In this document: piece after piece, positions 1-64,000 of the stretch
Position numbering within the stretch: position 1 is the stretch's first letter
Layout of the letters: the number at the start of each line of letters is the position of its first letter
Source of the DNA: Falsarthrobacter nasiphocae
GTDB taxonomy: Bacteria > Actinomycetota > Actinomycetes > Actinomycetales > Micrococcaceae
Direction: 5' to 3'
Assembly: GCF_031456275.1 (NCBI RefSeq)
Contig: NZ_JAVDUI010000001.1
Span: 310,001 to 374,000, forward strand
DNA length: 64,000 nucleotides
Notes under the pieces: model-generated
The model's database searches: none
What the model was told of the DNA's origin: nothing
What the model saw: only the letters and a program-made list of their open reading frames with translations
Made by a program: the position numbers and the translations under genes

Positions 1-2806
1 GCACGGTGCGCCCCTTGAGCGCCTTCGTGCGGAACGGCTCGGGCCAGCCTCCGGGCGGGTCGCCGAGCTCCCCGGAGAGGAACGCGATGACGGAGTCCGG
101 GATGTCGAACTTCTGCGGGTCGGCCTCGAACTCGGCCGGGTCCGTCTTCTGTCCGACCAGCTGGAGGGCGAGGTCGCCGACGACCTTCGAGGACGGCGTC
201 ACCTTGACGAGGCGGCCCAGGATGCGGTCAGCCGCGGCGTAGGTGTTCTCGATCTCCTCGAACTGCTCGCCGAGGCCCAAGGCGAGGGCCTGCTGGCGGA
301 GGTTGGAGAGCTGTCCGCCCGGGATCTCGTGCTGGTACACGCGGCCCGTGGGCCCGGCCAGGCCGGACTCGAACGGCTTGTACAGGGTGCGGACGGCCTC
401 CCAGTAGGGCTCGAGAGCGCCGACCTTCTCCAGGTCCATGCCGGTGTCCCGCTCGGTGTGGGCGAGCGCCGCCACGAGGGCGGACATGCTGGGCTGGCTC
501 GTCGTGCCGGCGAGGGACGCGCTCGCAACGTCCACGGCGTCGACCCCTGCGTCCACCGCGGCGAGCAGGGTGGCCAGCTGACCGCCTGCAGTGTCGTGGG
601 TGTGGAGGTGCACGGGGAGGTCGAAGCGCTCGCGCAGGGCGGAGACGAGCTTCGCCGCCGCAGCCGGGCGCAAGAGGCCCGCCATGTCCTTGATCGCGAG
701 GACGTGAGCGCCGGCGTCGACGATCCGGGACGCGAGGTCCAGGTAATAGTCCAGCGTGTAGAGGTCCTCCGCCGGGTCCAGCAGGTCGCCCGTGTAGCAG
801 AGGGCGACCTCCGCGACGGCCGTGCCGGTCTCGCGGACGGCGCGGATGGCCGGCTCCATCTGGGAGACGTCGTTGAGTGCGTCGAAGATGCGGAAGATGT
901 CCACGCCCGTCTCGGCGGCCTCCTGGACGAACGCGCGCGTCACCTCCTCCGGGTACGGGGTGTAGCCGACGGTATTGCGCCCGCGCAGGAGCATCTGAAT
1001 GCACACGTTCGGCAGGGCCTCCCGCAGCTTCGCCAGGCGCTCCCACGGGTCCTCGCCGAGGAAGCGCAAGGCCACGTCGTAGGTGGCCCCTCCCCACGCC
1101 TCGACGGAGAGGAGCTCCGGCGTCAGGCGGGCCACGGCCGGGGCGGCCGCGAGCAGGTCCTTCGTGCGCACGCGGGTGGCCAGGAGGGACTGGTGTGCGT
1201 CGCGGAACGTCGTGTCCGTGACGGCGACGGCGTTCTGCTGGCGCAGGGCCTGGGCGAAGCCCTCCGGGCCCAGCTCGTCGAGACGCTGCTTGGAGCCTGC
1301 GGCGGCGTCGCCGTCCAGCTGCGGCAGCTTGGAGGACGGGTTGATCGAGAGCGGCGGGGTGCCGTGCGGCTGGTTCACGGCGACGTCCGCGAGCCACGTC
1401 AGGATCTTCGTGCCGCGGTCCGCTGAGCTGCGGGCGTTGAGGAGCTCCGGGCGCTCGTCGATGAAGCTCGTGGCCACGTTGCCCGCGAGGAACTCTGCGT
1501 CGTCGAGCACGGCCTGGAGGAACTGGATGTTCGTCGACACGCCGCGGATGCGGAACTCAGCGAGGGCTCGCCGCGCGCGGTGCACCGCCGTCGTGAAATC
1601 CCGGCCGCGGCAGGTGAGCTTGACGAGCATCGAGTCGAAGTGAGGGCTGATCTCCGCGCCCGTATAGACGGTGCCGCCGTCGAGGCGGACGCCGGCGCCG
1701 CCGGCGGAGCGGTAGCCGGTGATGCGTCCCACGTCCGGGCGGAAGCCGTTGGTGGGGTCCTCCGTGGTGATGCGGCACTGGAGCGCGGCGCCCTTGAGGT
1801 GGATGCTCTCCTGCTCGAGGCCCAGGTCGGAGAGGCGCTCCCCCGCTGCGATGCGCATCTGCGCCTGCACGAGGTCGACGTCCGTGATCTCCTCGGTGAC
1901 CGTGTGCTCCACCTGGATGCGCGGGTTCATCTCGATGAACACGTGCTGGCCCGCACGCTCGCCGACCGTGTCCACGAGGAACTCGACGGTTCCGGCGTTG
2001 ACGTAGCCGAGCGCCTTGGCGAACGCGACGGCGTCCTTGTAGAGCGCCTGGCGGATGGACTCGTCGAGGTTCGGCGCCGGCGCGATCTCGACGACCTTCT
2101 GGTGCCGGCGCTGAAGGGAGCAGTCGCGCTCGAAGAGGTGAACGGTCTCGCCGTGCTCGTCGGCGAGCACCTGGACCTCGATGTGCCGGGGGCGCAGCAC
2201 GGCCTGCTCGAGGAACACCGTGGCGTCTCCGAAGGCGGTCTCGGCCTCGCGCATGGCCGCCGCGAGGGCATCGGGCAGGTCCTCTCGCGTGTCGACCCGC
2301 CGCATCCCGCGCCCGCCGCCGCCGGCGACGGCCTTGACGAAGATCGGGAACCCGATCTCCTCCGCCTCGGCGAGGAGCTTGTCCTTGTCCGCGGACGGCG
2401 GCGTGGACTTCAGGGTCGGGATGCCCGCGGAGCGAGCGGCCTCGACCGCGTGGACCTTGTGCCCGGCGAGCTCGAGGATGTCAGCGCTCGGGCCGATGAA
2501 CTTGATCCCGTGCTCGGCCGCCGCCCGCGCAAGGCGGGGGTTCTCCGAGAGGAACCCGTACCCGGGGTAGATGGCGTCACAGCCGGCCTCCAGGGCGACG
2601 CGGATGATCTCGTCCACGTCCAGGTAGGCACGGACCGGGTGCCCCTCCTCGCCGATGAGGTAGGCCTCGTCCGCCTTCTGGCGGTGGATCGAGTTGCGGT
2701 CTTCGTGGGGGAAGACCGCGACGGTCTTGGCTCCCAACTCGAAAGCAGCTCGGAATGCGCGGATGGCAATCTCACCGCGGTTGGCTACCAGGATCTTCGA
2801 GAACAT
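1..2806 (-). CDS. pyc: pyruvate carboxylase, C-terminus cut by window edge
   Basis: Biotin-dependent anaplerotic enzyme that carboxylates pyruvate to oxaloacetate. The first residues MFSKILVANRGEIAIRAF are typical of the biotin carboxylase domain. The ATP-grasp loop AVAGGGGRGMR and the motif FIEMNPRIQVEHTVTEE follow. The carboxyltransferase domain starts near residue 530 with TDTTFRDAHQSLLATRVRT and contains the metal-site HLHTHDTAGG. About 935 residues are visible against roughly 1130 in the family, so the biotinyl carrier domain lies outside the window. Start chosen at the ATG matching family N-termini. Transcribed divergently from the ParA gene. Confidence 0.95.
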   Translation of the reverse strand, partial: MFSKILVANRGEIAIRAFRAAFELGAKTVAVFPHEDRNSIHRQKADEAYLIGEEGHPVRAYLDVDEIIRVALEAGCDAIYPGYGFLSENPRLARAAAEHGIKFIGPSADILELAGHKVHAVEAARSAGIPTLKSTPPSADKDKLLAEAEEIGFPIFVKAVAGGGGRGMRRVDTREDLPDALAAAMREAETAFGDATVFLEQAVLRPRHIEVQVLADEHGETVHLFERDCSLQRRHQKVVEIAPAPNLDESIRQALYKDAVAFAKALGYVNAGTVEFLVDTVGERAGQHVFIEMNPRIQVEHTVTEEITDVDLVQAQMRIAAGERLSDLGLEQESIHLKGAALQCRITTEDPTNGFRPDVGRITGYRSAGGAGVRLDGGTVYTGAEISPHFDSMLVKLTCRGRDFTTAVHRARRALAEFRIRGVSTNIQFLQAVLDDAEFLAGNVATSFIDERPELLNARSSADRGTKILTWLADVAVNQPHGTPPLSINPSSKLPQLDGDAAAGSKQRLDELGPEGFAQALRQQNAVAVTDTTFRDAHQSLLATRVRTKDLLAAAPAVARLTPELLSVEAWGGATYDVALRFLGEDPWERLAKLREALPNVCIQMLLRGRNTVGYTPYPEEVTRAFVQEAAETGVDIFRIFDALNDVSQMEPAIRAVRETGTAVAEVALCYTGDLLDPAEDLYTLDYYLDLASRIVDAGAHVLAIKDMAGLLRPAAAAKLVSALRERFDLPVHLHTHDTAGGQLATLLAAVDAGVDAVDVASASLAGTTSQPSMSALVAALAHTERDTGMDLEKVGALEPYWEAVRTLYKPFESGLAGPTGRVYQHEIPGGQLSNLRQQALALGLGEQFEEIENTYAAADRILGRLVKVTPSSKVVGDLALQLVGQKTDPAEFEADPQKFDIPDSVIAFLSGELGDPPGGWPEPFRTKALKGRTV

Positions 2807-3118
2807 CGTGCTCCTCGTGTACATGTCGAAGCGGGGTGCGCTGCATCCCACCTGCGTCCGCACCCCCGCGAATGGAGAGGGCGGGCCAGGAGCACCACAC
2901 CGTTGTCGTACGGCCCATCCTCCCAGATTCTCGCGCGGTTGGCGCAGGCACCCTCGCCTCCGTGGACTGTGATCCCCCTCACTTGGACGACGACGGCGGG
3001 CCGCGGCGGCCGCCCACCGCCGACCCGGCGTCCAGCGTTCACCGGGTTCAGGAATTATGCTGTACTTGTGCCTGCGAACCGCGGGCACGGGCCAACGACG
3101 AGCATTCGGAGATCCAGC
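2807..3118. promoter_or_regulatory. divergent intergenic region between pyc and the ParA gene
   Basis: 312 bases separate two divergent starts, so both promoters should lie here. A TATGCT hexamer (about 3057-3062) is a fair -10 candidate for the ParA gene, about 57 bases before its GTG. No convincing -35 box, riboswitch or small gene was found. Confidence 0.4.
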
Positions 3119-3916
3119 GTGCAAATTGTGAGTGTGAGCAGTCTCAAGGGCGGCGTCGGCAAGACCTCGGTCACCTCGGGCCTCGCCTCGGCAGCGCTTG
3201 CCGCGGGCCTCAAGACGCTTGTCATTGACCTCGACCCCCACGCGGACCTCTCCACGGCGCTGGGCCTTCCCGCGGGCCAGGGCACGCCGGTGGGCGAGCT
3301 CCTGCGGCGGCCCAAGAAGCACGACCTCCGCGACCACGTGCGCACTGCCCCGTGGGTGAGCATCGCCTCGGCCAAGAACAAGGAGGACAAGCGCCTCGTC
3401 CTCGACGTGCTCGCGGGCAGCTCCGCCTCGGCCCTCTTCGACCGCCCCGACCTCTCCCGGCGGGACCTCCACCGGCTCGAGACGCTCGTGGCCAAGATCG
3501 ATGGCTACGACCTCGTCCTCATCGACTGCCCGCCCTCGTTCTCGGGCCTCACGCGCATGGCGTGGGTGACGAGTGACGACGTCGTCCTCGTGGCCGAGCC
3601 CGGCCTGTTCTCGGTGGCGGGAACGGAGCGCACGCTGCGGGCCCTCAAGCTCTTCATGGCGGAGTACGCGCCGAGCATCACGGGAACGCACGTCGTGGCC
3701 AACCGGATCCGGGACGACTTCCCCGAGCACGCCTACCGCCTCAAGGAGATGCGGGAGATGTTCGCGGACCACCTGATTGAGCCGGCGCTCCCCGAGCTGC
3801 ACGAGTGGCAGCAGGTCCAGGGCGCGGCTTACCCCATTCACCAGTGGCCCACGCGCACGGCCCGAGCGGCCGCGCAGCGGTTCGACACCCTCCTGGCCCA
3901 GCTCCGCCGCGTCTAA
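3119..3916 (+). CDS. ParA/MinD-type ATPase (orphan ParA)
   Basis: 265-residue P-loop ATPase of the ParA family. The deviant Walker A is SLKGGVGKTS (residues 8-17), switch I is the DLDPHADLS stretch, and Walker B is YDLVLIDCPPSFSGL. These ATPases position plasmids, chromosomes or protein complexes. No ParB gene is adjacent, and it is distinct from the second ParA at 46-47 kb. The GTG start at 3119 puts the P-loop at the usual distance from the N-terminus; the frame is open upstream but reads antisense to pyc. The noncoding stretch just downstream carries an iterated motif (3961-4117) that could be a binding site. Confidence 0.85.
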   Translation: MQIVSVSSLKGGVGKTSVTSGLASAALAAGLKTLVIDLDPHADLSTALGLPAGQGTPVGELLRRPKKHDLRDHVRTAPWVSIASAKNKEDKRLVLDVLAGSSASALFDRPDLSRRDLHRLETLVAKIDGYDLVLIDCPPSFSGLTRMAWVTSDDVVLVAEPGLFSVAGTERTLRALKLFMAEYAPSITGTHVVANRIRDDFPEHAYRLKEMREMFADHLIEPALPELHEWQQVQGAAYPIHQWPTRTARAAAQRFDTLLAQLRRV

Positions 3917-3960
3917 GCGCCGCGCCCTGGTGCTCTTGGCCGGCCTGAGGCGCTTGAGCG

Positions 3961-4117
3961 ATCAATCCACGTCACGATTGAATCATCTACGTCGCCTTTA
4001 ACGGCCTCAGCCCGCGAAAACACGCCTCGTTCCCGACCCAGTTTGTTCAATCGTGACGCAGATTGACGGGTGGCTACAGTGACGCCGATTGACTGCGGGG
4101 GCAGCGCGCCAGATTGA
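3961..4117. repeat. cluster of GTGACG-NN-GATTGA repeats in both orientations
   Basis: The intergenic region between the convergent ParA and MerR genes contains repeated units. On the plus strand they are near 4053 (GTGACGCAGATTGAC) and 4080 (GTGACGCCGATTGAC), with a partial unit near 4110. On the minus strand one lies near 3962-3975 (GTGACGTGGATTGA), with a degenerate one next to it. A perfect 12-bp inverted repeat, GTCACGATTGAA at 3971-3982 against 4046-4057, is part of this pattern. The arrangement resembles protein-binding iterons more than a simple terminator. Confidence 0.5.
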
Positions 4118-4160
4118 CCGCCGGGGCCTCGGCAACCCCAATGGGCCGCAGGGACGTGCT

Positions 4161-4763
4161 CTAGGAAATCTTGCGGGCTGAGCGGCGGCGGCTGAGCTCG
4201 TTGTCCCCGAAGAGCGCCGGCGTCTCGTTGACCGGGGTCTCATGGGCCGGGGACTCGGACGGCAACTCGGCGAGCGTGCCCTCGAGCTCGCGCCACACGC
4301 GGCCCACGGCGATGCCGAACACGCCCTGGCCGCCCTGGACCAGGTCCACGACCTCGTCAGCGGACGTGCACTCGTACACCGAGGCTCCGTCACTCATGAG
4401 CGTGATCTGGGCGAGGTCCTGGACACCGCGCTCCCGAAGGTGCTCCACGGCGCTGCGGATCTGCTGGAGGGACACGCCCGTGTCGAGGAGGCGCTTGACG
4501 ACCTTGAGCACAAGGATGTCGCGGAAGCTGTAGAGGCGCTGCGTGCCGGACCCGTGGGCGGACCGCACGGCGGGCTCGACGAGTCCGGTTCGGGCCCAGT
4601 AGTCCAGCTGGCGGTAGGTGATGCCCGCGACCTTGCAGGCGGTGGGGCCGCGGTAGCCCGCGTCCTCGTCAAGGTAGGAGACGTCCTCGTCGAAGAGCAC
4701 GCCCTGGGCACCATGAGGCACGGGGCCTTCTGGACCTTGTGCTGCTAGACCCTTGTGGATCAC
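4161..4763 (-). CDS. MerR-family regulator (Rv1830-like)
   Basis: 200 residues. A winged-helix MerR DNA-binding domain spans about residues 35-110, with ITYRQLDYWARTGLVEP as the recognition region and RLYSFRDILVLKVVKRLLDTGVS following. The C-terminal half lacks obvious ligand cysteines. GTG start at 4763 preceded by GAGGAGGAT. Its place next to ftsR and garA matches the actinobacterial order Rv1827-Rv1828-Rv1829-Rv1830. The DUF151 nuclease gene usually between the two MerR genes is absent here, as only 170 bases separate them. The exact regulon is unknown. Confidence 0.8.
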   Translation of the reverse strand: MIHKGLAAQGPEGPVPHGAQGVLFDEDVSYLDEDAGYRGPTACKVAGITYRQLDYWARTGLVEPAVRSAHGSGTQRLYSFRDILVLKVVKRLLDTGVSLQQIRSAVEHLRERGVQDLAQITLMSDGASVYECTSADEVVDLVQGGQGVFGIAVGRVWRELEGTLAELPSESPAHETPVNETPALFGDNELSRRRSARKIS

Positions 4764-4933
4764 GGCATCCTCCTCGCGCGGCTTCTCCGATTGATGGGCG
4801 AGCCGCTGTCCCGGCCCGCCCGTGCACCCCTCGATGGGGTTATTGACGACTACTACAATCCCATGCCGCGGGGCCGACGTACCGACCGGTGTGAATGCGA
4901 GCGTGTCGCGTCACGGCGTGCTATAGGAGAAAA

Positions 4934-5671
4934 CTAGGGGCGACGGTCGAGGACGTCGAGGTGCGAGCGGACGAGGACCTTGTTGAGGTTGACGCAGATC
5001 TCGCTCAGCTCGCGGGCCATCTCCATGCGACGGCCCTGCGTCTCGCCGTCCCGGCGCGCAGCGGTGGGGGCGATGGCGCGCTCAACGATCTCCATCTGGC
5101 GGTCCGCAGCGGACTTGAGCATCCGGGCGTAGCGCGCGTCGAGGCCGAAGCGGGCGAGCTGCATGCAGGACGTGACGATCTCGACGTCCGTCTCACTGAA
5201 ACCGCGGGTCTTGCGCTCGATGAGACCGTAGGACATGAGCTCCTGCAGGCTGCGCTCAGTGGCGCCGGTGGCCTTGGCCAGCTCGGAGAGCTCCATGCTG
5301 CGGGAGACGGCCTGAGTGGCGTCCGAGACGAGGCGCGGGGCCACGTGGGCGGTGATCTGCTGGTCCTCGGGGCGCTCACCGCGGTCGATGGCGTCCAGGT
5401 AGTCCTTGATGACCTTGAGCGGGAGGTACTGGTCCCGCTGCAGGGCCAGGATGAAGCGGAGGCGCTCGACGTCACTCGCCGTGTACTTGCGGTACCCCGC
5501 GGGCGTGCGCTGCGGCGTGATGAGGCCCTTGTCCTCGAGGAAGCGGATCTTGGACGCGCTGACCTGCGGGAACTCTGCGTCCAGCTCAGCGAGTACCTCG
5601 CCGATGTTCAGGACGACAGCACGGGAGGGGGCAGAGGCCGCTGCGGGCGAGCGGCGAGCGTTCGTGGCCAT
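4934..5671 (-). CDS. ftsR: MerR-family regulator FtsR (Rv1828-like)
   Basis: 245-residue MerR-type regulator. The DNA-binding part includes VSASKIRFLEDKGLITPQR and GYRKYTASDVERLRFILALQ. A longer helical C-terminal half carries a second HTH-like segment (LQELMSYGLIERKTRGF). In Corynebacterium the orthologue (FtsR) activates ftsZ. The ATG at 5671 (MATNARRS) is preferred over an upstream in-frame start because GAGAGGAAC sits directly before it. It lies directly downstream of garA on the same strand and is probably co-transcribed. Confidence 0.8.
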   Translation of the reverse strand: MATNARRSPAAASAPSRAVVLNIGEVLAELDAEFPQVSASKIRFLEDKGLITPQRTPAGYRKYTASDVERLRFILALQRDQYLPLKVIKDYLDAIDRGERPEDQQITAHVAPRLVSDATQAVSRSMELSELAKATGATERSLQELMSYGLIERKTRGFSETDVEIVTSCMQLARFGLDARYARMLKSAADRQMEIVERAIAPTAARRDGETQGRRMEMARELSEICVNLNKVLVRSHLDVLDRRP

Positions 5672-5736
5672 GTGTTCCTCTCGTGTAATGCCCAAGATTC
5701 CACCCTGAGCGAAGCGGCGGTGTCTACCAGTATGAC

Positions 5737-6213
5737 CTACTGCGCGGCCGCAGGGGAAGTGAGGAAAGTGAGACGGAACTTTCCGATCTGCACTTCCATG
5801 CCCGAGCGCAGGGTCAGGGCGTCCACGCGGTCCTGGTTGACGTACGTGCCGTTGAGGCTGCCCATGTCCACGAGCTCGAACGACTGCCCGTGCCGGCGGA
5901 ACTCCACGTGCCGGCGGGAGACAGTGACGTCGTCGAGGAAGATGTCCGCATCCGGGTGGCGCCCGGCGGAGGTCACGTCGGCGTCGAGCAGGAAGCGCGC
6001 ACCCGCGTTGGCGCCCGAGAAGGCGACGAGCAGCGCGGAGTCCGCCGGCAGGGCCGCAACCGCGGCCTCTTCCTCGGGGGTGAGCGCGCGGCTCACCGGT
6101 CGGCTACCCTGCGGGATGGTGATGGTGGTGGTCTCGAGGGAGGGCTCGGAGGCGCCGCCCTGCGCAGCCGAGCCGTGGGTGCTCTCAGCGGCAGAGGCAG
6201 TGTTCGACGTCAT
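5737..6213 (-). CDS. garA: FHA-domain metabolic regulator GarA/OdhI
   Basis: 158 residues. The N-terminal tail carries ETTT (residues 27-30), matching the conserved threonine motif phosphorylated by PknB/PknG kinases in GarA/OdhI. The C-terminal FHA domain has AGRHPDADIFLDD, the SRRHVEF phosphopeptide-binding residues and GSLNGTYVN. In relatives, the unphosphorylated protein binds and inhibits 2-oxoglutarate dehydrogenase and controls glutamate metabolism. ATG at 6213 chosen because GGAAGG lies upstream and the phospho-motif then sits at the usual position. Confidence 0.9.
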   Translation of the reverse strand: MTSNTASAAESTHGSAAQGGASEPSLETTTITIPQGSRPVSRALTPEEEAAVAALPADSALLVAFSGANAGARFLLDADVTSAGRHPDADIFLDDVTVSRRHVEFRRHGQSFELVDMGSLNGTYVNQDRVDALTLRSGMEVQIGKFRLTFLTSPAAAQ

Positions 6214-6368
6214 GGGTCTTACCTTCCAACGGGCTTCGTGACACGATCGTGATCTTTGGACACTCAGTCTATCGGCACGGGCGGAGCCCCGCACCACATA
6301 TGTGGATAACAATTCGCCAAGTGGACACCGATCACTTGACCCGCCGACAGCCCGTGGGCCCGGGGCGG

Positions 6369-6722
6369 TTACCCCTTGGGCTCGCGGAGGATCTTCTCCA
6401 TGGACTTGCCCCGCCCGACCTCGTCGACGAGCTTGTCGAGGTAGCGGATCTTCCGCATGAGCGGGTCCTCGACCTCCTCCACGCGGATCCCGCAGATGAC
6501 GCCAGTGATGAGGTCTGCGTGCGGGTTGAGGTCCGCGTCCGCGAAGAACTCCTCGAACGAGCTCCCGTCCGCAAGGTGCTTCTCGAGCCGCTCCTGGCTG
6601 AAGCCGGTGAGCCAGCGCGTGACCTCGTCCACCTCCGCCTTGCCCCGGCCCCTCTTCTCCGCCTTGGTGACGTAGTGGGGGTAGACCTCGGAGACGGGCA
6701 TGCTGAAGATCTTGTGTGCCAT
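6369..6722 (-). CDS. DUF2200 family protein
   Basis: 117 residues. The sequence [18 protein letters not shown] and the stretch [19 protein letters not shown] are typical of DUF2200, a small family of unknown function whose full length is about 110-120 residues. The ATG at 6722 matches the family start; an upstream extension is open but unlike the family. Stand-alone gene with a short gap to garA on one side and the catabolic cluster on the other. Confidence 0.8.
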
Positions 6723-6867
6723 GGCACCGAGTCTATCGGCGCCTCCCCCTCCCGTTGCGCGGCGAGTTTCGCCCACGAAACCGGGCTCCAGCGTGCAGAA
6801 CCCGCCACGGAACGAGAGGTGGTGGGGGCGGATGGTGGGGGCCGACGGCCCGCACCCCCGGCCGCGG

Positions 6868-8760
6868 CTACCGCTGCGCGCGCAGGGCGCCCGCGAAGAA
6901 CCCCCTGAGCCCCTCTGTGTCCTCCAGGGAGAACACTCCGGCCACGTACTGGTCCGGGCGGACGACGACGACGGCGCCGCGGCGCGAGATCCCCCTCTCC
7001 TCGAAGATGTCCACGCCGTTCCAGGCGCTGGGCCCCGCCGCGAAGACCTTCTCCCAGTCCGTCAGGCCGAGCGGACCGGACTGCGGCCGGAACACGCCCG
7101 GCACCCGCCCCAGGTCCACCTCCGTGTACGCCTGCTGGTACACGGCCTTGACGTCGAACACGGCATCCGGGTCAGCCCCGTCCGGGGTGTGGGCGGCGAC
7201 GGGCGAGTCCTCGGACCCCATCCACGCGGCCCAGCGCTCGAGGGCGGTGTCCTCGCCGGGCAAGCCGTCGTCGGCAAACGCATAGACGCGCCACCGCCCG
7301 TCCGCGGACGCGTGGTGACCCAAATGCACCGCGTTGCCGTCCGCGACGCACGTGACGGGCGCGGACTTGAAGCGCTTGCCGAGCGGGAAGCCGGAGGCGA
7401 GGTCCTGCGCCTCCGCCCCGCCGATGATCTCCGAGGGCCCGTACTGGGTCATGAACCCGGAGGGGAACTCGGCGGTGGCGAGGTAGTGCTGGGCGAGGTC
7501 GTTGGGATCCGTGATCTCCTCGGGCTTGCGGGCCATGAGGGAGGACCACTCGCGGTCGAAGTCGATGAGCTGCTGGGCCACGGGGCGCCGCTCGGAGCCG
7601 TAGGTGCGCAGCAGGGAGGCGGGCGCGAGACCCGTCAGGACGTGGCCCAGCTTCCAGCCGAGGTTGAATCCGTCCTGCATGGACACGTTCATGCCCTGCC
7701 CGGCCTTGGCGCTGTGCGTGTGGCAGGCGTCGCCGGTGAGGAAGACGCGGGGGTTGCGCTCGGCGCCTGGGTCGACGTCGTCGAACCCGTCCGTGACGCG
7801 GTGCCCCACCTCGTAGACGCTGTGCCACGCGATTTCCTTGACGTCGATCGTGTACGGGTGGAGGATCTCGTTGGCCCGGCGGATGATCTCCTCGACGGGG
7901 GTCTGGCGGACGCGGTGGTCGTCGTCGGCCGCGACCTCGCCGAGGTCGATGTACATGCGGCTCAGGTACCCGCCCTCGCGCGGGATGTGGAGGATGTTGC
8001 CCGCCTTGGCGTTGATGGCGCACTTGGTGCGCCAGTCCGGGAAGTCCGTGTTGACGAGGACGTCCATGACGCCCCACGCGTGGGCGGCGGCGGTCCCCAC
8101 GTGCGTGCGGCCAATGGCCTTCCGCACGCCGCTGCGCGCGCCGTCGCAGCCGACGACGTAGCTGGCGCGCACGGTGAACTCCTCGCCGGCCTGCGGGCCT
8201 GCGGTGCGGCGGAGCGTGACCGTCACGGGCTCCCCCTCGGCCTCGGGGACCTCAAGGCCCACGAACTCGACTCCGTAGTCCGGGACAATCCGCCCGGGGC
8301 CCCGCACCGCGGCCTCGGCGAAGTAGTCGAGGACGCGGGCCTGGTTGACGATCAGGTGCGGGAACTCGCTGATGTTGAGCGCGTAGTCCTCCGTGCGGGA
8401 GGTGCGCACGATCCGCTCGGGGTTCTCGGGGTCCGGGCCCCAGAAGTTCATGTAGGCGATGTTGTAGGCCTCGGCGACGATCCGCTCGGCGAACCCGAAC
8501 GCCTGGAAGGTCTCGACGGAGCGGGGCTGGATGCCGTCCGCCTGGCCGAGGACGAGGCGGCCCTCGCGGCGCTCGACGATCCGCGTGCGCACGTCCGGGA
8601 ACTGGGACATCTGGGCGGCGAGGAGCATGCCGGCCGGGCCTGAGCCGACGATGAGGACGTCGAGCTCCTCGGGGATCTCGGCGGGGCGGTCGAGGCCCAC
8701 GCCGGCTGCCGCGTGAATGCGCGGATCCCCTGAAACGTACCCGTGATGATGGAACTGCAT
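6868..8760 (-). CDS. FAD-dependent aromatic hydroxylase (3-hydroxybenzoate 4-monooxygenase / phenol 2-monooxygenase type)
   Basis: 630 residues. The N-terminal Rossmann motif is [18 protein letters not shown] (about residues 34-51). The second FAD motif is [20 protein letters not shown], and the internal DG motif is [16 protein letters not shown]. The C-terminal thioredoxin-like domain ends with [13 protein letters not shown]. Length and sequence closely resemble Comamonas MobA (3-hydroxybenzoate to protocatechuate) from its MQFH start to its end. The substrate here is not provable; in a homoprotocatechuate cluster a hydroxyphenylacetate-like or hydroxybenzoate substrate is plausible. AAGGAGGGTC precedes the ATG. 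Divergent from the ThDP gene, with a palindrome between them. Confidence 0.85.
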
Positions 8761-8806
8761 GACCCTCCTTGGTCGAGCCGAGCCTTACCGATGAGACGGA
8801 CCTCAC

Positions 8807-8825
8807 AGAAGTGTGTCATACTTCT
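8807..8825. promoter_or_regulatory. 19-bp palindromic operator candidate
   Basis: AGAAGTGTGTCATACTTCT is a near-perfect palindrome with 6-bp outer arms and matching TG/CA inside. It lies between the divergent hydroxylase and ThDP genes, 46 bases upstream of the hydroxylase start. The GntR or another regulator may bind here; this is inference. Confidence 0.45.
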
Positions 8826-8938
8826 TCCCGTCCGGCGGAAAAGACCGTCGATGCTCGAAAAATGGGCACTAACGCGCCGCGCGCGAAGACACATACGGCC
8901 ATCACTGTTCCGTCCTTCTCTGCGCGAAAGGCTCCACC

Positions 8939-10588
8939 ATGCCCTCTGTCTCCGCCCATGTCGCCGTCACCCTCGCCCAGCACGTCAGCCACGTCTTCGG
9001 CGTCATGGGCAACGGCAACGCCTACGTCCTCGACGCGCTCGAGAGGCAGACAGCGTGCGAGTTCGTCGCCGTGCGCCACGAGGCCGGCGGCGTCGTCGCG
9101 GCGGACGCGCACATGCGGGCCTCCGGCCGGATCGCGGCCGCCACGTCCACATACGGGGCGGGCTTCACGAACACCCTCACTCCCCTCGCCGAGGCGGCCC
9201 AGGCGCGCGTCCCGCTCGTCCTCGTCGTGGGAGACGAGCCGACGCCGGGGCCGCGCCCGTGGGACGTGGACCAGATCGCCCTGGCCTCCGCCGTGGGCGT
9301 GCGCACGTACACCGTCGGCGAGCGGGACGCGGCAGCCACGGTGCTCGTGGCGCTGGAGCACGCGCTCACGCACAGCCGCCCCGTGGTCATCGCCGTCCCG
9401 TACGACGTGGCGACCCGCGAGGCCGGCCCGATCCCCGAGCTCCTCTCGCCGCGCGTGCCCGCGCCCCTCTCCCCCGCCGGCCCCCTCGCGGACGCCGCGC
9501 TGGACCGCCTCGCCGGCGCGCTCGGCGGGGCCAAGCGTCCGTTCCTCCTCGCCGGCCGCGGCGCCTGGCTCTCGGGCGCGGGCGAGGACCTCGGGCGCCT
9601 CGCCTCCCGGACCGGGGCCGTGACGGGTTCGACGGCTCTTGGCCGCGGCGTCTTCCCCGAGACCCAGTACGACCTCGGCGTCGTGGGCGGCTTCGGCGCC
9701 GAGGCGGCCATGGAGCTCATTCGCGAGGCGGACGTCGCCGTCGTCTTCGGCGCCGGGCTCAACCAGTTCACGATGCGCTTCGGCCAGCTCTTCGGCCCCG
9801 GGACCGCGGTGTTCCAGGTGGACACGGCGGCTTCCGCGACCCACCCCCACGTGGGCGGGTTCGTCCGCGGGGACGCGGCCGTCGTGGCGCGCGGCCTCCT
9901 TGAACGCCTCGGCTCGGAGCCCACGGGGCGCGGCTGGCGGGAAGAGGTCGACGCCGAGGGCTTGCGCGCCCAGGCCCCAGGCGACGAGCTGGCCGCCGAC
10001 GGGCGGCTCGACCCCCGCAGCGCAGCCACCCGAATTGCGGAGCTGCTCCCCGAGGACAGGGTGGTCGTCTCTGATGGGGGCCACTTCATCGGCTGGGCCA
10101 ACATGTACTGGCCGGTGGCGAGCCCGGACCGCATGATGATGGTCGGCACCGCGTTCCAGTCGATCGGCCAGGGGTTCCCGAGCGTCGTCGGCGCGGCCGC
10201 GGCTCGCCCCGAGTCCACGGTGGTCCTCACCACGGGCGACGGCGGCGGGCTCATGGCCATCGCCGACCTCGAATCGGCCATCCGTGTGGCCGGGGGCCGC
10301 GGGATGGCGGTCGTCTGGAACGACGCGGCCTACGGGGCCGAGATCAACGTCTATGGGCGCAAGGGCCTGGCCCGGGCGCCGATGCTCATCCCGGAGGTGG
10401 ACTTCGCGGCCGCGGCGGAGGCGTTCGGCGGCCACGGCGTCGTCGTCCGCACCCTCGAGGACCTCGAGGCGCTCAAGGTGTGGGCCGCGCAGGACCCGGC
10501 CGAGCGGCCTTTCCTCCTCCTGGACCTGCGGGTCAGCGGCACTGTCGTGGCGCCGTACCAGGAGGAGATCCTCCGCGCGAACTCGTAG
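8939..10588 (+). CDS. thiamine-diphosphate-dependent enzyme (acetolactate synthase / decarboxylase-like)
   Basis: 549 residues with the three-domain ThDP fold. The N-terminal PYR domain has the proton-relay glutamate in VRHEAGG, followed by a central domain. The C-terminal PP domain has the GDGGGLMAIADLESA to WNDAAYG cofactor motif. The family includes acetolactate synthase, benzoylformate and phenylpyruvate decarboxylases; the sequence does not settle which. Position suggests a role in making or trimming an aromatic acid entering the pathway. Ends at a strong terminator shared with the convergent importer gene. Confidence 0.75.
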   Translation: MPSVSAHVAVTLAQHVSHVFGVMGNGNAYVLDALERQTACEFVAVRHEAGGVVAADAHMRASGRIAAATSTYGAGFTNTLTPLAEAAQARVPLVLVVGDEPTPGPRPWDVDQIALASAVGVRTYTVGERDAAATVLVALEHALTHSRPVVIAVPYDVATREAGPIPELLSPRVPAPLSPAGPLADAALDRLAGALGGAKRPFLLAGRGAWLSGAGEDLGRLASRTGAVTGSTALGRGVFPETQYDLGVVGGFGAEAAMELIREADVAVVFGAGLNQFTMRFGQLFGPGTAVFQVDTAASATHPHVGGFVRGDAAVVARGLLERLGSEPTGRGWREEVDAEGLRAQAPGDELAADGRLDPRSAATRIAELLPEDRVVVSDGGHFIGWANMYWPVASPDRMMMVGTAFQSIGQGFPSVVGAAAARPESTVVLTTGDGGGLMAIADLESAIRVAGGRGMAVVWNDAAYGAEINVYGRKGLARAPMLIPEVDFAAAAEAFGGHGVVVRTLEDLEALKVWAAQDPAERPFLLLDLRVSGTVVAPYQEEILRANS

Positions 10589-10593
10589 AGACT

Positions 10594-10635
10594 CGAGGAC
10601 GCCCCGCGACTCCGGAGAGTCGCGGGGCGTCCTCG
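10594..10635. terminator. bidirectional terminator, 19-bp perfect stem
   Basis: Arms 10594-10612 and 10617-10635 are perfectly complementary around a CGGA loop. It lies between the convergent ThDP and MHS-transporter genes, so it can stop transcription from both sides. Confidence 0.85.
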
Positions 10636-10671
10636 TATCGGAGCCGCCGTGGGGCGAGCCGCCGTGTGCGG

Positions 10672-12075
10672 TCAGCGGGACGAGCGCCCGCCGGCGCCGA
10701 CGATGGGGCTCACGGCCTGCTCGTCCTCGTGGTCCGGGCCGAGCGGGATGCCCTGCCGGTCCTTGAGCATGAGCGTCGCGCCGAGGCTGACGAGGGTGAT
10801 GACCGCCAGGTAGATGGCCACCGACGTCGTGGTCCCGGTCTTCTGGACGAGCGCCGCCGCGATGGTCGGGGCGAAGGCGCCGCCCACGATGGCGCCGATG
10901 GCGTAGGCAATGGACACGCCGGAGAAGCGGATCGACGCCGGGAACAGCTCGGCGTAGAACGCCGCCTGCGGGCCGTAGGTCAGGCCGAGGCCGATCGTCA
11001 GGCCCATGAGGCCCAGCATGAGGAGCCAGATGCTGCCCGTGTTGACGAGCGGGAAGAGGAACGCGATGCCGACGAGCAGCAGGAGCCAGCCGACGATGTA
11101 CGTGCGCTTGCGGCCGAACCGGTCGGCGAGGCGACCGCCCGCCCACGTGGCCAGGAGCCAGGTCACGGCGGAGGCGGCCACGGCCCAGAGGACGGGCTCG
11201 CGCTCCAGGCCCAGGGGCCCGCGGGGGTCGGTGGCGTACTTCTGGATGAATCCGCCCGTGGTCATGTAGCCGACGGCGTTGTTCGCCGCGAAGACGAGCG
11301 CCGCGAGGAGGACGAGGGGCGTGTGGCGGCGGAAGAGCTCGACGATGGGCATGCGGCTGCGCTCGCGACGCTCCGCGATCTCGGCGAAGACGGGGCTCTC
11401 CTCGACGCTGCGGCGGATGAAGTAGCCGACGACGATGAGGACGGCCGAGAGGATGAACGGCACGCGCCAGCCCCACGCGAGGAACGCCTCGCCGGGGGCG
11501 ATGCGGGCCATGATGGCCATCATGCCGGAGGCCAGGATGAGGCCGAGCGGCACGCCCATCTGCGGGGACGCGCCGAACGCGCCGCGCTTGCCGGTGGGCG
11601 CGTGCTCCACGGCCATGAGGACCGCGCCGCCCCACTCGCCGCCGGCGGAGATGCCCTGGAGGATGCGCAGGAAGATGAGGATGAGCGGGGCCGCGAAGCC
11701 GATGGTCGCGTAGGAGGGGAGGAAGCCGATGAGGGTCGTGGACGCGCCCATGAGGATGAGCGTCACCATGAGGACGTACTTGCGGCCCAGCCGGTCTCCG
11801 AGGTGGCCCGCGAGGAACGCGCCGAACGGGCGGAAGAGGAAGCTGATGCCCACGGTGAGGAACGCGAGGAGCCCAGCCCCGGCCTCGCCTGCGGGCCCGA
11901 AAAAGAGCTTGCCGAAGACCAGACCGGCCGCGGAAGCGTAGATGAAGAAGTCGTACCACTCGACTGTGGTGCCGACCACGGTGGCCATAAGAACTCGCCG
12001 CCGCTCCTGATCTGTGGACGCGCCGCCCTGGATCCTCGATCCGGAATCGGCTGTATGGGAATGTGGTGCGCTCAT
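10672..12075 (-). CDS. MFS transporter, metabolite:H+ symporter (MHS) family
   Basis: 467 residues, about 12 membrane helices. It has the MHS-type start (VVGTTVEWYDFFIYA), the loop 2-3 motif GHLGDRLGRKYVLM, and ILQGISAGGEWGGAVLM in helix 4-5, as in ShiA, KgtP and ProP relatives. It probably imports the aromatic acid or a related carboxylate degraded by the adjacent enzymes, by proton symport. Divergent from the hpaG-like gene. Weak ribosome-binding site before the ATG at 12075. Confidence 0.85.
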   Translation of the reverse strand: MSAPHSHTADSGSRIQGGASTDQERRRVLMATVVGTTVEWYDFFIYASAAGLVFGKLFFGPAGEAGAGLLAFLTVGISFLFRPFGAFLAGHLGDRLGRKYVLMVTLILMGASTTLIGFLPSYATIGFAAPLILIFLRILQGISAGGEWGGAVLMAVEHAPTGKRGAFGASPQMGVPLGLILASGMMAIMARIAPGEAFLAWGWRVPFILSAVLIVVGYFIRRSVEESPVFAEIAERRERSRMPIVELFRRHTPLVLLAALVFAANNAVGYMTTGGFIQKYATDPRGPLGLEREPVLWAVAASAVTWLLATWAGGRLADRFGRKRTYIVGWLLLLVGIAFLFPLVNTGSIWLLMLGLMGLTIGLGLTYGPQAAFYAELFPASIRFSGVSIAYAIGAIVGGAFAPTIAAALVQKTGTTTSVAIYLAVITLVSLGATLMLKDRQGIPLGPDHEDEQAVSPIVGAGGRSSR

Positions 12076-12156
12076 TTTTCTTAGGCCCCCAATGGGATAG
12101 TGACGCCTCGTGAGTGATACCTAGATCACATCCGGCTTGCCCGGTGAGACACGAGA

Positions 12157-12174
12157 ATATACGATTTCGAATAT
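12157..12174. promoter_or_regulatory. palindrome and -10 box overlapping the hpaG-like start
   Basis: The 18-bp sequence reads ATAT-n-CGA-nn-TCG-n-ATAT. Within it, TACGAT (12160-12165) fits the actinobacterial -10 consensus TANNNT, 7 bases before the ATG at 12173. No Shine-Dalgarno is visible, so the mRNA may be leaderless. The palindrome is a good operator candidate for the cluster's GntR protein. Confidence 0.5.
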
Positions 12175-13762
12175 GACGCAAGGGCAAGGAAGCACGAGCA
12201 CCCCATCCGGCACGAACTCCCCCGCCGCCGCGGGCCCCGGCGACAGCCGCGCTGCCGGGCAGGGCGCCGCTGACGCCCGCGCTGCCGGGCAGGACGCAGC
12301 TGACGCCCGCTTCTCCGGGCTGCCGGGCCGGCCGGGCAAGATCATCGCCGTCCACCTGGCGTACCCGTCCCGCGCGGACCAGCGCGGCCGCCGCCCCGCG
12401 GCGCCCTCCTACTTCCTCAAGCCGTCCAGCTCCGTCGCCGCCTCGGGCTCCGAGCTGGCCCGCCCCGCCGGGACCGAGCTCCTCGCGTTCGAGGGCGAGG
12501 TCGCGCTCGTCATCGGCGAGCCCGCCCGCCACGTCTCCCGCGAGGACGCCTGGGGCCACGTGGCCTTCGTGACGGCGTCCAACGACTTCGGCGTCTACGA
12601 CCTCCGCGCCGCAGACAAGGGCTCCAACATCCGATCCAAGGGCGGGGACGGCTTCACGCCCATCGGCCCCGGCCTCATCGACGCCTCCACGGTGGACCCC
12701 GAGGGGCTGCGCGTACGCACGTGGGTGGACGGCGAGCTGGCCCAGGACGACACGACCGAGGGCCTCCTCTTCCCGTTCCCGCAGATCGTCGCGGACCTCT
12801 CCCAGCACCTCACCCTCGAGACCGGCGACGTCATCCTCACGGGCACGCCCGCAGGCTCGTCCGTCGTCTCCCCCGGCTCCACCGTGGAGGTGGAGGTGGA
12901 CGCGCCCACCGCGCCCGGCTCCCCCACCTCCGGCCGCCTCGTCACGCGCATCACCCAGGGCGAGCAGGAGTTCGACGGAAGCCTCGGCACCCTTCCCAAG
13001 GCCGACGACCACCAGCGCGCCGAGGCCTGGGGCTCCCGCGAGGAGGCCGGGCTGCCCCCGGCCTTCGAGCTGACCGCCGAGCTCCGCGAGAAGCTCCACC
13101 GCGCCCCCGCCGCCGGCCTCTCCGCCCAGCTGCGCAAGCGCGGCCTCAACGAGGTGTCCATCGACGGCGTGCGGCCGCTGCCCGGCGCGGGCAAGATCGT
13201 CGGCACCGCCAAGACGCTGCGCTTCCTCCCCCGCCGCGAGGACCTCTTTGAGAAGCACGGCGGCGGCTTCAACGCCCAGAAGAAGGCGTTCGACTCCGTC
13301 GCCGAGGGCGAGGTCATCGTCATCGAGGCCCGCGGGGAGACCGGCTCCGGCACGCTCGGGGACATCCTCGCGCTCCGGGCCCAGGCGCGCGGTGCCGCGG
13401 GCGTCGTCACGGACGGCGGCGTGCGGGACGCGGAGGCCGTCGCGGCCACCGGGCTGCCCGTCTACACCGCGGGGCCGCACCCTGCTGTGCTCGGCCGGCG
13501 TCACGTCCCGTGGGAGTCCGACGTCGCTGTGGCCTGCGGCGGCGCCGCCGTCCTCCCGGGGGACGTGATTGTGGCGGACGGCGACGGCGTCGTCGTCATT
13601 CCCCCGCACCTCGTCGAGGAGGTCGTCGAGGCGGCCCTCGCGCAGGAGGAGCAGGACGAGTGGGTCGCGGAGCAGGTGCGCGCCGGGCACCCCGTGGACG
13701 GGCTCTTCCCGCCGAACGCCGAGTGGAAGGCCAAGTACGAGGCCTTCCGGAGCGGCCAGTGA
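12173..13762 (+). CDS. hpaG: fused FAH-family isomerase/decarboxylase and RraA-like protein (HpaG position)
   Basis: 529 residues in three parts. Residues 1-55 are Gly/Ala-rich with two tandem copies of AAGQ(G/D)AADAR. Residues 56-265 are a fumarylacetoacetate-hydrolase fold, with FEGEVALVIG, SNDFGVYDLR and DVILTGTPAG supplying the metal-binding acids and active-site loop. Residues 300-529 are an RraA-like domain with GTLGDILALRA and VVTDGGVRDAEA, the aldolase/decarboxylase-type motif. In E. coli, HpaG is a tandem of two FAH domains doing isomerisation and decarboxylation. Here the second unit looks RraA-like instead. The ATG at 12173 lacks a Shine-Dalgarno, and a leaderless start is likely. 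Confidence 0.75.
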   Translation: MTQGQGSTSTPSGTNSPAAAGPGDSRAAGQGAADARAAGQDAADARFSGLPGRPGKIIAVHLAYPSRADQRGRRPAAPSYFLKPSSSVAASGSELARPAGTELLAFEGEVALVIGEPARHVSREDAWGHVAFVTASNDFGVYDLRAADKGSNIRSKGGDGFTPIGPGLIDASTVDPEGLRVRTWVDGELAQDDTTEGLLFPFPQIVADLSQHLTLETGDVILTGTPAGSSVVSPGSTVEVEVDAPTAPGSPTSGRLVTRITQGEQEFDGSLGTLPKADDHQRAEAWGSREEAGLPPAFELTAELREKLHRAPAAGLSAQLRKRGLNEVSIDGVRPLPGAGKIVGTAKTLRFLPRREDLFEKHGGGFNAQKKAFDSVAEGEVIVIEARGETGSGTLGDILALRAQARGAAGVVTDGGVRDAEAVAATGLPVYTAGPHPAVLGRRHVPWESDVAVACGGAAVLPGDVIVADGDGVVVIPPHLVEEVVEAALAQEEQDEWVAEQVRAGHPVDGLFPPNAEWKAKYEAFRSGQ

Positions 13763-14649
13763 GCGGGCAGGGCGTGGCGCTGCGTGCGCACGGCCGGTCC
13801 GCGAGCGCTGTGGGCCGGGCGGTGGACGACGACGGCGTGGCCGCGGGGCTGAGCAAGTCGCAGCAGGCGTACGAGTGGATCAAGGAGCGGATCGCCCGCC
13901 AGGAGTTCACGCCGGGCTACCGCCTCGTCCTGGGCTCGGTGGCGGCGGAGCTCGGCATGAGCGCCGTTCCGGTCCGCGAGGCCATCCGGCGGCTGGAGGC
14001 GGAGGGGCTCGTGACGTTCGAGCGGAACGTCGGCGCCCGCGTGTCCATGGTGGACGACTCCCACTACCGGGCCAGCATGGAGGCGCTGAGCATCCTCGAG
14101 GGCAGCGCCACCGCCCTCGCCGCGCCTCGCATTGGCCCGGAGCGGATCGCGGCCGCGCGCGAGCTCAACGAGCAGATGCGCGCGGCGCTTGCCCGGTTCG
14201 AGCCCCGCGCCTTCACGGCCCTCAACCACGAGTTTCACGCCGCGCTCTTCGAGGCCTGCCCCAACGAGCGACTCCTGGCGCTGGTGCGCGCGGAGTGGGA
14301 GCGCTTGGCGCACCTGCGGGACTCGACGTTCAGCTTCGTCCCCGCCCGCGCGGCGCAGTCGGTGAGCGAGCACGAGGACATCCTCCGGCTCATCGAGGCC
14401 GGGGCGCCCGCGCACGAGATTGAGCAGGCCTGCCGCTGCCACCGCGCCGCGACCCTGACCGCCTTCCTGGCTCAGGCCCACCCTGAGCACCCCGAGCCGT
14501 CCCGCGCCGAACCAGGCCTCGCCGAGCCGGGGCGCCCGGCCCCGGCAGGGGCCGCCGCCGGACACTCCGGGCCCACCGGCCACGCCGCACAGACTTCACT
14601 CACCACCCCCGAGACCCCCGCCGAGGCCGCCCGCCTCGCGCGGCCCTGA
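13759..14649 (+). CDS. GntR-family (FCD-type) regulator of the aromatic cluster
   Basis: 296 residues. The N-terminal winged helix spans about residues 33-95, with MSAVPVREAIRRLEAEGLV as the recognition region. The helical ligand-binding domain has the histidines expected of FCD metal sites (LNHEFHAALFE, SEHEDILRLI). A Pro/Ala-rich tail of about 50 residues follows, longer than usual. The GTG start at 13759 overlaps the preceding stop (GTGA), so translation is probably coupled. Likely controls the surrounding hpa genes in response to an aromatic acid; inferred from position. Confidence 0.8.
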   Translation: MSGQGVALRAHGRSASAVGRAVDDDGVAAGLSKSQQAYEWIKERIARQEFTPGYRLVLGSVAAELGMSAVPVREAIRRLEAEGLVTFERNVGARVSMVDDSHYRASMEALSILEGSATALAAPRIGPERIAAARELNEQMRAALARFEPRAFTALNHEFHAALFEACPNERLLALVRAEWERLAHLRDSTFSFVPARAAQSVSEHEDILRLIEAGAPAHEIEQACRCHRAATLTAFLAQAHPEHPEPSRAEPGLAEPGRPAPAGAAAGHSGPTGHAAQTSLTTPETPAEAARLARP

Positions 14650-14662
14650 AGAGGAGACCCCC

Positions 14663-16180
14663 ATGACCGAGCAGACCGCCCCCGCCGGCCGCCACATCCC
14701 CGCCGACCTCCCGGACCGCATCCAGCACTACATCGACGGCGAGTTCGTCGACTCCGTGGACGGGGACACGTTCGACGTCCTCGACCCCGTGACCAACCAG
14801 ACCTACCTCAAGGCCGCCTCCGGCAAGAAGGCGGACATCGAGCGGGCCGTGGCCGCCGCCCGCCGCGCCTTCACCGAGGGGCCCTGGCCCACGATGACCG
14901 CCCGGGAGCGCGCCCGCATCCTCCACCGGATCGCGGACATCGTCGAGTCCCGGGACGCGCGCCTCGCGGAGCTGGAGAGCTTCGACTCGGGTCTGCCGAT
15001 CTCCCAGGCGCTGGGCCAGGCCCGCCGCGCCGCCGAGAACTTCCGCTTCTTCGCGGACCTCATCGTGGCCCAGACGGATGACGCCTTCAAGGTGCCCGGT
15101 CGCCAGATGAACTACGTCAACCGCAAGCCCATCGGCGTCGCAGGCCTCATCACCCCGTGGAACACGCCGTTCATGCTGGAGTCCTGGAAGCTCGCCCCAG
15201 CGCTGGCCACGGGCAACACCGTGGTCCTCAAGCCGGCCGAGTTCACGCCGCTCTCCGCGTCCCTCTGGGCCGGGGTGTTCGAGGAGGCCGGCCTGCCGCA
15301 GGGCGTCTTCAACCTCGTCAACGGGTTCGGCGAGGAGGCCGGGGACGCGCTCGTCAAGCACCCGGACGTCCCGCTCATCTCCTTCACGGGCGAGAGCCGC
15401 ACGGGCCAGATCATCTTCGGCAACGCCGCCCCGTTCCTCAAGGGCCTCTCGATGGAGCTCGGCGGCAAGTCCCCGGCCATCGTCTTCGCCGACGCTGACC
15501 TCGAGGCGGCCATCGACGCGACGATCTTCGGCGTCTTCTCCCTCAACGGCGAGCGGTGCACGGCCGGCAGCCGCATCCTCGTGGAGCGCCCCATCTATGA
15601 CGAGTTCGTCGAGCGGTACGCGGCCCAGGCCAAGCGGGTCGTCGTCGGCGATCCCCAGGACAAGGCCACCGAGGTGGGCGCGCTGGTGCACCCGGAGCAC
15701 TACGAGAAGGTCATGTCCTACATCGAGATCGGCAAGACCGAGGGCCGCCTCGTGGCCGGCGGCGGGCGCCCGGAGGGCTTCCCCGAGGGCAACTTCGTGG
15801 CCCCCACGGTGTTCGCGGATGTGCCGCGTGACGCTCGCATCTTCCAGGAGGAGATCTTCGGCCCCGTCGTCGCCATCACTCCCTTTGATTCCGACGACGA
15901 GGCGCTGGCGCTCGCGAACGACGTCAAGTACGGCCTCGCAGCCTATGTGTGGACCAACGATCTCAAGCGGTCCCACAACTTCGCGCAGGGCATCGAGGCG
16001 GGCATGGTGTGGCTGAACTCGAACAACGTGCGGGACCTGCGGACGCCGTTCGGCGGCGTCAAGGCCTCGGGCCTGGGCCACGAGGGCGGCTACCGCTCGA
16101 TCGACTTCTACACGGACCAGCAGGCCGTGCACATCACCCTGGGCCCGGCCCACAACCCCACCTTCGGCAAGGGCAAGTAG
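14663..16180 (+). CDS. hpaE: 5-carboxymethyl-2-hydroxymuconate semialdehyde dehydrogenase
   Basis: 505-residue NAD-dependent aldehyde dehydrogenase. Visible motifs are GLITPWNTPFMLESWKLAPA, the general-base ELGGKSP, and the catalytic cysteine in SLNGERCTAGSR, followed by EEIFGPVVAI. The best fit is HpaE/HpcC, which oxidises the ring-cleavage product of homoprotocatechuate, because it sits directly before the dioxygenase gene. GAAGAGGAG precedes the ATG, 13 bases after the GntR stop. Confidence 0.9.
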   Translation: MTEQTAPAGRHIPADLPDRIQHYIDGEFVDSVDGDTFDVLDPVTNQTYLKAASGKKADIERAVAAARRAFTEGPWPTMTARERARILHRIADIVESRDARLAELESFDSGLPISQALGQARRAAENFRFFADLIVAQTDDAFKVPGRQMNYVNRKPIGVAGLITPWNTPFMLESWKLAPALATGNTVVLKPAEFTPLSASLWAGVFEEAGLPQGVFNLVNGFGEEAGDALVKHPDVPLISFTGESRTGQIIFGNAAPFLKGLSMELGGKSPAIVFADADLEAAIDATIFGVFSLNGERCTAGSRILVERPIYDEFVERYAAQAKRVVVGDPQDKATEVGALVHPEHYEKVMSYIEIGKTEGRLVAGGGRPEGFPEGNFVAPTVFADVPRDARIFQEEIFGPVVAITPFDSDDEALALANDVKYGLAAYVWTNDLKRSHNFAQGIEAGMVWLNSNNVRDLRTPFGGVKASGLGHEGGYRSIDFYTDQQAVHITLGPAHNPTFGKGK

Positions 16181-16275
16181 AGGCGGCACGCGGGCGCTTG
16201 CACCCGTGAGCGCCGCCGCCTGTCCCACCCACTACCCGTCGCCCCCGTCAGCAACACAGAGCTAAGGACGCTGTC

Positions 16276-17427
16276 ATGAGCCAAGAACCACTCCCCACCA
16301 GCCCCATCGTCACGGCCGAGGACCCCATCCGCGTGACGAACCCGCTGCCCGTCCCCTCCTCCCCCGCGCCGGACGTGCTGCGCTGCGCGTCCATGGAGCT
16401 CGTGGTCACGGACCTGGCCGCGTCCCGTGAGTTCTACGTGGACGTGCTGGGCCTTGTCGTCACCGAGGAGGACGAGGAGGCCGTCTACCTGCGGTCCATG
16501 GAGGAGTTCATCCACCACAACCTCATCCTGCGCAAGGGCCCCGTGGCCGCCGTGGCCGCGTTCTCCTACCGCGTGCGGACGCCGGAGGACCTGGACAAGG
16601 CCGTAGCGTTCTACAAGGAGCTCGGCTGCCGGGTGGAGCGCAAGAAGGACGGCTACGTCAAGGGCATCGGGGACTCGGTCCGCGTCACCGATCCGCTCGG
16701 CTTCCCGTACGAGTTCTTCCACGAGGTGGAGCACGTGGAGCGCCTCGCGTGGCGGTACGACCTCTACACGCCGGGCGCGCTCGTCCGCCTGGACCACTTC
16801 AACCAGGTCACCCCGGACGTCCCGCGCGCCGTGGGATACATGGAGTCCCTCGGGTTCCGCGTCACCGAGGACATCCAGGACGGCGAGGGCACCGTGTACG
16901 CCGCGTGGATGTGCCGCAAGCCCACCGTGCATGACACGGCCATGACGGGCGGCGATGGCCCCCGCATGCACCACGTGGCGTTCGCGACCCACGAGAAGCA
17001 CAACATCCTCGCCATCTGCGACAAGCTCGGCGCGCTCCGCCGGTCCGATGCCATCGAGCGCGGCCCCGGCCGCCACGGCGTCTCCAACGCGTTCTACCTC
17101 TACCTGCGGGACCCGGACGGCCACCGCGTGGAGATCTACACGCAGGACTACTACACCGGCGACCCCGACAACCCCGTCGTCACGTGGGACGTCCACGACA
17201 ACCAGCGCCGCGACTGGTGGGGCACCCCCGTGGTCCCGTCCTGGTACACCGAGGCGTCCCTCGTCCTGGACCTCGACGGCAACCCGCAGCCGCTCACGGC
17301 GCGGACGGACACGAGCGAGATGGCCGCGACGATCGGCGCCGACGGCTTCTCCTACACGCGGCCCGACGACGACGCGCCCATGCCCGAGTACAAGCAGGGC
17401 GAGTACAAGCTGGGTCACCAGCTCTAG
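16276..17427 (+). CDS. hpaD: homoprotocatechuate 2,3-dioxygenase (extradiol ring cleavage)
   Basis: 383 residues of the vicinal-oxygen-chelate fold, very like the Brevibacterium fuscum and Arthrobacter globiformis enzymes. With a constant offset of 19, all known key residues are present: metal ligands H174, H233 and E286 (H155, H214, E267 in B. fuscum), second-sphere H219 (H200), H267 (H248) and Y276 (Y257). It opens the ring of 3,4-dihydroxyphenylacetate next to the hydroxyls using Fe(II) or Mn(II); the metal cannot be read from sequence. AAGGAC lies upstream of the ATG. Confidence 0.95.
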   Translation: MSQEPLPTSPIVTAEDPIRVTNPLPVPSSPAPDVLRCASMELVVTDLAASREFYVDVLGLVVTEEDEEAVYLRSMEEFIHHNLILRKGPVAAVAAFSYRVRTPEDLDKAVAFYKELGCRVERKKDGYVKGIGDSVRVTDPLGFPYEFFHEVEHVERLAWRYDLYTPGALVRLDHFNQVTPDVPRAVGYMESLGFRVTEDIQDGEGTVYAAWMCRKPTVHDTAMTGGDGPRMHHVAFATHEKHNILAICDKLGALRRSDAIERGPGRHGVSNAFYLYLRDPDGHRVEIYTQDYYTGDPDNPVVTWDVHDNQRRDWWGTPVVPSWYTEASLVLDLDGNPQPLTARTDTSEMAATIGADGFSYTRPDDDAPMPEYKQGEYKLGHQL

Positions 17428-17565
17428 CGGCGGGGAGGCTGACGGCGGGTGGCGTCGTCGGCCTCTCCCCCACCATTCACCCCGCACCCGCGCACCCGAG
17501 GCGCGCGAAGAACGCCAGGCGCCCCGAGGCGCCCCACCCACCCCAGGCGCAGAGAAGGAGAGCCC

Positions 17566-18351
17566 ATGCTGCCCGAGGAGACCATCGCGGCGCTTGCCGC
17601 CGAACTCGCCGAGGCCGAGGCCACGCGCGGGATGATCCCGCGGATCACCGCGCGGCACCCCGAAGCGACCGTCGAGGACTCGTACGCCATCCAGGGCGTG
17701 TGGCGGGACAAGGCGCTCGCTGCGGGGCGGAAGCTGGTGGGCCGGAAGATCGGGCTGACGTCCCGCGCCATGCAGCAGGCCACGGGCATCACCGAGCCGG
17801 ACTACGGCGTCATGTTCGAGGACACCGTCTACCCCTCCGGCGCGCGGATCGAGGCCGGGCAGTTCTCCAACGTGCGGATCGAGGTGGAGCTCGCGTTCGT
17901 GCTCCGCAAGCCGCTCGCGGGGCCGGACTGCACGCTCGAGGACGCCCTCGACGCCGTGGACTACGCCGTGCCCGCGCTGGAGATCCTCAACTCCCACATT
18001 GAGATGGACGGGCGGACCATTGTGGACACCATCGCGGACAACGCGGCGTACGGGGGCATGGTCCTCGGGGACACGCGGAAGCGGCCTGACGAGGTGGACC
18101 TGCGCTGGGTCCCCGGCCTCCTCTACAAGAACGGGCAGATCGAGGAGACCGGCGTGGCGGCCGGCGTCCTGGACCACCCGGTGACGGGCGTGGCGTGGCT
18201 TGCTAATAAGTTCGCGGCGCACGGGGCACGCCTCGAGGCCGGGGAGGTCATCCTGGCCGGGTCCTTCACGCGGCCCATGTGGGTGGACGCGGGCGACGAC
18301 GTCCGGTGCGACTTTGGGCCGATGGGAGAGGTGGCATGCAGCTTCGTCTGA
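17566..18351 (+). CDS. hpaH: 2-oxo-hept-4-ene-1,7-dioate hydratase
   Basis: 261 residues of the hydratase/decarboxylase branch of the FAH superfamily. Recognisable stretches are [24 protein letters not shown], and the metal-binding region [12 protein letters not shown]. It adds water to the 2-oxoheptenedioate formed by the HpaG-type step. Strong site AGAAGGAG precedes the ATG at 17566. Its 3' end overlaps the aldolase gene by 16 bases. Confidence 0.9.
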
Positions 18352-19196
18352 GTCCTACGTTGCGGGATCGTCTAGCCTCGGCGGACCGTCCCCTGGCCGG
18401 CATGTGGGTGTGCTCCGGCAGTCCCCTGGTTGCGGAGATCTGCGCCGGGTCCGGGCTGGACTGGCTGCTCATTGACATGGAGCACTCCCCCAATGGTTTG
18501 GAGGCGGTGCTGGCCCAGCTGCAGGCGGTGGCGGCGTACCCGATTACCCCGGTGGTGCGCGTGCCCTTTGGGGACACCGTGACGCTCAAGCAGGTGTTGG
18601 ACCTCGGGGCGCAGACCGTGCTGGTGCCGATGGTGGAGTCTGCGGCTCAGGCGCGGGAGCTGGTGGCCGACGTGCGGTACCCGCCGCTGGGGCGGCGCGG
18701 GGTTGGGTCCGCGCTGGCCCGCTCGGCGCGGTGGAACCGGGTTGATGATTACCTTTTGGACGCCGCGGCTCACGTGAGCCTGTTTGTGCAGGTGGAGAGC
18801 GCGGCGGGCGTTGCGGCGGCAGGTGAGATTGCGGCCGTGGACGGCGTGGATGGGGTGTTTGTGGGGCCGAGTGACTTGGCGGCCTCCATGGGCCTGCTGG
18901 GCCAGCAGACGCACCCGGATGTGGTGGCGGCGGTTCGTTCGGTGTTTGCGGCCGTGCGGGCCGCGGGCAAGCCGGTGGGCGTCAACGCGTTTGACCCTGA
19001 AGTGGCTCGGGGCTACGCGGAAGACGGGGCGGCCTTCCTGCTGGTCGGGGCGGATGTTGCTCTTTTAGCGCGTGGGTCGGAGGGATTGGCGGCGAGCTGG
19101 GCGCGTGCAGCAGGGATCGAGATCCCAGGGAGGTCTCGGCAATTGACACGAGGAGACTCTAAGCCTCCACGCCAAGGAAGCCGCCCGAGCTACTAG
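18336..19196 (+). CDS. hpaI: 2,4-dihydroxyhept-2-ene-1,7-dioate aldolase (HpcH/HpaI)
   Basis: 286 residues. It is a metal-dependent class II pyruvate aldolase with [37 protein letters not shown] and [14 protein letters not shown], and cleaves the last intermediate to pyruvate and succinate semialdehyde. It overlaps hpaH by 16 bases. The last 25-30 residues (from about [18 protein letters not shown]) look unlike the usual C-terminus. The gene ends where the accessory island begins, so the tail may have been altered by the insertion. Confidence 0.88.
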
Positions 19197-19624
19197 GCAG
19201 GTGGCCAACCTGGTAGCCTACGGGATGATCACTTCGCGTGCAGACCGAGGCCGTTGCCGAAGGGCCGATGAATCCGCGAACCCATAAGAGGCACCCGACA
19301 CGTGTGCACTGGCAGACCATTGTTGTATGACCAGAACCCAAAAACGGAAGCGGACGTGTCGCTTGCCAGCACGGTGGCCCACCCGTGGAGTCGAACGAGC
19401 AACACCTGCAAAGTCGTCCCGCGCCCAAAAAATGGGATCAGACATCCAGCCTTCACATTGGAGCCTCCCGGGGCGGCTTGACGTTCCAAACCCATCGTGA
19501 TCGCCCACTCACACGGCACGGGGCTGAACTTCTTGGCAGTGTCCCGATTCCGCTCCCTGCGGATCGTTACGAGATCCAGGACGCTGACCCGTCGACACCC
19601 ACACCGTCCCGTAGAATAGTGACT
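19197..19624. other. intergenic stretch at the left end of the island
   Basis: No convincing gene in 428 bases; the open frames on both strands lack family features and start sites. A -10-like TAGAAT is at 19612-19617, 7 bases before a GTG at 19625. No duplicate of the tRNA-Pro 3' end was found. Confidence 0.4.
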
Positions 19625-20170
19625 GTGGATAGAGCTATAGCTGCGGATACGATTGAGCCCGCGAACAAGGGTTCCAACAGGAACTCTCCCCAGGATGATT
19701 CTCGACGCACACAGTTCGATCGAGTCCGTCTACTCAACGAAGAGCTAGACAGGCTTACCACTGACGCTGCAGAGCGCAGTGCCAGCGTAATGAACAAGGC
19801 GTCGTTTCTAGCGGTGTCTGCCGGCGTGATCATCGCGGCCTCGACAGTACATCTTTGGACGAAGTGGCCCTTGTTTGGCGTAACTGCACTCACGTTTTCC
19901 TGCATGGCGCTGACCGCTGCCGCCATTGCCGTACGACCCGGCAAACGAATAGGCATTCAAGCCCGGCGTTTAGTAGACCGATACGCTGACAGCACATCGA
20001 GTGCGGCCCAGGTGGAAGCACAGATCATCCTGGACAAAGCCAACGCAATCACGTTCCGCGAGGATGATCTCCGAGCTCGGGCCTTGTGGGTGTCGCGCGG
20101 ATTCGCCGCACTCAGTATTGCGTCGGTTGCCCTGACCGTGGCATTCACAGCAGAAGTTCTCCGGAGCTGA
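19625..20170 (+). CDS. membrane protein with 2+1 helix layout (effector-like)
   Basis: 181 residues from the leaderless-type GTG. A soluble helix (LNEELDRLTTDAAERSASVMNK) precedes two membrane segments (SFLAVSAGVIIAASTVHLW and ALTFSCMALTAAAIAV). A cytoplasmic helical linker and a C-terminal membrane helix (FAALSIASVALTVAFTAEVL) follow. This layout resembles membrane effectors of cyclic-nucleotide anti-phage systems (Pycsar TM, SLATT-type), but no cyclase gene is adjacent and the family is not certain. An upstream in-frame GTG at 19385 would add 80 low-complexity residues. GC is lower than in core genes. Confidence 0.5.
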   Translation: MDRAIAADTIEPANKGSNRNSPQDDSRRTQFDRVRLLNEELDRLTTDAAERSASVMNKASFLAVSAGVIIAASTVHLWTKWPLFGVTALTFSCMALTAAAIAVRPGKRIGIQARRLVDRYADSTSSAAQVEAQIILDKANAITFREDDLRARALWVSRGFAALSIASVALTVAFTAEVLRS

Positions 20171-20173
20171 GGC

Positions 20174-20302
20174 ATGGGGCGGCCAGATTTTGATGACTGC
20201 ATCGCGAAAGACCAGCAGAGTGCGCACCCCACCACAAGTGAAGTCGGTGACCTTGGCTCGGTGCTCGGGCTCCTTCAGGAGGGCAACAATGGGACGACCT
20301 GA
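20174..20302 (+). CDS. small uncharacterised ORF, MGRPDFD start
   Basis: 42 codons, beginning 3 bases after the membrane-protein stop, with GGAGCTGAGG upstream. Its start MGRPDFDD is nearly repeated by the next overlapping ORF (MGRPDYDG). No function recognised; it may not be translated. Confidence 0.25.
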   Translation: MGRPDFDDCIAKDQQSAHPTTSEVGDLGSVLGLLQEGNNGTT

Positions 20303-20423
20303 CTACGACGGCGCCACCCCAGGCAACCATGACCAACAGAATCCCCTCCCAACTCAGGAAGATACGACGGGGTGGTTGCAACACGGTCAAGAGGCGGACT
20401 GTGTTCAAACCCGCGCGCACTGA
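20289..20423 (+). CDS. small uncharacterised ORF, MGRPDYD start
   Basis: 44 codons overlapping the previous small ORF by 14 bases, with AGGAGGGC upstream. The matching N-terminus suggests a tandem duplication or a broken gene. No function recognised. Confidence 0.25.
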   Translation: MGRPDYDGATPGNHDQQNPLPTQEDTTGWLQHGQEADCVQTRAH

Positions 20424-20778
20424 AGCGCACTAGTTTCTTTCCGATCCAACTGACTGAGAATTGGAGCACGCCCAAGAAGTGCATTCCCCAATTGCGTTAT
20501 TGCGCGTTCGGGGATGGTCCTTCAGCGCCAGCCCACCCAGGGAGTACCGCGGTGACATTCGAGCGAAGGTGAGTGAGCCCCTGCGTCGAGGCCACGAAAG
20601 CCCCATTCTCGACTACAGAAAGTGCCGCGCCAAGGCTGTCACAGAATCCGTCGCTAAGTTAGCGTCGGAGGCGAACCAGGAACGGCCGAAGGCTCCCCTC
20701 GCGCCCGTACCCGGGACGCCCACCCCCATGTGGAACCTCGGGGAAGGTTCAGTGCTGTCAAGAAGAAAGGGAAGAAAC
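20424..20778. other. intergenic stretch before the AlbA_2 gene
   Basis: 355 bases. The frame of the downstream gene is open through most of it, but the translation is low-complexity and no ribosome-binding site marks an earlier start. Nothing else recognised. Confidence 0.35.
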
Positions 20779-21984
20779 ATGGTTCAGCAATACCTCGGTC
20801 CCGCCCTCGGTGTGGTGGCCTTCTCGACCTGGTCAGAGCTCGAAGATGCAGCAGAGCAAGGATTGCTGGAAGAGTCCGTTTGGTGCGAGCTCAAGGAGAT
20901 GCCCACCCCGCAAAGCTGCTCCAAGAAGGACGCAAATCTAGAGATGGCCCGCGACCTGGCCTCTCTCAGCGTGGACGGCGGCCTGCTCATCTTCGGAGTA
21001 CGCGACAACAACTTCGACGTCGTCGGATGCGATACCCAGGGGTTGACAGACCGCATATCTCAAGTAGCGGGCGGGCGCGTCTATCCCCCGTTGTCGCCCA
21101 CCATCCTGCCCCCGCTCCTCAACCCAGAGGATGAGAGCCGGTCAGTCCTGATTGTCCAGGTTCCACCCTCCCCGCTTGCACCCCATATGGTGGATGGCAG
21201 CTATTGGGGTCGAAGTAGCAATGGCAAGCGCAAGCTCAACGATACTGAGGTGCGCCGCCTACTCCTGCAACGCGATCGGGGAGAAGACTCCTTCCGACAG
21301 CGCCTCATCAGCATGGAGACCAACGACCCGCTGTCCCACTACGTTGAAGGACATCCCACCGGTAATGGGCACATCTATCTTGTCGCTGAGCCATGTGCTC
21401 CGGTAGCGCGGGCCGGCAACGAACGTCAAGGCGATGAGGTCCTCCGAAAGGTGACGCGAGCAAGCGCCTGGCAAGGTGTCGTCCCGAAGTGTGTCTACCG
21501 CTCCCCCAATCCTGCGGGGGACGCCTATGCCACGGTCGGCCCGCACGGTGAGCGTATTCCAAGCAGGGGGGAGCGGTCACTCTGTCATGTCTTGCTGCAC
21601 GAGGACAGCTCGATTGAAGTGGTCTCAGGCGGCGGAACCGCCACGTGGGAAAGCGACTCCGGACAGCCCATCAACTACCTCTGCGCCGGGCTCATCTCAA
21701 CACTGGTCATCCAGACCCTAGAACTCGTTGCCGACCGCTCACGGGCGTGGGGGTACACAGGGCAATGGCGTGTGGGCTTGCGTGTCACCAAGACACGGGG
21801 GGCTGTCTACTCCACCAAAGACATCATGAGGCGCTACCCCGCCTTTGTCGCCGACGACTACGTCCGCACCACCGTCATCCAGGGGATCAATACCGACCCT
21901 CTGGAACAGGCCGAGACCCTCCTTCGAGGACTCTACCGCGGACTCGGGATCGACTCTGATCCAATCACTGAGGTGGCTAACTAA
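20779..21984 (+). CDS. AlbA_2 / Schlafen-type putative DNA-binding protein
   Basis: 401 residues. The N-terminal 180 residues show the AlbA_2 (Schlafen) pattern: EESVWCELKEM, the helix NLEMARDLASLSVDGGLLIFGV, and HMVDGSYWGRSSNGKRKLND. The C-terminal half is unassigned. Such proteins are common in islands and have been linked to transcription control or defence. ATG at 20779 follows AAAGGGAAG. It ends 86 bases before the convergent stop of the broken methylase gene, with a hairpin between. Confidence 0.7.
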   Translation: MVQQYLGPALGVVAFSTWSELEDAAEQGLLEESVWCELKEMPTPQSCSKKDANLEMARDLASLSVDGGLLIFGVRDNNFDVVGCDTQGLTDRISQVAGGRVYPPLSPTILPPLLNPEDESRSVLIVQVPPSPLAPHMVDGSYWGRSSNGKRKLNDTEVRRLLLQRDRGEDSFRQRLISMETNDPLSHYVEGHPTGNGHIYLVAEPCAPVARAGNERQGDEVLRKVTRASAWQGVVPKCVYRSPNPAGDAYATVGPHGERIPSRGERSLCHVLLHEDSSIEVVSGGGTATWESDSGQPINYLCAGLISTLVIQTLELVADRSRAWGYTGQWRVGLRVTKTRGAVYSTKDIMRRYPAFVADDYVRTTVIQGINTDPLEQAETLLRGLYRGLGIDSDPITEVAN

Positions 21985-22009
21985 GCACCCGAACGAGACG
22001 CGTCGTCAA

Positions 22010-22058
22010 CCTTCTTCGTGGGTCGATCCCCAGGGACGACGCACGCCCACGAAGAAGG
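22010..22058. terminator. hairpin between convergent genes
   Basis: A perfect 13-bp inverted repeat, CCTTCTTCGTGGG at 22010-22022 against 22046-22058, with a 23-base loop. It lies between the AlbA_2 gene (+) and the broken methylase gene (-), so it may stop both. No U-tract is evident. Confidence 0.5.
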
Positions 22059-22518
22059 AACGACGTTATTCATTCGATTACGAGTCCGCCGAAGTCGGCA
22101 CGAAGACTCGCCGCATTGTCATGTACTTCGCTTTCGGGCCCATACTGATAGCTCACCATGCAAGCTTTTTCACCATCGGTCCGGTTGTAGAAATACGTGG
22201 TGAATTGAGCGCTGCTTGGCGCTGAACGAAGTTGCACAAGACGCCCGAGAGGAAGCGGCGCCTCGGCGTGGTCCCGAACCAGATATAGCTCTTCCCCAAT
22301 CATTTGTGCCCCTACGGCAAACTCGCAGGCAGCAAAAGGCGTGCGGGTACCCATCGCGACTTCGGCGGTCTGACATAGGCCATCGCGTCGAAGCTTCGCA
22401 CTTCCGGCACGAACTAAAGGAAGCTGGGCCCAGACATTTCCAAGAATCGCCCGGATCTCTCGTATATCAGAGATGAGCGAGTCAACGTGAGTAGACGACA
22501 CGGCTTCAGACATACACC

Positions 22519-23960
22519 GGCTCTTCACAGATGAGGGTGTAGTGCTGTTCTGAACCCGCCGACGTCCAGCAGGGATCGAGCGATGTAGTGGGCCAGGTTC
22601 CGGAATCCCAGTGCCGTGCCCCGTAAGTGCTCCAGACGGCCGTTGATCGCCTCAGTCGGCCCGTTGCTCGAGCCTGGATGATCGAAGAACGCCAACACAT
22701 CTGCAGCCCTGCGCTTCAAGGTCCGACCTAGCGTGATCAGCTCCGTCAGCGCCTCTGGCACCCCGCGGGCCAGCGAAGCGATAACTGCCTGCATCCGCCG
22801 CCGTCCAGCTACGCGGTCAGGGTCGCGGTAGGCAGCCACGATCCGCTGATACACGCTCCACGTCACCTCGACCTCCACGTGGGCCTCGCACGCGAAGACG
22901 GCCGCCAACCTGGCTGCCTGACGGCTGGTCAGCAGCCCGGCCCCGGTATGCAGCACCCGCCGGATCCCGTACAGCGGGTCTGCTGAACGACCCCGGCGCC
23001 CGAGCGTGGCCTGCTGCACTCGCTGGCGGCACTGATCGATCTTCTCCCCGGCCAGGGCCACGACATGGAACGGGTCCATCACCGCTCTGGCAGCCGGGAT
23101 CTCTTCGGTAGCGGCGCTCTTGTAGCCGGTGAAGCCGTCCATCGCCACGATCTCGATCCCGTTCCTGAACTCGGGCGTGCGCTCAGCGAGCCAGGTCTTG
23201 AAGACCTGCTTTGAACGCCCCGGCACCATGTCCAACAGGCGCGAGGTCCCAGTACCGGCGCGGATCGGGGTGAGATCGATGATGACGGTGACGTACTTCG
23301 ACCCGGTGCCGGTATGGGACCAGACGTGCTCATCGACGCCGATGACCTGTACGCCGTCCAGGCGTCCGGGAGCATTGATGAGCAGGCGACGCCCAGTGTC
23401 CAGCACGGCGTCGTTGGCCGTGTTCCAGGCGACCCCGAGGCCTGCGGCGACCCGGGTGATCGAGAGGCGGTCGATGACCACGGCACGCAGTGCCCATAGG
23501 GCGGCGTGGCGAGAGAGTTTCGTCCTGGGCCAGGCCGCGGCCATGGTGTTCTGTCTCCACACGCTCTGGCAGTCCGGGCACCGGTAGCGGCGGATCCGCA
23601 GCTTCAGCTGCGTGGGCCGGTGCCCGAAGGGAACGTGGGCGAGGTGGCGGGTGACGGTGCCACGGGCGATGCCTTGCTGGCCGCACTGGCGACACCACCG
23701 ATCAGTATCGTCTGTGGGGCGGATCCGGCATTCCAGGACGGCCTTGTCGGGAGCGATGTGCTGGCCGGTGACTGTGAGTCCGAGGTCGTTCAGTCGGCAG
23801 AACGCGTCGAGATCGGGGGCCGTGAGGGTAGCCTGGGGCATGTCGAGGTCTTCCAGATGGGCAGTGTGAGAACTTCCATCATCGGGAGGCCTCGACCTCT
23901 ATGCGGGCACCGACACGCCGACCACCGCCCTGGGGGCTACACCCTCAATTGTGAAGAGCC
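22519..23960 (-). mobile_element. ISL3-family insertion sequence, copy A (1442 bp)
   Basis: Ends are inverted repeats beginning GGCTCTTCACA, with GAGGGTGTAG further in. Flanks are CATACACC (22511-22518) and CATATACC (23961-23968), an 8-bp target duplication with one mismatch. The length equals that of copies B and C, and no internal difference was seen; copy A has the opposite orientation. Inserted inside the methylase-type gene. Confidence 0.95.
22525..23841 (-). CDS. ISL3-family transposase (copy A)
   Basis: 438 residues. An N-terminal zinc-ribbon (CRQCGQQG, CPDCQSVW) and HTH precede a DDE catalytic core with VIGVDEHVWSH and VAMDGFTGYK. The C-terminal acid lies near GPTEAINGRLEHLRGTALGF. 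Same protein as the other two copies; appears intact. Confidence 0.95.
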   Translation of the reverse strand: MPQATLTAPDLDAFCRLNDLGLTVTGQHIAPDKAVLECRIRPTDDTDRWCRQCGQQGIARGTVTRHLAHVPFGHRPTQLKLRIRRYRCPDCQSVWRQNTMAAAWPRTKLSRHAALWALRAVVIDRLSITRVAAGLGVAWNTANDAVLDTGRRLLINAPGRLDGVQVIGVDEHVWSHTGTGSKYVTVIIDLTPIRAGTGTSRLLDMVPGRSKQVFKTWLAERTPEFRNGIEIVAMDGFTGYKSAATEEIPAARAVMDPFHVVALAGEKIDQCRQRVQQATLGRRGRSADPLYGIRRVLHTGAGLLTSRQAARLAAVFACEAHVEVEVTWSVYQRIVAAYRDPDRVAGRRRMQAVIASLARGVPEALTELITLGRTLKRRAADVLAFFDHPGSSNGPTEAINGRLEHLRGTALGFRNLAHYIARSLLDVGGFRTALHPHL

Positions 23961-24300
23961 CATATACCCCGAATGGCCCACCCATTCGTTCCGCTTAATG
24001 TTTATTTCTTTAAATTTTTGAACAACTTCACTCGAGATCAGCCGGGTGACCCCGATTCGGTTAAGGCTGGCGAAGGAACGACGGACGCGCGCCTCGTCAT
24101 CAGCATCGCCGCCGAGTGCATCGCGAAAGTGCTTCAAAATTTTCTCTATGATGACAATCCAAGTCGCAAATGTCGGCCTCACAATGCTCATTCCATTGGC
24201 GTCAAGCGTCTGACGTATCTTATCCTCCGTCTCATTCGCTTCCCCCGAATACGCCCGATTTGCAGACAGCAACACGATGGCGTGAAACGCCACCATTGCC

Positions 24301-25742
24301 GGCTCTTCACAATTGAGGGTGTAGCCCCCAGGGCGGTGGTCGGCGTGTCGGTGCCCGCATAGAGGTCGAGGCCTCCCGATGATGGAAGTTCTCACACTGC
24401 CCATCTGGAAGACCTCGACATGCCCCAGGCTACCCTCACGGCCCCCGATCTCGACGCGTTCTGCCGACTGAACGACCTCGGACTCACAGTCACCGGCCAG
24501 CACATCGCTCCCGACAAGGCCGTCCTGGAATGCCGGATCCGCCCCACAGACGATACTGATCGGTGGTGTCGCCAGTGCGGCCAGCAAGGCATCGCCCGTG
24601 GCACCGTCACCCGCCACCTCGCCCACGTTCCCTTCGGGCACCGGCCCACGCAGCTGAAGCTGCGGATCCGCCGCTACCGGTGCCCGGACTGCCAGAGCGT
24701 GTGGAGACAGAACACCATGGCCGCGGCCTGGCCCAGGACGAAACTCTCTCGCCACGCCGCCCTATGGGCACTGCGTGCCGTGGTCATCGACCGCCTCTCG
24801 ATCACCCGGGTCGCCGCAGGCCTCGGGGTCGCCTGGAACACGGCCAACGACGCCGTGCTGGACACTGGGCGTCGCCTGCTCATCAATGCTCCCGGACGCC
24901 TGGACGGCGTACAGGTCATCGGCGTCGATGAGCACGTCTGGTCCCATACCGGCACCGGGTCGAAGTACGTCACCGTCATCATCGATCTCACCCCGATCCG
25001 CGCCGGTACTGGGACCTCGCGCCTGTTGGACATGGTGCCGGGGCGTTCAAAGCAGGTCTTCAAGACCTGGCTCGCTGAGCGCACGCCCGAGTTCAGGAAC
25101 GGGATCGAGATCGTGGCGATGGACGGCTTCACCGGCTACAAGAGCGCCGCTACCGAAGAGATCCCGGCTGCCAGAGCGGTGATGGACCCGTTCCATGTCG
25201 TGGCCCTGGCCGGGGAGAAGATCGATCAGTGCCGCCAGCGAGTGCAGCAGGCCACGCTCGGGCGCCGGGGTCGTTCAGCAGACCCGCTGTACGGGATCCG
25301 GCGGGTGCTGCATACCGGGGCCGGGCTGCTGACCAGCCGTCAGGCAGCCAGGTTGGCGGCCGTCTTCGCGTGCGAGGCCCACGTGGAGGTCGAGGTGACG
25401 TGGAGCGTGTATCAGCGGATCGTGGCTGCCTACCGCGACCCTGACCGCGTAGCTGGACGGCGGCGGATGCAGGCAGTTATCGCTTCGCTGGCCCGCGGGG
25501 TGCCAGAGGCGCTGACGGAGCTGATCACGCTAGGTCGGACCTTGAAGCGCAGGGCTGCAGATGTGTTGGCGTTCTTCGATCATCCAGGCTCGAGCAACGG
25601 GCCGACTGAGGCGATCAACGGCCGTCTGGAGCACTTACGGGGCACGGCACTGGGATTCCGGAACCTGGCCCACTACATCGCTCGATCCCTGCTGGACGTC
25701 GGCGGGTTCAGAACAGCACTACACCCTCATCTGTGAAGAGCC
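24301..25742 (+). mobile_element. ISL3-family insertion sequence, copy B (1442 bp)
   Basis: Bounded by GGCTCTTCACA inverted ends and flanked by a perfect 8-bp duplication, CCATTGCC, at 24293-24300 and 25743-25750. That marks a clean transposition. It splits the methylase-type gene a second time, 340 bases from copy A and in the opposite orientation. Confidence 0.97.
24420..25736 (+). CDS. ISL3-family transposase (copy B)
   Basis: 438 residues, same sequence as the transposase of copies A and C, with intact zinc-binding cysteines and DDE acids. The stop codon lies 6 bases inside the right IS end. Confidence 0.95.
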   Translation: MPQATLTAPDLDAFCRLNDLGLTVTGQHIAPDKAVLECRIRPTDDTDRWCRQCGQQGIARGTVTRHLAHVPFGHRPTQLKLRIRRYRCPDCQSVWRQNTMAAAWPRTKLSRHAALWALRAVVIDRLSITRVAAGLGVAWNTANDAVLDTGRRLLINAPGRLDGVQVIGVDEHVWSHTGTGSKYVTVIIDLTPIRAGTGTSRLLDMVPGRSKQVFKTWLAERTPEFRNGIEIVAMDGFTGYKSAATEEIPAARAVMDPFHVVALAGEKIDQCRQRVQQATLGRRGRSADPLYGIRRVLHTGAGLLTSRQAARLAAVFACEAHVEVEVTWSVYQRIVAAYRDPDRVAGRRRMQAVIASLARGVPEALTELITLGRTLKRRAADVLAFFDHPGSSNGPTEAINGRLEHLRGTALGFRNLAHYIARSLLDVGGFRTALHPHL

Positions 25743-26808
25743 CCATTGCCTCGCATGCATGGAGGTACGCTCTTTGCCGCTCGCCCGCAGAACTCGCCGA
25801 CTCCGCCGCCCAGAGGGCCGATGCAATCGGGTACGGCAACTGATCGAGCCAAGCGGACAGCGAGCCGTCGAAGACGCCCGCCACTTGCCCCACAACCTCG
25901 TCAGCTGCCTCGGGGGACGACCAGATGCTCTCTAGACGAGAGGAGAGATCAGCCTGGAATGAGACCAGCCGCTCGGCTGCCGAAGCCACGGCGTGCTGCA
26001 CATGAAGTTCCGGTATAGGCACGATGAGTTCGTCAGCCCACTGCATCAAAGACTTGCTGTTCGTTCTGATACGGGGAGATTTCGGCCCCTGCTGCCTTCG
26101 ATGTTTGCACGTTGGCGGCTGGCAGTGCCCAACTCCGAGCACAACCACTGCGCCATGAACGGCAGATGTACAGCCTCGTCAGCGAACTCGACCGCAGCAA
26201 CCCGAGCCTCAGCGGGCGCTTCAGACCCCCCCAGTGAATGCCCTGGTTCGCGGGTCGCTTGGAATGAACAATTGATTGATGGGTTGAGCGATCTGTGAAT
26301 CGGGTGTCATCTTTGGCTCACAGGCCAGAAGGCGACTTAGGCGAGTGATATGCCAGCCAGAATCTGTCAAATTGTCTGATATCTCACGAGAGTCATCCTC
26401 GAATATCCGGGTAGGATCCAGATCGACAGTCAACTTTGGCTTGCCATCGAGTGAAACGCCTGAAATCTCGCCATATCGATTACTCAGAAACTGGTCGTCA
26501 ATCGACGTATCATTATACGTCGTGACGCGCCACGAAATTTGATCGCCATCGGTCGCTTCCCTCGACAAGAACGCTTCTCTTCGCGTGAACCGTTTCGTAC
26601 TAATAGTTCGATCTCGTGGGCCCGCCTTCCTTATTCTCAACCCCGATTCCAATTCGTGCAAGGTGTCGAGGGGTAGCAAACGACAACCGCGCTTGGAGAT
26701 GAACGAACTCTGTAAGTCGAATATCATCGCTTTTCCACGCTTGATGTCTTGTATCCTATTCGAAAAAGTCAATAGGAAAGGCGAAAACGATATCTGCCCT
26801 ACAAGCCC

Positions 26809-26882
26809 CCGTTACCTTCTTCGTGGGTTCTTCCTCCGCGATGATGGAAGGACGAGCGGCCAGCCGGTCCTGGCATGATCGC
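26809..26882 (+). repeat. 74-bp direct repeat, left copy
   Basis: Matches 30345-30418 with 8 mismatches and no gaps (about 89 %). It contains a GGTCCTGG that pairs with CCAGGACC about 50 bases further on, at the edge of the IS110 element. The two copies flank the IS110 transposase, the C5 methyltransferase and the NotI-like enzyme. Confidence 0.75.
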
Positions 26883-26889
26883 CGCCCCC

Positions 26890-27055
26890 AGTCGAACCAA
26901 TGATCCGGGGGGTGTAGTCACCAGGACCGGCTCGGTCACCACGGATCGCTAATAGAAGCCCGCTTCACCTCAAGGGTCTTTGTAACGTGGATGTGAACGC
27001 GGTGACCATCCTTGGCTGCTCTCAGCAAGACAGTCAGACCCCCAAGGTGAGCACC
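26890..27055 (+). ncRNA. candidate IS110 bridge-RNA region
   Basis: In the IS110 group the noncoding left end upstream of the transposase encodes a bridge RNA that pairs with target and donor DNA. This stretch is noncoding and lies in that position. It holds paired segments such as the right arm of GGTCCTGG/CCAGGACC. No loop was matched to a target. Confidence 0.3.
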
Positions 27056-28252
27056 ATGACCTACCAGCTCTACATCGGACTCGACGTCGGTAAGGGCGAG
27101 CACCACGCCACCGCGCTACTGCCCGACGGCACCATCGTTCACGACAAGCCCCTGGCCCAATCAGAGCCAAAACTCCGGGACCTCTTCACCGACCTCATCG
27201 CCCAGCACGGCACCGGACTTGTGGTTGTGGACCAGCCCAAGACCATTGGGGCCTTGCCCGTGGCGGTTGCTAAAGCCGTGGGCCTGGACGTCGCCTACCT
27301 CCCCGGACTAACGATGCGTAGGGTCGCCGATCTGCACCCCGGGCAAGCGAAGACGGACGCGCGGGACGCGTTCATCATTGCCGATACCGCTCGGACCATG
27401 CCCCACACGCTGCGCTCGATCACGGTCACCGAGGAGAACATCGCCGAATTGACGATGCTCTGCGGATTCGATGACGACCTCGCGGCTCAAGCCACCCAGG
27501 TCAGCAACCGCCTCCGCGGGCTCCTCACCCAGATTCACCCGGCGCTCGAGCGTGTCCTGGGGCCTCACCTGGACCCCAAGGCCGTGGTTGATCTGCTTAC
27601 CCGCTACCCCAGCCCTGGGGCGTTGAAGACGGCAGGCCGCGGCCACGTGCGGGCCCGGTTGAAGAAGCTCGCCCCGCGTCTGGCGCCCCGACTCACGGAG
27701 GAGATCTTCGAGGCCCTGGCCGAGCAGACCGTGATCGTCGCCGGGACGGGCGCGGCCGCGAAAGTCATCGGACGCCTCGCCGAGCAGCTTACTCAGCTGC
27801 GTCGGCAGCGCGATGACATCGCCGAAGAGATCCTGGCGGTGGTCGATGCGCACCCTCTTTCCCCTGTCCTGATGTCCATGCCGGGAGTGGGCGTCAGGAC
27901 CACAGCGCGACTGCTCACAGAAGTGGTTGGCAAGACCTTCAAGTCCGCCGCCCACCTGGCCTCGTACGCGGGGATCGCACCCGTGACGCGACAATCCGGC
28001 TCGTCCATCCGTGGCAAGTCAGCCTCACGTCGAGGGAACAAGATCCTCAAACGAGCCTTGTCCCTCTCAGCCGTTGCAGCCCTGAGCGATCCGGCCTCGC
28101 GGGCCTACTACGACCGCAAACGAGCCCAAGGCAAGCGCCACAACCAGGCCGTCATGGCGCTCGCCCGCCGCCGTTCCGATGTTCTGTTCGCGATGCTGCG
28201 AGACGGAACGTTCTATGAGTCCCGCCCGTCACGAATGGCTCTGGCAGCTTGA
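27056..28252 (+). CDS. IS110-family transposase
   Basis: 398 residues. The N-terminal DEDD (RuvC-like) domain starts YIGLDVGKGEHHA and includes KTDARDAFIIADTAR. The C-terminal Tnp_20 domain has SMPGVGVRTTARLL, SYAGIAPVTRQSG and RRGNKILKRAL, with the conserved serine in QSGSS. Intact. AAGGTGAGC precedes the ATG. Confidence 0.95.
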   Translation: MTYQLYIGLDVGKGEHHATALLPDGTIVHDKPLAQSEPKLRDLFTDLIAQHGTGLVVVDQPKTIGALPVAVAKAVGLDVAYLPGLTMRRVADLHPGQAKTDARDAFIIADTARTMPHTLRSITVTEENIAELTMLCGFDDDLAAQATQVSNRLRGLLTQIHPALERVLGPHLDPKAVVDLLTRYPSPGALKTAGRGHVRARLKKLAPRLAPRLTEEIFEALAEQTVIVAGTGAAAKVIGRLAEQLTQLRRQRDDIAEEILAVVDAHPLSPVLMSMPGVGVRTTARLLTEVVGKTFKSAAHLASYAGIAPVTRQSGSSIRGKSASRRGNKILKRALSLSAVAALSDPASRAYYDRKRAQGKRHNQAVMALARRRSDVLFAMLRDGTFYESRPSRMALAA

Positions 28253-28362
28253 CGAAAACCATAGAAGCACCCCCCTGGAGACCTGCTACCCCTCCCCGAA
28301 CGTACCCCCTCCCGACGGCAGTCAGTTCGACCTTGCCAGCCACCGAGCGCTAGAGTGGGTCA

Positions 28363-29313
28363 GTGAGATATGTGAGCTTGTTCAGCGGCGGCGGCGGTCT
28401 CGACCTTGGCTTCGAGGCCGCAGGGTTCGAACCCTTAGTCTGCCTCGACAACGATCCAATTGCATGCGAAACCCTACGGACGAACCGCCCCTCCTGGAAC
28501 GTCGTCTGCAACGACATCCGCCAATTCAACGCGACACCTTATCGCGGTGCGGATGTAGTAGTCGGTGGCCCTCCCTGCCAAGGCTTTAGCACTGCAGGGA
28601 AAGGTGATCCAGCTGATCCGAGAAATTTCCTTTGGAAAGAGTACATGCGAGTCGTCCAAGAGGTGCAGCCCCGGGCAGTGGTCCTAGAAAACGTGTCCGC
28701 GCTGACCCACAAACGGAATGGCGACCATCTCACAGGTATTATGAACCACCTCCGAGAAGAGGGATTTAGCTTTGCATATGGCGTGCTCAACGCGGCCCAC
28801 TACGGAGTGCCTCAGGCTCGCCGGAGACTCATAGTCATTGGTGTTCGTGATGGCGAGCCATCCCTCCCGCCCGCCACGACCACGGAACACCCAGCTACGG
28901 TATGGGACGCCATTCATGACCTCGCAAAACTGGAGGCCACCCCTTCCCTCAACCATGTTCCCAACCACCACGCACCTCACGTGGCTGAACGCTGGTCCAA
29001 GTTGGGGCCGGGCGAAGTGGATCCTAATTACAGGCGCGCTCGCCTTGACCCGAGCAAGCCGTCCCTTACCATCAGGGCCGGCGGAGGTTACGGACCCAAC
29101 GGAAACCATCTCGGAGGCTTCCATCCCCCAATCCACCCAACCTTCCCGCGACAGCTCACAGTTCGCGAAGCAGCGCGCATCCAATCCTTTCCGGACAGCT
29201 GGACTCTATGCGGGCCAAAAACCATCCAGGGACGCCAAATTGGCAACGCCGTACCAGTCCGCCTCGCCGAAGCTATAGCTCTGCACGTCACCAAACTGCT
29301 CGATAAATCATGA
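28363..29313 (+). CDS. DNA (cytosine-5) methyltransferase of a type II R-M system
   Basis: 316 residues. Motif I is LFSGGGGLDLGFEAAG, motif IV is GGPPCQGFS with the catalytic cysteine, motif VI is VLENVSAL, and motif VIII is AHYGVPQARRR. The C-terminal motifs IX-X include GRQIGNAVPV. The target-recognition region is short, so the enzyme is compact. It likely protects the host from the NotI-like enzyme encoded 73 bases downstream. The GTG start follows TAGAGT by 6 bases without a Shine-Dalgarno, suggesting a leaderless mRNA. Confidence 0.93.
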   Translation: MRYVSLFSGGGGLDLGFEAAGFEPLVCLDNDPIACETLRTNRPSWNVVCNDIRQFNATPYRGADVVVGGPPCQGFSTAGKGDPADPRNFLWKEYMRVVQEVQPRAVVLENVSALTHKRNGDHLTGIMNHLREEGFSFAYGVLNAAHYGVPQARRRLIVIGVRDGEPSLPPATTTEHPATVWDAIHDLAKLEATPSLNHVPNHHAPHVAERWSKLGPGEVDPNYRRARLDPSKPSLTIRAGGGYGPNGNHLGGFHPPIHPTFPRQLTVREAARIQSFPDSWTLCGPKTIQGRQIGNAVPVRLAEAIALHVTKLLDKS

Positions 29314-29386
29314 ACCCGAGGTAGAACCAGAATGCGTTAACTGAATAATCTTAAAGGTGAATTATTAATCTGACACAGGGGTTAAA

Positions 29387-30325
29387 GTGAAATCTTGGGG
29401 CATTGCAGAGTGGTATGGTGAAAATATCGACGAGATGCGGCCAGACCGACGACAAGAGGCTGCCCAAATCTCACTGTCAGTAAAAAATAAGACGATCGCG
29501 CCGAACGAAGCCCCCTCCTGCCCATTCCTTTCAACGATACGGCCTGATGCGAAGTGCAATAAGCCCGGTGGCGTTTGCTCCATCCGACTCTATGATAATG
29601 ATATACCCGAGAAGGACAGGCAACCTGCCGCCGTCTGCCCTAACCGATTCCTCGAAGTCGCATCTGGACACTCCGTATTCGCTCGTATTGCAGATAAAAT
29701 ATATGGCCCTTCGAGTGAGGCTCTGGTTATAAAGGAAATACCGTTCTTAAACAAGGTCGACGCCGACGGAAACATCTCTCGCGAAGCCAAGGCGGGCCGT
29801 TTTGACTGGGTTCTTATACCGAACCCTCCCGCCCCGAACTCCACTGGCCCCCTAGACTGGCTTGCTGTCGAAACTCAGGCAGTCTATTTTTCTGGCGGAA
29901 ATATGTGGTCTGATATTGAGGAGTATCTTAGAGACCCTAGCCGCCTCCATGCGCCGCAAGCCCAACGCAGACCTGATTACCGCTCATCAGGAGCCAAACG
30001 GCTCGCGCCGCAGCTGGATGCTAAGGCACCAGTTATTCGTCGCTGGGGGCGTAAAGTTGCGGTCATTGTAGACCAGTCCTTTTTTGACGAACTGGCGTCA
30101 CTGCCTACGCAGATATCTGACTTCGACAATGCTGAGGTCGTATGGGTTACCATGCGGTATAACTCCCACATGGAGCTAGCTGTAAATCAAATTATATTCA
30201 GCCTGCTCGATGAATCTATTGCAGCACTTCAGGCCACGCGCCCCTTGAAGCGAAGTGAATTTGAGAATGGCCTAAAGAAGGAGCTCTGGAAATCTGGGCC
30301 CCGGAGAAAAGTCCATAAAGCCTGA
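29387..30325 (+). CDS. NotI-family restriction endonuclease
   Basis: 312 residues, more AT-rich than the core genome. Four cysteines (C45, C57, C64, C84) match the Cys4 iron site of NotI. The PD-(D/E)XK core has D140 in AGRFDW and E162/Q164 in AVETQAVYFSGG. This spacing equals that of D160, E182, Q184 in NotI as I recall them. The partner methyltransferase lies just upstream. Recognition sequence unknown; NotI cuts GCGGCCGC. GTG start at 29387 with CAGGGG upstream. Confidence 0.8.
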   Translation: MKSWGIAEWYGENIDEMRPDRRQEAAQISLSVKNKTIAPNEAPSCPFLSTIRPDAKCNKPGGVCSIRLYDNDIPEKDRQPAAVCPNRFLEVASGHSVFARIADKIYGPSSEALVIKEIPFLNKVDADGNISREAKAGRFDWVLIPNPPAPNSTGPLDWLAVETQAVYFSGGNMWSDIEEYLRDPSRLHAPQAQRRPDYRSSGAKRLAPQLDAKAPVIRRWGRKVAVIVDQSFFDELASLPTQISDFDNAEVVWVTMRYNSHMELAVNQIIFSLLDESIAALQATRPLKRSEFENGLKKELWKSGPRRKVHKA

Positions 30326-30344
30326 GCCGCACCACCCATTCTCC

Positions 30345-30418
30345 CCGTTATCTTCTTGGTGGGTCCTTCCTCCGCGATGGTGGAAGGACGAGCAGCCGGT
30401 CGGTCCTGGCATGATTGC
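30345..30418 (+). repeat. 74-bp direct repeat, right copy
   Basis: About 89 % identical to 26809-26882. It ends a few bases before the left end of the IS3 element, which probably truncated whatever followed. It starts 20 bases after the stop of the NotI-like gene. Confidence 0.75.
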
Positions 30419-30425
30419 TGCCTGA

Positions 30426-31728
30426 TGTATCCTGGGTTTTGTTCCGGGGTTAGGACGCAACAGGCGCCGCGTCCTGCCGGCAATGATGAGCGGCCTCGAC
30501 CTCCGCAGGCGCCCGGTATCCCAGAGGCTCCTGCAACCGCGAGGTGTTCCACCAGTGGACCGACCCCATCGTCGCGAGCTCGACAGCCTCAACCGACTCC
30601 CACACCTGCTTCGAGTAGATCAGCTCAGCCTTGTATAGGCCGTCGGACCGTCTCAGCGAGGGCGTTGTCATACGAGTCACCGACTGTCCCAACTGAGGCC
30701 GTCATGGCCGCAGTGATGAGAGCATCTGAGTAAGCCAAACTAACGTATTGGCTTCCTCTGTCGCTGTGATGGACCAGACCCTGACGTCCACGGCTCGCCC
30801 CCGTCGACACGAGCGCATGCTCAAAAGCCAGCAGAGGCAGCCCGTACGCGTGCAGGGTCGAGGACACGGCGAGCCAACGATGCGGCGGGAGGAGACGTCG
30901 GTAATGAACGCGACGTAGCAGAACCCGCCGACCACCCGGACATACGTAATGTCAGCGGCCCAGAGCCTATGCGGACCATTCGCGGTGAAACTCCGCTCCC
31001 AGGTCCGGACGAGTGTCAGGCTCGTGGGAGCATGTCGTCGTCACGAGCTTGCGCCCCCCGCCGCACGCCCTGGAGGCCGGCGGCTCTCATGAGTCGGGCG
31101 ACGCGCTCCAGTCCGACATTCCATCCTTCCCGGCGCATCGCCTGGTACATCTTCCTCACCCCATAGACGCTGTAGTTCGCTGCGTGGACGCGCTGAATTT
31201 CCGCGGTGAGGAGCTCATCGCGCAGGGCGCGGTCACAGACAGGGCGCGTCTTCGCGGCCCGGTAGCCGCGGGAGGTGATGACCCCACACTCTCGCGCGCG
31301 GAGGACGCGACAGATGGCCCAGACCCCGAACTGATCGCGGTGCGTGTCGATGAACCTCATCATCTCGTCGTGGGACGGCCTGGCTCCGCTGCGAAAAAAG
31401 CCGAGGCCTTGCGCAGGATCTCATTGGCTCGTCGCAGCTCGAGGTTCTCCCGGCGGAGCTTCGTGATCTCTTCAACTTCCGCGGTGGTGAGCCCTGGGGC
31501 CTCGCCTCGATTGACACGGTCCTGCTTCCATCAATTCCGAAGGGTGTGAGGTGAGATCCCGCCGAGGGCCTCGCCCTCTACTGTGCAGGCGACCCAGCCT
31601 GAGCACTCCTCGGTGCGAATGCGTTCCCTGATGAGCTCGAGCGCGCGGGCTCTGAACTCGGGGCTGTACTTCTGCGGCAAGTTCCAATGCTCCTTGAGAA
31701 AGTAGGTCGGAACGAAACCCAGGACGCT
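30426..31728 (-). mobile_element. decayed IS3-family element
   Basis: Ends show imperfect inverted repeats, TCCTGGGTTTTGTTCC at the left and its near-complement GGAACGAAACCCAGGA at the right. The transposase reading frames are broken. The right end lies 22 bases before the HNH gene start. Confidence 0.8.
30450..31690 (-). pseudogene. IS3-family transposase remnant (orfA/orfB)
   Basis: The orfA part reads KYSPEFRARALELIRERI to SPHTLRN, then an in-frame TGA near 31527. It continues as LTTAEVEEITKLRRENLELR. The orfB part starts RFIDTHRDQFGVWAICRVLR and NYSVYGVRKMYQAMRREG, but later segments (HHSDRGSQYVSLAYSDAL) lie in other frames. At least one nonsense change and several frameshifts make it non-functional. 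Confidence 0.85.
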
Positions 31729-31749
31729 TCACTTCGCTATGCTCTCTTC

Positions 31750-32526
31750 ATGGATCCCGATCAGTTCGCAACGCCAGAGCGCAAGGCGTACCCCGGCTGC
31801 ACGTATTGCGGTCGCACTTTCGCCGAACCTGGCGAGATCGCTGGACTACGTGCTCGTGGCGACGTAACTGCCCTCGACGACGCGCGGGGCCGCCAACGAA
31901 CCAACGACCATGTTCCCTCCAAGGTTCTGCTGGACGATCCGCTTCCAACTACCCTGCACACAGTCCCGTGTTGCCAGCGGTGCAATAACGGCTTCTCTGC
32001 CGCAGAGCGATACCTGGCGTGCCTACTCGAATGCGTCCTTGCCGGCGATACCGATGCAAATAAGTTCACACGTCCCAAAATGGCCCGAATTTTCAACGAA
32101 CAGGGGTCTTCAAATATTCGAAAGATCATTTCCGATTCGCGCATGGAAACCCCTGATGGAACTTTTTGGAAGTCGGACACGCAGCAGTCTCATATGGTAT
32201 TGAAAAAAATGGCACGTGGACACGCTGCCGTAAATGGATTTCCTCTCCTATCAGACCCGTTCAACTTCTGGGTCTTACCGCTTGAGTTCTTGACCCATGA
32301 GCAACGGAATGAGTTCGAATACGGGATCAGCGATAACCGCCTCTTCCCAGAGACCGGTAGTTTTGCCCTAGATCAGATAGGGCGGGCGGCCGGCCGCCGT
32401 GAAGATTGGGTTACGGTGCAGCCTGGGCGTTACCGCTATTCCTATACGGTCCAAAAAGCCTGCATACGCGTCCGCATCGTGCTGAGAGAGTATCTCGCGT
32501 GCGAAGCCGCCTGGGATCATCCTTGA
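31750..32526 (+). CDS. HNH-endonuclease-like protein
   Basis: 258 residues. The N-terminus has CTYCGRTF (C17, C20), then NDHVPSKVLLDDPLP and CCQRCNNGFS, the CxxC...DHxxP...CxxCNxG arrangement of HNH/McrA-type nucleases. The remaining 150 residues are not recognised. TATGCT (31738-31743) lies 6 bases before the ATG with no Shine-Dalgarno, so a leaderless start is likely. A defence-related role is inferred from its neighbours. Confidence 0.6.
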   Translation: MDPDQFATPERKAYPGCTYCGRTFAEPGEIAGLRARGDVTALDDARGRQRTNDHVPSKVLLDDPLPTTLHTVPCCQRCNNGFSAAERYLACLLECVLAGDTDANKFTRPKMARIFNEQGSSNIRKIISDSRMETPDGTFWKSDTQQSHMVLKKMARGHAAVNGFPLLSDPFNFWVLPLEFLTHEQRNEFEYGISDNRLFPETGSFALDQIGRAAGRREDWVTVQPGRYRYSYTVQKACIRVRIVLREYLACEAAWDHP

Positions 32527-32977
32527 CCGAACGCTCGTGCCCCTCCGGGGCCGGCGCCCCCTCTGCCATATGGCAGTCCTTCTTACCGAGGCAGCGCGAC
32601 TTGGTCGTTCGCAGACATGCGCAAGCAATATGACGAGATCACCACTCTGCGCATCGGTCTAGGCTAGTCACCAGCAACCGCCATCAAGCCGCGATGATCT
32701 GCCGGAAGCACCCCACAGATGGGAGCCAGGCCCACCGTCAACCCCATGTGTGGAACTTATGGACGAGTTTCGACGCTTGGCGGACCGCAACTGCCACCTG
32801 TCGGCTCGGGAACCGCCCGTCTCGAACCGTGACGATACTGAGATCAATCCGTGATCAAAAAGGGCTCCTGCCGTGTTTATGCTTTTGATTGTCGGGGCAA
32901 GAACAGCCCGGACACCCCCACTCACTCCTTCTGAATCACGGCGATTCAGAACGCATTCCGGAAGGAATACCTTAATG
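32527..32977. other. intergenic stretch left of ISL3 copy C
   Basis: 451 bases with no supportable gene. A minus-strand frame runs out of the IS copy but has no family features. An inverted repeat near 32927-32950 (CTGAATC / GATTCAG) is the only structure noted. Confidence 0.4.
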
Positions 32978-34419
32978 GGCTCTTCACAATTGAGGGTGTA
33001 GCCCCCAGGGCGGTGGTCGGCGTGTCGGTGCCCGCATAGAGGTCGAGGCCTCCCGATGATGGAAGTTCTCACACTGCCCATCTGGAAGACCTCGACATGC
33101 CCCAGGCTACCCTCACGGCCCCCGATCTCGACGCGTTCTGCCGACTGAACGACCTCGGACTCACAGTCACCGGCCAGCACATCGCTCCCGACAAGGCCGT
33201 CCTGGAATGCCGGATCCGCCCCACAGACGATACTGATCGGTGGTGTCGCCAGTGCGGCCAGCAAGGCATCGCCCGTGGCACCGTCACCCGCCACCTCGCC
33301 CACGTTCCCTTCGGGCACCGGCCCACGCAGCTGAAGCTGCGGATCCGCCGCTACCGGTGCCCGGACTGCCAGAGCGTGTGGAGACAGAACACCATGGCCG
33401 CGGCCTGGCCCAGGACGAAACTCTCTCGCCACGCCGCCCTATGGGCACTGCGTGCCGTGGTCATCGACCGCCTCTCGATCACCCGGGTCGCCGCAGGCCT
33501 CGGGGTCGCCTGGAACACGGCCAACGACGCCGTGCTGGACACTGGGCGTCGCCTGCTCATCAATGCTCCCGGACGCCTGGACGGCGTACAGGTCATCGGC
33601 GTCGATGAGCACGTCTGGTCCCATACCGGCACCGGGTCGAAGTACGTCACCGTCATCATCGATCTCACCCCGATCCGCGCCGGTACTGGGACCTCGCGCC
33701 TGTTGGACATGGTGCCGGGGCGTTCAAAGCAGGTCTTCAAGACCTGGCTCGCTGAGCGCACGCCCGAGTTCAGGAACGGGATCGAGATCGTGGCGATGGA
33801 CGGCTTCACCGGCTACAAGAGCGCCGCTACCGAAGAGATCCCGGCTGCCAGAGCGGTGATGGACCCGTTCCATGTCGTGGCCCTGGCCGGGGAGAAGATC
33901 GATCAGTGCCGCCAGCGAGTGCAGCAGGCCACGCTCGGGCGCCGGGGTCGTTCAGCAGACCCGCTGTACGGGATCCGGCGGGTGCTGCATACCGGGGCCG
34001 GGCTGCTGACCAGCCGTCAGGCAGCCAGGTTGGCGGCCGTCTTCGCGTGCGAGGCCCACGTGGAGGTCGAGGTGACGTGGAGCGTGTATCAGCGGATCGT
34101 GGCTGCCTACCGCGACCCTGACCGCGTAGCTGGACGGCGGCGGATGCAGGCAGTTATCGCTTCGCTGGCCCGCGGGGTGCCAGAGGCGCTGACGGAGCTG
34201 ATCACGCTAGGTCGGACCTTGAAGCGCAGGGCTGCAGATGTGTTGGCGTTCTTCGATCATCCAGGCTCGAGCAACGGGCCGACTGAGGCGATCAACGGCC
34301 GTCTGGAGCACTTACGGGGCACGGCACTGGGATTCCGGAACCTGGCCCACTACATCGCTCGATCCCTGCTGGACGTCGGCGGGTTCAGAACAGCACTACA
34401 CCCTCATCTGTGAAGAGCC
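32978..34419 (+). mobile_element. ISL3-family insertion sequence, copy C (1442 bp), no target duplication
   Basis: Same length and ends as copies A and B, with no internal difference seen. Its flanks differ: CCTTAATG at 32970-32977 and GTTTTAGG at 34420-34427. The lack of a duplication suggests recombination between IS copies or an adjacent deletion after insertion. Confidence 0.95.
33097..34413 (+). CDS. ISL3-family transposase (copy C)
   Basis: 438 residues, same sequence as the other two copies and intact. It could act in trans on all three elements. Confidence 0.95.
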   Translation: MPQATLTAPDLDAFCRLNDLGLTVTGQHIAPDKAVLECRIRPTDDTDRWCRQCGQQGIARGTVTRHLAHVPFGHRPTQLKLRIRRYRCPDCQSVWRQNTMAAAWPRTKLSRHAALWALRAVVIDRLSITRVAAGLGVAWNTANDAVLDTGRRLLINAPGRLDGVQVIGVDEHVWSHTGTGSKYVTVIIDLTPIRAGTGTSRLLDMVPGRSKQVFKTWLAERTPEFRNGIEIVAMDGFTGYKSAATEEIPAARAVMDPFHVVALAGEKIDQCRQRVQQATLGRRGRSADPLYGIRRVLHTGAGLLTSRQAARLAAVFACEAHVEVEVTWSVYQRIVAAYRDPDRVAGRRRMQAVIASLARGVPEALTELITLGRTLKRRAADVLAFFDHPGSSNGPTEAINGRLEHLRGTALGFRNLAHYIARSLLDVGGFRTALHPHL

Positions 34420-34791
34420 GTTTTAGGGTATCAGAGCGCTTTTGCCAAGTTGACGGTCTTGTACGCGGCCCCCATCTAATGCTTGTGTACCCCACACATA
34501 GCGAGGGCCCCGGCCCGCACCATCCTTGATACGGACCGGAGCCCCTGCCCGTGCGTCTACCAGCGCACAATCTCGAGGGTCTGACCGTTTGAGGCCGCCC
34601 TGAAGTGTCCTGGATTTCGTTCCGACCTACTTCCTCAAGGTGAATCTGAACGAAGCCCAGGACGCCTCACCCCGCCATCCTCACAGTCCGGAGCTGGTTT
34701 TGAGCCAGGCCCAGGCATCATTCCAGCTCCGCCCCGTGAATCGGCGCTCGACTTGGGCCCTCACGGCGCCCCCCGCACGGCATCAGCGGTG
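34420..34791. other. intergenic stretch with IS debris
   Basis: 372 bases between ISL3 copy C and the restriction-enzyme stop. It contains the 59-bp IS3-end remnant at 34606-34664. Otherwise no gene or recognisable structure. Confidence 0.4.
34606..34664. repeat. 59-bp remnant made of two inverted IS3 ends
   Basis: The first about 35 bases match the complement of the right end of the IS3 element at 31694-31728 (TCCTGG-TTTCGTTCCGACCTACTT). The last about 17 bases (GAACGAAGCCCAGGACG) are the same terminus in inverse orientation. It looks like an internally deleted, MITE-like relic. Confidence 0.65.
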
Positions 34792-35526
34792 CTAGAGCTT
34801 GGTCACCTGGCCGTTGAGGCCTTCATAGAGGTCAAAGTTCCGCTCGCCGACCAGCGTGATGAGGTCGTCGAACATCTGGTCCAGGGGAACCTCGTTTTCC
34901 AGGTCGTTGACCTCGAACACGCGGACCGTCGGATGGGAGACGTTGAGGTCGACGAGGACCACGTAGAACTTCTCGTACTGCTCATCACGCCCTGCGGGGT
35001 CCTGACGACCGGTGAACAGCCGAAACCGGGGACCGACGTTGAGGAATGTGGAGCGGCGTCGTTGAGTGCTGTCATGCTCGGCGCCGGCGTCGAGAATGAG
35101 GAACCCGCCCAGGACGGCGTAGGGGAACCGGCGGTGGAGGGTGACTGCCTCGTTCAGCATGTCGGCGCGACGGTTGGTGAGGTTCTTCTGGTAGTTCCTG
35201 GACTTGCCGTCCTTGAACAGGATCGTCTTCACGCTGATGGCCAGGATCAAACCCGATTCCTCAGTGGCCCAGGTGACGTCGACTTTTTTCGCACCGATGC
35301 CGCCCGCGAGTCGCCGCTCTGCTCCACTTGATCCGCCGGAGCCCGAGCCTGCTGGTCGGGCCTCCGCCATCCCCCTCTGACGCAGCTCTTCGGCGAGAGC
35401 CAGCGCCACGGCGGCGGACACCTTCTCGTTGTAGTTCTTCTTGGTCGCCTGCGTGTCGGTGTCAAGGGGCTTTTGACCACAGCCCTTGATCGCGGCCTCC
35501 ATGGCGTTCTCAATCCTGGACGGCAT
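34792..35526 (-). CDS. putative type II restriction endonuclease (partner of the N6 methyltransferase)
   Basis: 244 residues. The segment AKKVDVTW followed by LILAISVKT gives D83 and an S98-x-K100 variant of the PD-(D/E)XK nuclease core. RNYQKNLTNRRADMLNEA and LHRRFPYAVLGG follow. The start overlaps the 3' end of the methyltransferase gene by 17 bases, so translation is probably coupled with methylase first, as expected for a restriction pair. Family assignment rests on the core motif and the pairing. Confidence 0.65.
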   Translation of the reverse strand: MPSRIENAMEAAIKGCGQKPLDTDTQATKKNYNEKVSAAVALALAEELRQRGMAEARPAGSGSGGSSGAERRLAGGIGAKKVDVTWATEESGLILAISVKTILFKDGKSRNYQKNLTNRRADMLNEAVTLHRRFPYAVLGGFLILDAGAEHDSTQRRRSTFLNVGPRFRLFTGRQDPAGRDEQYEKFYVVLVDLNVSHPTVRVFEVNDLENEVPLDQMFDDLITLVGERNFDLYEGLNGQVTKL

Positions 35527-37177
35527 GTCCCCGCGCCTCCCGTCGTCCGGCGAGCTCGTCGCGGGCCTGACGTACGGCTCGCACCGTCAGTCGAGGAATG
35601 CCCAATGTCTCGATGAGCAGGGCGTCATCCACCATCGTGACCGCCTCGGCTAGCTTCCCGCCACGCAACTCCTCCCCGACCTGGGGGCGAATGGCGAGGA
35701 GCTTCTCGCGGGCCTGCTCCAGGACGCTGGGGCCAGGAACGAGCCAGCGTGCCGCCTCGCCCGGCTCCATCTTGAGGACACCACCGCCATAGGCACGGCC
35801 TGCAAGCTCGGCGCTCAGCATAGTAAAAGAGTTTAGGGCGCCCAGGGGCAGCAGCTCCCATCCGAGTTTGGCGTGCTGGGGTCGCAAGTAGACGCCGTGG
35901 ATGCTGTTGAGGTGATAGGCCTTGGCGGTGTTGGTGACCAGACGCACGGTGTCAGCATTCATGTACGTGAGGAACAGGTCAGCCGGCGGCATGAGTGGCA
36001 CTTGCCACCACAGCCGGCGCGTGCGGCTCTTGTAGGTCTGGTCCACGCCGTCGGCAATGCCAGTAGCCAGGTACGAGGTGACGGCTTCGGAAAAGAGACC
36101 TTCTGCCGGGTAGAACAGGCGCGTGCGTCGGCCCTTCTCGCCCAGCTCGCACAGTGCGGCGGCGGTCAGCTCCAGTCCGCGCAGGTGCGACGAGCCCGGC
36201 GGGGAAAGAGGCAGCGTGTCGCACGCGCCGAGCCCGATCTCGGCGACGGTAGCCGGGGTCATGGCGAAGTAGTTGTTGCGGCCGGTGACCATGCCGAGCT
36301 TGGTGTCGCCCCACTTGCTGAGCGATTGGAGCTGGTCAGCACTCACGGCATCGAGCAGGGCAGCCATCACGTGGGTGTCAATGGTTGCACCCGACCACTT
36401 CTGGGCTGGGTCAGCCGGCGTCCACGAGATGGCAGGCGGCATGGTCGGCAGGCCGGCGGCGTTGCGTACCTGCCGCACCTTGGCACTGGTGGCGGCGCCT
36501 TCCTGGTAGCCGGAAGCCAGCAATAGCACCGCCTCCGTCTCGGCCTCGGCGAACACACGCTCCTCGAAGAGAACCAGCTCAATCGAGCTGAACCGCTCGA
36601 ACAGGAACCGGCGCACCGCGCCCGCGTAGTTGGCTGTCAACAGCTCAGCAGGGAGGACAAAGCCCAAGCGCCCACCCTTGCGCAGGTGGAGTGCCGAGGC
36701 CACAGTGAACGCCGCCCAGGCCGAAGCGAGGCCAGACAGTGCGACGCCACCACGCAGGGCTGCCGCTCTCGCCCGGGCGCGCTGATCACCAGTGAAGTCC
36801 TGGAACCGGATGTATGGCGGATTTCCGACGACGGCGTCAAAAGTGGGTTCAACCGGACGCTCGAAGAAGTCGCCGACGGCGATGTCTGCCTGCCCACCCG
36901 CTGCAGCGATGCGACGACGGCCTTCTTCGGCACTCCACGCGTGGAGCTCCGAGCCGTGAACCTTCGGGCTATCCGCGCCAAGGGAGATGAGCCGGCCAAC
37001 CGCGTGCACCAGGAACTCGGCGTCGCCGGTCGAGGGCTCGAGGATCTTGTCCTGGGCGGTCTCGATGGCCCAGTCGACGATGTAGGAGGCGATGGCCGGC
37101 GGCGTGAAGAAGGCACCACGTGCCTTGCGACGGTCCTGGGTGTCCCCGGGGTCCCTATTGCGTGCGTTCGCCGCCAT
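35510..37177 (-). CDS. Eco57I-type N6-adenine DNA methyltransferase
   Basis: 555 residues. RKARGAFFTPPAIASYIVDW opens the methylase domain. The SAM-binding motif I is ILEPSTGDAEFL, and the catalytic motif IV is VVGNPPYIRF (NPPY). The C-terminal half should hold the target-recognition domain. ATG at 37177 follows AGAAGGAG, an excellent site; an upstream frame extension is unlikely. It forms a two-gene restriction-modification operon with the downstream gene and lies next to the tRNA-Pro end of the island. Confidence 0.9.
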   Translation of the reverse strand: MAANARNRDPGDTQDRRKARGAFFTPPAIASYIVDWAIETAQDKILEPSTGDAEFLVHAVGRLISLGADSPKVHGSELHAWSAEEGRRRIAAAGGQADIAVGDFFERPVEPTFDAVVGNPPYIRFQDFTGDQRARARAAALRGGVALSGLASAWAAFTVASALHLRKGGRLGFVLPAELLTANYAGAVRRFLFERFSSIELVLFEERVFAEAETEAVLLLASGYQEGAATSAKVRQVRNAAGLPTMPPAISWTPADPAQKWSGATIDTHVMAALLDAVSADQLQSLSKWGDTKLGMVTGRNNYFAMTPATVAEIGLGACDTLPLSPPGSSHLRGLELTAAALCELGEKGRRTRLFYPAEGLFSEAVTSYLATGIADGVDQTYKSRTRRLWWQVPLMPPADLFLTYMNADTVRLVTNTAKAYHLNSIHGVYLRPQHAKLGWELLPLGALNSFTMLSAELAGRAYGGGVLKMEPGEAARWLVPGPSVLEQAREKLLAIRPQVGEELRGGKLAEAVTMVDDALLIETLGIPRLTVRAVRQARDELAGRREARGHAVQD

Positions 37178-37306
37178 TACCGCTCCTTCTCTTCCAGGAA
37201 CAAGGCTATTTGGCCTCTGTAACACTTCTGAGCAACGGCTCGGCGTTGCTTGGCCTCTCCATGCCTTGCGGTGACCCTCGTGGCGACTCAGGCATCAAAA
37301 CGTCTA

Positions 37307-37340
37307 ACGCCTCGTCAGAGACGTGTCTCTGACGAGGCGT
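37307..37340 (-). terminator. terminator after tRNA-Pro
   Basis: A perfect 16-bp stem (37307-37322 with 37325-37340) directly after the tRNA 3' end on the minus strand, followed by a short T-rich stretch. Confidence 0.8.
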
Positions 37341-37344
37341 TTCG

Positions 37345-37418
<74 letters not shown>

Positions 37419-37596
37419 TTACCCCGGACTTTCCGGACCCGTAGGCCCTCATCCGGTCAACTCATCCAGCATACCGCACGCTCGCGCTTCCCGCGAATAG
37501 GCGTTCTCCCCGCGCGCCGCGCGCCTCGCCCCATGAGCCTGCTCCCCCGCCAACACGCTTCTCACGCCGCGCCTCACCTGCCGCGGCGCCCGCATC

Positions 37597-38139
37597 TCAC
37601 AGCGCGTCGAGCAGCGCGTCCACGGCGTCGAGGTAGGCGCCAGCCGCGTCGTCGCCCAAGAGGCCCCGGCGGAGGATGAACCCCTGGCACAGACCCAGGA
37701 GGGCTGGGGCCACAGCCTGGCCCCGCACGTGAGCCTCAGCCTCCGGAACCCCGCGCTGCGCCACGAGCCACTCGGCCACCATCCGCCCCAGCCGCTCCGT
37801 CAACGCGCCCATGACCTGGCCGGCCATGGCACGGACATCGGGCTCCACGGCCGCCTCGCCCCAGACCTGGACCACGAGGCCGGGGTCCGGCATGTCCTTG
37901 AGCATGGCCTCGAGGAACCGCCGGATGACAGCGCCGGGCGAGGTGTCCCCCGCGGCGGAGAGCTCGTCCAGGGCGCCGATCTTGGCGTCCACGATCCCCA
38001 CAGCCACGTCGATCTGCAGCTGCTCCTTGGTCTCGAAGTAGGTGTAGATGGCCCCGGCGGACATCCCGGATTCCTTGATGATCTTGGCCATCGAGGCGCC
38101 CTTGAAGCCTTCGCGGGCGAACACGCACATGGCGGCCGC
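37597..38139 (-). pseudogene. tetR-family regulator lacking its 5' end
   Basis: The visible part starts within the first HTH helix (AAMCVFAREGFKGASMAKII) and continues through ESGMSAGAIYTYFETKEQL and a TetR ligand-binding domain to the stop. Upstream of AAM the frame reads antisense through a membrane-protein gene, so the native N-terminus is gone. A deletion joined it head-to-head to the permease fragment. Confidence 0.75.
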
Positions 38140-38746
38140 GCCCAAGGTCACTGTGACGAACGTGGTGCCGCTCGACTCGGGCGATCCGCGCGGCGCCAAC
38201 CTGGCGCTGGCTGGTCTGCCGCTGACGATGGGCGGGATGATCGGCGGCATCCTCGTGTCCCTGCTGCTGCGCGGAACCCGCTCGCGTCTGCTGGGCGTGT
38301 TCATCTACGCGGCGCTGGCGGGCCTCGCGGTGACGCTCGTGCTGCACACGTGGTTCAACGTGCTGGGCGGGAACTTCGCTCTGGAGTGGCTCGTGGCGGC
38401 GCTGTCCCTCGGTGCCACGGCCTCGCTCATCTCGGGGCTGCAGGCGCTCGTCGGCGGGCCGGGCATTGGCATCGGCGCGCTCATCACGATGTTCATCGGC
38501 AACCCGATCTCCTCCATGAACGCGCCGAAGGAGTTCCTGCCTGAGCCGTGGGGCGAGATCGGCCAGTTCTTTGTCCCGGGCGCCACGGGCACACTGCTCC
38601 GGGATCTGGCGTACTTCCCGGACGCGCCGATGGCCCGGGCCTGGCTCGTCCTGGTGGGCTGGCTCGTGCTGGGCGTGACGCTGAGCCTCGTGGCCGGCGC
38701 GCGTGCCCGAGCCAAGTCGCGCGCTGCCGGAGCCGCCGGGGCGTAG
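38129..38746 (+). pseudogene. C-terminal fragment of an ABC-2-like permease
   Basis: About 200 residues with several membrane helices (LTMGGMIGGILVSLLL, FIYAALAGLAVTLVL, GIGIGALITMFIGNPI) and the motif FFVPGATGTLLRDLAYFP. This matches the second half of actinobacterial YhgE/Pip-like or DUF3533-type permeases. The first half is missing: the frame enters directly from the truncated tetR. The junction lies in about 38126-38145, which includes a GCGGCCGC. Confidence 0.7.
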
Positions 38747-38768
38747 GACCCCGGTCCCCCGCAGGACC

Positions 38769-39110
38769 GTTTGCCCCCGGTTCTGGAGTTCGCCACCGAT
38801 ATTGCAGGGGGCAAACACCGGACACGGGGGCAAACATGTAAGGGAGTGCCAGACGAGGGGGCCAACGCCGGAACCGGGGGCAAACCGGACGGTGGCGCCA
38901 GAACCGGGGACGAACTGGGCTTGGAGCCGACCCATCCGCTCACGCGTCCGAGCGATGCCCGCCTTCGGAGCCGCGTGTCCGGACCAAGCCCGTCAGAAGG
39001 CCCAGCGCCAGCGAGATGCCCCCGGGAATGGCAAATGCCCCCGTCAATGACGAGGGCAAATGCCAAAAACGGGGGCAAACGCGTACGTGGTGCCAAAAAC
39101 GGGGGCAAAC
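38769..39110. repeat. GGGGGCAAAC repeat family
   Basis: The decamer occurs in direct orientation at 38807, 38826, 38876, 39071 and 39101 and inverted at 38769, with degenerate copies between. The last two sit in a 30-bp tandem unit (TGCCAAAAACGGGGGCAAAC at 39061 and 39091). The region lies between the permease fragment and the end of der. No gene is visible in it. Confidence 0.75.
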
Positions 39111-39125
39111 GCGCCAGTGAGCCGC

Positions 39126-40643
39126 CTAGCGCTTCCGCTTCTCGCGCACGCGCATCGACACCTCGATCGGCGTGCCCACGAACCCGAAGGTCTCGCGCAG
39201 GCGGCGCGTGATGAAGCGGCGGTAGCCCGGGTCCAGGAACCCGGACGTGAAGAGCACAAACTTCGGCGGCCGCGAGCTGGCCTGCGTCGCGAAGAGGATA
39301 CGAGGCTGCTTGCCGCCGCGCACGGGGTGCGGGTGCGCCGCCACGAGCTCGCCGAGGAACGCGTTGAGCCGGGACGTCGAGATGCGCGTCTCCCAGCCCT
39401 CGAGCGCCGTGTCCAGCGCGGGCACGAGCTTGTCCTTGTGCCAGCCCGTCTTCGCGGACAGGTTCACGCGCGGCGCCCACGCCACGTGGGCCAGGTCCCG
39501 CTCGATCTCCCGCTCCAGGTACCGGCGGCGCTCGTCGTCGAGCAGATCCCACTTGTTGAAGGCGAGCACCAGAGCGCGCCCCGAGTCAATGGCCATCTGA
39601 AGGATGCGCACATCCTGCTCGGAGAGGACCTCGTCCACGGCGAGGAGCACGACGGCGACCTCCGCGCGGTCCAGCGCCGTCTGCGTGCGCAGCGACGCGT
39701 AGAAGTCCGCGCCGTGGGCCATGTGCTGGCGTCGGCGGATGCCGGCCGTGTCCACGAAGCGCCACTGGCGTCCGCCGAGCTCCACGAGCTCGTCCACCGG
39801 GTCGCGGGTCGTGCCGGCGAGGTCGTCCACAACCACGCGCTCGGCCCCGGCCGTCTTGTTGAGCAGGGAGGACTTGCCCACGTTCGGGCGCCCGATGAGC
39901 GCCACGCGGCGCGGTCCCCCGCGCTCGGGCACGCCGCCGAACGCGCTCACGTCAGGCAGAACCTCCATGACGGCGTCCAGCATGTCCGCGGCGCCGCGCC
40001 CGTGCAGCGCGGAGACGGGGTGCGGCTCGCCGAACCCGAGGCCCCAGAGCGCGGACGCCTCGGCCTCAACGAGCTCGGAGTCAACCTTGTTGGCCACGAG
40101 GACCACGGGCTTCTTCTTGCGGCGGAGCATCTTGACCACGGCCTCGTCCGTCGCCGTGGCGCCAACGGTGGCCTCCACGACGAGCAGCACGGCGTCCGCC
40201 ACGTCCACGGCCATCTCGGCCTGGGCGGCAACGGAGGCGTGGATGCCCTTGGCGTCGTGCTCCCATCCGCCGGTGTCCACGATGGTGAACTCGCGGCCCA
40301 TCCACTCGGCGCGGTAGGAGACGCGGTCACGCGTCACGCCGGGGACGTCCTCGACGACAGCCTCGCGGCGGCCGAGGATGCGGTTGACGAGGGTGGACTT
40401 GCCGACGTTCGGGCGGCCGACGATGGCGAGGACGGGCAGCGGGGCCTCGTCCTCTTCGTCCTCGTCACCGTCGAGGTATCGGGCGAGGATGTCCGCGTCC
40501 TCCTCGTCGAGGTCGTAGTCCTCGAGTCCCTCGCGGAGGGAGCGAGCGCGGGCCTCGGCCTCGTCCTCGCTGATCTCGGCGAGACGCTCCAGGACGTCGT
40601 CGGCCTCTGCGGGCTCGTACTCGTCGCGCGACTGGTCTGCCAT
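39126..40643 (-). CDS. der: ribosome-biogenesis GTPase Der (EngA)
   Basis: 505 residues with two GTPase domains in tandem. G1 motifs are [12 protein letters not shown] and [13 protein letters not shown]3 motifs DTGG and DTAG, and G4 motifs NKVD and NKWD. A C-terminal KH-like domain is present ([19 protein letters not shown]). An acidic N-terminal extension of about 70 residues is typical of actinobacterial Der. It acts in 50S subunit assembly. ATG at 40643 (MADQSRDE), preferred over an upstream start. Confidence 0.95.
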
Positions 40644-40686
40644 GGTGTACCTCACGTTCACAGGGGTGTCCTCGGGGGCGTCCGCC

Positions 40687-41364
40687 CTAGGCCGAGGGAA
40701 GTCTGAGCCCCGTGCGCCGCTCCTCGGCGTGCACGTGCTCGGCGAGCGCCCGGCGAATGTCCTCGGCGCCTCGTCTCATTGTCTCACGGCCCGCCTCGCC
40801 GCTTCTCGCCTCCAGCCGGAAGGGCTCTCCAAAGGAGACGACGACGCGGCTGCGCGGGGCCGGAAGCCAGTTCTTCCCGGCTCCTTGCGCCCGTGTGCCG
40901 AGGATCGCCGCGGGGACAACCGGCGCCCCGGACATCGACGCGAGCCAGGCGACACCGCTGGAGATGGCCGCGACCGATCCGGTCCCCCGCGTGCCCTCCG
41001 GGAGGATGCCGACGATCTTCCCCGCGCGCAACAGCTTCAGTGCCGCGGTGAGCGCCCGCCGGTCCCCCGAGCGGTCAATGCCAATCTGCCCCGAGTAGTG
41101 AAGGAAGGGGCCGACGACGGGCAGCTCGAACATCTCCTTCTTGACGAGGATGTGCGCCTCGCGGGGCAGGGCCGCGTAGAGCGCGGGGCCGTCGAGGAGA
41201 CCCGCATGGTTCGCGGCGACGATGACGCCGCCGGACGTGGGGATGTTCGCCACGCCCGGCGTCTCCGTGCGGTAGACGCCCTTGTTGATGACGGCCCCGA
41301 CGCGCGAGACCCACGGCCATGCCCCCTCGCGCGGCTCACGCTCGCCGTAGGGGACCCGGCTCAT
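40687..41364 (-). CDS. plsC: 1-acylglycerol-3-phosphate acyltransferase (PlsC family)
   Basis: 225 residues. It has the HX4D catalytic motif in ANHAGLLDG and the substrate-binding motif [10 protein letters not shown], plus VVPAAILGT. It transfers an acyl chain in phospholipid synthesis at the membrane. The ATG overlaps the cmk stop (ATGA), so it is coupled to cmk, as often seen in actinobacteria. Confidence 0.88.
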
Positions 41365-42116
41365 GCCTGGGCCTGACGCGGCTCGCGCTGCTCCGGTTCG
41401 TGCTGATCCTCTTGGGGCTGGGCCTGGGGCGCCTGGCCCTCGCCCTGCACCGCCGCGGCCACGATGTCGAGCAGCGCCTGGATGGTCTGCTCGAAGTCGA
41501 GGTCGCTGGAGTCCAGCGTGACCACGCCGTCGGCGGCCGTCGTGAAGTTCACGAGGGCGGAGTCCTTGCGGTCCCGGCCCGTGACCTGGGCGGCGAGGCT
41601 CTCCTCGGACTGCGTGCCGCCGAGCTGGAGTCCCCGCCGGCGGAGCCGAGCCTCCTCGGACGCGGTGAGGAGCACGCGGGCATCGGCGTCGGGCGCGACC
41701 ACGGTGGTGATGTCCCGGCCCTCGGCGACGATCCGCCGGTGGGACGCGATGACGTCCCGCTGGAGGCCGACGAGGATCTCCCGGGCGCGCGGGTTGGTGG
41801 CCACGGCGGAGACCCGCTCGGAGACGAACGGCTCCCGGATGGCCTCGGTGACCTCGCGGCCGGCGATGCGGACCACCTGCGGCTGGGCGGGGTCCGTGGA
41901 GACCGTCACCTCGGAGCCGGGGATGAACGCGGCCACAGCGTCCTGGTCGGTGAGGTCCAGCCCGGCGTCGAGGCACGCGAGCGTCACGGCCCGGTACATG
42001 GCGCCCGTGTCGAGGTACGCGGCGCCGAGGCGGCGGGCCGCCTCCCGGGACACGCTGGACTTGCCGGAGCCGGAGGGCCCGTCCACGGCGACAACGAGGC
42101 GATCGGTGGTGTTCAC
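41361..42116 (-). CDS. cmk: cytidylate kinase
   Basis: 251 residues. P-loop VAVDGPSGSGKSSVSREAA, LDTGAMYRAVTLA, and the nucleotide-binding RIVAEGRDITTVV are diagnostic. It phosphorylates CMP and dCMP. A Gln/Glu-rich C-terminal tail extends past the usual end. The GTG start at 42116 gives VNTTDRLVVAVDGPS, with AAGGAACC upstream. Part of the tyrA-cmk-plsC-der string. Confidence 0.95.
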   Translation of the reverse strand: MNTTDRLVVAVDGPSGSGKSSVSREAARRLGAAYLDTGAMYRAVTLACLDAGLDLTDQDAVAAFIPGSEVTVSTDPAQPQVVRIAGREVTEAIREPFVSERVSAVATNPRAREILVGLQRDVIASHRRIVAEGRDITTVVAPDADARVLLTASEEARLRRRGLQLGGTQSEESLAAQVTGRDRKDSALVNFTTAADGVVTLDSSDLDFEQTIQALLDIVAAAVQGEGQAPQAQPQEDQHEPEQREPRQAQA

Positions 42117-42160
42117 GATGCTGGTTCCTTCGGTGGGTGTCTGCGGTCCGGGAGCGGGGC

Positions 42161-43261
42161 TCACCGGACGTGGTAGGCGTTCATGCCGCGGGCCACGAGC
42201 TCGTCCGCGGTACTCTGGCCCAGGTGGGTCTGGACGGAGAGGTCCACGGCGCCCACCTCGCGGCCCGGCGCGTGCTCCATCCGCACGTCCTCGACGTTGA
42301 CGCCGAGATCGGCGAGGACGTTGAAGAGGCTCCCGAGCTGGCCGGGGCGGTCGTCGAGGAGCACCATGACGTGCGCGAACCGCTCCGAGCTCGTTCCGTG
42401 CTTGCCGGGGAGGCGGGAGCGCCCGGCCTGGCCCGCGTCGAGGAGACGCGCCAGCGCGAGCCTGGCCCCCGGCGCGGCCGGGTCCTCGAGCGCCTCGAGG
42501 ACCCCGTGCAGGTCGGAGGCGAGCTCCGCCAGCAGCGGCCGCACGGCGGCGGCGTTGCCCGCGAGGATCTGCACCCAGAGCGTCGGGTCGGACCCGGCGA
42601 TCCGCGTGGTGTCCCGCAGCCCGTTCCCGGCCAGGGCCAGGGACGAGTCGTGCCCGCTCGTCAGCCGCGAGGCCACGAGGGACGCGGCCACCTGCGGCAT
42701 GTGGGAGACGAGGGCCACGGCCGAGTCGTGCTCCTCGGGAGTCATCGTCACCACGGTGCCCCCGAGCCGCCGCGCGAGGGTCTCCACAGCGTGGGTCGCG
42801 TCGGCGTCGCCAGAGGGGCAGACGATCCACGGCATGGCCTCGAAGAGCTCGGCGCGGGCGGCGACGGGACCCGACCGCTCGCGGCCGGCCATGGGGTGCC
42901 CCGGCACGTAGCGGCCCAGATCCGCCGTGATTCCTGCCTTCGCGGCGAGCTCCCGGACCTGCGCCCCGATGCGGCCCTTGATGCTGGCCACGTCGGTCAC
43001 CACGGCGTCCGGGAACTCCCGGAGCGCCGCCACGATGGACTCGGCCGTGGACTCGGGAGGCGTGGCGACGACGACGATGTCCGGCGCGTCCGAACCGTCC
43101 TTCCACAGCCGGCCGGCGCCGAGGTCCTCGGCGATCGCGGCGGCCGTGGGGCTCTGGTCACGGACGTAGACCGCTCCCCCGAGGGACCGCCACTTGAGCC
43201 CGACGGACGCACCGAGCAGGCCGGTGCCAACAACGAGGACGGACGGCAGAGACGCAGCCAC
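42161..43261 (-). CDS. tyrA: prephenate dehydrogenase
   Basis: 366 residues. Rossmann motif VVGTGLLGASVGL, the catalytic-site VPGHPMAGRERSG and VSHMPQVAAS identify it. A C-terminal ACT-like regulatory domain (HVMVLLDDRPGQLGSLFNVL) suggests feedback control. It makes 4-hydroxyphenylpyruvate for tyrosine. GTG at 43261 with AAGGGGG upstream. Confidence 0.93.
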   Translation of the reverse strand: MAASLPSVLVVGTGLLGASVGLKWRSLGGAVYVRDQSPTAAAIAEDLGAGRLWKDGSDAPDIVVVATPPESTAESIVAALREFPDAVVTDVASIKGRIGAQVRELAAKAGITADLGRYVPGHPMAGRERSGPVAARAELFEAMPWIVCPSGDADATHAVETLARRLGGTVVTMTPEEHDSAVALVSHMPQVAASLVASRLTSGHDSSLALAGNGLRDTTRIAGSDPTLWVQILAGNAAAVRPLLAELASDLHGVLEALEDPAAPGARLALARLLDAGQAGRSRLPGKHGTSSERFAHVMVLLDDRPGQLGSLFNVLADLGVNVEDVRMEHAPGREVGAVDLSVQTHLGQSTADELVARGMNAYHVR

Positions 43262-43272
43262 GGCGTGCCCCC

Positions 43273-44424
43273 TTAGAGCCCGACGAGGCTGAGCAGGTGC
43301 CCCACCTCGTGGCGTCCGAGCGTGCGGACCGTGCCCTGCTTCTGGTCCCCGAGGCTGATGGGGCCCACGGCCACGCGGAGGAGGCGCTCGACGGGGTGAC
43401 CGACGGCGTCGAACAGGCGCCGCACAATGCGGTTCTTGCCGTTGTGGAGGACGACCTCCACGAGGACGTGGCCCGGGCGCGAGTCGATGAGGCGGAAGGA
43501 GTCCACGGACGCCCAGCCGTCCTCGAGCTTGAGCCCGTCCCGCATCTGCTTGCCGATGCCCGGCGCGAGCGGACCGCGCACCTGCACGAGGTACGTCTTG
43601 GAGATGTTGTAGCGCGGGTGCATGAGGCGGTTGGCGAGCTCGCCGTCGTTCGTGAGGATGAGGAGGCCCTCGGTCTCCGCGTCGAGGCGGCCCACGTGGA
43701 AGAGGCGCTCCTGCTTGCCCTTGACGAAGTCGCTCACGGCGGGGCGGCCCTCGGGGTCCGTCATCGTGGAGACGACGCCCTTGGGCTTGTTGAAGACGAT
43801 GTACGTCTTGGACGCGTCGAGCTGGATGCGCTCGCCGTCCACGTGGATAACGTCCCGCTCGGGGTCCACGCGGCGGCCCTGCTCGATGATGACCTCGCCG
43901 TTGACCTCGACCCGGCCCTCGTCGATCATCTGCTCGCACGCGCGGCGGCTGGCCACGCCCGCGTTGGCGAGGACCTTCTGCAGGCGCACGCCCTCCTGCT
44001 CCGAGGAGGCGTCACCGCGCGCTGCGCGCGGCTCGATGGGCGCGCGGTCCTCGGGGCGGAGCGGCTTGAGCTCGCGTCCACGGCGGTCCTTGGCAAACGC
44101 CTTTCCTGCCGACGACGGCGCCTGGCGGAACTGTCCGCCCTTCGCTCCGGGGCCACCCTTGCCGGGCTTGCCCGCGGCGCCGGACTTGGGGCCGAATCCG
44201 CGGGGGCCGCCGGTCTTGGCGCCCCCGGTCTTGCCTCCGCCGGTCTTGGCGCCGAAGCCCTTGCCACCGCCGCCCTTGGCGCCGCCGAACGTGCTGCCGC
44301 CCGAGGCGCCTCCGCGGGGCGCTGCGCCGGAGCGTCCGGCGGGGCCGCCGGTGCGGCGGGAGGGGGAGCCGTTGGATCGGGATCCGCCGGAGGCGGGGGT
44401 GCGGTTGAATGACGAGCTGCTCAT
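43273..44424 (-). CDS. rluB: 23S rRNA pseudouridine synthase RluB family
   Basis: 383 residues. An unusual 140-residue N-terminal extension is rich in Gly, Lys and Arg with repeated GGAKTGG-like units and is probably disordered and RNA-binding. Then an S4 domain (VRLQKVLANAGVASRRACEQ) and the catalytic domain with GRLDAETEGLLILTNDG, where the aspartate is catalytic. Starts at MSSSSFNR. Lies between scpB and tyrA as in other actinobacteria. Confidence 0.92.
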   Translation of the reverse strand: MSSSSFNRTPASGGSRSNGSPSRRTGGPAGRSGAAPRGGASGGSTFGGAKGGGGKGFGAKTGGGKTGGAKTGGPRGFGPKSGAAGKPGKGGPGAKGGQFRQAPSSAGKAFAKDRRGRELKPLRPEDRAPIEPRAARGDASSEQEGVRLQKVLANAGVASRRACEQMIDEGRVEVNGEVIIEQGRRVDPERDVIHVDGERIQLDASKTYIVFNKPKGVVSTMTDPEGRPAVSDFVKGKQERLFHVGRLDAETEGLLILTNDGELANRLMHPRYNISKTYLVQVRGPLAPGIGKQMRDGLKLEDGWASVDSFRLIDSRPGHVLVEVVLHNGKNRIVRRLFDAVGHPVERLLRVAVGPISLGDQKQGTVRTLGRHEVGHLLSLVGL

Positions 44425-44493
44425 GAGGCGTCCTTGTGTTGAAAGTCTGGTGCTGACCCGCGGCGTCACGCACACGGGTCTCCCCCTATTCTC

Positions 44494-45141
44494 TCAGAGG
44501 CCGCGCTCGCCTTCCACCGTCTCGGCGGCGTCCACCGCGCCCAGCTCCGGCTCGCCCGTCTCGATCTCCTCCAGGTCCCCCACGCCCGGCAGCAGCGGGG
44601 AGATCTGCGGGAGCTCCTCGAGGGACTCGATCCCGAGCCGCTCCAGGAAGAGCCGAGTCGTGCCGTAGAGCGTGGCGCCCGTGGCGGGGTGGACGCCCTG
44701 CTCGTCGATGAGCTCGCGGTGCTGGAGGGTCTTGACCACGGAGTCCACGTTGACGCCGCGGATCGCCGCGACCTCGCTCCGGGCCACGGGCTGCCGGTAC
44801 GCGATGACGGCGAGGGTCTCGAGCGCCGCCTGGCTCAGGCGCACGCGCTGGCCGGAGAGGACGAACCGCTCCACGACCTCGCGGTGCTCCGGCCTCGCGT
44901 AGACCCGCCACCCGCCGCCGCTGCGCCGGATCTCGAAGCCGCGCGGCCTCGCGCCCGCACCTCCCGCGTACTCTGCTTGGAGGGCGGCGATGGCGGCCTC
45001 GGCCGTGGACTCGTCCTCGTCCAGCGCGCGGGCCAGCTCGGCGGCGGACACGGGGCCATCCGCGACCATGAGCACCGCCTCCACGGCCGCGAGCAGCCCC
45101 TCGGACAGGCCCGCCTCTAGCGATTCCTGGCTGTCACTCAT
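44494..45141 (-). CDS. scpB: segregation and condensation protein B
   Basis: 215 residues with two winged-helix units, including SQAALETLAVIAYRQPVARSE and ALETL-region motifs typical of ScpB. It binds ScpA and the SMC ATPase in chromosome condensation. The ATG overlaps the scpA stop. Confidence 0.93.
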   Translation of the reverse strand: MSDSQESLEAGLSEGLLAAVEAVLMVADGPVSAAELARALDEDESTAEAAIAALQAEYAGGAGARPRGFEIRRSGGGWRVYARPEHREVVERFVLSGQRVRLSQAALETLAVIAYRQPVARSEVAAIRGVNVDSVVKTLQHRELIDEQGVHPATGATLYGTTRLFLERLGIESLEELPQISPLLPGVGDLEEIETGEPELGAVDAAETVEGERGL

Positions 45142-46016
45142 GCTTCGGTCCCCTCGTAGTCGTCTACCTCGGCGAGAACGGCCCCGGCGTCGTCGTCATC
45201 CGCGAGCGCCTCCCCCGTCCACCGCGCGAGGACCGTCTCCCCCTCCTGCTCCAGGAGGAGGAGGTTGCGCCGGTAGAGCTCCAGGAGCGCGAGGAAGCGG
45301 ACCACGAGGACGAGGCGGGAGTCAGCGTCCGCGATGAGCTCCGCGAAGGTCAGGGTGCCGGACTCGGCGAGGCGGGCCGCGATGGTCTCGCACTCCTCCG
45401 CCACCGTCACCCGGGACGTGTGGAGGTGGCCCGTGCCGACCTCAAGCGGCACGGGCGGCTTGGCCTGGCCGAAGGCGGCCCGGGCGATCTCCGCGAGCGC
45501 CTCGGGCGTCATGGAGAACTCGAGGCGGGGCGCGAGGTCCTCGAAGCCCTCGCCGCGCCGCACGTCCCGGGGCACGTGGACGCGCTCCTCGGCGAGGCGC
45601 CGCCCCACGTCCGCGGCGGCGCGCTTGAACGCCTGGTACTGGAGGAGCTTGGCGAAGAGGAGGTCGCGGGCCTCGAGTGCCTCGATGTCCTCGCGGGACT
45701 CCACCTCCCCGCTCGGGAGCAGGCGCGCGGCCTTGAGGTCGAGGAGGGTGGCGGCGACGACGAGGAAGCCCGTCCGCTCGTCCAGCCGCTGCTCCTCCGT
45801 GCGCGGGTCATCGACCCCGGACTCCGCGAGGCGGAACGTGTAGGCGAGGAACTCGTCCGTGACCTCCGCGAGCGCCACGCGCGTCACGTCCATCTCCTTG
45901 CGGGCGATGAGGTTGAGGAGGACGTCGAACGGGCCCTCGAAGTTGTCCAGGGACACGGCGAACCCGCCGGGGGCCTCGGCCGTCCCGGCGGGTTCTGCGG
46001 TGTCCTGGGGGCTCAC
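45138..46016 (-). CDS. scpA: segregation and condensation protein A (kleisin)
   Basis: 292 residues. FEGPFDVLLNLIARKEMDVTRVAL is the conserved ScpA N-terminus that contacts SMC; the C-terminal winged helix (VLVVRFLALLELYRRNLLLLEQ) contacts the other SMC head. GTG start 2 bases from the parA stop, so the parA-scpA-scpB genes form one unit. Confidence 0.93.
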   Translation of the reverse strand: MSPQDTAEPAGTAEAPGGFAVSLDNFEGPFDVLLNLIARKEMDVTRVALAEVTDEFLAYTFRLAESGVDDPRTEEQRLDERTGFLVVAATLLDLKAARLLPSGEVESREDIEALEARDLLFAKLLQYQAFKRAAADVGRRLAEERVHVPRDVRRGEGFEDLAPRLEFSMTPEALAEIARAAFGQAKPPVPLEVGTGHLHTSRVTVAEECETIAARLAESGTLTFAELIADADSRLVLVVRFLALLELYRRNLLLLEQEGETVLARWTGEALADDDDAGAVLAEVDDYEGTEA

Positions 46017-46018
46017 GT

Positions 46019-46912
46019 CTACGGCGCGCCGCCGCGCTCGATGAGCTCCTTGGCGAGGTTGCGGTAGGCGTCCGCGCCGGGGTGGTTTCCGGCGAAGCTC
46101 GTGATCGGCTCGGCCGCCACGGTGGCGTCAGCGAACTTGATGGAGCGCTTGATGGGCGTCTCGAAGACCTTGTCGCCGAACGCCTCGACGAGCCGGCCCA
46201 TGACCTCGCGGGCGTGGAGCGTGCGGGGGTCGTACATCGTGGCGAGGACGCCGTCGATCTGCAGGTCCGGGTTGAGGCGGTCCTGCACCTTCTCGATGGT
46301 CTCCACGAGGAGAGCCACGGCGCGCAGGGCGAAGAACTCGGGGATGAGCGGGATGATGACGCCGTGGGAGGCCGTCAGCGCGTTGACCGTGAGGAGGCCG
46401 AGGGACGGCTGGCAGTCGATGAGGATGACGTCGTAGTCGTTGGACACCTTGCGCAGGGCGCGCTCGAGGACCTGCTCGCGGGCCACCTCGTTGACGAGCT
46501 GCACTTCGGCAGCGGAGAGGTCGATGTTCGCGGGCAGCAGGTCGAGGTTCTCCACCTCGGTCTCGAGGATGGTCTCGCGGATGTCGACCTTGCGGTCCAT
46601 GAGGACGTTGTAGACGGTGTCGTCGAGGTCGTGCGGGTTGGCACCGAGGCCTGCCGAGAGCGCGCCCTGCGGGTCGAAGTCCACGAGGAGGACCTTGCGG
46701 CCCAGCTCCGCGAGCGCGGCGGCGAGGTTGATCGTGGACGTCGTCTTGCCGACTCCGCCCTTCTGGTTGACCATCGCGATGACGCGCGCGGGCCCGTGGG
46801 ACTCCAAGACCGGCGGCTCCGGGAACTCCCGCAGGGGCTTGCCCGTGGGGCCCAGCTGCGGCTCGTCGCCTGCGCTCTTCGTCTCAGACTGCTTCGTCAC
46901 GGAAAACTCCAC
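46019..46912 (-). CDS. parA: ParA-family ATPase upstream of scpAB
   Basis: 297 residues. Walker A MVNQKGGVGKTTSTINLA, VDFDPQGALSAGLG and DVILIDCQPSLGLLTVNAL identify a ParA ATPase. About 40 N-terminal residues precede the domain. It corresponds to the ParA (Rv1708-like) usually found before scpA. GTG start. Confidence 0.92.
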   Translation of the reverse strand: MEFSVTKQSETKSAGDEPQLGPTGKPLREFPEPPVLESHGPARVIAMVNQKGGVGKTTSTINLAAALAELGRKVLLVDFDPQGALSAGLGANPHDLDDTVYNVLMDRKVDIRETILETEVENLDLLPANIDLSAAEVQLVNEVAREQVLERALRKVSNDYDVILIDCQPSLGLLTVNALTASHGVIIPLIPEFFALRAVALLVETIEKVQDRLNPDLQIDGVLATMYDPRTLHAREVMGRLVEAFGDKVFETPIKRSIKFADATVAAEPITSFAGNHPGADAYRNLAKELIERGGAP

Positions 46913-47089
46913 GCTTCCTAATATCTGGTCGATGGTCCGGGCGCGGCCGCCTCGCTCGTGGGCGGACGGCGGTCACGCCTTCTCCAGGCTAGAGCCCTTC
47001 CCTTGCATTGTGCCGGACAAGGCGGGCGCGCACGGCGAGCCTTGAAGCAGAGGTTGAAGTCTGAGTTGATCGCTGGAGAGAACGACGAC

Positions 47090-47123
47090 GCCGGCCGCCC
47101 CACGGGAAGCAGGGGCGGCCGGC
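47090..47123. terminator. 12-bp hairpin downstream of dctA
   Basis: GCCGGCCGCCCC at 47090-47101 pairs perfectly with 47112-47123 around a 10-base loop. It follows the dctA stop on the minus strand. Confidence 0.65.
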
Positions 47124-47154
47124 GGGGCCGGTTCTCCGGTCGAGCGGACGCGGG

Positions 47155-48567
47155 CTAGTGGACCAGCGTCGCCTCGTCGAAGGGGATCTTCTTGTCCAGC
47201 ACCGCTCGGGCCCGGTCCACGTCCATCTCCTTGGCCCAGCGGCCCATGATGAGCGTGGCCACGGCGTTGCCCGAGAAGTTCGTCAGGGCGCGCCCCTCAG
47301 ACATGAACCGGTCAATGCCCAAGATGAGCCCAACGCCGTCGACCAAATCCGGGCGGTGAGACTGAAGGCCGCCCGCGAGGGTGGCGATGCCCGCGCCCGT
47401 GACGCCGGCCGCGCCCTTGGAGGCGATGATCATGAAGACGAGCAGGCCAATCTGCTGGCCGAAGTCCATCGGCTTGCCGAGCGCGTGCGAGATGTAGATC
47501 GAGGCCATCGTCAGGTAGATCGCCGTGCCGTCCAGGTTGAACGAGTAGCCCGTGGGGACGACGACGCCCACGACGGGCTTGGACACGCCCGCGTGCTCCA
47601 TCTTCGCGATGAGGCGGGGCAGGGCCACCTCAGACGAGGACGTCGAGAAGATGAGCAGGTACTCCTTGGCGAGGTAGCGCATGAGCTTGAAGACGTTGAG
47701 GCCCGTCACCACCTTGAGCAGCGTGCCCAGGATGACGACGATGAAGAGGATGCACGTGATGTAGAACGCCACCATGAGCAGGAGCATCGAGGTGATGGCC
47801 TTCGCGCCCGTCGCGCCGACGACCGCGGCCATCGCGCCGAACGCGCCGATGGGGGCCAGCCACATGATCATCGTCAGGATGCGGAAGACGACCCGCTGGA
47901 TGATCGTGATGAGGTCGAGCAGCGGCTGCGCGGGGGCGCCGATCTGCTGGATGGCGAAGCCGACGAGGAGCGCCACGAAGAGCGTCTGGAGGATCGACTC
48001 GCCCGTGAGGGAGGCCAGGAGCGTCTTGGGGATGATCCCCAGGATGAAGCCGACCGTGCCCTCAGCGTGCTGATCCGATTCCGGGACCGTGTAGTGGGCG
48101 CCGGAGACGTCGAGGCCATCGCCCGGGTGGATCCAATTGCCGACCACGAGGCCGATGGCGAGCGCGAAGGTCGACATGACGAGGAAGTACACGAGCGCTG
48201 CGCCGCCCACGCGGCCCACGGTGGCGGCGCGCGCGATGGAGCCGACGCCGAGCACGATGGTGCAGAAGATGACCGGCGCGATGATCATCTTGATCAGCGC
48301 GATGAAGCCCGTGCCGAGCGGCTTCATCGCCTTGGCCTGCTCCGGGAGCACGAGGCCCATGACGGCGCCGATGATGACGGCCGCGATGACGGCGATGTAC
48401 AGGAAGTGGGTCTTGTCCCGCTTGCGGGCCGGGGCCGCAGCGTCCGCCCTGGAGCCGGGCTCGATGCCCGGTGCCGTGGACTGGTCAGCGCGGTCGAGGC
48501 CGGCGCCGCCCGCGGCGGAGCTGACCGACGGGTCCTCCGGGCGCCCCGGGGTTGTTTCGTGGCTCAT
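47155..48567 (-). CDS. dctA: dicarboxylate:cation symporter (DAACS family, DctA-like)
   Basis: 470 residues. The serine-rich hairpin IFSTSSSEVALPRLI and GYSFNLDGTAIYLTMASIYI are hallmarks of the family, as is IASKGAAGVTGAG. It imports C4-dicarboxylates such as succinate, fumarate and malate with protons or sodium. A soluble N-terminal extension of about 50 residues is Gly/Ala-rich. Confidence 0.92.
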   Translation of the reverse strand: MSHETTPGRPEDPSVSSAAGGAGLDRADQSTAPGIEPGSRADAAAPARKRDKTHFLYIAVIAAVIIGAVMGLVLPEQAKAMKPLGTGFIALIKMIIAPVIFCTIVLGVGSIARAATVGRVGGAALVYFLVMSTFALAIGLVVGNWIHPGDGLDVSGAHYTVPESDQHAEGTVGFILGIIPKTLLASLTGESILQTLFVALLVGFAIQQIGAPAQPLLDLITIIQRVVFRILTMIMWLAPIGAFGAMAAVVGATGAKAITSMLLLMVAFYITCILFIVVILGTLLKVVTGLNVFKLMRYLAKEYLLIFSTSSSEVALPRLIAKMEHAGVSKPVVGVVVPTGYSFNLDGTAIYLTMASIYISHALGKPMDFGQQIGLLVFMIIASKGAAGVTGAGIATLAGGLQSHRPDLVDGVGLILGIDRFMSEGRALTNFSGNAVATLIMGRWAKEMDVDRARAVLDKKIPFDEATLVH

Positions 48568-48757
48568 GATGAGTGCCTTTGAGTAGTGAGAGCGAGCGGA
48601 GTGGGGCCCACCCCGCGAGTGATTGTGAGGGATCTTACAGGCTGCGGGCGTGACGAACAGAACTCATGACGAACGCTCTGTCATAGAGGGAACCGGGCCC
48701 GGGCCTTCTAGACTGGGAGACGATGCACTTCGCTTTCCGAACCCCGAAGGACGTGAC

Positions 48758-50857
48758 ATGACTCAGGGCATCTTCCTCGACGCCATGACCCCGCGCGCTG
48801 GCAAGACGCTCGTCGCGCTCGGACTCGCCGATTCCCTGATTCGCCGGGCCGAGACCGTCGGGTACTTCCGCCCGGTCCACCTCACGGACTCCGAGGACAC
48901 GGACCCCACCATCCGCCTCATGCGCCAGACGTTCGGCGAGGGCAACATCGTGGCCCGCGGCGGCGTGTCCCTCGCCCGCTGCCGGGAGATCCTCGCCAGC
49001 GGGGACCACGACGAGCTGGACACCGTCGCCCTCTCCGTCTACTCGGAGATGAGCCGGACGTGCGACGTCATCATCGTCGACGGAACCGACCTGCTGGCCC
49101 ACAACGCCGCGACGGCCGAGTTCGACATGAACGCGCGCATCGCCAACAACCTCGGCTGCTCGGTCCTCGCCGTCATCAGCGGGCACATGGCGGGCTCGGT
49201 CGAGGACATCGTCAACGCCGTCGAGGTCACCCGCTCCGAGCTCCACGCCGCCAAGGCTGACCTCCTCGCCATCATCGTCAACCGCGTCAGCCCCGAGCTC
49301 GCGGAGGCAGCCGAGCGCGCGGTCCCCGTGGGCCGCCGCGGCGGGCACGTCTACGTCATCCCCGAGACGCCCGCGGTGTCCCAGCCGACCGTCCAGGAGG
49401 TCGCCGAGGCCCTCGAGCTCGAGACCGAGGACGTCGCCGTGTCCCTGGACCGCGACGTCCAGGCGGTCAAGGTCGCCGCGATGACCGTCGGGAACTTCCT
49501 CGCCCAGATGGGCGACGGAGACTTCGTCATCGCCCCCGCGGACCGCTCCGACGTCGTCATGGCCACGCTCGCCTCCGCCCTCTCCCCCACGTTCCCCGTC
49601 CCGTCCGGCCTCCTCCTCTCCGGCGGGATGGAGACGAACGCGGCCACGCAGGCGCTCATCGCCACGGCCCCGTTCCCCGTGCTGCGGACCAAGACGGACA
49701 CGTTCACCGCCGCGCAGGCCGTCGGCTCCGTCCAGGGCGCGCTGCGGGCCGGCGAGCCGCGGAAGATCGCCGCCGCCATGGGCCTGTGGTCCAACCGGAT
49801 CGACGAGAAGGAGCTCCTCGGCCGTCTCGAGCTCCCCCGGCCCGTCCGGCGGACGCCGCTGCGCTTCCTCCACGAGCTCATCGAGAAGGCCCGCAGCGAC
49901 CGGCGCCGCGTGGTCCTCCCGGAGGGCGAGGACGCCCGCGTGCTCCGGGCAGCCGAAATGATCGTCCGCCGGGACTTCTGCGACCTCACGATCCTCGGCC
50001 CGGCCGAGCGCGTCCGCGAGCTCGCCCAGTCCGAGGGCATCGACCTCGTCTTCACGGACTCCGACGACGAGCCCGGCGTCCGCCTGATCGACCCGGCCAC
50101 GTCCCCGCTGCGCGAGGAGTACGCGGCCGAGTATGCGCGGCTGCGCGCCCACAAGGGCGTGGACCACGCCCAGGCCATGGAGCGCATGCTCGACGGCTCG
50201 TACTTCGGGACGATGATGGTGCAGCTCGGCCACGTGGACGGCATGGTCTCCGGCGCGGCTCACACCACGGCCAACACCATCCGGCCCGCGCTCGAGTTCG
50301 TCAAGACCAAGGAGGGCGTGCAGATCGTCTCCTCCGTGTTCTTCATGCTCCTCGAGGACCGGGTGCTCGTGTACGGCGACTGCGCCGTCAACCCCAACCC
50401 GGACGCAGCCCAGCTCGCGGACATCGCGGCCGCCTCCGCGGAGACCGCCGCGCAGTTCGGCGTGGACCCCAAGGTCGCCATGCTCTCCTACTCCACCGGC
50501 GGCTCGGGCAGCGGCGAGGACGTGGACCGCGTCCGCGAGGCCACCGCGCTGCTCAAGGAGAAGCACCCCGAGATCGTCGCCGAGGGGCCCATCCAGTACG
50601 ACGCAGCGGTGGACCAGTCCATCGCGGCCTCCAAGCTGCCCGGCTCCCCCGTGGCGGGCCAGGCCACCGTCTTCGTCTTCCCCGACCTCAACACTGGCAA
50701 CAACACCTACAAGGCGGTCCAGCAGTCCGCGGGTGCGGTCGCCGTCGGCCCCGTCCTCCAGGGCCTGCGCAAGCCGGTCAATGACCTCTCGCGCGGCTGC
50801 ACCGTGGACGACATCGTCAACACCGTGGCCATCACCGCCATCCAGGCCCAGGGCTGA
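48758..50857 (+). CDS. pta: phosphate acetyltransferase (long form)
   Basis: 699 residues. The N-terminal P-loop-like domain begins IFLDAMTPRAGKTLVALGLA and is followed by a DRTGG domain. The C-terminal catalytic PTA domain includes RRVVLPEGEDARVLRAAE and MLSYSTGGSGSGEDVDRV. It interconverts acetyl-CoA and acetyl phosphate. ATG at 48758 after GAAGGACG. Followed by ackA. Confidence 0.95.
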   Translation: MTQGIFLDAMTPRAGKTLVALGLADSLIRRAETVGYFRPVHLTDSEDTDPTIRLMRQTFGEGNIVARGGVSLARCREILASGDHDELDTVALSVYSEMSRTCDVIIVDGTDLLAHNAATAEFDMNARIANNLGCSVLAVISGHMAGSVEDIVNAVEVTRSELHAAKADLLAIIVNRVSPELAEAAERAVPVGRRGGHVYVIPETPAVSQPTVQEVAEALELETEDVAVSLDRDVQAVKVAAMTVGNFLAQMGDGDFVIAPADRSDVVMATLASALSPTFPVPSGLLLSGGMETNAATQALIATAPFPVLRTKTDTFTAAQAVGSVQGALRAGEPRKIAAAMGLWSNRIDEKELLGRLELPRPVRRTPLRFLHELIEKARSDRRRVVLPEGEDARVLRAAEMIVRRDFCDLTILGPAERVRELAQSEGIDLVFTDSDDEPGVRLIDPATSPLREEYAAEYARLRAHKGVDHAQAMERMLDGSYFGTMMVQLGHVDGMVSGAAHTTANTIRPALEFVKTKEGVQIVSSVFFMLLEDRVLVYGDCAVNPNPDAAQLADIAAASAETAAQFGVDPKVAMLSYSTGGSGSGEDVDRVREATALLKEKHPEIVAEGPIQYDAAVDQSIAASKLPGSPVAGQATVFVFPDLNTGNNTYKAVQQSAGAVAVGPVLQGLRKPVNDLSRGCTVDDIVNTVAITAIQAQG

Positions 50858-50946
50858 CGCGGGCCATCCCCTCCGGGCCGCCCGCCCCGCCCCAGGATCT
50901 CGCCTGGGCCGGCCCGCCCGCCGGCCTCCTCGAAAGGACCACCACC

Positions 50947-52083
50947 ATGCTTGTACTCGTCGTCAACTCCGGCTCCTCCTCCATCAAGTACCAGGTGCGG
51001 GACACGGACACCCAGGAGGTCCTCGCGAAGGGCCTCATCGAGTCCATCGGCACCGGCGGCCTGCCGGACCACGCAGCCGGACTGGACCTCATCTCCGAGC
51101 GCCTCGAGGATGAGCTCGGAGGCCGGGAGATCGACGCGGTGGGTCACCGGGTCGTTCACGGCGGCGAGCGCTTCGCGGAGCCGGTCGTCATTGACAACGA
51201 GATCATCCGGGCCATCGAGCGCCTCTCCACCCTCGCGCCGCTGCACAACCCGGCGGCGGCGCTCGGCATCCGCGCCATCACGGAGAAGTGGCCGCACATG
51301 CCGCAGGTCGCGGTGTTCGACACGGCCTACCACCGCACCATCCCCGAGCACGCCTGGCGCTACGCCGTCCCCAACGAGTGGTACACGCTCTATGGCATGC
51401 GCCGGTACGGCTTCCACGGCACGAGCCATGAGTTTGTGGCACGCCAGACCGCCGAGTTCCTGGGTATGGACCTTGCTGACTTCGACGGTGTGGTGGCCCA
51501 CGTCGGCAACGGCGCGTCCGTCACGGCCGTCAAGGGCGGCGAGTCCATCGACACCTCCATGGGCTACACCCCCCTCGCGGGCCTTGTCATGGGCACGCGC
51601 ACGGGCGACGTCGACCCGTCCGTTCTCCTCGCCGCCCTCCGGCAGGTGCCGGGCATCAGTTCCGCCGAGGACCTGGACCGCGTGCTCAACAAGCAGTCCG
51701 GCCTGACCGCCCTCGCCGGGACCAACGACATGCGCGAGATCCAGGCCCGCTCCGAGTCCGGCGACGAGGCCGCGCAGATGGCCGCCGAGATTGCGTCCTA
51801 CCGTTTGGCGCAGTACATCGGCTCGTACCACGTGGTCGTCGGCGGCGCGAAGGCCATCGCCTTCACGGCCGGCATCGGCGAGAACTCCGCGTTCTTCCGC
51901 AAGGCGACCGTAGACCGCTTGGGCGCCCTGGGCATCGTGCTCGACGACGCCGCCAACGCCGTCCGCAGCGACGACGTCCGCGTCATCTCCACGCCCGAGT
52001 CCGCCATCCCCGTCCTCGTGGTCCCGACGGACGAGGAGCAGGCCATCGCCGAGGCCACGCGGGCGGCGCTGACCTCGGCGTAG
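50947..52083 (+). CDS. ackA: acetate kinase
   Basis: 378 residues. MLVLVVNSGSSSIKYQV, AVFDTAYHRTIPEHAW, YGFHGTSHEFVARQ and AFTAGIGENSAFFR are the family signatures. It makes ATP and acetate from acetyl phosphate or the reverse. GAAAGGACC precedes the ATG, 89 bases after pta; same operon. Confidence 0.96.
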   Translation: MLVLVVNSGSSSIKYQVRDTDTQEVLAKGLIESIGTGGLPDHAAGLDLISERLEDELGGREIDAVGHRVVHGGERFAEPVVIDNEIIRAIERLSTLAPLHNPAAALGIRAITEKWPHMPQVAVFDTAYHRTIPEHAWRYAVPNEWYTLYGMRRYGFHGTSHEFVARQTAEFLGMDLADFDGVVAHVGNGASVTAVKGGESIDTSMGYTPLAGLVMGTRTGDVDPSVLLAALRQVPGISSAEDLDRVLNKQSGLTALAGTNDMREIQARSESGDEAAQMAAEIASYRLAQYIGSYHVVVGGAKAIAFTAGIGENSAFFRKATVDRLGALGIVLDDAANAVRSDDVRVISTPESAIPVLVVPTDEEQAIAEATRAALTSA

Positions 52084-52103
52084 CGATACACCGACTCGAG
52101 TGA

Positions 52104-52133
52104 TTGACACTCACCAATCGTGCAAGATATGGT
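52104..52133 (+). promoter_or_regulatory. sigma-70-type promoter for the ABC gene
   Basis: TTGACA at 52104-52109 and TATGGT at 52128-52133 are 18 bases apart, ending 33 bases before the GTG at 52167. Confidence 0.55.
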
Positions 52134-52166
52134 GACCTCCATCTGAGTTCTGCGTGGAGGTGACCC

Positions 52167-53963
52167 GTGACGTGGTTGTCGAGCATTCGGTTCGGGTGGG
52201 GCGCGCTGCGAGCCGCGGGACGGACGAGCCCGGGGCGGTTGGCGGTCATCCTCCTCGCCATCGCCCTGGAGAACGCGAGCGCCATCGCGGCCCCGCTCAT
52301 CCTGGGCCTCGGGCTCCAGCGGGCCTTGACGAGCCAGGACGGGGCCGTCGTCGCCGTGGCGGCCTACGTGGGGGCGGTCTTCCTCGCCTCGGCCGGCAGC
52401 TACCTAACGCATGCCCTCTACGGGCGCATCGAGCAGTCCGTCCAGAGCGAGTGGATGGCCGACGGGCTCACTTCCTCCCTAGCCAGCCACCCGGAGGCCC
52501 GCGCCCGGAGGGAGACGTCCGAGGTCTCGTACGCCATCGACGCGCTCGGCGGCTGCCTCCGCGACGCCCTGAGCAGCATGGCCCTCAGCGTTGCCCCCTC
52601 CACGGTGCGAGTCGTGGCCGGCGCGTGCGCCATCGCGGCGGTGGCCGGGCCGGGCGCCGTCGTCGTCTATGGACTCGGGATCGTGGCGTACCTGTGGGTG
52701 AGTTCGCCGCTCGCCGCGGTGCATCAGAAGCGGCAGTCGGAGTTCTTCGGCGCGTGCCTGACGAATTTCGGCGGGCTATCCAACGCGGCCGGGATGTGGA
52801 GGGAGGCACGGCTGTTCGGGTCGGCGCCGTTCCTCGCGGCGCGGTACCGCACCTCGCGCCTGCCCGTGGAGGAGCTGGGCATCGCGTCGTACCGTGCCAC
52901 GCGGAACCTCGTGCTCACGCAGACGGGGCTCGTGGCGGCCATCGTGGCGGCGGTGCTGGGGTTGCACCTGGCCTCGACGGGGACGGGGCCGGAGTCGCTC
53001 GGGTCCATCGTCAGCCTGGCCGGTGTTACGCTCGCGGCCGTGAACCCGCTGCAGTCCGTGGGGTTCGCCATGTCCACGCTCGCCGCGGCCGTCGCCAAGC
53101 ACGAGGAGTCCACGAGGGTTCTGCGGGCCGGGGCGCCGGAGGGATCCACGGGCCTCACCACCGTGACCCGCGCCCAGGCGGACCCCGAACCCACCCGCTC
53201 AACCGAGCCGACACTCACCCCGCCCGCCGGGGAATCCCCCGCCTCTCCGGCAGCCGGAGATGTCCGACGCAGCACCCCCGAGATCGCCGTGTCTGGGCTT
53301 GGTCTCCCCGGGCTGTCCGAGGGCGCGAGGCTCACGGCGGGCCGGCCGATCTGGGTCACGGGCCCGAGCGGCTCCGGCAAGACGACGCTCCTGGAGCAGC
53401 TCATCGGCCTCCGCTCCTCGGGCGGGGCGACTCTGACGATCCACGTGCCGGGACGGGACGCAGCTGACGCGGTTGGCGCGTCTGACCTGACGACGGGCGC
53501 CGGCAGGCCTGGGGCCGCCGGGACACCTGGCGCGGCGGTCGCCGGCCCAGCCGCGCCCATCGCGTACTTGCCGCAGGAGTCCCGCCTCCTTGAGTCCCCC
53601 GCTGCAGCGAACGTGGATTTCGGCCGCGAGCTTCCCCCCGAAGCCGCAACGTCTGGGCTGGACGCACTGGGACTCGCGTCCTTGGCGGCGGGTGGCCCGC
53701 GCGGGGACGAGCTCGTCGGCGGGGACGCCTCCGTCCTCTCCGGCGGCGAGACGCGCCGCGTGTGCCTCGCCCGCACACTGGCGGGCTCCGAGCCGCTCGT
53801 GGTCCTGGATGAGCCGACGACGGGCCTCGACGCCGCCGCGCGGAAGCGGGCCTGGGCCGCCATCGAGGCTCGGGCCGCAACCGCCGTCGTGCTGGTGGCG
53901 ACGCACGACACCGACGCGCCCCGCCGCCCGGGCGACCCCGTTGTCACGCTGAAACCGCGCTAG
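52167..53963 (+). CDS. single-chain ABC transporter (membrane domain plus ATPase)
   Basis: 598 residues. About 310 residues of membrane helices resemble a type IV exporter domain. A low-complexity linker (about 330-375) follows, then an ATPase with Walker A GPSGSGKTTLLEQL, a Q-loop-like PQESRLLESPAAAN, signature LSGGETRRVCLARTL and Walker B LVVLDEPT. Substrate unknown; CydC-like exporters share this plan. GTG start after GTGGAGGTG. Confidence 0.75.
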   Translation: MTWLSSIRFGWGALRAAGRTSPGRLAVILLAIALENASAIAAPLILGLGLQRALTSQDGAVVAVAAYVGAVFLASAGSYLTHALYGRIEQSVQSEWMADGLTSSLASHPEARARRETSEVSYAIDALGGCLRDALSSMALSVAPSTVRVVAGACAIAAVAGPGAVVVYGLGIVAYLWVSSPLAAVHQKRQSEFFGACLTNFGGLSNAAGMWREARLFGSAPFLAARYRTSRLPVEELGIASYRATRNLVLTQTGLVAAIVAAVLGLHLASTGTGPESLGSIVSLAGVTLAAVNPLQSVGFAMSTLAAAVAKHEESTRVLRAGAPEGSTGLTTVTRAQADPEPTRSTEPTLTPPAGESPASPAAGDVRRSTPEIAVSGLGLPGLSEGARLTAGRPIWVTGPSGSGKTTLLEQLIGLRSSGGATLTIHVPGRDAADAVGASDLTTGAGRPGAAGTPGAAVAGPAAPIAYLPQESRLLESPAAANVDFGRELPPEAATSGLDALGLASLAAGGPRGDELVGGDASVLSGGETRRVCLARTLAGSEPLVVLDEPTTGLDAAARKRAWAAIEARAATAVVLVATHDTDAPRRPGDPVVTLKPR

Positions 53964-54060
53964 CCCGCGTGGAGGGACCCGGCCACGTCTGCATACAGGA
54001 AGCGCTCCGGCAACTGGGAAATCCCTGAGACTTCGGCACCCGCGGCACGCGTCGCCGGAT

Positions 54061-54080
54061 CTGTGTATACAGTAGTGGCA
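54061..54080 (+). promoter_or_regulatory. promoter and palindrome for the prp regulator, leaderless-type start
   Basis: TACAGT (54068-54073) fits a -10 box and lies 6 bases before the ATG at 54080, with no Shine-Dalgarno. TGTATACA (54064-54071) is a perfect palindrome overlapping it. This suggests autoregulation by the GntR protein. A related CTGCATACAG is at 53989-53998. Confidence 0.5.
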
Positions 54081-54805
54081 TGCGAGCGAGTGATCTGGCC
54101 TACACCGAGCTGCGGCGGGACATCGTCGAGTGGCGGCTTGAGCCCGGCCGCGTCTTGGGCGAGGTCGAGCAGGCCGAGCGCCTCGGCGTCTCCCGCACCC
54201 CGCTCCGCGAGGCCCTGAAGCAGCTTCAAGCTGACGGGCTCGTGGAACCGCACGGCGGCCGTGGCGTCGTCGTCACCCATGTCTCCGCAGATCACGTTGA
54301 CGCGCTCTTTGAGGCGAGGGCCGCCCTGGACACCGCGAGCGCCGCGCTGGCGGCGCGGCGGGCCGACCCCGTGCGCTTCGAGCGCCTGACCGTGGACCTT
54401 GAGGACGCGGCCATCCGGCTGGAGGCGGACCCGGATGACGAGAGCGTGGAGACGTATTACGTCCTCGTGACACGGCTGGACGATCTCGTCGACGAGGCCG
54501 CCGACAACCCCTACCTGCGCCGCGCCCATGTGCCCCTCAAGGCGAATCTGGCGCGGCTGCGGCGGGCCACCCGGGAGAGCCCCGGCCGCCTGCGCGCCTC
54601 TGCCACCGAGCACGCGGCCATCGCCCGGGCCATCGCCTCGGGGGACCCTGATCTGGCGTCCGCCGCGACCCGCGTTCACCTGGAGGCGGCGCGGCGGGCC
54701 ATCGTCAGCGCTCTCGCGCACCTCGATCCCCCGGAGTCTTCCGCGCCCCGCTCCGAGGCAACAACCCGTCCAACACCGTCCTCTGTCATACCAGCCACCG
54801 TCTGA
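54080..54805 (+). CDS. GntR-family (FCD) regulator of the prp operon
   Basis: 241 residues. N-terminal winged helix with [22 protein letters not shown], then a helical FCD domain. It replaces the PrpR-type regulators used elsewhere, and is inferred to control prpDBC because it is the first gene before them, 10 bases from prpD. The Pro/Thr-rich tail is unremarkable. Confidence 0.8.
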
Positions 54806-54815
54806 AAGGCGAACC

Positions 54816-56348
54816 ATGACCGTCACGCACACCGTTCGAGTCCACCGCTCCGAGGAGAACACGCCGCGCGAGGAGCAGCTGGCCGCCAAGATCGCGGCCG
54901 TCGCGGCGGACCAGGTGCCCGTTGAGCCCGAGGTCGAGGAGATGATCATCAACCGGATCATCGACAACGCCTCTGTGGCCGTCGCGTCGCTCAACCGCGG
55001 GCCCATCGTCTCCGCGCGGGCGCAGGCCCTGAGCCACCGCTCCGGGGCCGCCTGCGGGCAGTCCGGGGCCGGGGCGAGCGTCTTCGGCATCACGGAGAAG
55101 GTCTCCCCCGAGTGGGCCGCCTGGGCCAACGGCGTGGCGGTGCGCGAGCTGGACTACCACGACACCTTCCTCGCCGCCGAGTACTCGCACCCGGGCGACA
55201 ACATCCCCCCGATCCTCGCCGTGGCTCAACACAAGGAGTCCTCCGGCGCGGACCTCATCCGGGCCATTGCCACGGGCTACGAGATCCAGGTCGACCTCGT
55301 CAAGGGCATCAGCCTGCACAAGCACAAGATTGACCACGTCGCGCACCTGGGGCCCTCGGCCGCCGCGGGCATCGGCACGCTGCTCGGCCTCGACGAGGAG
55401 ACGATCTTCCAGGCCGTCGGCCAGGCGCTCCACACGACCACGGCCACGCGCCAGTCCCGCAAGGGCGAGATCTCGACGTGGAAGGCGCACGCCCCCGCCT
55501 TCGCCGGCAAGATGGCGGTCGAGGCCGTGGACCGCGCCATGCGGGGCCAGACGTCCCCCGTGCCGATCTACGAGGGCGAGGACGGAGTCATCGCGTGGCT
55601 CCTCGACGGCAAGGACGCCTCCTACGAGGTCCCGCTGCCGGGCAAGGGCGAGCCCAAGCGGGCCATCCTCGACACGTACACGAAGGAGCACTCCGCGGAG
55701 TACCAGGCGCAGGCGTGGATCGACCTCGCCCGCCGTCTCCACAACGAGCACCCCGAGCTGGCCGACCCCGCGAACGTCGAGCGGATCGAGATCGCCACGA
55801 GCCACCACACGCACTACGTCATCGGCTCCGGCGCCAACGACCCGCAGAAGTACGACCCCACCGCCTCCCGCGAGACGCTCGACCACTCGATCATGTACAT
55901 CTTCACCGTGGCCCTGCAGGACGGCGCGTGGCACCACGTGGACTCCTACGCCCCCGAGCGCGCCCAGCGCCCGGACACCGTGGCCCTCTGGCACAAGGTC
56001 ACCACGAGCGAGGACCCGGAGTGGACGCGCCGCTACCACTCGCTCGACATCAGCGAGAAGGCGTTCGGCGGAAGCGTCAAGATCACGACGACGGACGGCC
56101 GGACCATCGAGGACTCGATCGCCGTGGCCGACGCCCACCCGCTCGGCGCGCGCCCCTTCGCCCGCGAGCAGTACATCGCCAAGTTCCGCACGCTGGCTGA
56201 GGGGCTCGTGGAGGAGGCGGAGATCGAGCGCTTCCTCGACGCCGCCCAGCGGCTGTCCTCGCTCGGCGCGGGCGAGCTGGACCAGCTCAACATCACGGCG
56301 GCCCCGGGGGTCATCGACCTCGCGGCCGCCCCCAAGGGCCTCTTCTAG
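54816..56348 (+). CDS. prpD: 2-methylcitrate dehydratase
   Basis: 510 residues of the MmgE/PrpD family. Typical stretches are [21 protein letters not shown] and [20 protein letters not shown], with [19 protein letters not shown] near the C-terminal domain. It converts 2-methylcitrate to 2-methyl-cis-aconitate in propionate breakdown. GAAAGGCG precedes the ATG at 54816. Confidence 0.93.
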
Positions 56349-56372
56349 GCCGCGGAAGGAAGGTCAACGCAG

Positions 56373-57308
56373 ATGCTCACGTCAACCATGACCCCCGCCG
56401 CCAAACGAGTCGCCCTGCGGAAGGCCCTCGTGCCGGGGGCTGCCGCCCAGATGCCGGGTGCCTTCAACCCGCTCTCCGCCAAGCTCATTGAGGAGAAGGG
56501 CTTTGACGGCGTGTATGTCTCCGGCGCGGTCCTCGCCAATGACCTTGGCCTGCCGGACGTCGGCCTGACCACGCTGACGGAGGTCGCGGCGCGAGCGGGG
56601 CAGATCGCCCGCATGACCAACCTCCCAGCGCTCGTGGACGCGGACACGGGCTTCGGCGAGCCGATGAACGTGGCCCGCACCATCCAGGAACTCGAGCACG
56701 CAGGGCTCTCCGGCTGCCACATCGAGGACCAGTTCAACCCGAAGCGCTGCGGCCACCTGGACGGCAAGAACATGGTGGACCTCGAGACCGCCACGAAGCG
56801 GATCCGCGCGGCGGCGGAGGCCCGGATCGACGAGAACTTCCTCATCATGGCCCGCACGGACCTCCGGGCCGTCGAGGGGCTGGCCGCGGCGATCGACCGC
56901 GCCAAGGCCCTCGTCGACGCCGGCGCGGACGCGATCTTCCCCGAGGCGCTGCGCTCCCTCGAGGAGTTCGAGGCCGTCTGCACGGCGGTCGACGTACCGG
57001 TCTTGGCCAACATGACCGAGTTCGGCAAGTCCGAGCTGTTCACCCGGGATCAGCTCGCCGCGGCCGGAGTCGCCGTCGTCATCTACCCCGTGACGCTCCT
57101 GCGCTCGGCGATGGGAGCGGCAGAGCGCGTCCTTGAGGACATCCGCGACAATGGCACCCAAGAGGCGTCCGTTCCCGAGATGCTCACGCGGGCCCGCCTG
57201 TACGAGCTCGTGGACTACGAGGCGTACAACCAGTGGGACACGGGCATCTTCAACTTCGAGGTCCCGAGCCTCGATATCGCCAGCAATGCACGCACGCTCC
57301 ACGACTAG
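56373..57308 (+). CDS. prpB: 2-methylisocitrate lyase
   Basis: 311 residues. ALVDADTGFGEPMNVARTI and the active-site loop KRCGHLDGK (catalytic cysteine) identify PrpB, which cleaves methylisocitrate to pyruvate and succinate. GAAGGAAGG lies upstream; 24 bases after prpD. Confidence 0.94.
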   Translation: MLTSTMTPAAKRVALRKALVPGAAAQMPGAFNPLSAKLIEEKGFDGVYVSGAVLANDLGLPDVGLTTLTEVAARAGQIARMTNLPALVDADTGFGEPMNVARTIQELEHAGLSGCHIEDQFNPKRCGHLDGKNMVDLETATKRIRAAAEARIDENFLIMARTDLRAVEGLAAAIDRAKALVDAGADAIFPEALRSLEEFEAVCTAVDVPVLANMTEFGKSELFTRDQLAAAGVAVVIYPVTLLRSAMGAAERVLEDIRDNGTQEASVPEMLTRARLYELVDYEAYNQWDTGIFNFEVPSLDIASNARTLHD

Positions 57309-57320
57309 AAAGGCCGGATC

Positions 57321-58460
57321 ATGACGGACATCAAGAAGGGGCTCGCGGGCGTCGTCGTCGACGTCACGGCCATCTCCAAGGTCAACCCCGAGACCAACTC
57401 GCTCCTGTACCGCGGCTACCCCGTGCAGGACCTCGCCGCGCACCGCTCGGTCGAGGAGGTCGCCCTGCTCCTGTGGACCGGTGAGCTCCCGGACGACGAC
57501 GAGCTGGCGCGCTTCGTCGCCTTCGAGCGGGCGCACCGGGCGCTGGACGAGAACGTGCGCCGCGCCATCGACCTCCTGCCCGTGGACTGCCACCCCATGG
57601 ATGTCGGCCGCACGGCCGTGTCCGTCATGGGCGCCAACCACCCGAAGGCGGAGGACTCCTCCCCCGAGGCTGAGCTGGAGAAGGCCCAGGCCCTCTTCGC
57701 GGCGTTCCCGGCCGTCCTCGCCTATGACCAGCGGCGCCGCCGCGGCCAGGACCTCGTGGAGCCCCGCGAGGACCTCGACTACGCGGAGAACGTCCTGTGG
57801 ATGACGTTCGGCGAGGAGCAGCCGCCGGAGGTCGTGGACGCCTTCCGCGTCTCGATGGTCCTCTACGCGGAGCACTCGTTCAACGCCTCGACGTTCACGG
57901 CGCGCGTCATCACGTCCACGCTCTCGGACCTGCACTCGGCCGTGACGGGGGCCATCGGCGCTCTCAAGGGGCCGCTGCACGGCGGCGCCAACGAGGCCGT
58001 CATGCACACGTTCAACGAGATCGGCATCCGCGCGGACGAGTCCCGCGAGGACGCGGCGGCCCGCGCCAAGGCGTGGATGGAGGACGCGCTCGCCCAGAAG
58101 AAGAAGGTCATGGGCTTCGGGCACCGCGTCTACAAGAACGGGGACTCCCGCGTGCCGACGATGAAGGCGGCGCTCGACAGGATGATCGAGCACTACAACC
58201 GCCCCGAGATGCTGGGGCTCTACGACGGGCTGGAGGAGGCGATGGCCGAGGCCAAGGGCATCAAGCCGAACCTCGACTACCCCGCCGGCCCCACGTATCA
58301 CCTCATGGGCTTCGACACCGAGATGTTCACGCCGCTCTTCATCGCAGCGCGCATCATGGGCTGGACCGCGCACATCATGGAGCAGCGCGCGAGCAACTCG
58401 CTCATCCGCCCGCTCTCCGAGTACGTCGGCCCCGAGCAGCGCGAGCTCCCTGCGGAGTAG
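57321..58460 (+). CDS. prpC: 2-methylcitrate synthase
   Basis: 379 residues, short citrate-synthase form. Catalytic histidines are in ALKGPLHGGANEAV and GFGHRVYKNGDSR. It condenses propionyl-CoA with oxaloacetate. Order prpD-prpB-prpC is the same as in Corynebacterium. GAAAGGCC precedes the ATG, 12 bases after prpB. Confidence 0.94.
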   Translation: MTDIKKGLAGVVVDVTAISKVNPETNSLLYRGYPVQDLAAHRSVEEVALLLWTGELPDDDELARFVAFERAHRALDENVRRAIDLLPVDCHPMDVGRTAVSVMGANHPKAEDSSPEAELEKAQALFAAFPAVLAYDQRRRRGQDLVEPREDLDYAENVLWMTFGEEQPPEVVDAFRVSMVLYAEHSFNASTFTARVITSTLSDLHSAVTGAIGALKGPLHGGANEAVMHTFNEIGIRADESREDAAARAKAWMEDALAQKKKVMGFGHRVYKNGDSRVPTMKAALDRMIEHYNRPEMLGLYDGLEEAMAEAKGIKPNLDYPAGPTYHLMGFDTEMFTPLFIAARIMGWTAHIMEQRASNSLIRPLSEYVGPEQRELPAE

Positions 58461-58477
58461 CTCCGTCTCTCGCGCGT

Positions 58478-58530
58478 CATGACGACGACGGCGGTGGCCG
58501 CGGTCAGCGGGCCCCGCCGTCGTCGTCATG
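58478..58530. terminator. 17-bp hairpin between prpC and the MFS gene
   Basis: Arms 58478-58494 and 58514-58530 are perfectly complementary. The right arm lies inside the last codons of the convergent MFS gene, so one hairpin serves both transcripts. Confidence 0.7.
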
Positions 58531-59964
58531 CGCGTCCCCAGCCGAAGACGGGAGGTTCTTGACGCCGACCGCCGCGACGAGCGCCCCCACAAGGAGGAGC
58601 GCCGCCGTGGTCCACGCAGCGCGCCGGAACCCGTCCGCCGAGACGGCGCCGCCCATGACGAGGCCCGCGAACGCCACGGTCACGAGCCCGGCGATGCGCG
58701 CCGCAGCGTTGTTGACCGCCGAGCCGATGCCCGCCCGGGACGCCGAGAGGTGCTCCAGCACGGAAGACGTCAGGGGCGCGACGATAAGCGTCAGGCCCAG
58801 GCCGAAGACGATGATGCCCGGGAAGACCTGCGTCCAGAAGTCCGTCCGGCCGCCCAGGCCAGGGAGCACCGCCATGAGGAGGTAGCCCGTTGCCGCGAGG
58901 GCCGATCCCCCGGCCATGAACCACCGCGGCCCGTGGTGGCCGGAGAGGCGGCCCACCCAGCTCGAAGCAAGGAGAAGGAGCAGCGTGGGCGGCATCATGA
59001 CGATGCCCGTGAGCAGCGTGCTCATGCCGAGCACCGCCTGGAGGTAAAGCGGGAGGGCGAAGAAGCCGAGGCCCATCGCCCCGTAGACGAAGACCGTGGT
59101 GAGGTTGCCCGCCGCGACGTTAGGCACCTTGAAGATCCCGAGGGGCATCATGGGGTGCTCGCACACGGCCTGGCGCCGGACGAAGAGGCCGATGCAGACC
59201 ACACCGAACGCAAGGAGGCCGAAGGACAGCGGCCCGGGGCCCGCAGCGCCCGAGAGCTCGATGAGCCCGAAGACGAGCGAGCCGAGGCCCAGGGCGGCGA
59301 GGACGGCGCTGGGGACGTCGAGCCGCGCGTTCGCGTCCGGCTTGGCGGCAGGGAGGCGCGAGAGGACAAGAAGCGCCACGATGACCGGCGGCACGTTGAC
59401 GAAGAACACGGCCCGCCACGAGAGCGCGTCCACGAGCAGGCCGCCGACGAGCGGGGCCACAATGCCCGCCACCGACGTCCAGGCGGTCCACGTGCCGATG
59501 GCCTTGCCCTGGGCGCGGCCGCTGAAGGCGCCGATGATCATCGCGAGCGAGGACGGCACGAGGAACGCGCCCGCCACGCCCTGGAGGATGCGCGCCGCGA
59601 TGAGCACCTGCGGCACCCAGGCCAGCCCGCAGATGACGGAGGTCGCGCCGAAGCCGATGAGGCCCGCGGCCATGACGCGCTCCCGCCCGAACCGGTCCGC
59701 GAGGGACCCCGCCACAAGGATGAGCGCGCCGAGGCTCAGCAGGTAGCCCGAGACGACCCACTGCTGCTCCACGAGCCCGCCGCCCAGGTCCCGCCCGATG
59801 GCCACGAGGGCCAGGGAGACCACGGAGCCGTCGAGGATCGCGATGAAGCTCGCCAGGACGGCGACGACCAGGGTCCGGGTCTGGACGGGGGTCGACGCGG
59901 GGATTGGAGGCGGTGCGGAGGCCTGTGCGGAAACCGGTGACGCGCCGGCGGGGGAAGAAGGCAT
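58504..59964 (-). CDS. MFS drug exporter (DHA2/EmrB-QacA type)
   Basis: 486 residues. FIAILDGSVVSLAL in helix 1, SLADRFGRERVM in loop 2-3, and the antiporter motif in helix 5 (SVAGIVAPLVGGLLVD) are typical of 14-helix multidrug exporters. Substrate unknown. Starts 9 bases after the stop of the small gene at 59974-60429, likely co-transcribed. Confidence 0.85.
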   Translation of the reverse strand: MPSSPAGASPVSAQASAPPPIPASTPVQTRTLVVAVLASFIAILDGSVVSLALVAIGRDLGGGLVEQQWVVSGYLLSLGALILVAGSLADRFGRERVMAAGLIGFGATSVICGLAWVPQVLIAARILQGVAGAFLVPSSLAMIIGAFSGRAQGKAIGTWTAWTSVAGIVAPLVGGLLVDALSWRAVFFVNVPPVIVALLVLSRLPAAKPDANARLDVPSAVLAALGLGSLVFGLIELSGAAGPGPLSFGLLAFGVVCIGLFVRRQAVCEHPMMPLGIFKVPNVAAGNLTTVFVYGAMGLGFFALPLYLQAVLGMSTLLTGIVMMPPTLLLLLASSWVGRLSGHHGPRWFMAGGSALAATGYLLMAVLPGLGGRTDFWTQVFPGIIVFGLGLTLIVAPLTSSVLEHLSASRAGIGSAVNNAAARIAGLVTVAFAGLVMGGAVSADGFRRAAWTTAALLLVGALVAAVGVKNLPSSAGDAHDDDGGAR

Positions 59965-59973
59965 TGCCCAAGC

Positions 59974-60429
59974 CTATGCGCCGGGAGACACCGCCCGCAG
60001 CTGGGCCAGGAGGTCCGAGAACGCGGTTGGGCTCGCGCTGCCGAGCTGAGCCCCACACGCCTGGGTCAGGTCGAGGTACCGCCCGTCCCCCAGTTCCAGG
60101 AAGATCGCGCCCGAGGCCCCCTCGATGACCCGTGCAACCACCCCTTGAGCCTGCGCCTCGCGAGCAATGAGGTGCGCGGCGGCGTCAATGAGCCTGGGGA
60201 CGACGACGTCGCGTAGCCGCGTGGCCAGGACCGCGTCGGCGGCTTCGAGGGTGTCCACGGACACGGGCCGCTCATCGGGATGCTTCGCGAGAGAGCTGGC
60301 CCGCTGCAACAGCCGGGCCGCGAGGTCGTCACACGTCAGGTCACGGGCGTCACTGTCTGCATAGGAGGAGCATCCGGGCGTCGCCCGCGCATGCAACGCG
60401 GTCTCCTGCACAACGTACTGGTCCAGCAC
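59974..60429 (-). CDS. uncharacterised protein upstream of the MFS exporter
   Basis: 151 residues, no family recognised. Mostly helical with an Ala/Arg/Leu-rich middle and a C-terminal segment (IFLELGDGRYLDLTQACG). GTG start at 60429 with AGGAG and GAAAGG upstream. Probably an operon partner of the exporter. Confidence 0.6.
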   Translation of the reverse strand: MLDQYVVQETALHARATPGCSSYADSDARDLTCDDLAARLLQRASSLAKHPDERPVSVDTLEAADAVLATRLRDVVVPRLIDAAAHLIAREAQAQGVVARVIEGASGAIFLELGDGRYLDLTQACGAQLGSASPTAFSDLLAQLRAVSPGA

Positions 60430-60671
60430 GACCTTTCACTCCTATCCCTCCCGGGGCTCGCCGGAAGCTGCTTGAGGCAACCCCGCTTCCGAGTCGCCAT
60501 GGGCTGGCACGGGCCGAGCGTCAACTCTTGGCGCGCCCGCGGTAGAGGCGTACACTTTTCCACACAAATGCTATTCAATGTGGCTGCTCACGCACGCCGA
60601 TGCTTGCAGGAGCGGCCCAGAGTGCACCAGACGGGGCCGAACCGGCCTCCACGCGTGAAAGGACGCAGATC

Positions 60672-60965
60672 ATGTTGATTCTCCGGCGCGTCTTCATGGT
60701 GCCAGCCTCGCTCTTCGCCGCGGTGCTCACTTTGCACGTGACGGTCCTCGGGCTCACCCTCCTCACCATGGCCACGGGCATCCCTCTCCCCATCCCGTTC
60801 GTCGCCGACATCCAGGCAGGTTCAAAGACGCTCAGCGCCACCGCCGACGTCAACTATCCAGGGGCAACGGTGGCCGTGCTCGTTCTGGCGGCCATCATCT
60901 ACGCCGTGGACCTGCGCATGACCTCCCAGGACCGGCGCGGCGACCAGGCGGCTGCGTCTTCCTGA
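60672..60965 (+). CDS. small membrane protein
   Basis: 97 residues with two membrane segments, roughly residues 8-35 (VPASLFAAVLTLHVTVLGLT) and 65-83 (ATVAVLVLAAIIYAVDL). No family recognised. ATG at 60672 after GAAAGGACG. The 242 bases before it hold no gene. Confidence 0.55.
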   Translation: MLILRRVFMVPASLFAAVLTLHVTVLGLTLLTMATGIPLPIPFVADIQAGSKTLSATADVNYPGATVAVLVLAAIIYAVDLRMTSQDRRGDQAAASS

Positions 60966-61124
60966 CCGATTGCGCCAGTTGCAAAATCCACATCAGTAGA
61001 CACGAATAGCCGCCCTGAAGATGACATCCAGCTGGCGAGATGGGCCCAAGTCTCGCGCCCACGACGAAGGATCGCCCGCGTGGCTCACACGCGGGACGCT
61101 CACACAGTTCACGAGAAAGTACCA

Positions 61125-61487
61125 ATGGCGAAACTCGCCCCGCGAGCACGAACGGGGCATCTCTGTAGTGGGGGAATAGTTGATGCCACAGCCCTCTACT
61201 ACCTCATGACAGGGCGCTCGCCCGCGCCGAAGGACAGCTCGGTTGGGTACTTCAAGGCGAGCGAGCTACGAGCGGATCGCTTCCTTACCCTCCAAGTCCC
61301 CACTCGCAAGAACCCCGGTCACGCTGAGGTCATCGCGTATCCTAAAGCCACGGATGGAACGGAAGCACTCGCCGTTCCCTGGGACCGCGGCACCCAGTCC
61401 CGATTCGCCTCGCATCGGAAGGAGGACCACCATGAAGCCCACGAAGACGAAGAGACACATCCAAGCGAGCCTTCCGCGCCCGTCTGA
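61125..61487 (+). CDS. uncharacterised protein
   Basis: 120 residues from the ATG at 61125. It reads as a coherent soluble sequence (IVDATALYYLMTGRSP, YFKASELRADRFLTLQVP). The last 18 codons overlap the start of the next gene, which has the stronger ribosome-binding site, so the real end or translation is uncertain. Confidence 0.35.
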   Translation: MAKLAPRARTGHLCSGGIVDATALYYLMTGRSPAPKDSSVGYFKASELRADRFLTLQVPTRKNPGHAEVIAYPKATDGTEALAVPWDRGTQSRFASHRKEDHHEAHEDEETHPSEPSAPV

Positions 61488-62043
61488 CGTTTTTCCGGCC
61501 GATGTGGTTCCTCTGATGAATCCGCAGACCGCCGTGCTCGTCTTGGGCACGCCGCAGCGCCCCACCATCGAGCTTTTCCCCGCAGGGGAAGGAGCAGTCC
61601 TCGTCTGGGGTTTTGACGACCCCTACGAGACAGCGGACAGATATCAGCTCTGCGTTTATGTGACGGATGACGAGGCGCAGCGCATCTTTGACAGCAGCGC
61701 CACCGCTGGGGCCATCGAACCAATCCGGGGAGAGCTGAACAATGCGGGCGCCGTACTGGTCGTGACGCGCCCAGACGGCACCCACGAAGCCAGGCTCTAC
61801 ACGATTCCTCGGTCGGTGTCCACGATGGCATTTCAAGCAGATCTGGTATCCGCCGCGGAGACTATCGCAACATACGCAACGAACGTCGTCACGCAAAGGA
61901 AGGCCACGCCAGTATCCGCTGCTCCGAGTGACGCATTGACAGCTGCGGAGCTCCGTGCGGAGATTGCGGAAGAGTCCGCGTTGAGCGCCGTCATGGCTGC
62001 ACTGCATGAGACCTTCGTGCCGTTGACTTTCGCCCGCGCCTAG
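61432..62043 (+). CDS. uncharacterised protein
   Basis: 203 residues. A basic N-terminus (MKPTKTKRHIQASLPRP) is followed by a beta-rich domain (TAVLVLGTPQRPTIELFP, GAVLVVTRPDGTHEARLY) and a helical C-terminus. The start is clear: GGAAGGAGG lies before the ATG at 61432. No family recognised. Lower GC than the core suggests acquired DNA next to tmRNA. Confidence 0.6.
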   Translation: MKPTKTKRHIQASLPRPSDVFPADVVPLMNPQTAVLVLGTPQRPTIELFPAGEGAVLVWGFDDPYETADRYQLCVYVTDDEAQRIFDSSATAGAIEPIRGELNNAGAVLVVTRPDGTHEARLYTIPRSVSTMAFQADLVSAAETIATYATNVVTQRKATPVSAAPSDALTAAELRAEIAEESALSAVMAALHETFVPLTFARA

Positions 62044-62175
62044 GCACGACCAGGCCGGTCCGCGAGGAACCATGTGGGGGGGGGCAGCTCACCCCATCGA
62101 GGCGCTCGCCCTCGGGGTGAGCCCGCGCAGGGCACAATCGTAGCCATGTAAAACACGCCCACCCTCGATGCGCGA

Positions 62176-62715
62176 GTGCGCATCACCAAAGGCGACGACA
62201 AGGCCTTGCATCTCCAACTGCCAAAGGCCCAAGCCCATGTCGCACGCCTTCGACGACTGCATCCCGACATGACTCCTCAGGAGCTCATTTCGCATTTGGA
62301 CAAGTCGTACCTCGGCGTGGTGACTCTTTCAGGAACTGGCGCGGGGGCTGCCGCGGCCGTCGCCGATCTCGTGACGTACTTGGAAGCATCCGTCTTCTAT
62401 GTTCTGTGCCTGACTGAGGTCCACCATTTGGATTTGGAAGATCTGGAGCGGCGCCGACTACTTGTGACATCGATTCTCCTTGGCAACTCCGCCTCTACTA
62501 AGGTCCTCAACAAAGTCATCGGCCACGCGGCACCGCATTGGGGCAAGAAAGTCGTCAAAACGATCCCGATGGCAGCCGTGAAGAGGGCGAACAAGATTTT
62601 GGGTCCACGATTCGTGACGAAATGGGGCACTAAGACTGGCGTTCTCGTTCTGGGCAGACAGGTGCCGCTGATGATCGGTGCCGCCATTGGCGGTGGGGGA
62701 AATCTGCTCTTCTGA
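62176..62715 (+). CDS. EcsC-like uncharacterised protein
   Basis: 179 residues. The central part (AVADLVTYLEASVFYVLCLTEV) and the C-terminus (RQVPLMIGAAIGGGGNLLF) resemble EcsC-type proteins, where a P-IGA-IG-N end is common. The frame is open only 8 codons before the GTG at 62176, and no Shine-Dalgarno is clear, so the 5' end may be truncated. Ends 366 bases before tmRNA. Confidence 0.45.
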   Translation: MRITKGDDKALHLQLPKAQAHVARLRRLHPDMTPQELISHLDKSYLGVVTLSGTGAGAAAAVADLVTYLEASVFYVLCLTEVHHLDLEDLERRRLLVTSILLGNSASTKVLNKVIGHAAPHWGKKVVKTIPMAAVKRANKILGPRFVTKWGTKTGVLVLGRQVPLMIGAAIGGGGNLLF

Positions 62716-63050
62716 ACATTCGTCGTGAAGGCTGGGCAAAAAATCCTTGGCCCGGCCCCCGAGAACTGGACCGCTAACTGAACCGCAACCGAGAACGAAC
62801 CACTTGAGACAGGCCGCGGCTCAAAACCGCATAAAACACCCCTGTTCATCATGAGGTGGACGCCGTCTGGCAGTCCGAGTCCAAACCCCTTCGACTGATC
62901 CCCACCAGTCATCGAGCGGGCCTTCCGTCAGTGCCCTGCCAGCGGACGACGTAGCTGGTCCCGTCCGTTCGAGCGTAGTGACGAGGTACGCCATGGGGTC
63001 AATCCTCGTCTTTCTGAGAGCGGATTTCCCACTTTTGAGAGCAGAAACGA
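62716..63050. other. intergenic stretch before the tmRNA terminator
   Basis: 335 bases with no gene recognised. I looked for a copy of the tmRNA 3' end that would mark an integrated element and saw none. Confidence 0.4.
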
Positions 63051-63051
63051 A

Positions 63052-63077
63052 AACAGCCCCGGTTTCCCGGGGCTGTT
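63052..63077 (-). terminator. terminator of tmRNA
   Basis: AACAGCCCCGG at 63052-63062 pairs perfectly with 63067-63077 around a 4-base loop. On the minus strand it is followed by a T-rich stretch. Confidence 0.85.
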
Positions 63078-63081
63078 CAAG

Positions 63082-63448
63082 TGGAGATGGGGGGAATTGA
63101 ACCCCCGTCCGATGTTGTGTTGCCAGGGCTTCTCCGGGCGCAGTCTGCTTCGGGATTTCTCGGCCCCAGTCATCATGCAGACAAGTGACTGTCCCGGGCC
63201 CAGCCGTCTAAAAGTCCCAGGCACCCCAACGGCGAGGGTGCCCAGCAGTGGCTATCTAAACGACGCCAGGATCGGGGGCGATAGCATCCCCCGGCTGACG
63301 GACTTGCTCGCTACTTAGGCAGCGAGGGCGAAGTCAGTGCGCTTGGATTCGGCACTTATTGGTTTTGCAGAGAGCGTTGACGAGATGACTCTGCATCCTC
63401 GGCCCGCTTCACCTGCCTCGACAAACACCGTCGAAACCGATCATCCCC
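63082..63448 (-). ncRNA. ssrA: transfer-messenger RNA (tmRNA)
   Basis: 367 bases. The 5' end GGGGATG pairs with CATCTCC at the 3' end to make the acceptor stem, and GATCGGTTTCGAC and the T-arm GGGGGTTCAATTCCCCC are typical. The tag frame after AATAAGT reads AESKRTDFALAA then TAA, a standard actinobacterial degradation tag. CCA is not encoded. It rescues stalled ribosomes with SmpB. Confidence 0.95.
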
Positions 63449-63552
63449 ATGTTCTGTTGTCAAACAGCCCGCCGCGCGAACGCGAGCGGAGACTCTACTC
63501 TAGCACCGTCAACCCAGTGATTGCAACACCTCAACCACTCATCGGCGCCGGA

Positions 63553-64000
63553 TCAGGTCGCGGGGTCCATCCCCGCGCCAGCACCGTCGTCGGCCCCTCC
63601 AAAGGGAATGCCCAGCACGGTGACCGGCTGACCGCCTGCCGCATACAGCGTGATGGCGAAGGAGACGGCAACGAAGACGAGGCCCAGAAGGGAGAAGCCC
63701 GTGACCACGGGGCGCTTGCGCGGGAAGCCCCACGCCAAAGCCAGCGCGTCTCCCACAAGCAGCAGCGGCGAGATCCAGACAATGATCCTGGCCAGCTCCA
63801 CGAAGTACACCGCGAACGGCGGGAACAGCAGCACCATCATGAACGGCAAGAGCGCCACGAAGATCAGCACGTTGACGATGACGGACGCGGTGACCCAGAG
63901 GGGACGGCGGCCGACGGGCGCACCATCGGCGTGGGCTTCCTCGCCGAACTCGTCGTCAAACGCGCCCTCGGGCCCGTCCCACGCGAAGGCGTCGGAGAGA
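63553..64000 (-). CDS. membrane protein, N-terminus beyond window edge
   Basis: At least 148 residues. An acidic soluble N-terminal part (DGPEGAFDDEFGEEAHADGA) precedes three membrane helices (VIVNVLIFVALLPFMMVLLF, IIVWISPLLLVGDALALAW, GFSLLGLVFVAVSFAITLYA). A Gly/Asp-rich C-terminus follows. No family recognised; the start is outside the window. Confidence 0.55.
   Translation of the reverse strand, partial: LSDAFAWDGPEGAFDDEFGEEAHADGAPVGRRPLWVTASVIVNVLIFVALLPFMMVLLFPPFAVYFVELARIIVWISPLLLVGDALALAWGFPRKRPVVTGFSLLGLVFVAVSFAITLYAAGGQPVTVLGIPFGGADDGAGAGMDPAT

Follow-up and report, generated by a model that had tools for sequence, protein, structure and literature searches.

Which enzyme performs the HpaG step in an hpa gene cluster where the HpaG position is taken by a fusion of an FAH domain with an RraA-like domain? 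This question is raised by the window, i.e., the stretch of 64,000 nucleotides of Falsarthrobacter nasiphocae DNA analysed here. The fusion seems to replace the usual two-part HpaG enzyme in actinobacteria degrading tyrosine-derived homoprotocatechuate. We consider it roughly 70% probable that its RraA half is the decarboxylase of 5-oxopent-3-ene-1,2,5-tricarboxylate (OPET) and its FAH half a tautomerase, the fusion taking the place of HpaG and probably that of HpaF as well. This reading builds on domains, gene context, co-occurrence, missing alternatives and residue conservation, from which we infer every reaction and the roles of the two halves.

A Conserved Two-Domain Protein

The gene is a single open frame on the forward strand (12137–13762) encoding one protein of 541 amino acids from TTG 12137; the start chosen in the initial annotation, ATG 12173 (529 amino acids), does lie in frame, but the frame is open already from TTG 12137. 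The fusion of an FAH with an RraA-like domain described there was borne out by a profile search of each half. Residues 68–258 (12338–12910, +) match PF01557 (E 9.6e-47; 159.8 bits, cut-off 23.9), which makes the first half a member of the FAH superfamily, with the acidic metal ligands present, and residues 332–487 (13130–13597, +) match PF03737 of the RraA-like superfamily (E 2.9e-32; 112.4 bits, cut-off 24.5). Beyond these two, Pfam detected no domain at E ≤ 0.001. The RraA half also exceeds the cut-off of subfamily NF006093/PRK08245 (242.5 against 208 bits), aligns structurally with RraAS2 (5x15; Z 28.0) and 3noj (Z 21.9), and carries the motifs quoted for it earlier, GTLGDILALRA and VTDGGVRD, at residues 405–415 and 424–431. 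Two FAH halves, a finding that the initial annotation named as refuting the proposal, can be ruled out, since the second half matches PF03737 only and gave no FAH match.

The protein as a whole matches NCBIfam NF009399/PRK12764 at 816.4 bits (cut-off 444) over residues 59–540 and profile positions 14–496 of 501, a full-length match that points to a conserved two-domain architecture and not to a chance frame. A frame artefact is ruled out by this match together with the mean column identity of 66% among 23 fusion sequences, the window's included.

Gene Context and Co-occurrence with HpaD

The fusion heads a cluster of genes on the same (+) strand. It is followed by a GntR/FCD regulator (13810–14649; PF00392 and PF07729; start codon uncertain), the CHMS dehydrogenase HpaE (14663–16180; TIGR02299, 663 bits, cut-off 638) and the homoprotocatechuate 2,3-dioxygenase HpaD (16276–17427; TIGR02295, 433 bits, over cut-off; E 4e-190 to 7e-178 to homoprotocatechuate 2,3-dioxygenases in the PDB). 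Next come an HpaH-like 2-oxohept-3-ene-1,7-dioate hydratase (17449–18351; best family TIGR02312, 342 bits, just under the cut-off of 351.5) and an HpaI-like aldolase (18279–19196; PF03328, best family TIGR02311 at 304.5 bits, under the cut-off of 368.8), the start codon of which is uncertain and the frame of which overlaps hpaH. On the reverse strand lie a divergent MFS transporter (10672–12075, −), recognised by a profile match, and an FAD phenol-type monooxygenase (6868–8760, −; NF006144, 956 bits), a candidate 4-HPA hydroxylase by inferred substrate; both are also found near the fusion in several relatives. HpaE and/or HpaD stand near the fusion in all 19 further loci (in L045 a truncated HpaE only), and in 14 of the 19 all four Hpa genes (HpaE, HpaD, HpaH and HpaI) do so.

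It could be argued that the fusion serves another pathway and lies in the hpa cluster by chance, a canonical HpaG being encoded elsewhere. The distribution of the gene argues against this. In the class sample (316 genomes) HpaD occurs in 21 genomes and the fusion in the identical 21. In the order sample (297 genomes) the fusion was found in 80, HpaD in 85 and both in 78, and in 77 of these 78 the two genes lie on one contig, at most 4.8 kb apart; in G650 the contig with the fusion ends inside HpaE. The two genomes with the fusion and without HpaD are G556, where the contig ends after the fusion, and G618, where HpaE is truncated. These genome surveys start from an initial screen and score its top candidates alone, so that a small number of family members could have escaped. 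Furthermore, none of the 297 genomes contained a gene over the cut-off of TIGR02303, the model of the HpaG C-terminal half, which was positive in 2 of 14 control genomes; five of the 297 had matches under the cut-off (214–224 bits against 276).

What lends this alternative some weight is one further FAH gene in the genome, flanked by ilvE and gltX at 1.993 Mb, which matches TIGR02303 at 175 bits. It remains under the cut-off, however, and has an ordinary lid. It also counts against our main reading insofar as it could in principle help in the HpaG step. It was the only FAH gene besides the fusion reported by the PF01557 search. This search did not pick up the cluster's own, weaker HpaH-type FAH, and may likewise have passed over other weakly matching FAH relatives. 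A hidden HpaG elsewhere in the genome, named at the outset as a finding that would overturn the proposal, is ruled out insofar as no match there scores above the cut-off of the HpaG-C model. The only RraA gene recovered by profile search is the fusion's own. The statement that the cluster holds no separate isomerase or decarboxylase gene therefore stands, and within the reach of these searches it is true of the whole genome as well. Encoded together with hpaE, D, H and I, the fusion is the sole candidate found for the HpaG step apart from the gene between ilvE and gltX, and we regard a chance association with the cluster as very improbable.

A gene for HpaF, the CHM isomerase, was also sought. 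PF02962, the tautomerase family covered by this search, has no match in the genome (positive control G682, 127 bits) and is absent from 23 of 24 fusion genomes picked from the 80; another CHM tautomerase, e.g., of the PF01361 type, is conceivable. The exception is G506, where two matches (49.8 and 34.3 bits) exceed the cut-off of 26.5 bits.

The FAH Half: Intact Metal Site, Altered Lid

The metal ligands E119 and E121 (motif E119-x-E121; 12491–12499, +), D150 and K168 are invariant across the 23 fusion rows, whereas the N-terminal half of HpcE is without them. The lid segment (residues 73–85, H73..Y76..R79..Q82..R85; 12353–12391, +) has R79xxQ82 where other FAH enzymes have HxxE. H73, R79 and R85 occur in all 23 rows, 22 of them different (L045 and L075, which are identical, lie on contigs of equal length, 52,202 bases, and are probably one genome, were counted once among different rows), and Q82 in 22, with E in L057; this alignment is without L072, the two parts of which lie in different frames. 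The HxxE dyad is present in the C-terminal half of HpcE, in Thermus HpcE and in the genome's own other FAH. Hydrolase and decarboxylase members of the FAH superfamily have a His-Glu dyad in the lid, e.g., His30-Glu33 of FAHD1 (PMC8398924), and the equivalence of the lids rests on HpcE-C and other FAHs, FAHD1 not being in our alignment. On aligned residues, the FAH half is thus a domain with an intact metal site that has lost the His-Glu dyad of the lid. The altered lid is not unique to the fusions; stand-alone FAHs in other classes have the same lid (18 rows).

These features bear on a second alternative, in which the roles are swapped, the FAH half being the OPET decarboxylase, like the C-terminal half of HpaG/HpcE, and the RraA half an HHDD tautomerase or an accessory domain. 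The FAH half is indeed closest to the C-terminal, "decarboxylase" half of HpaG (TIGR02303, 137.4 bits, against 95.5 for the N-terminal model TIGR02305) and is likewise nearer to the C-terminal half of HpcE (118.9 against 57.2 bits), with which, at HpcE residues 217–429, it aligns structurally over 198 residues (Z 24.8, 40% identity), and the fully kept metal ligands would suit a decarboxylase. The replacement of HxxE in the lid, with R79 in every row and Q82 in all but one, speaks against such a role, as does the fully kept signature of the RraA half (see below). In the FAH tree the fusion halves and their stand-alone relatives group with an HpaG1 (isomerase-type) row and not with HpaG2/HpcE-C (97/86), HpaG1 forming a very long branch; L028, L031, L032 and L033, from which no readable frame was obtained, and the N-terminal half of HpcE were left out of this tree. 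We consider swapped roles unlikely, though they come closest among the alternatives.

The RraA Half and Its Occurrence without the FAH Half

The fusion contains the motif (D/E)-x20-R-D, which we take to be the metal-binding and catalytic signature of RraA proteins, as G408-D409-x20-R430-D431 (13358–13429, +), aligned to Gly101, Asp102, Arg123 and Asp124 of 3noj. D409, R430 and D431 are invariant in the 26 fusion rows, 25 of which are different. HMG/CHA aldolase is also an oxaloacetate decarboxylase, and its Arg123 is essential (PMC5065237). The catalytic residues of such an aldolase/oxaloacetate decarboxylase are conserved in the RraA half, yet this half is not a member of the LigK equivalog TIGR02798 (82.6 bits, cut-off 304.5).

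That RraA-fold proteins also perform aldol cleavage and other jobs counts against our main reading and opens a third alternative, in which the FAH half carries out both decarboxylation and isomerisation while the RraA half serves a different step, e.g., as a pyruvate aldolase or oxaloacetate decarboxylase. Some FAH enzymes do combine tautomerase and decarboxylase activity, as reported for FAHD1 (PMC12176266), and the RraA-fold HMG/CHA aldolase cleaves aldols (PMC5065237). However, the FAH half has lost the dyad, and the cluster already has an HpaI-like aldolase, which is found alongside HpaE, HpaD and HpaH in 14 of the 19 loci.

The genomes with HpaD and without the fusion are informative for both alternatives. 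All seven in the order sample have an RraA of the same subfamily near HpaD. This RraA is therefore present in every one of the 85 HpaD genomes, six of which lack the FAH half. In one of the seven the FAH and RraA parts lie in different frames; in the other six the RraA stands alone, without an FAH and with HpaH adjoining. With swapped roles these six clusters would be without a decarboxylase, though they are also without HpaE, and the persistence of the RraA near HpaD in genomes without the FAH half speaks against an FAH half that does both steps, an explanation that we consider quite improbable. Since their clusters are without HpaE and their HpaD is more distant (39–41% identity), the six may run a different pathway. 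One copy of this second-type HpaD (L073, G268) has no RraA beside it. An FAH with the special lid was also sought elsewhere in the stand-alone-RraA genomes, and nine readable loci (L083–L090 and L092) all had the ordinary HxxE; this check covers part of the FAH genes, C13 and C12 of G530 and C31 and C25 of G558 being left out and L091 and L093 having no readable lid.

Proposed Reactions and Their Significance

In our main reading, a divalent metal held by D431 of the RraA half would chelate the 2-oxo acid end of OPET, R430 would stabilise the extended (di)enolate, CO2 would leave, and the dienol HHDD would be released. RraA-fold aldolases are known to decarboxylate oxaloacetate, and the reaction proposed here would be its vinylogous counterpart. 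The FAH half would then act as a tautomerase that converts the 2-hydroxy-2,4-diene into the 2-oxo-3-ene (HHDD to OHED) and, because HpaF is missing, perhaps also CHM into OPET. The fusion would hold two successive steps together. The original suggestion of an RraA-type decarboxylase fused to an FAH isomerase thus gains support, at the level of sequence, from gene context, co-occurrence, the absence of HpaG and HpaF, and residue conservation.

A broader scenario, which we put forward tentatively and think rather less likely than its opposite, is that across Actinomycetes an RraA-type decarboxylase displaced the unrelated FAH-type OPET decarboxylase, that one FAH with a rebuilt lid (His73, Arg79 and Arg85) performs both CHM to OPET and HHDD to OHED, and that the RraA subsequently became detached, on at least one occasion, and was reused with the second-type HpaD. 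A single fusion would then do the work of HpaF and of both HpaG halves.

If the main reading is true, it supplies an enzyme for two steps, decarboxylation and isomerisation, of the actinobacterial tyrosine/4-hydroxyphenylacetate pathway. For the ring-cleavage enzymes of this pathway, the homoprotocatechuate 2,3-dioxygenases, numerous structures have been solved. The vaguely named family PRK12764 could be renamed, and RraA would gain a new reaction, the decarboxylation of a vinylogous 2-oxo acid. Which of the two FAH halves of HpaG is the isomerase and which the decarboxylase is described as having been decided from structure alone (PMC12718150). The fusion would offer a natural test of this division of roles; with the two activities on unrelated folds, each half could be assayed or inactivated separately.

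Comparison with Known Systems

In the open-access literature covered, supplements aside, we found no paper joining RraA with homoprotocatechuate and fumarylacetoacetate hydrolase, with fumarylacetoacetate, decarboxylase and aldolase, or with the chemical name of OPET, nor one joining dimethylmenaquinone methyltransferase with homoprotocatechuate. The architecture itself is less new than was implied initially, because it is already an NCBI family: NF009399/PRK12764, the fusion's own, has the same two domains under the generic name "fumarylacetoacetate hydrolase family protein" and carries no assigned reaction in the resources consulted.

The gene order of Corynebacterium aurimucosum hpaGLEDHI (hpaG, the regulator hpaL, hpaE, D, H and I) is that found here (PMC2830990). 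Its HpaG was named OPET decarboxylase, and the main text of that paper contains no mention of RraA or fumarylacetoacetate. Judging by this order of genes and by the loci of two further Corynebacterium species (L041 and L042), this "hpaG" is probably a member of the FAH–RraA fusions.

The RraA fold (Z 21.9) and the G-D-x20-R-D signature are common to the fusion and the HMG/CHA aldolase–oxaloacetate decarboxylase (LigK/GalC, 3noj), an enzyme that relies on a metal and Arg123 to remove CO2 from a 2-oxo acid (PMC5065237). The latter differs in its low similarity, in belonging to another pathway and in having no FAH fused.

HpaG/HpcE, the bifunctional OPET decarboxylase/HHDD isomerase of E. coli (hpaG1/hpaG2 in Acinetobacter, Burkholderia and Pseudomonas), has the same pathway and cluster slot as the fusion, one half of which is likewise FAH. 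However, both halves of HpaG are FAH while the second half of the fusion is RraA, the fusion stays far under the cut-offs of the HpaG models (276.4 bits for TIGR02303, 228.65 for TIGR02305, and 121 against 811 for PRK15203), and HpaF is missing here.

Architecture and genomic setting of the fusion

The fusion gene (window 12137–13762, + strand) encodes 541 residues when read from the TTG at 12137 and 529 residues from the ATG at 12173, the start chosen in the initial annotation. The description of its product there as an FAH domain joined to an RraA-like domain is borne out by Pfam: residues 68–258 match PF01557 (FAA_hydrolase, E 9.6e-47) and residues 332–487 match PF03737 (RraA-like, E 2.9e-32), with no third Pfam family at E ≤ 0.001. 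The NCBIfam model NF009399/PRK12764 matches the protein over its whole length (816 bits vs. a cut-off of 444), and the fusion architecture is thus already a recognized but functionally unassigned family under a generic name; two plasmid-borne relatives are publicly annotated as “fumarylacetoacetate hydrolase family protein” and “putative Dimethylmenaquinone methyltransferase.” The NCBIfam models for HpaG, the bifunctional OPET decarboxylase/HHDD isomerase with two FAH halves, scored far below their cut-offs. Structural matches of an AlphaFold2 model (pLDDT 84.3; pTM 0.58, at which the placing of the halves relative to each other is unreliable) include Streptomyces RraAS2 (5x15, Z 28.0), the C-terminal half of HpcE (1i7o, Z 24.8), and the HMG/CHA aldolase (3noj, Z 21.9).

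The fusion indeed occupies the HpaG position proposed for it, since genes for a GntR/FCD regulator, HpaE, HpaD, and HpaH-like and HpaI-like proteins lie 3′ of it on the same strand. The curated cut-offs are exceeded by HpaE and HpaD but not by the last two genes, whose best-scoring families are HpaH and HpaI. The HpaD matches solved homoprotocatechuate 2,3-dioxygenases, which we take to be the Brevibacterium fuscum and Arthrobacter globiformis enzymes, with E-values of 4e-190 to 7e-178. Divergent genes 5′ of the fusion encode an MFS transporter and a phenol-type FAD monooxygenase. Between these, a thiamine-diphosphate enzyme (8939–10588, +), below all NCBIfam cut-offs shown, is a candidate 4-hydroxyphenylpyruvate-type decarboxylase feeding the pathway. 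Elsewhere in the window, a Schlafen AlbA_2 domain protein (20461–21984, +) has no NCBIfam match. A pair of oppositely oriented ISL3-type transposases (22525–23841, −; 24420–25736, +) lies 3′ of the hpa cluster and is followed by an IS110-type transposase (26987–28252, +) and a C5 cytosine methylase (28363–29313, +), and this stretch is a mobile or variable region.

Co-occurrence with the homoprotocatechuate pathway

The survey of actinobacterial hpa clusters suggested in the initial annotation was run, and HpaD and the fusion coincided throughout the class sample: each exceeded its cut-off in 21 of 316 genomes, and these were identical, 16 of them being of the same order and also part of the order sample. 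In the latter (297 genomes), the fusion was over its cut-off in 80 genomes, HpaD in 85, and both in 78. The two lie on one contig in 77 of these 78 (median distance 3.6 kb, maximum 4.8 kb); in the remaining genome (G650) the fusion contig stops inside HpaE and a partial HpaD is found on another contig. The fusion occurred without HpaD in G556, where the contig stops after the fusion, and in G618, with a truncated HpaE and no HpaD detected. HpaD without the fusion was confined to six genomes from a single genus (g254) and to G679, whose complete hpa cluster carries the FAH and RraA parts in different frames (L072, 11678–13164), either a true split, a mutation or an assembly error. At the level of the phylum, the fusion exceeded its cut-off in 8 of the 396 genomes sampled.

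HpaE and/or HpaD lie near the fusion in all 19 further fusion loci compared (L034–L045, L051–L057), and 14 of these loci contain the full set of HpaE, HpaD, HpaH, and HpaI. Among the others, L038 ends with its contig after HpaE, HpaH and HpaI were not found in L040, L045 has a truncated HpaE only, and L057, a 13-kb contig, has HpaE and GntR and lacks HpaD, HpaH, and HpaI. L036 (8830–13794, Cellulomonas sp. IC4_254) lacks HpaE and combines a second, more distant type of HpaD with the fusion, GntR, HpaH, and HpaI. The Brachybacterium-type cluster of L045 and L075, with HpaE truncated to 195 of ~500 residues and no HpaD found, is a decaying hpa cluster.

In the six g254 genomes a stand-alone RraA, which shares 65–70% identity with the RraA half of the fusion, adjoins HpaD and HpaI, and in five of the six loci also HpaH (L069, 6197–9536; L070, 9182–11754; L071, 6782–10084; L078, 6420–9680; L079, 6632–9993; L080, 9400–12732). 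Neither another FAH gene nor HpaE was detected in these loci (18–19.5 kb) by tblastn (E 1e-5); HpaE-type scores in these genomes reach 410–484 bits (cut-off 638), and each holds other FAH genes elsewhere. Their HpaD is of the second type (39–41% identical), and the substrate is perhaps one that would give the tri-acid directly on ring cleavage. With these stand-alone genes and both parts in G679, all 85 HpaD genomes carry this RraA, six of them without the FAH half. A second, more distant HpaD copy in G268 (L073) has no RraA beside it and counts against this rule. In another family of the same phylum, a stand-alone RraA, a DapA-type gene, and an HpaD over its cut-off lie in one row (L058, 5165–7891), possibly another way of running the same pathway; the best model of the DapA-type gene by E-value is TIGR02313 (2,4-dihydroxyhept-2-ene-1,7-dioate aldolase, HpaI-like), below cut-off, and the gene exceeds the dapA cut-off.

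The F. nasiphocae genome (2.195 Mb, one contig) yielded no second RraA gene and one further FAH gene, located between ilvE and gltX and retaining the ordinary HxxE lid; the FAH search missed the cluster's own weak HpaH match (44 bits, Pfam), so that weak relatives can escape it. A canonical HpaG elsewhere, the concern raised in the initial annotation, did not emerge: the HpaG C-terminal model exceeded its cut-off in none of the 297 genomes of the order (five sub-cut-off matches, 214–224 bits) and in 2 of 14 control genomes. The CHM isomerase HpaF (PF02962) was not found in 23 of 24 fusion genomes hand-picked from the 80, that of the window included, the exception being G506, where two matches exceed the cut-off (49.8 and 34.3 vs. 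26.5 bits), nor in three g254 genomes searched. The positive control, G682, reached via an Achromobacter locus with paired FAH genes (L046), gave 127 bits; a first search run without this control was likewise empty.

Active-site residues and phylogeny of the fusion

Residues G408, D409, R430, and D431 of the fusion align with Gly101, Asp102, Arg123, and Asp124 of the HMG/CHA aldolase. All 26 fusion rows (25 different) carry this signature, as do all seven stand-alone RraA proteins encoded beside or one gene from HpaD; the stand-alone RraA of L060 keeps it and differs at other conserved positions, and that of L061 has His at position 409. In the aldolase, Arg123 is described as essential and as stabilizing the enolate, Asp124 as a metal ligand, and oxaloacetate as being decarboxylated with no need for a general base (PMC5065237).

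The metal ligands E119, E121, and D150 and the lysine K168 of the FAH half are conserved in all 23 rows (22 different). Its lid dyad is replaced, by R79 in all 23 and at position 82 by Q in 22 rows and by E in the other; no row varies at H73 or R85 either. For FAHD1, His30-Glu33 of the lid has been called the catalytically competent dyad, and Lys123 proposed to support enol ketonization (PMC8398924). Arguing from homology, a metal site kept and a lid dyad lost would be expected for an FAH domain retained for tautomerization.

The FAH halves of 23 fusions form one clade (support 100/99), with 18 stand-alone FAHs possessing the same special lid as its sister; the next row is HpaG1 (isomerase-type) on a very long branch, and HpaG2 and the C-terminal half of HpcE are placed outside. 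Special-lid stand-alone FAHs (H..Y.SR..E) of L062, L065, and L067 lie near an aldehyde dehydrogenase, and other neighbors, not all at each locus, resemble glutamine-synthetase-like, P450, extradiol-type, and acetoacetate-decarboxylase-like genes, calls that rest on sequence beginnings and weak matches. The g254 stand-alone genes are nested within the fusion clade of the RraA tree and, therefore, appear to be fragments detached from fusions; the starred branches of this tree require at least three changes between the fused and stand-alone states over nine stand-alone rows.

Proposed function and comparison with known systems

The gene context supports well the earlier reading of an FAH isomerase joined to an RraA-type decarboxylase. 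HpaD and HpaE would convert homoprotocatechuate to CHM, which would ketonize to OPET, either spontaneously, as reported for CHM (PMC12718150), or aided by the FAH half. The RraA half would then bind OPET via its metal and R430 and release CO2 and HHDD, the FAH half would ketonize HHDD to OHED, and HpaH and HpaI would complete the pathway. We consider it probable (about 0.7) that the RraA half is the decarboxylase; that the FAH half performs both tautomerizations is a tentative proposal, which we regard as rather doubtful. The main argument against this scheme is that the FAH half resembles the part of HpaG presumed to decarboxylate more closely than the part presumed to isomerize. However, these half assignments were themselves made from structure, without experiment (PMC12718150), and the FAH between ilvE and gltX leans the same way (175 vs. 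100 bits). The value of the fusion lies in the concrete and inexpensive test that it offers of a non-homologous enzyme replacement.

No paper joining RraA with the homoprotocatechuate pathway was found in the open-licence literature, and passages on this pathway in Rhodococcus ruber and Arthrobacter arilaitensis name no RraA (PMC6498646, PMC2991359). Arthrobacter sp. Rue61a uses 4-hydroxyphenylacetate, homoprotocatechuate, and tyrosine for growth, and the authors of its genome paper propose the meta pathway for these substrates; the closest sequenced relative of Rue61a is, according to that paper, A. aurescens TC1 (PMC3534580). The latter carries the fusion cluster on pTC2. The terms RraA, menaquinone methyltransferase, and fumarylacetoacetate are absent from the main text of both the Rue61a paper and the genome paper of C. 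aurimucosum (PMC2830990), and RraA from that of the A. baumannii study. The latter assigns all middle steps, and A. baumannii possesses two separate proteins, from hpaG1 and hpaG2 (PMC12718150). The C. aurimucosum paper describes a cluster hpaGLEDHI of the same order, in which HpaG is termed OPET decarboxylase, and locates hpaF elsewhere on the chromosome (PMC2830990); we infer that this hpaG is the fusion.
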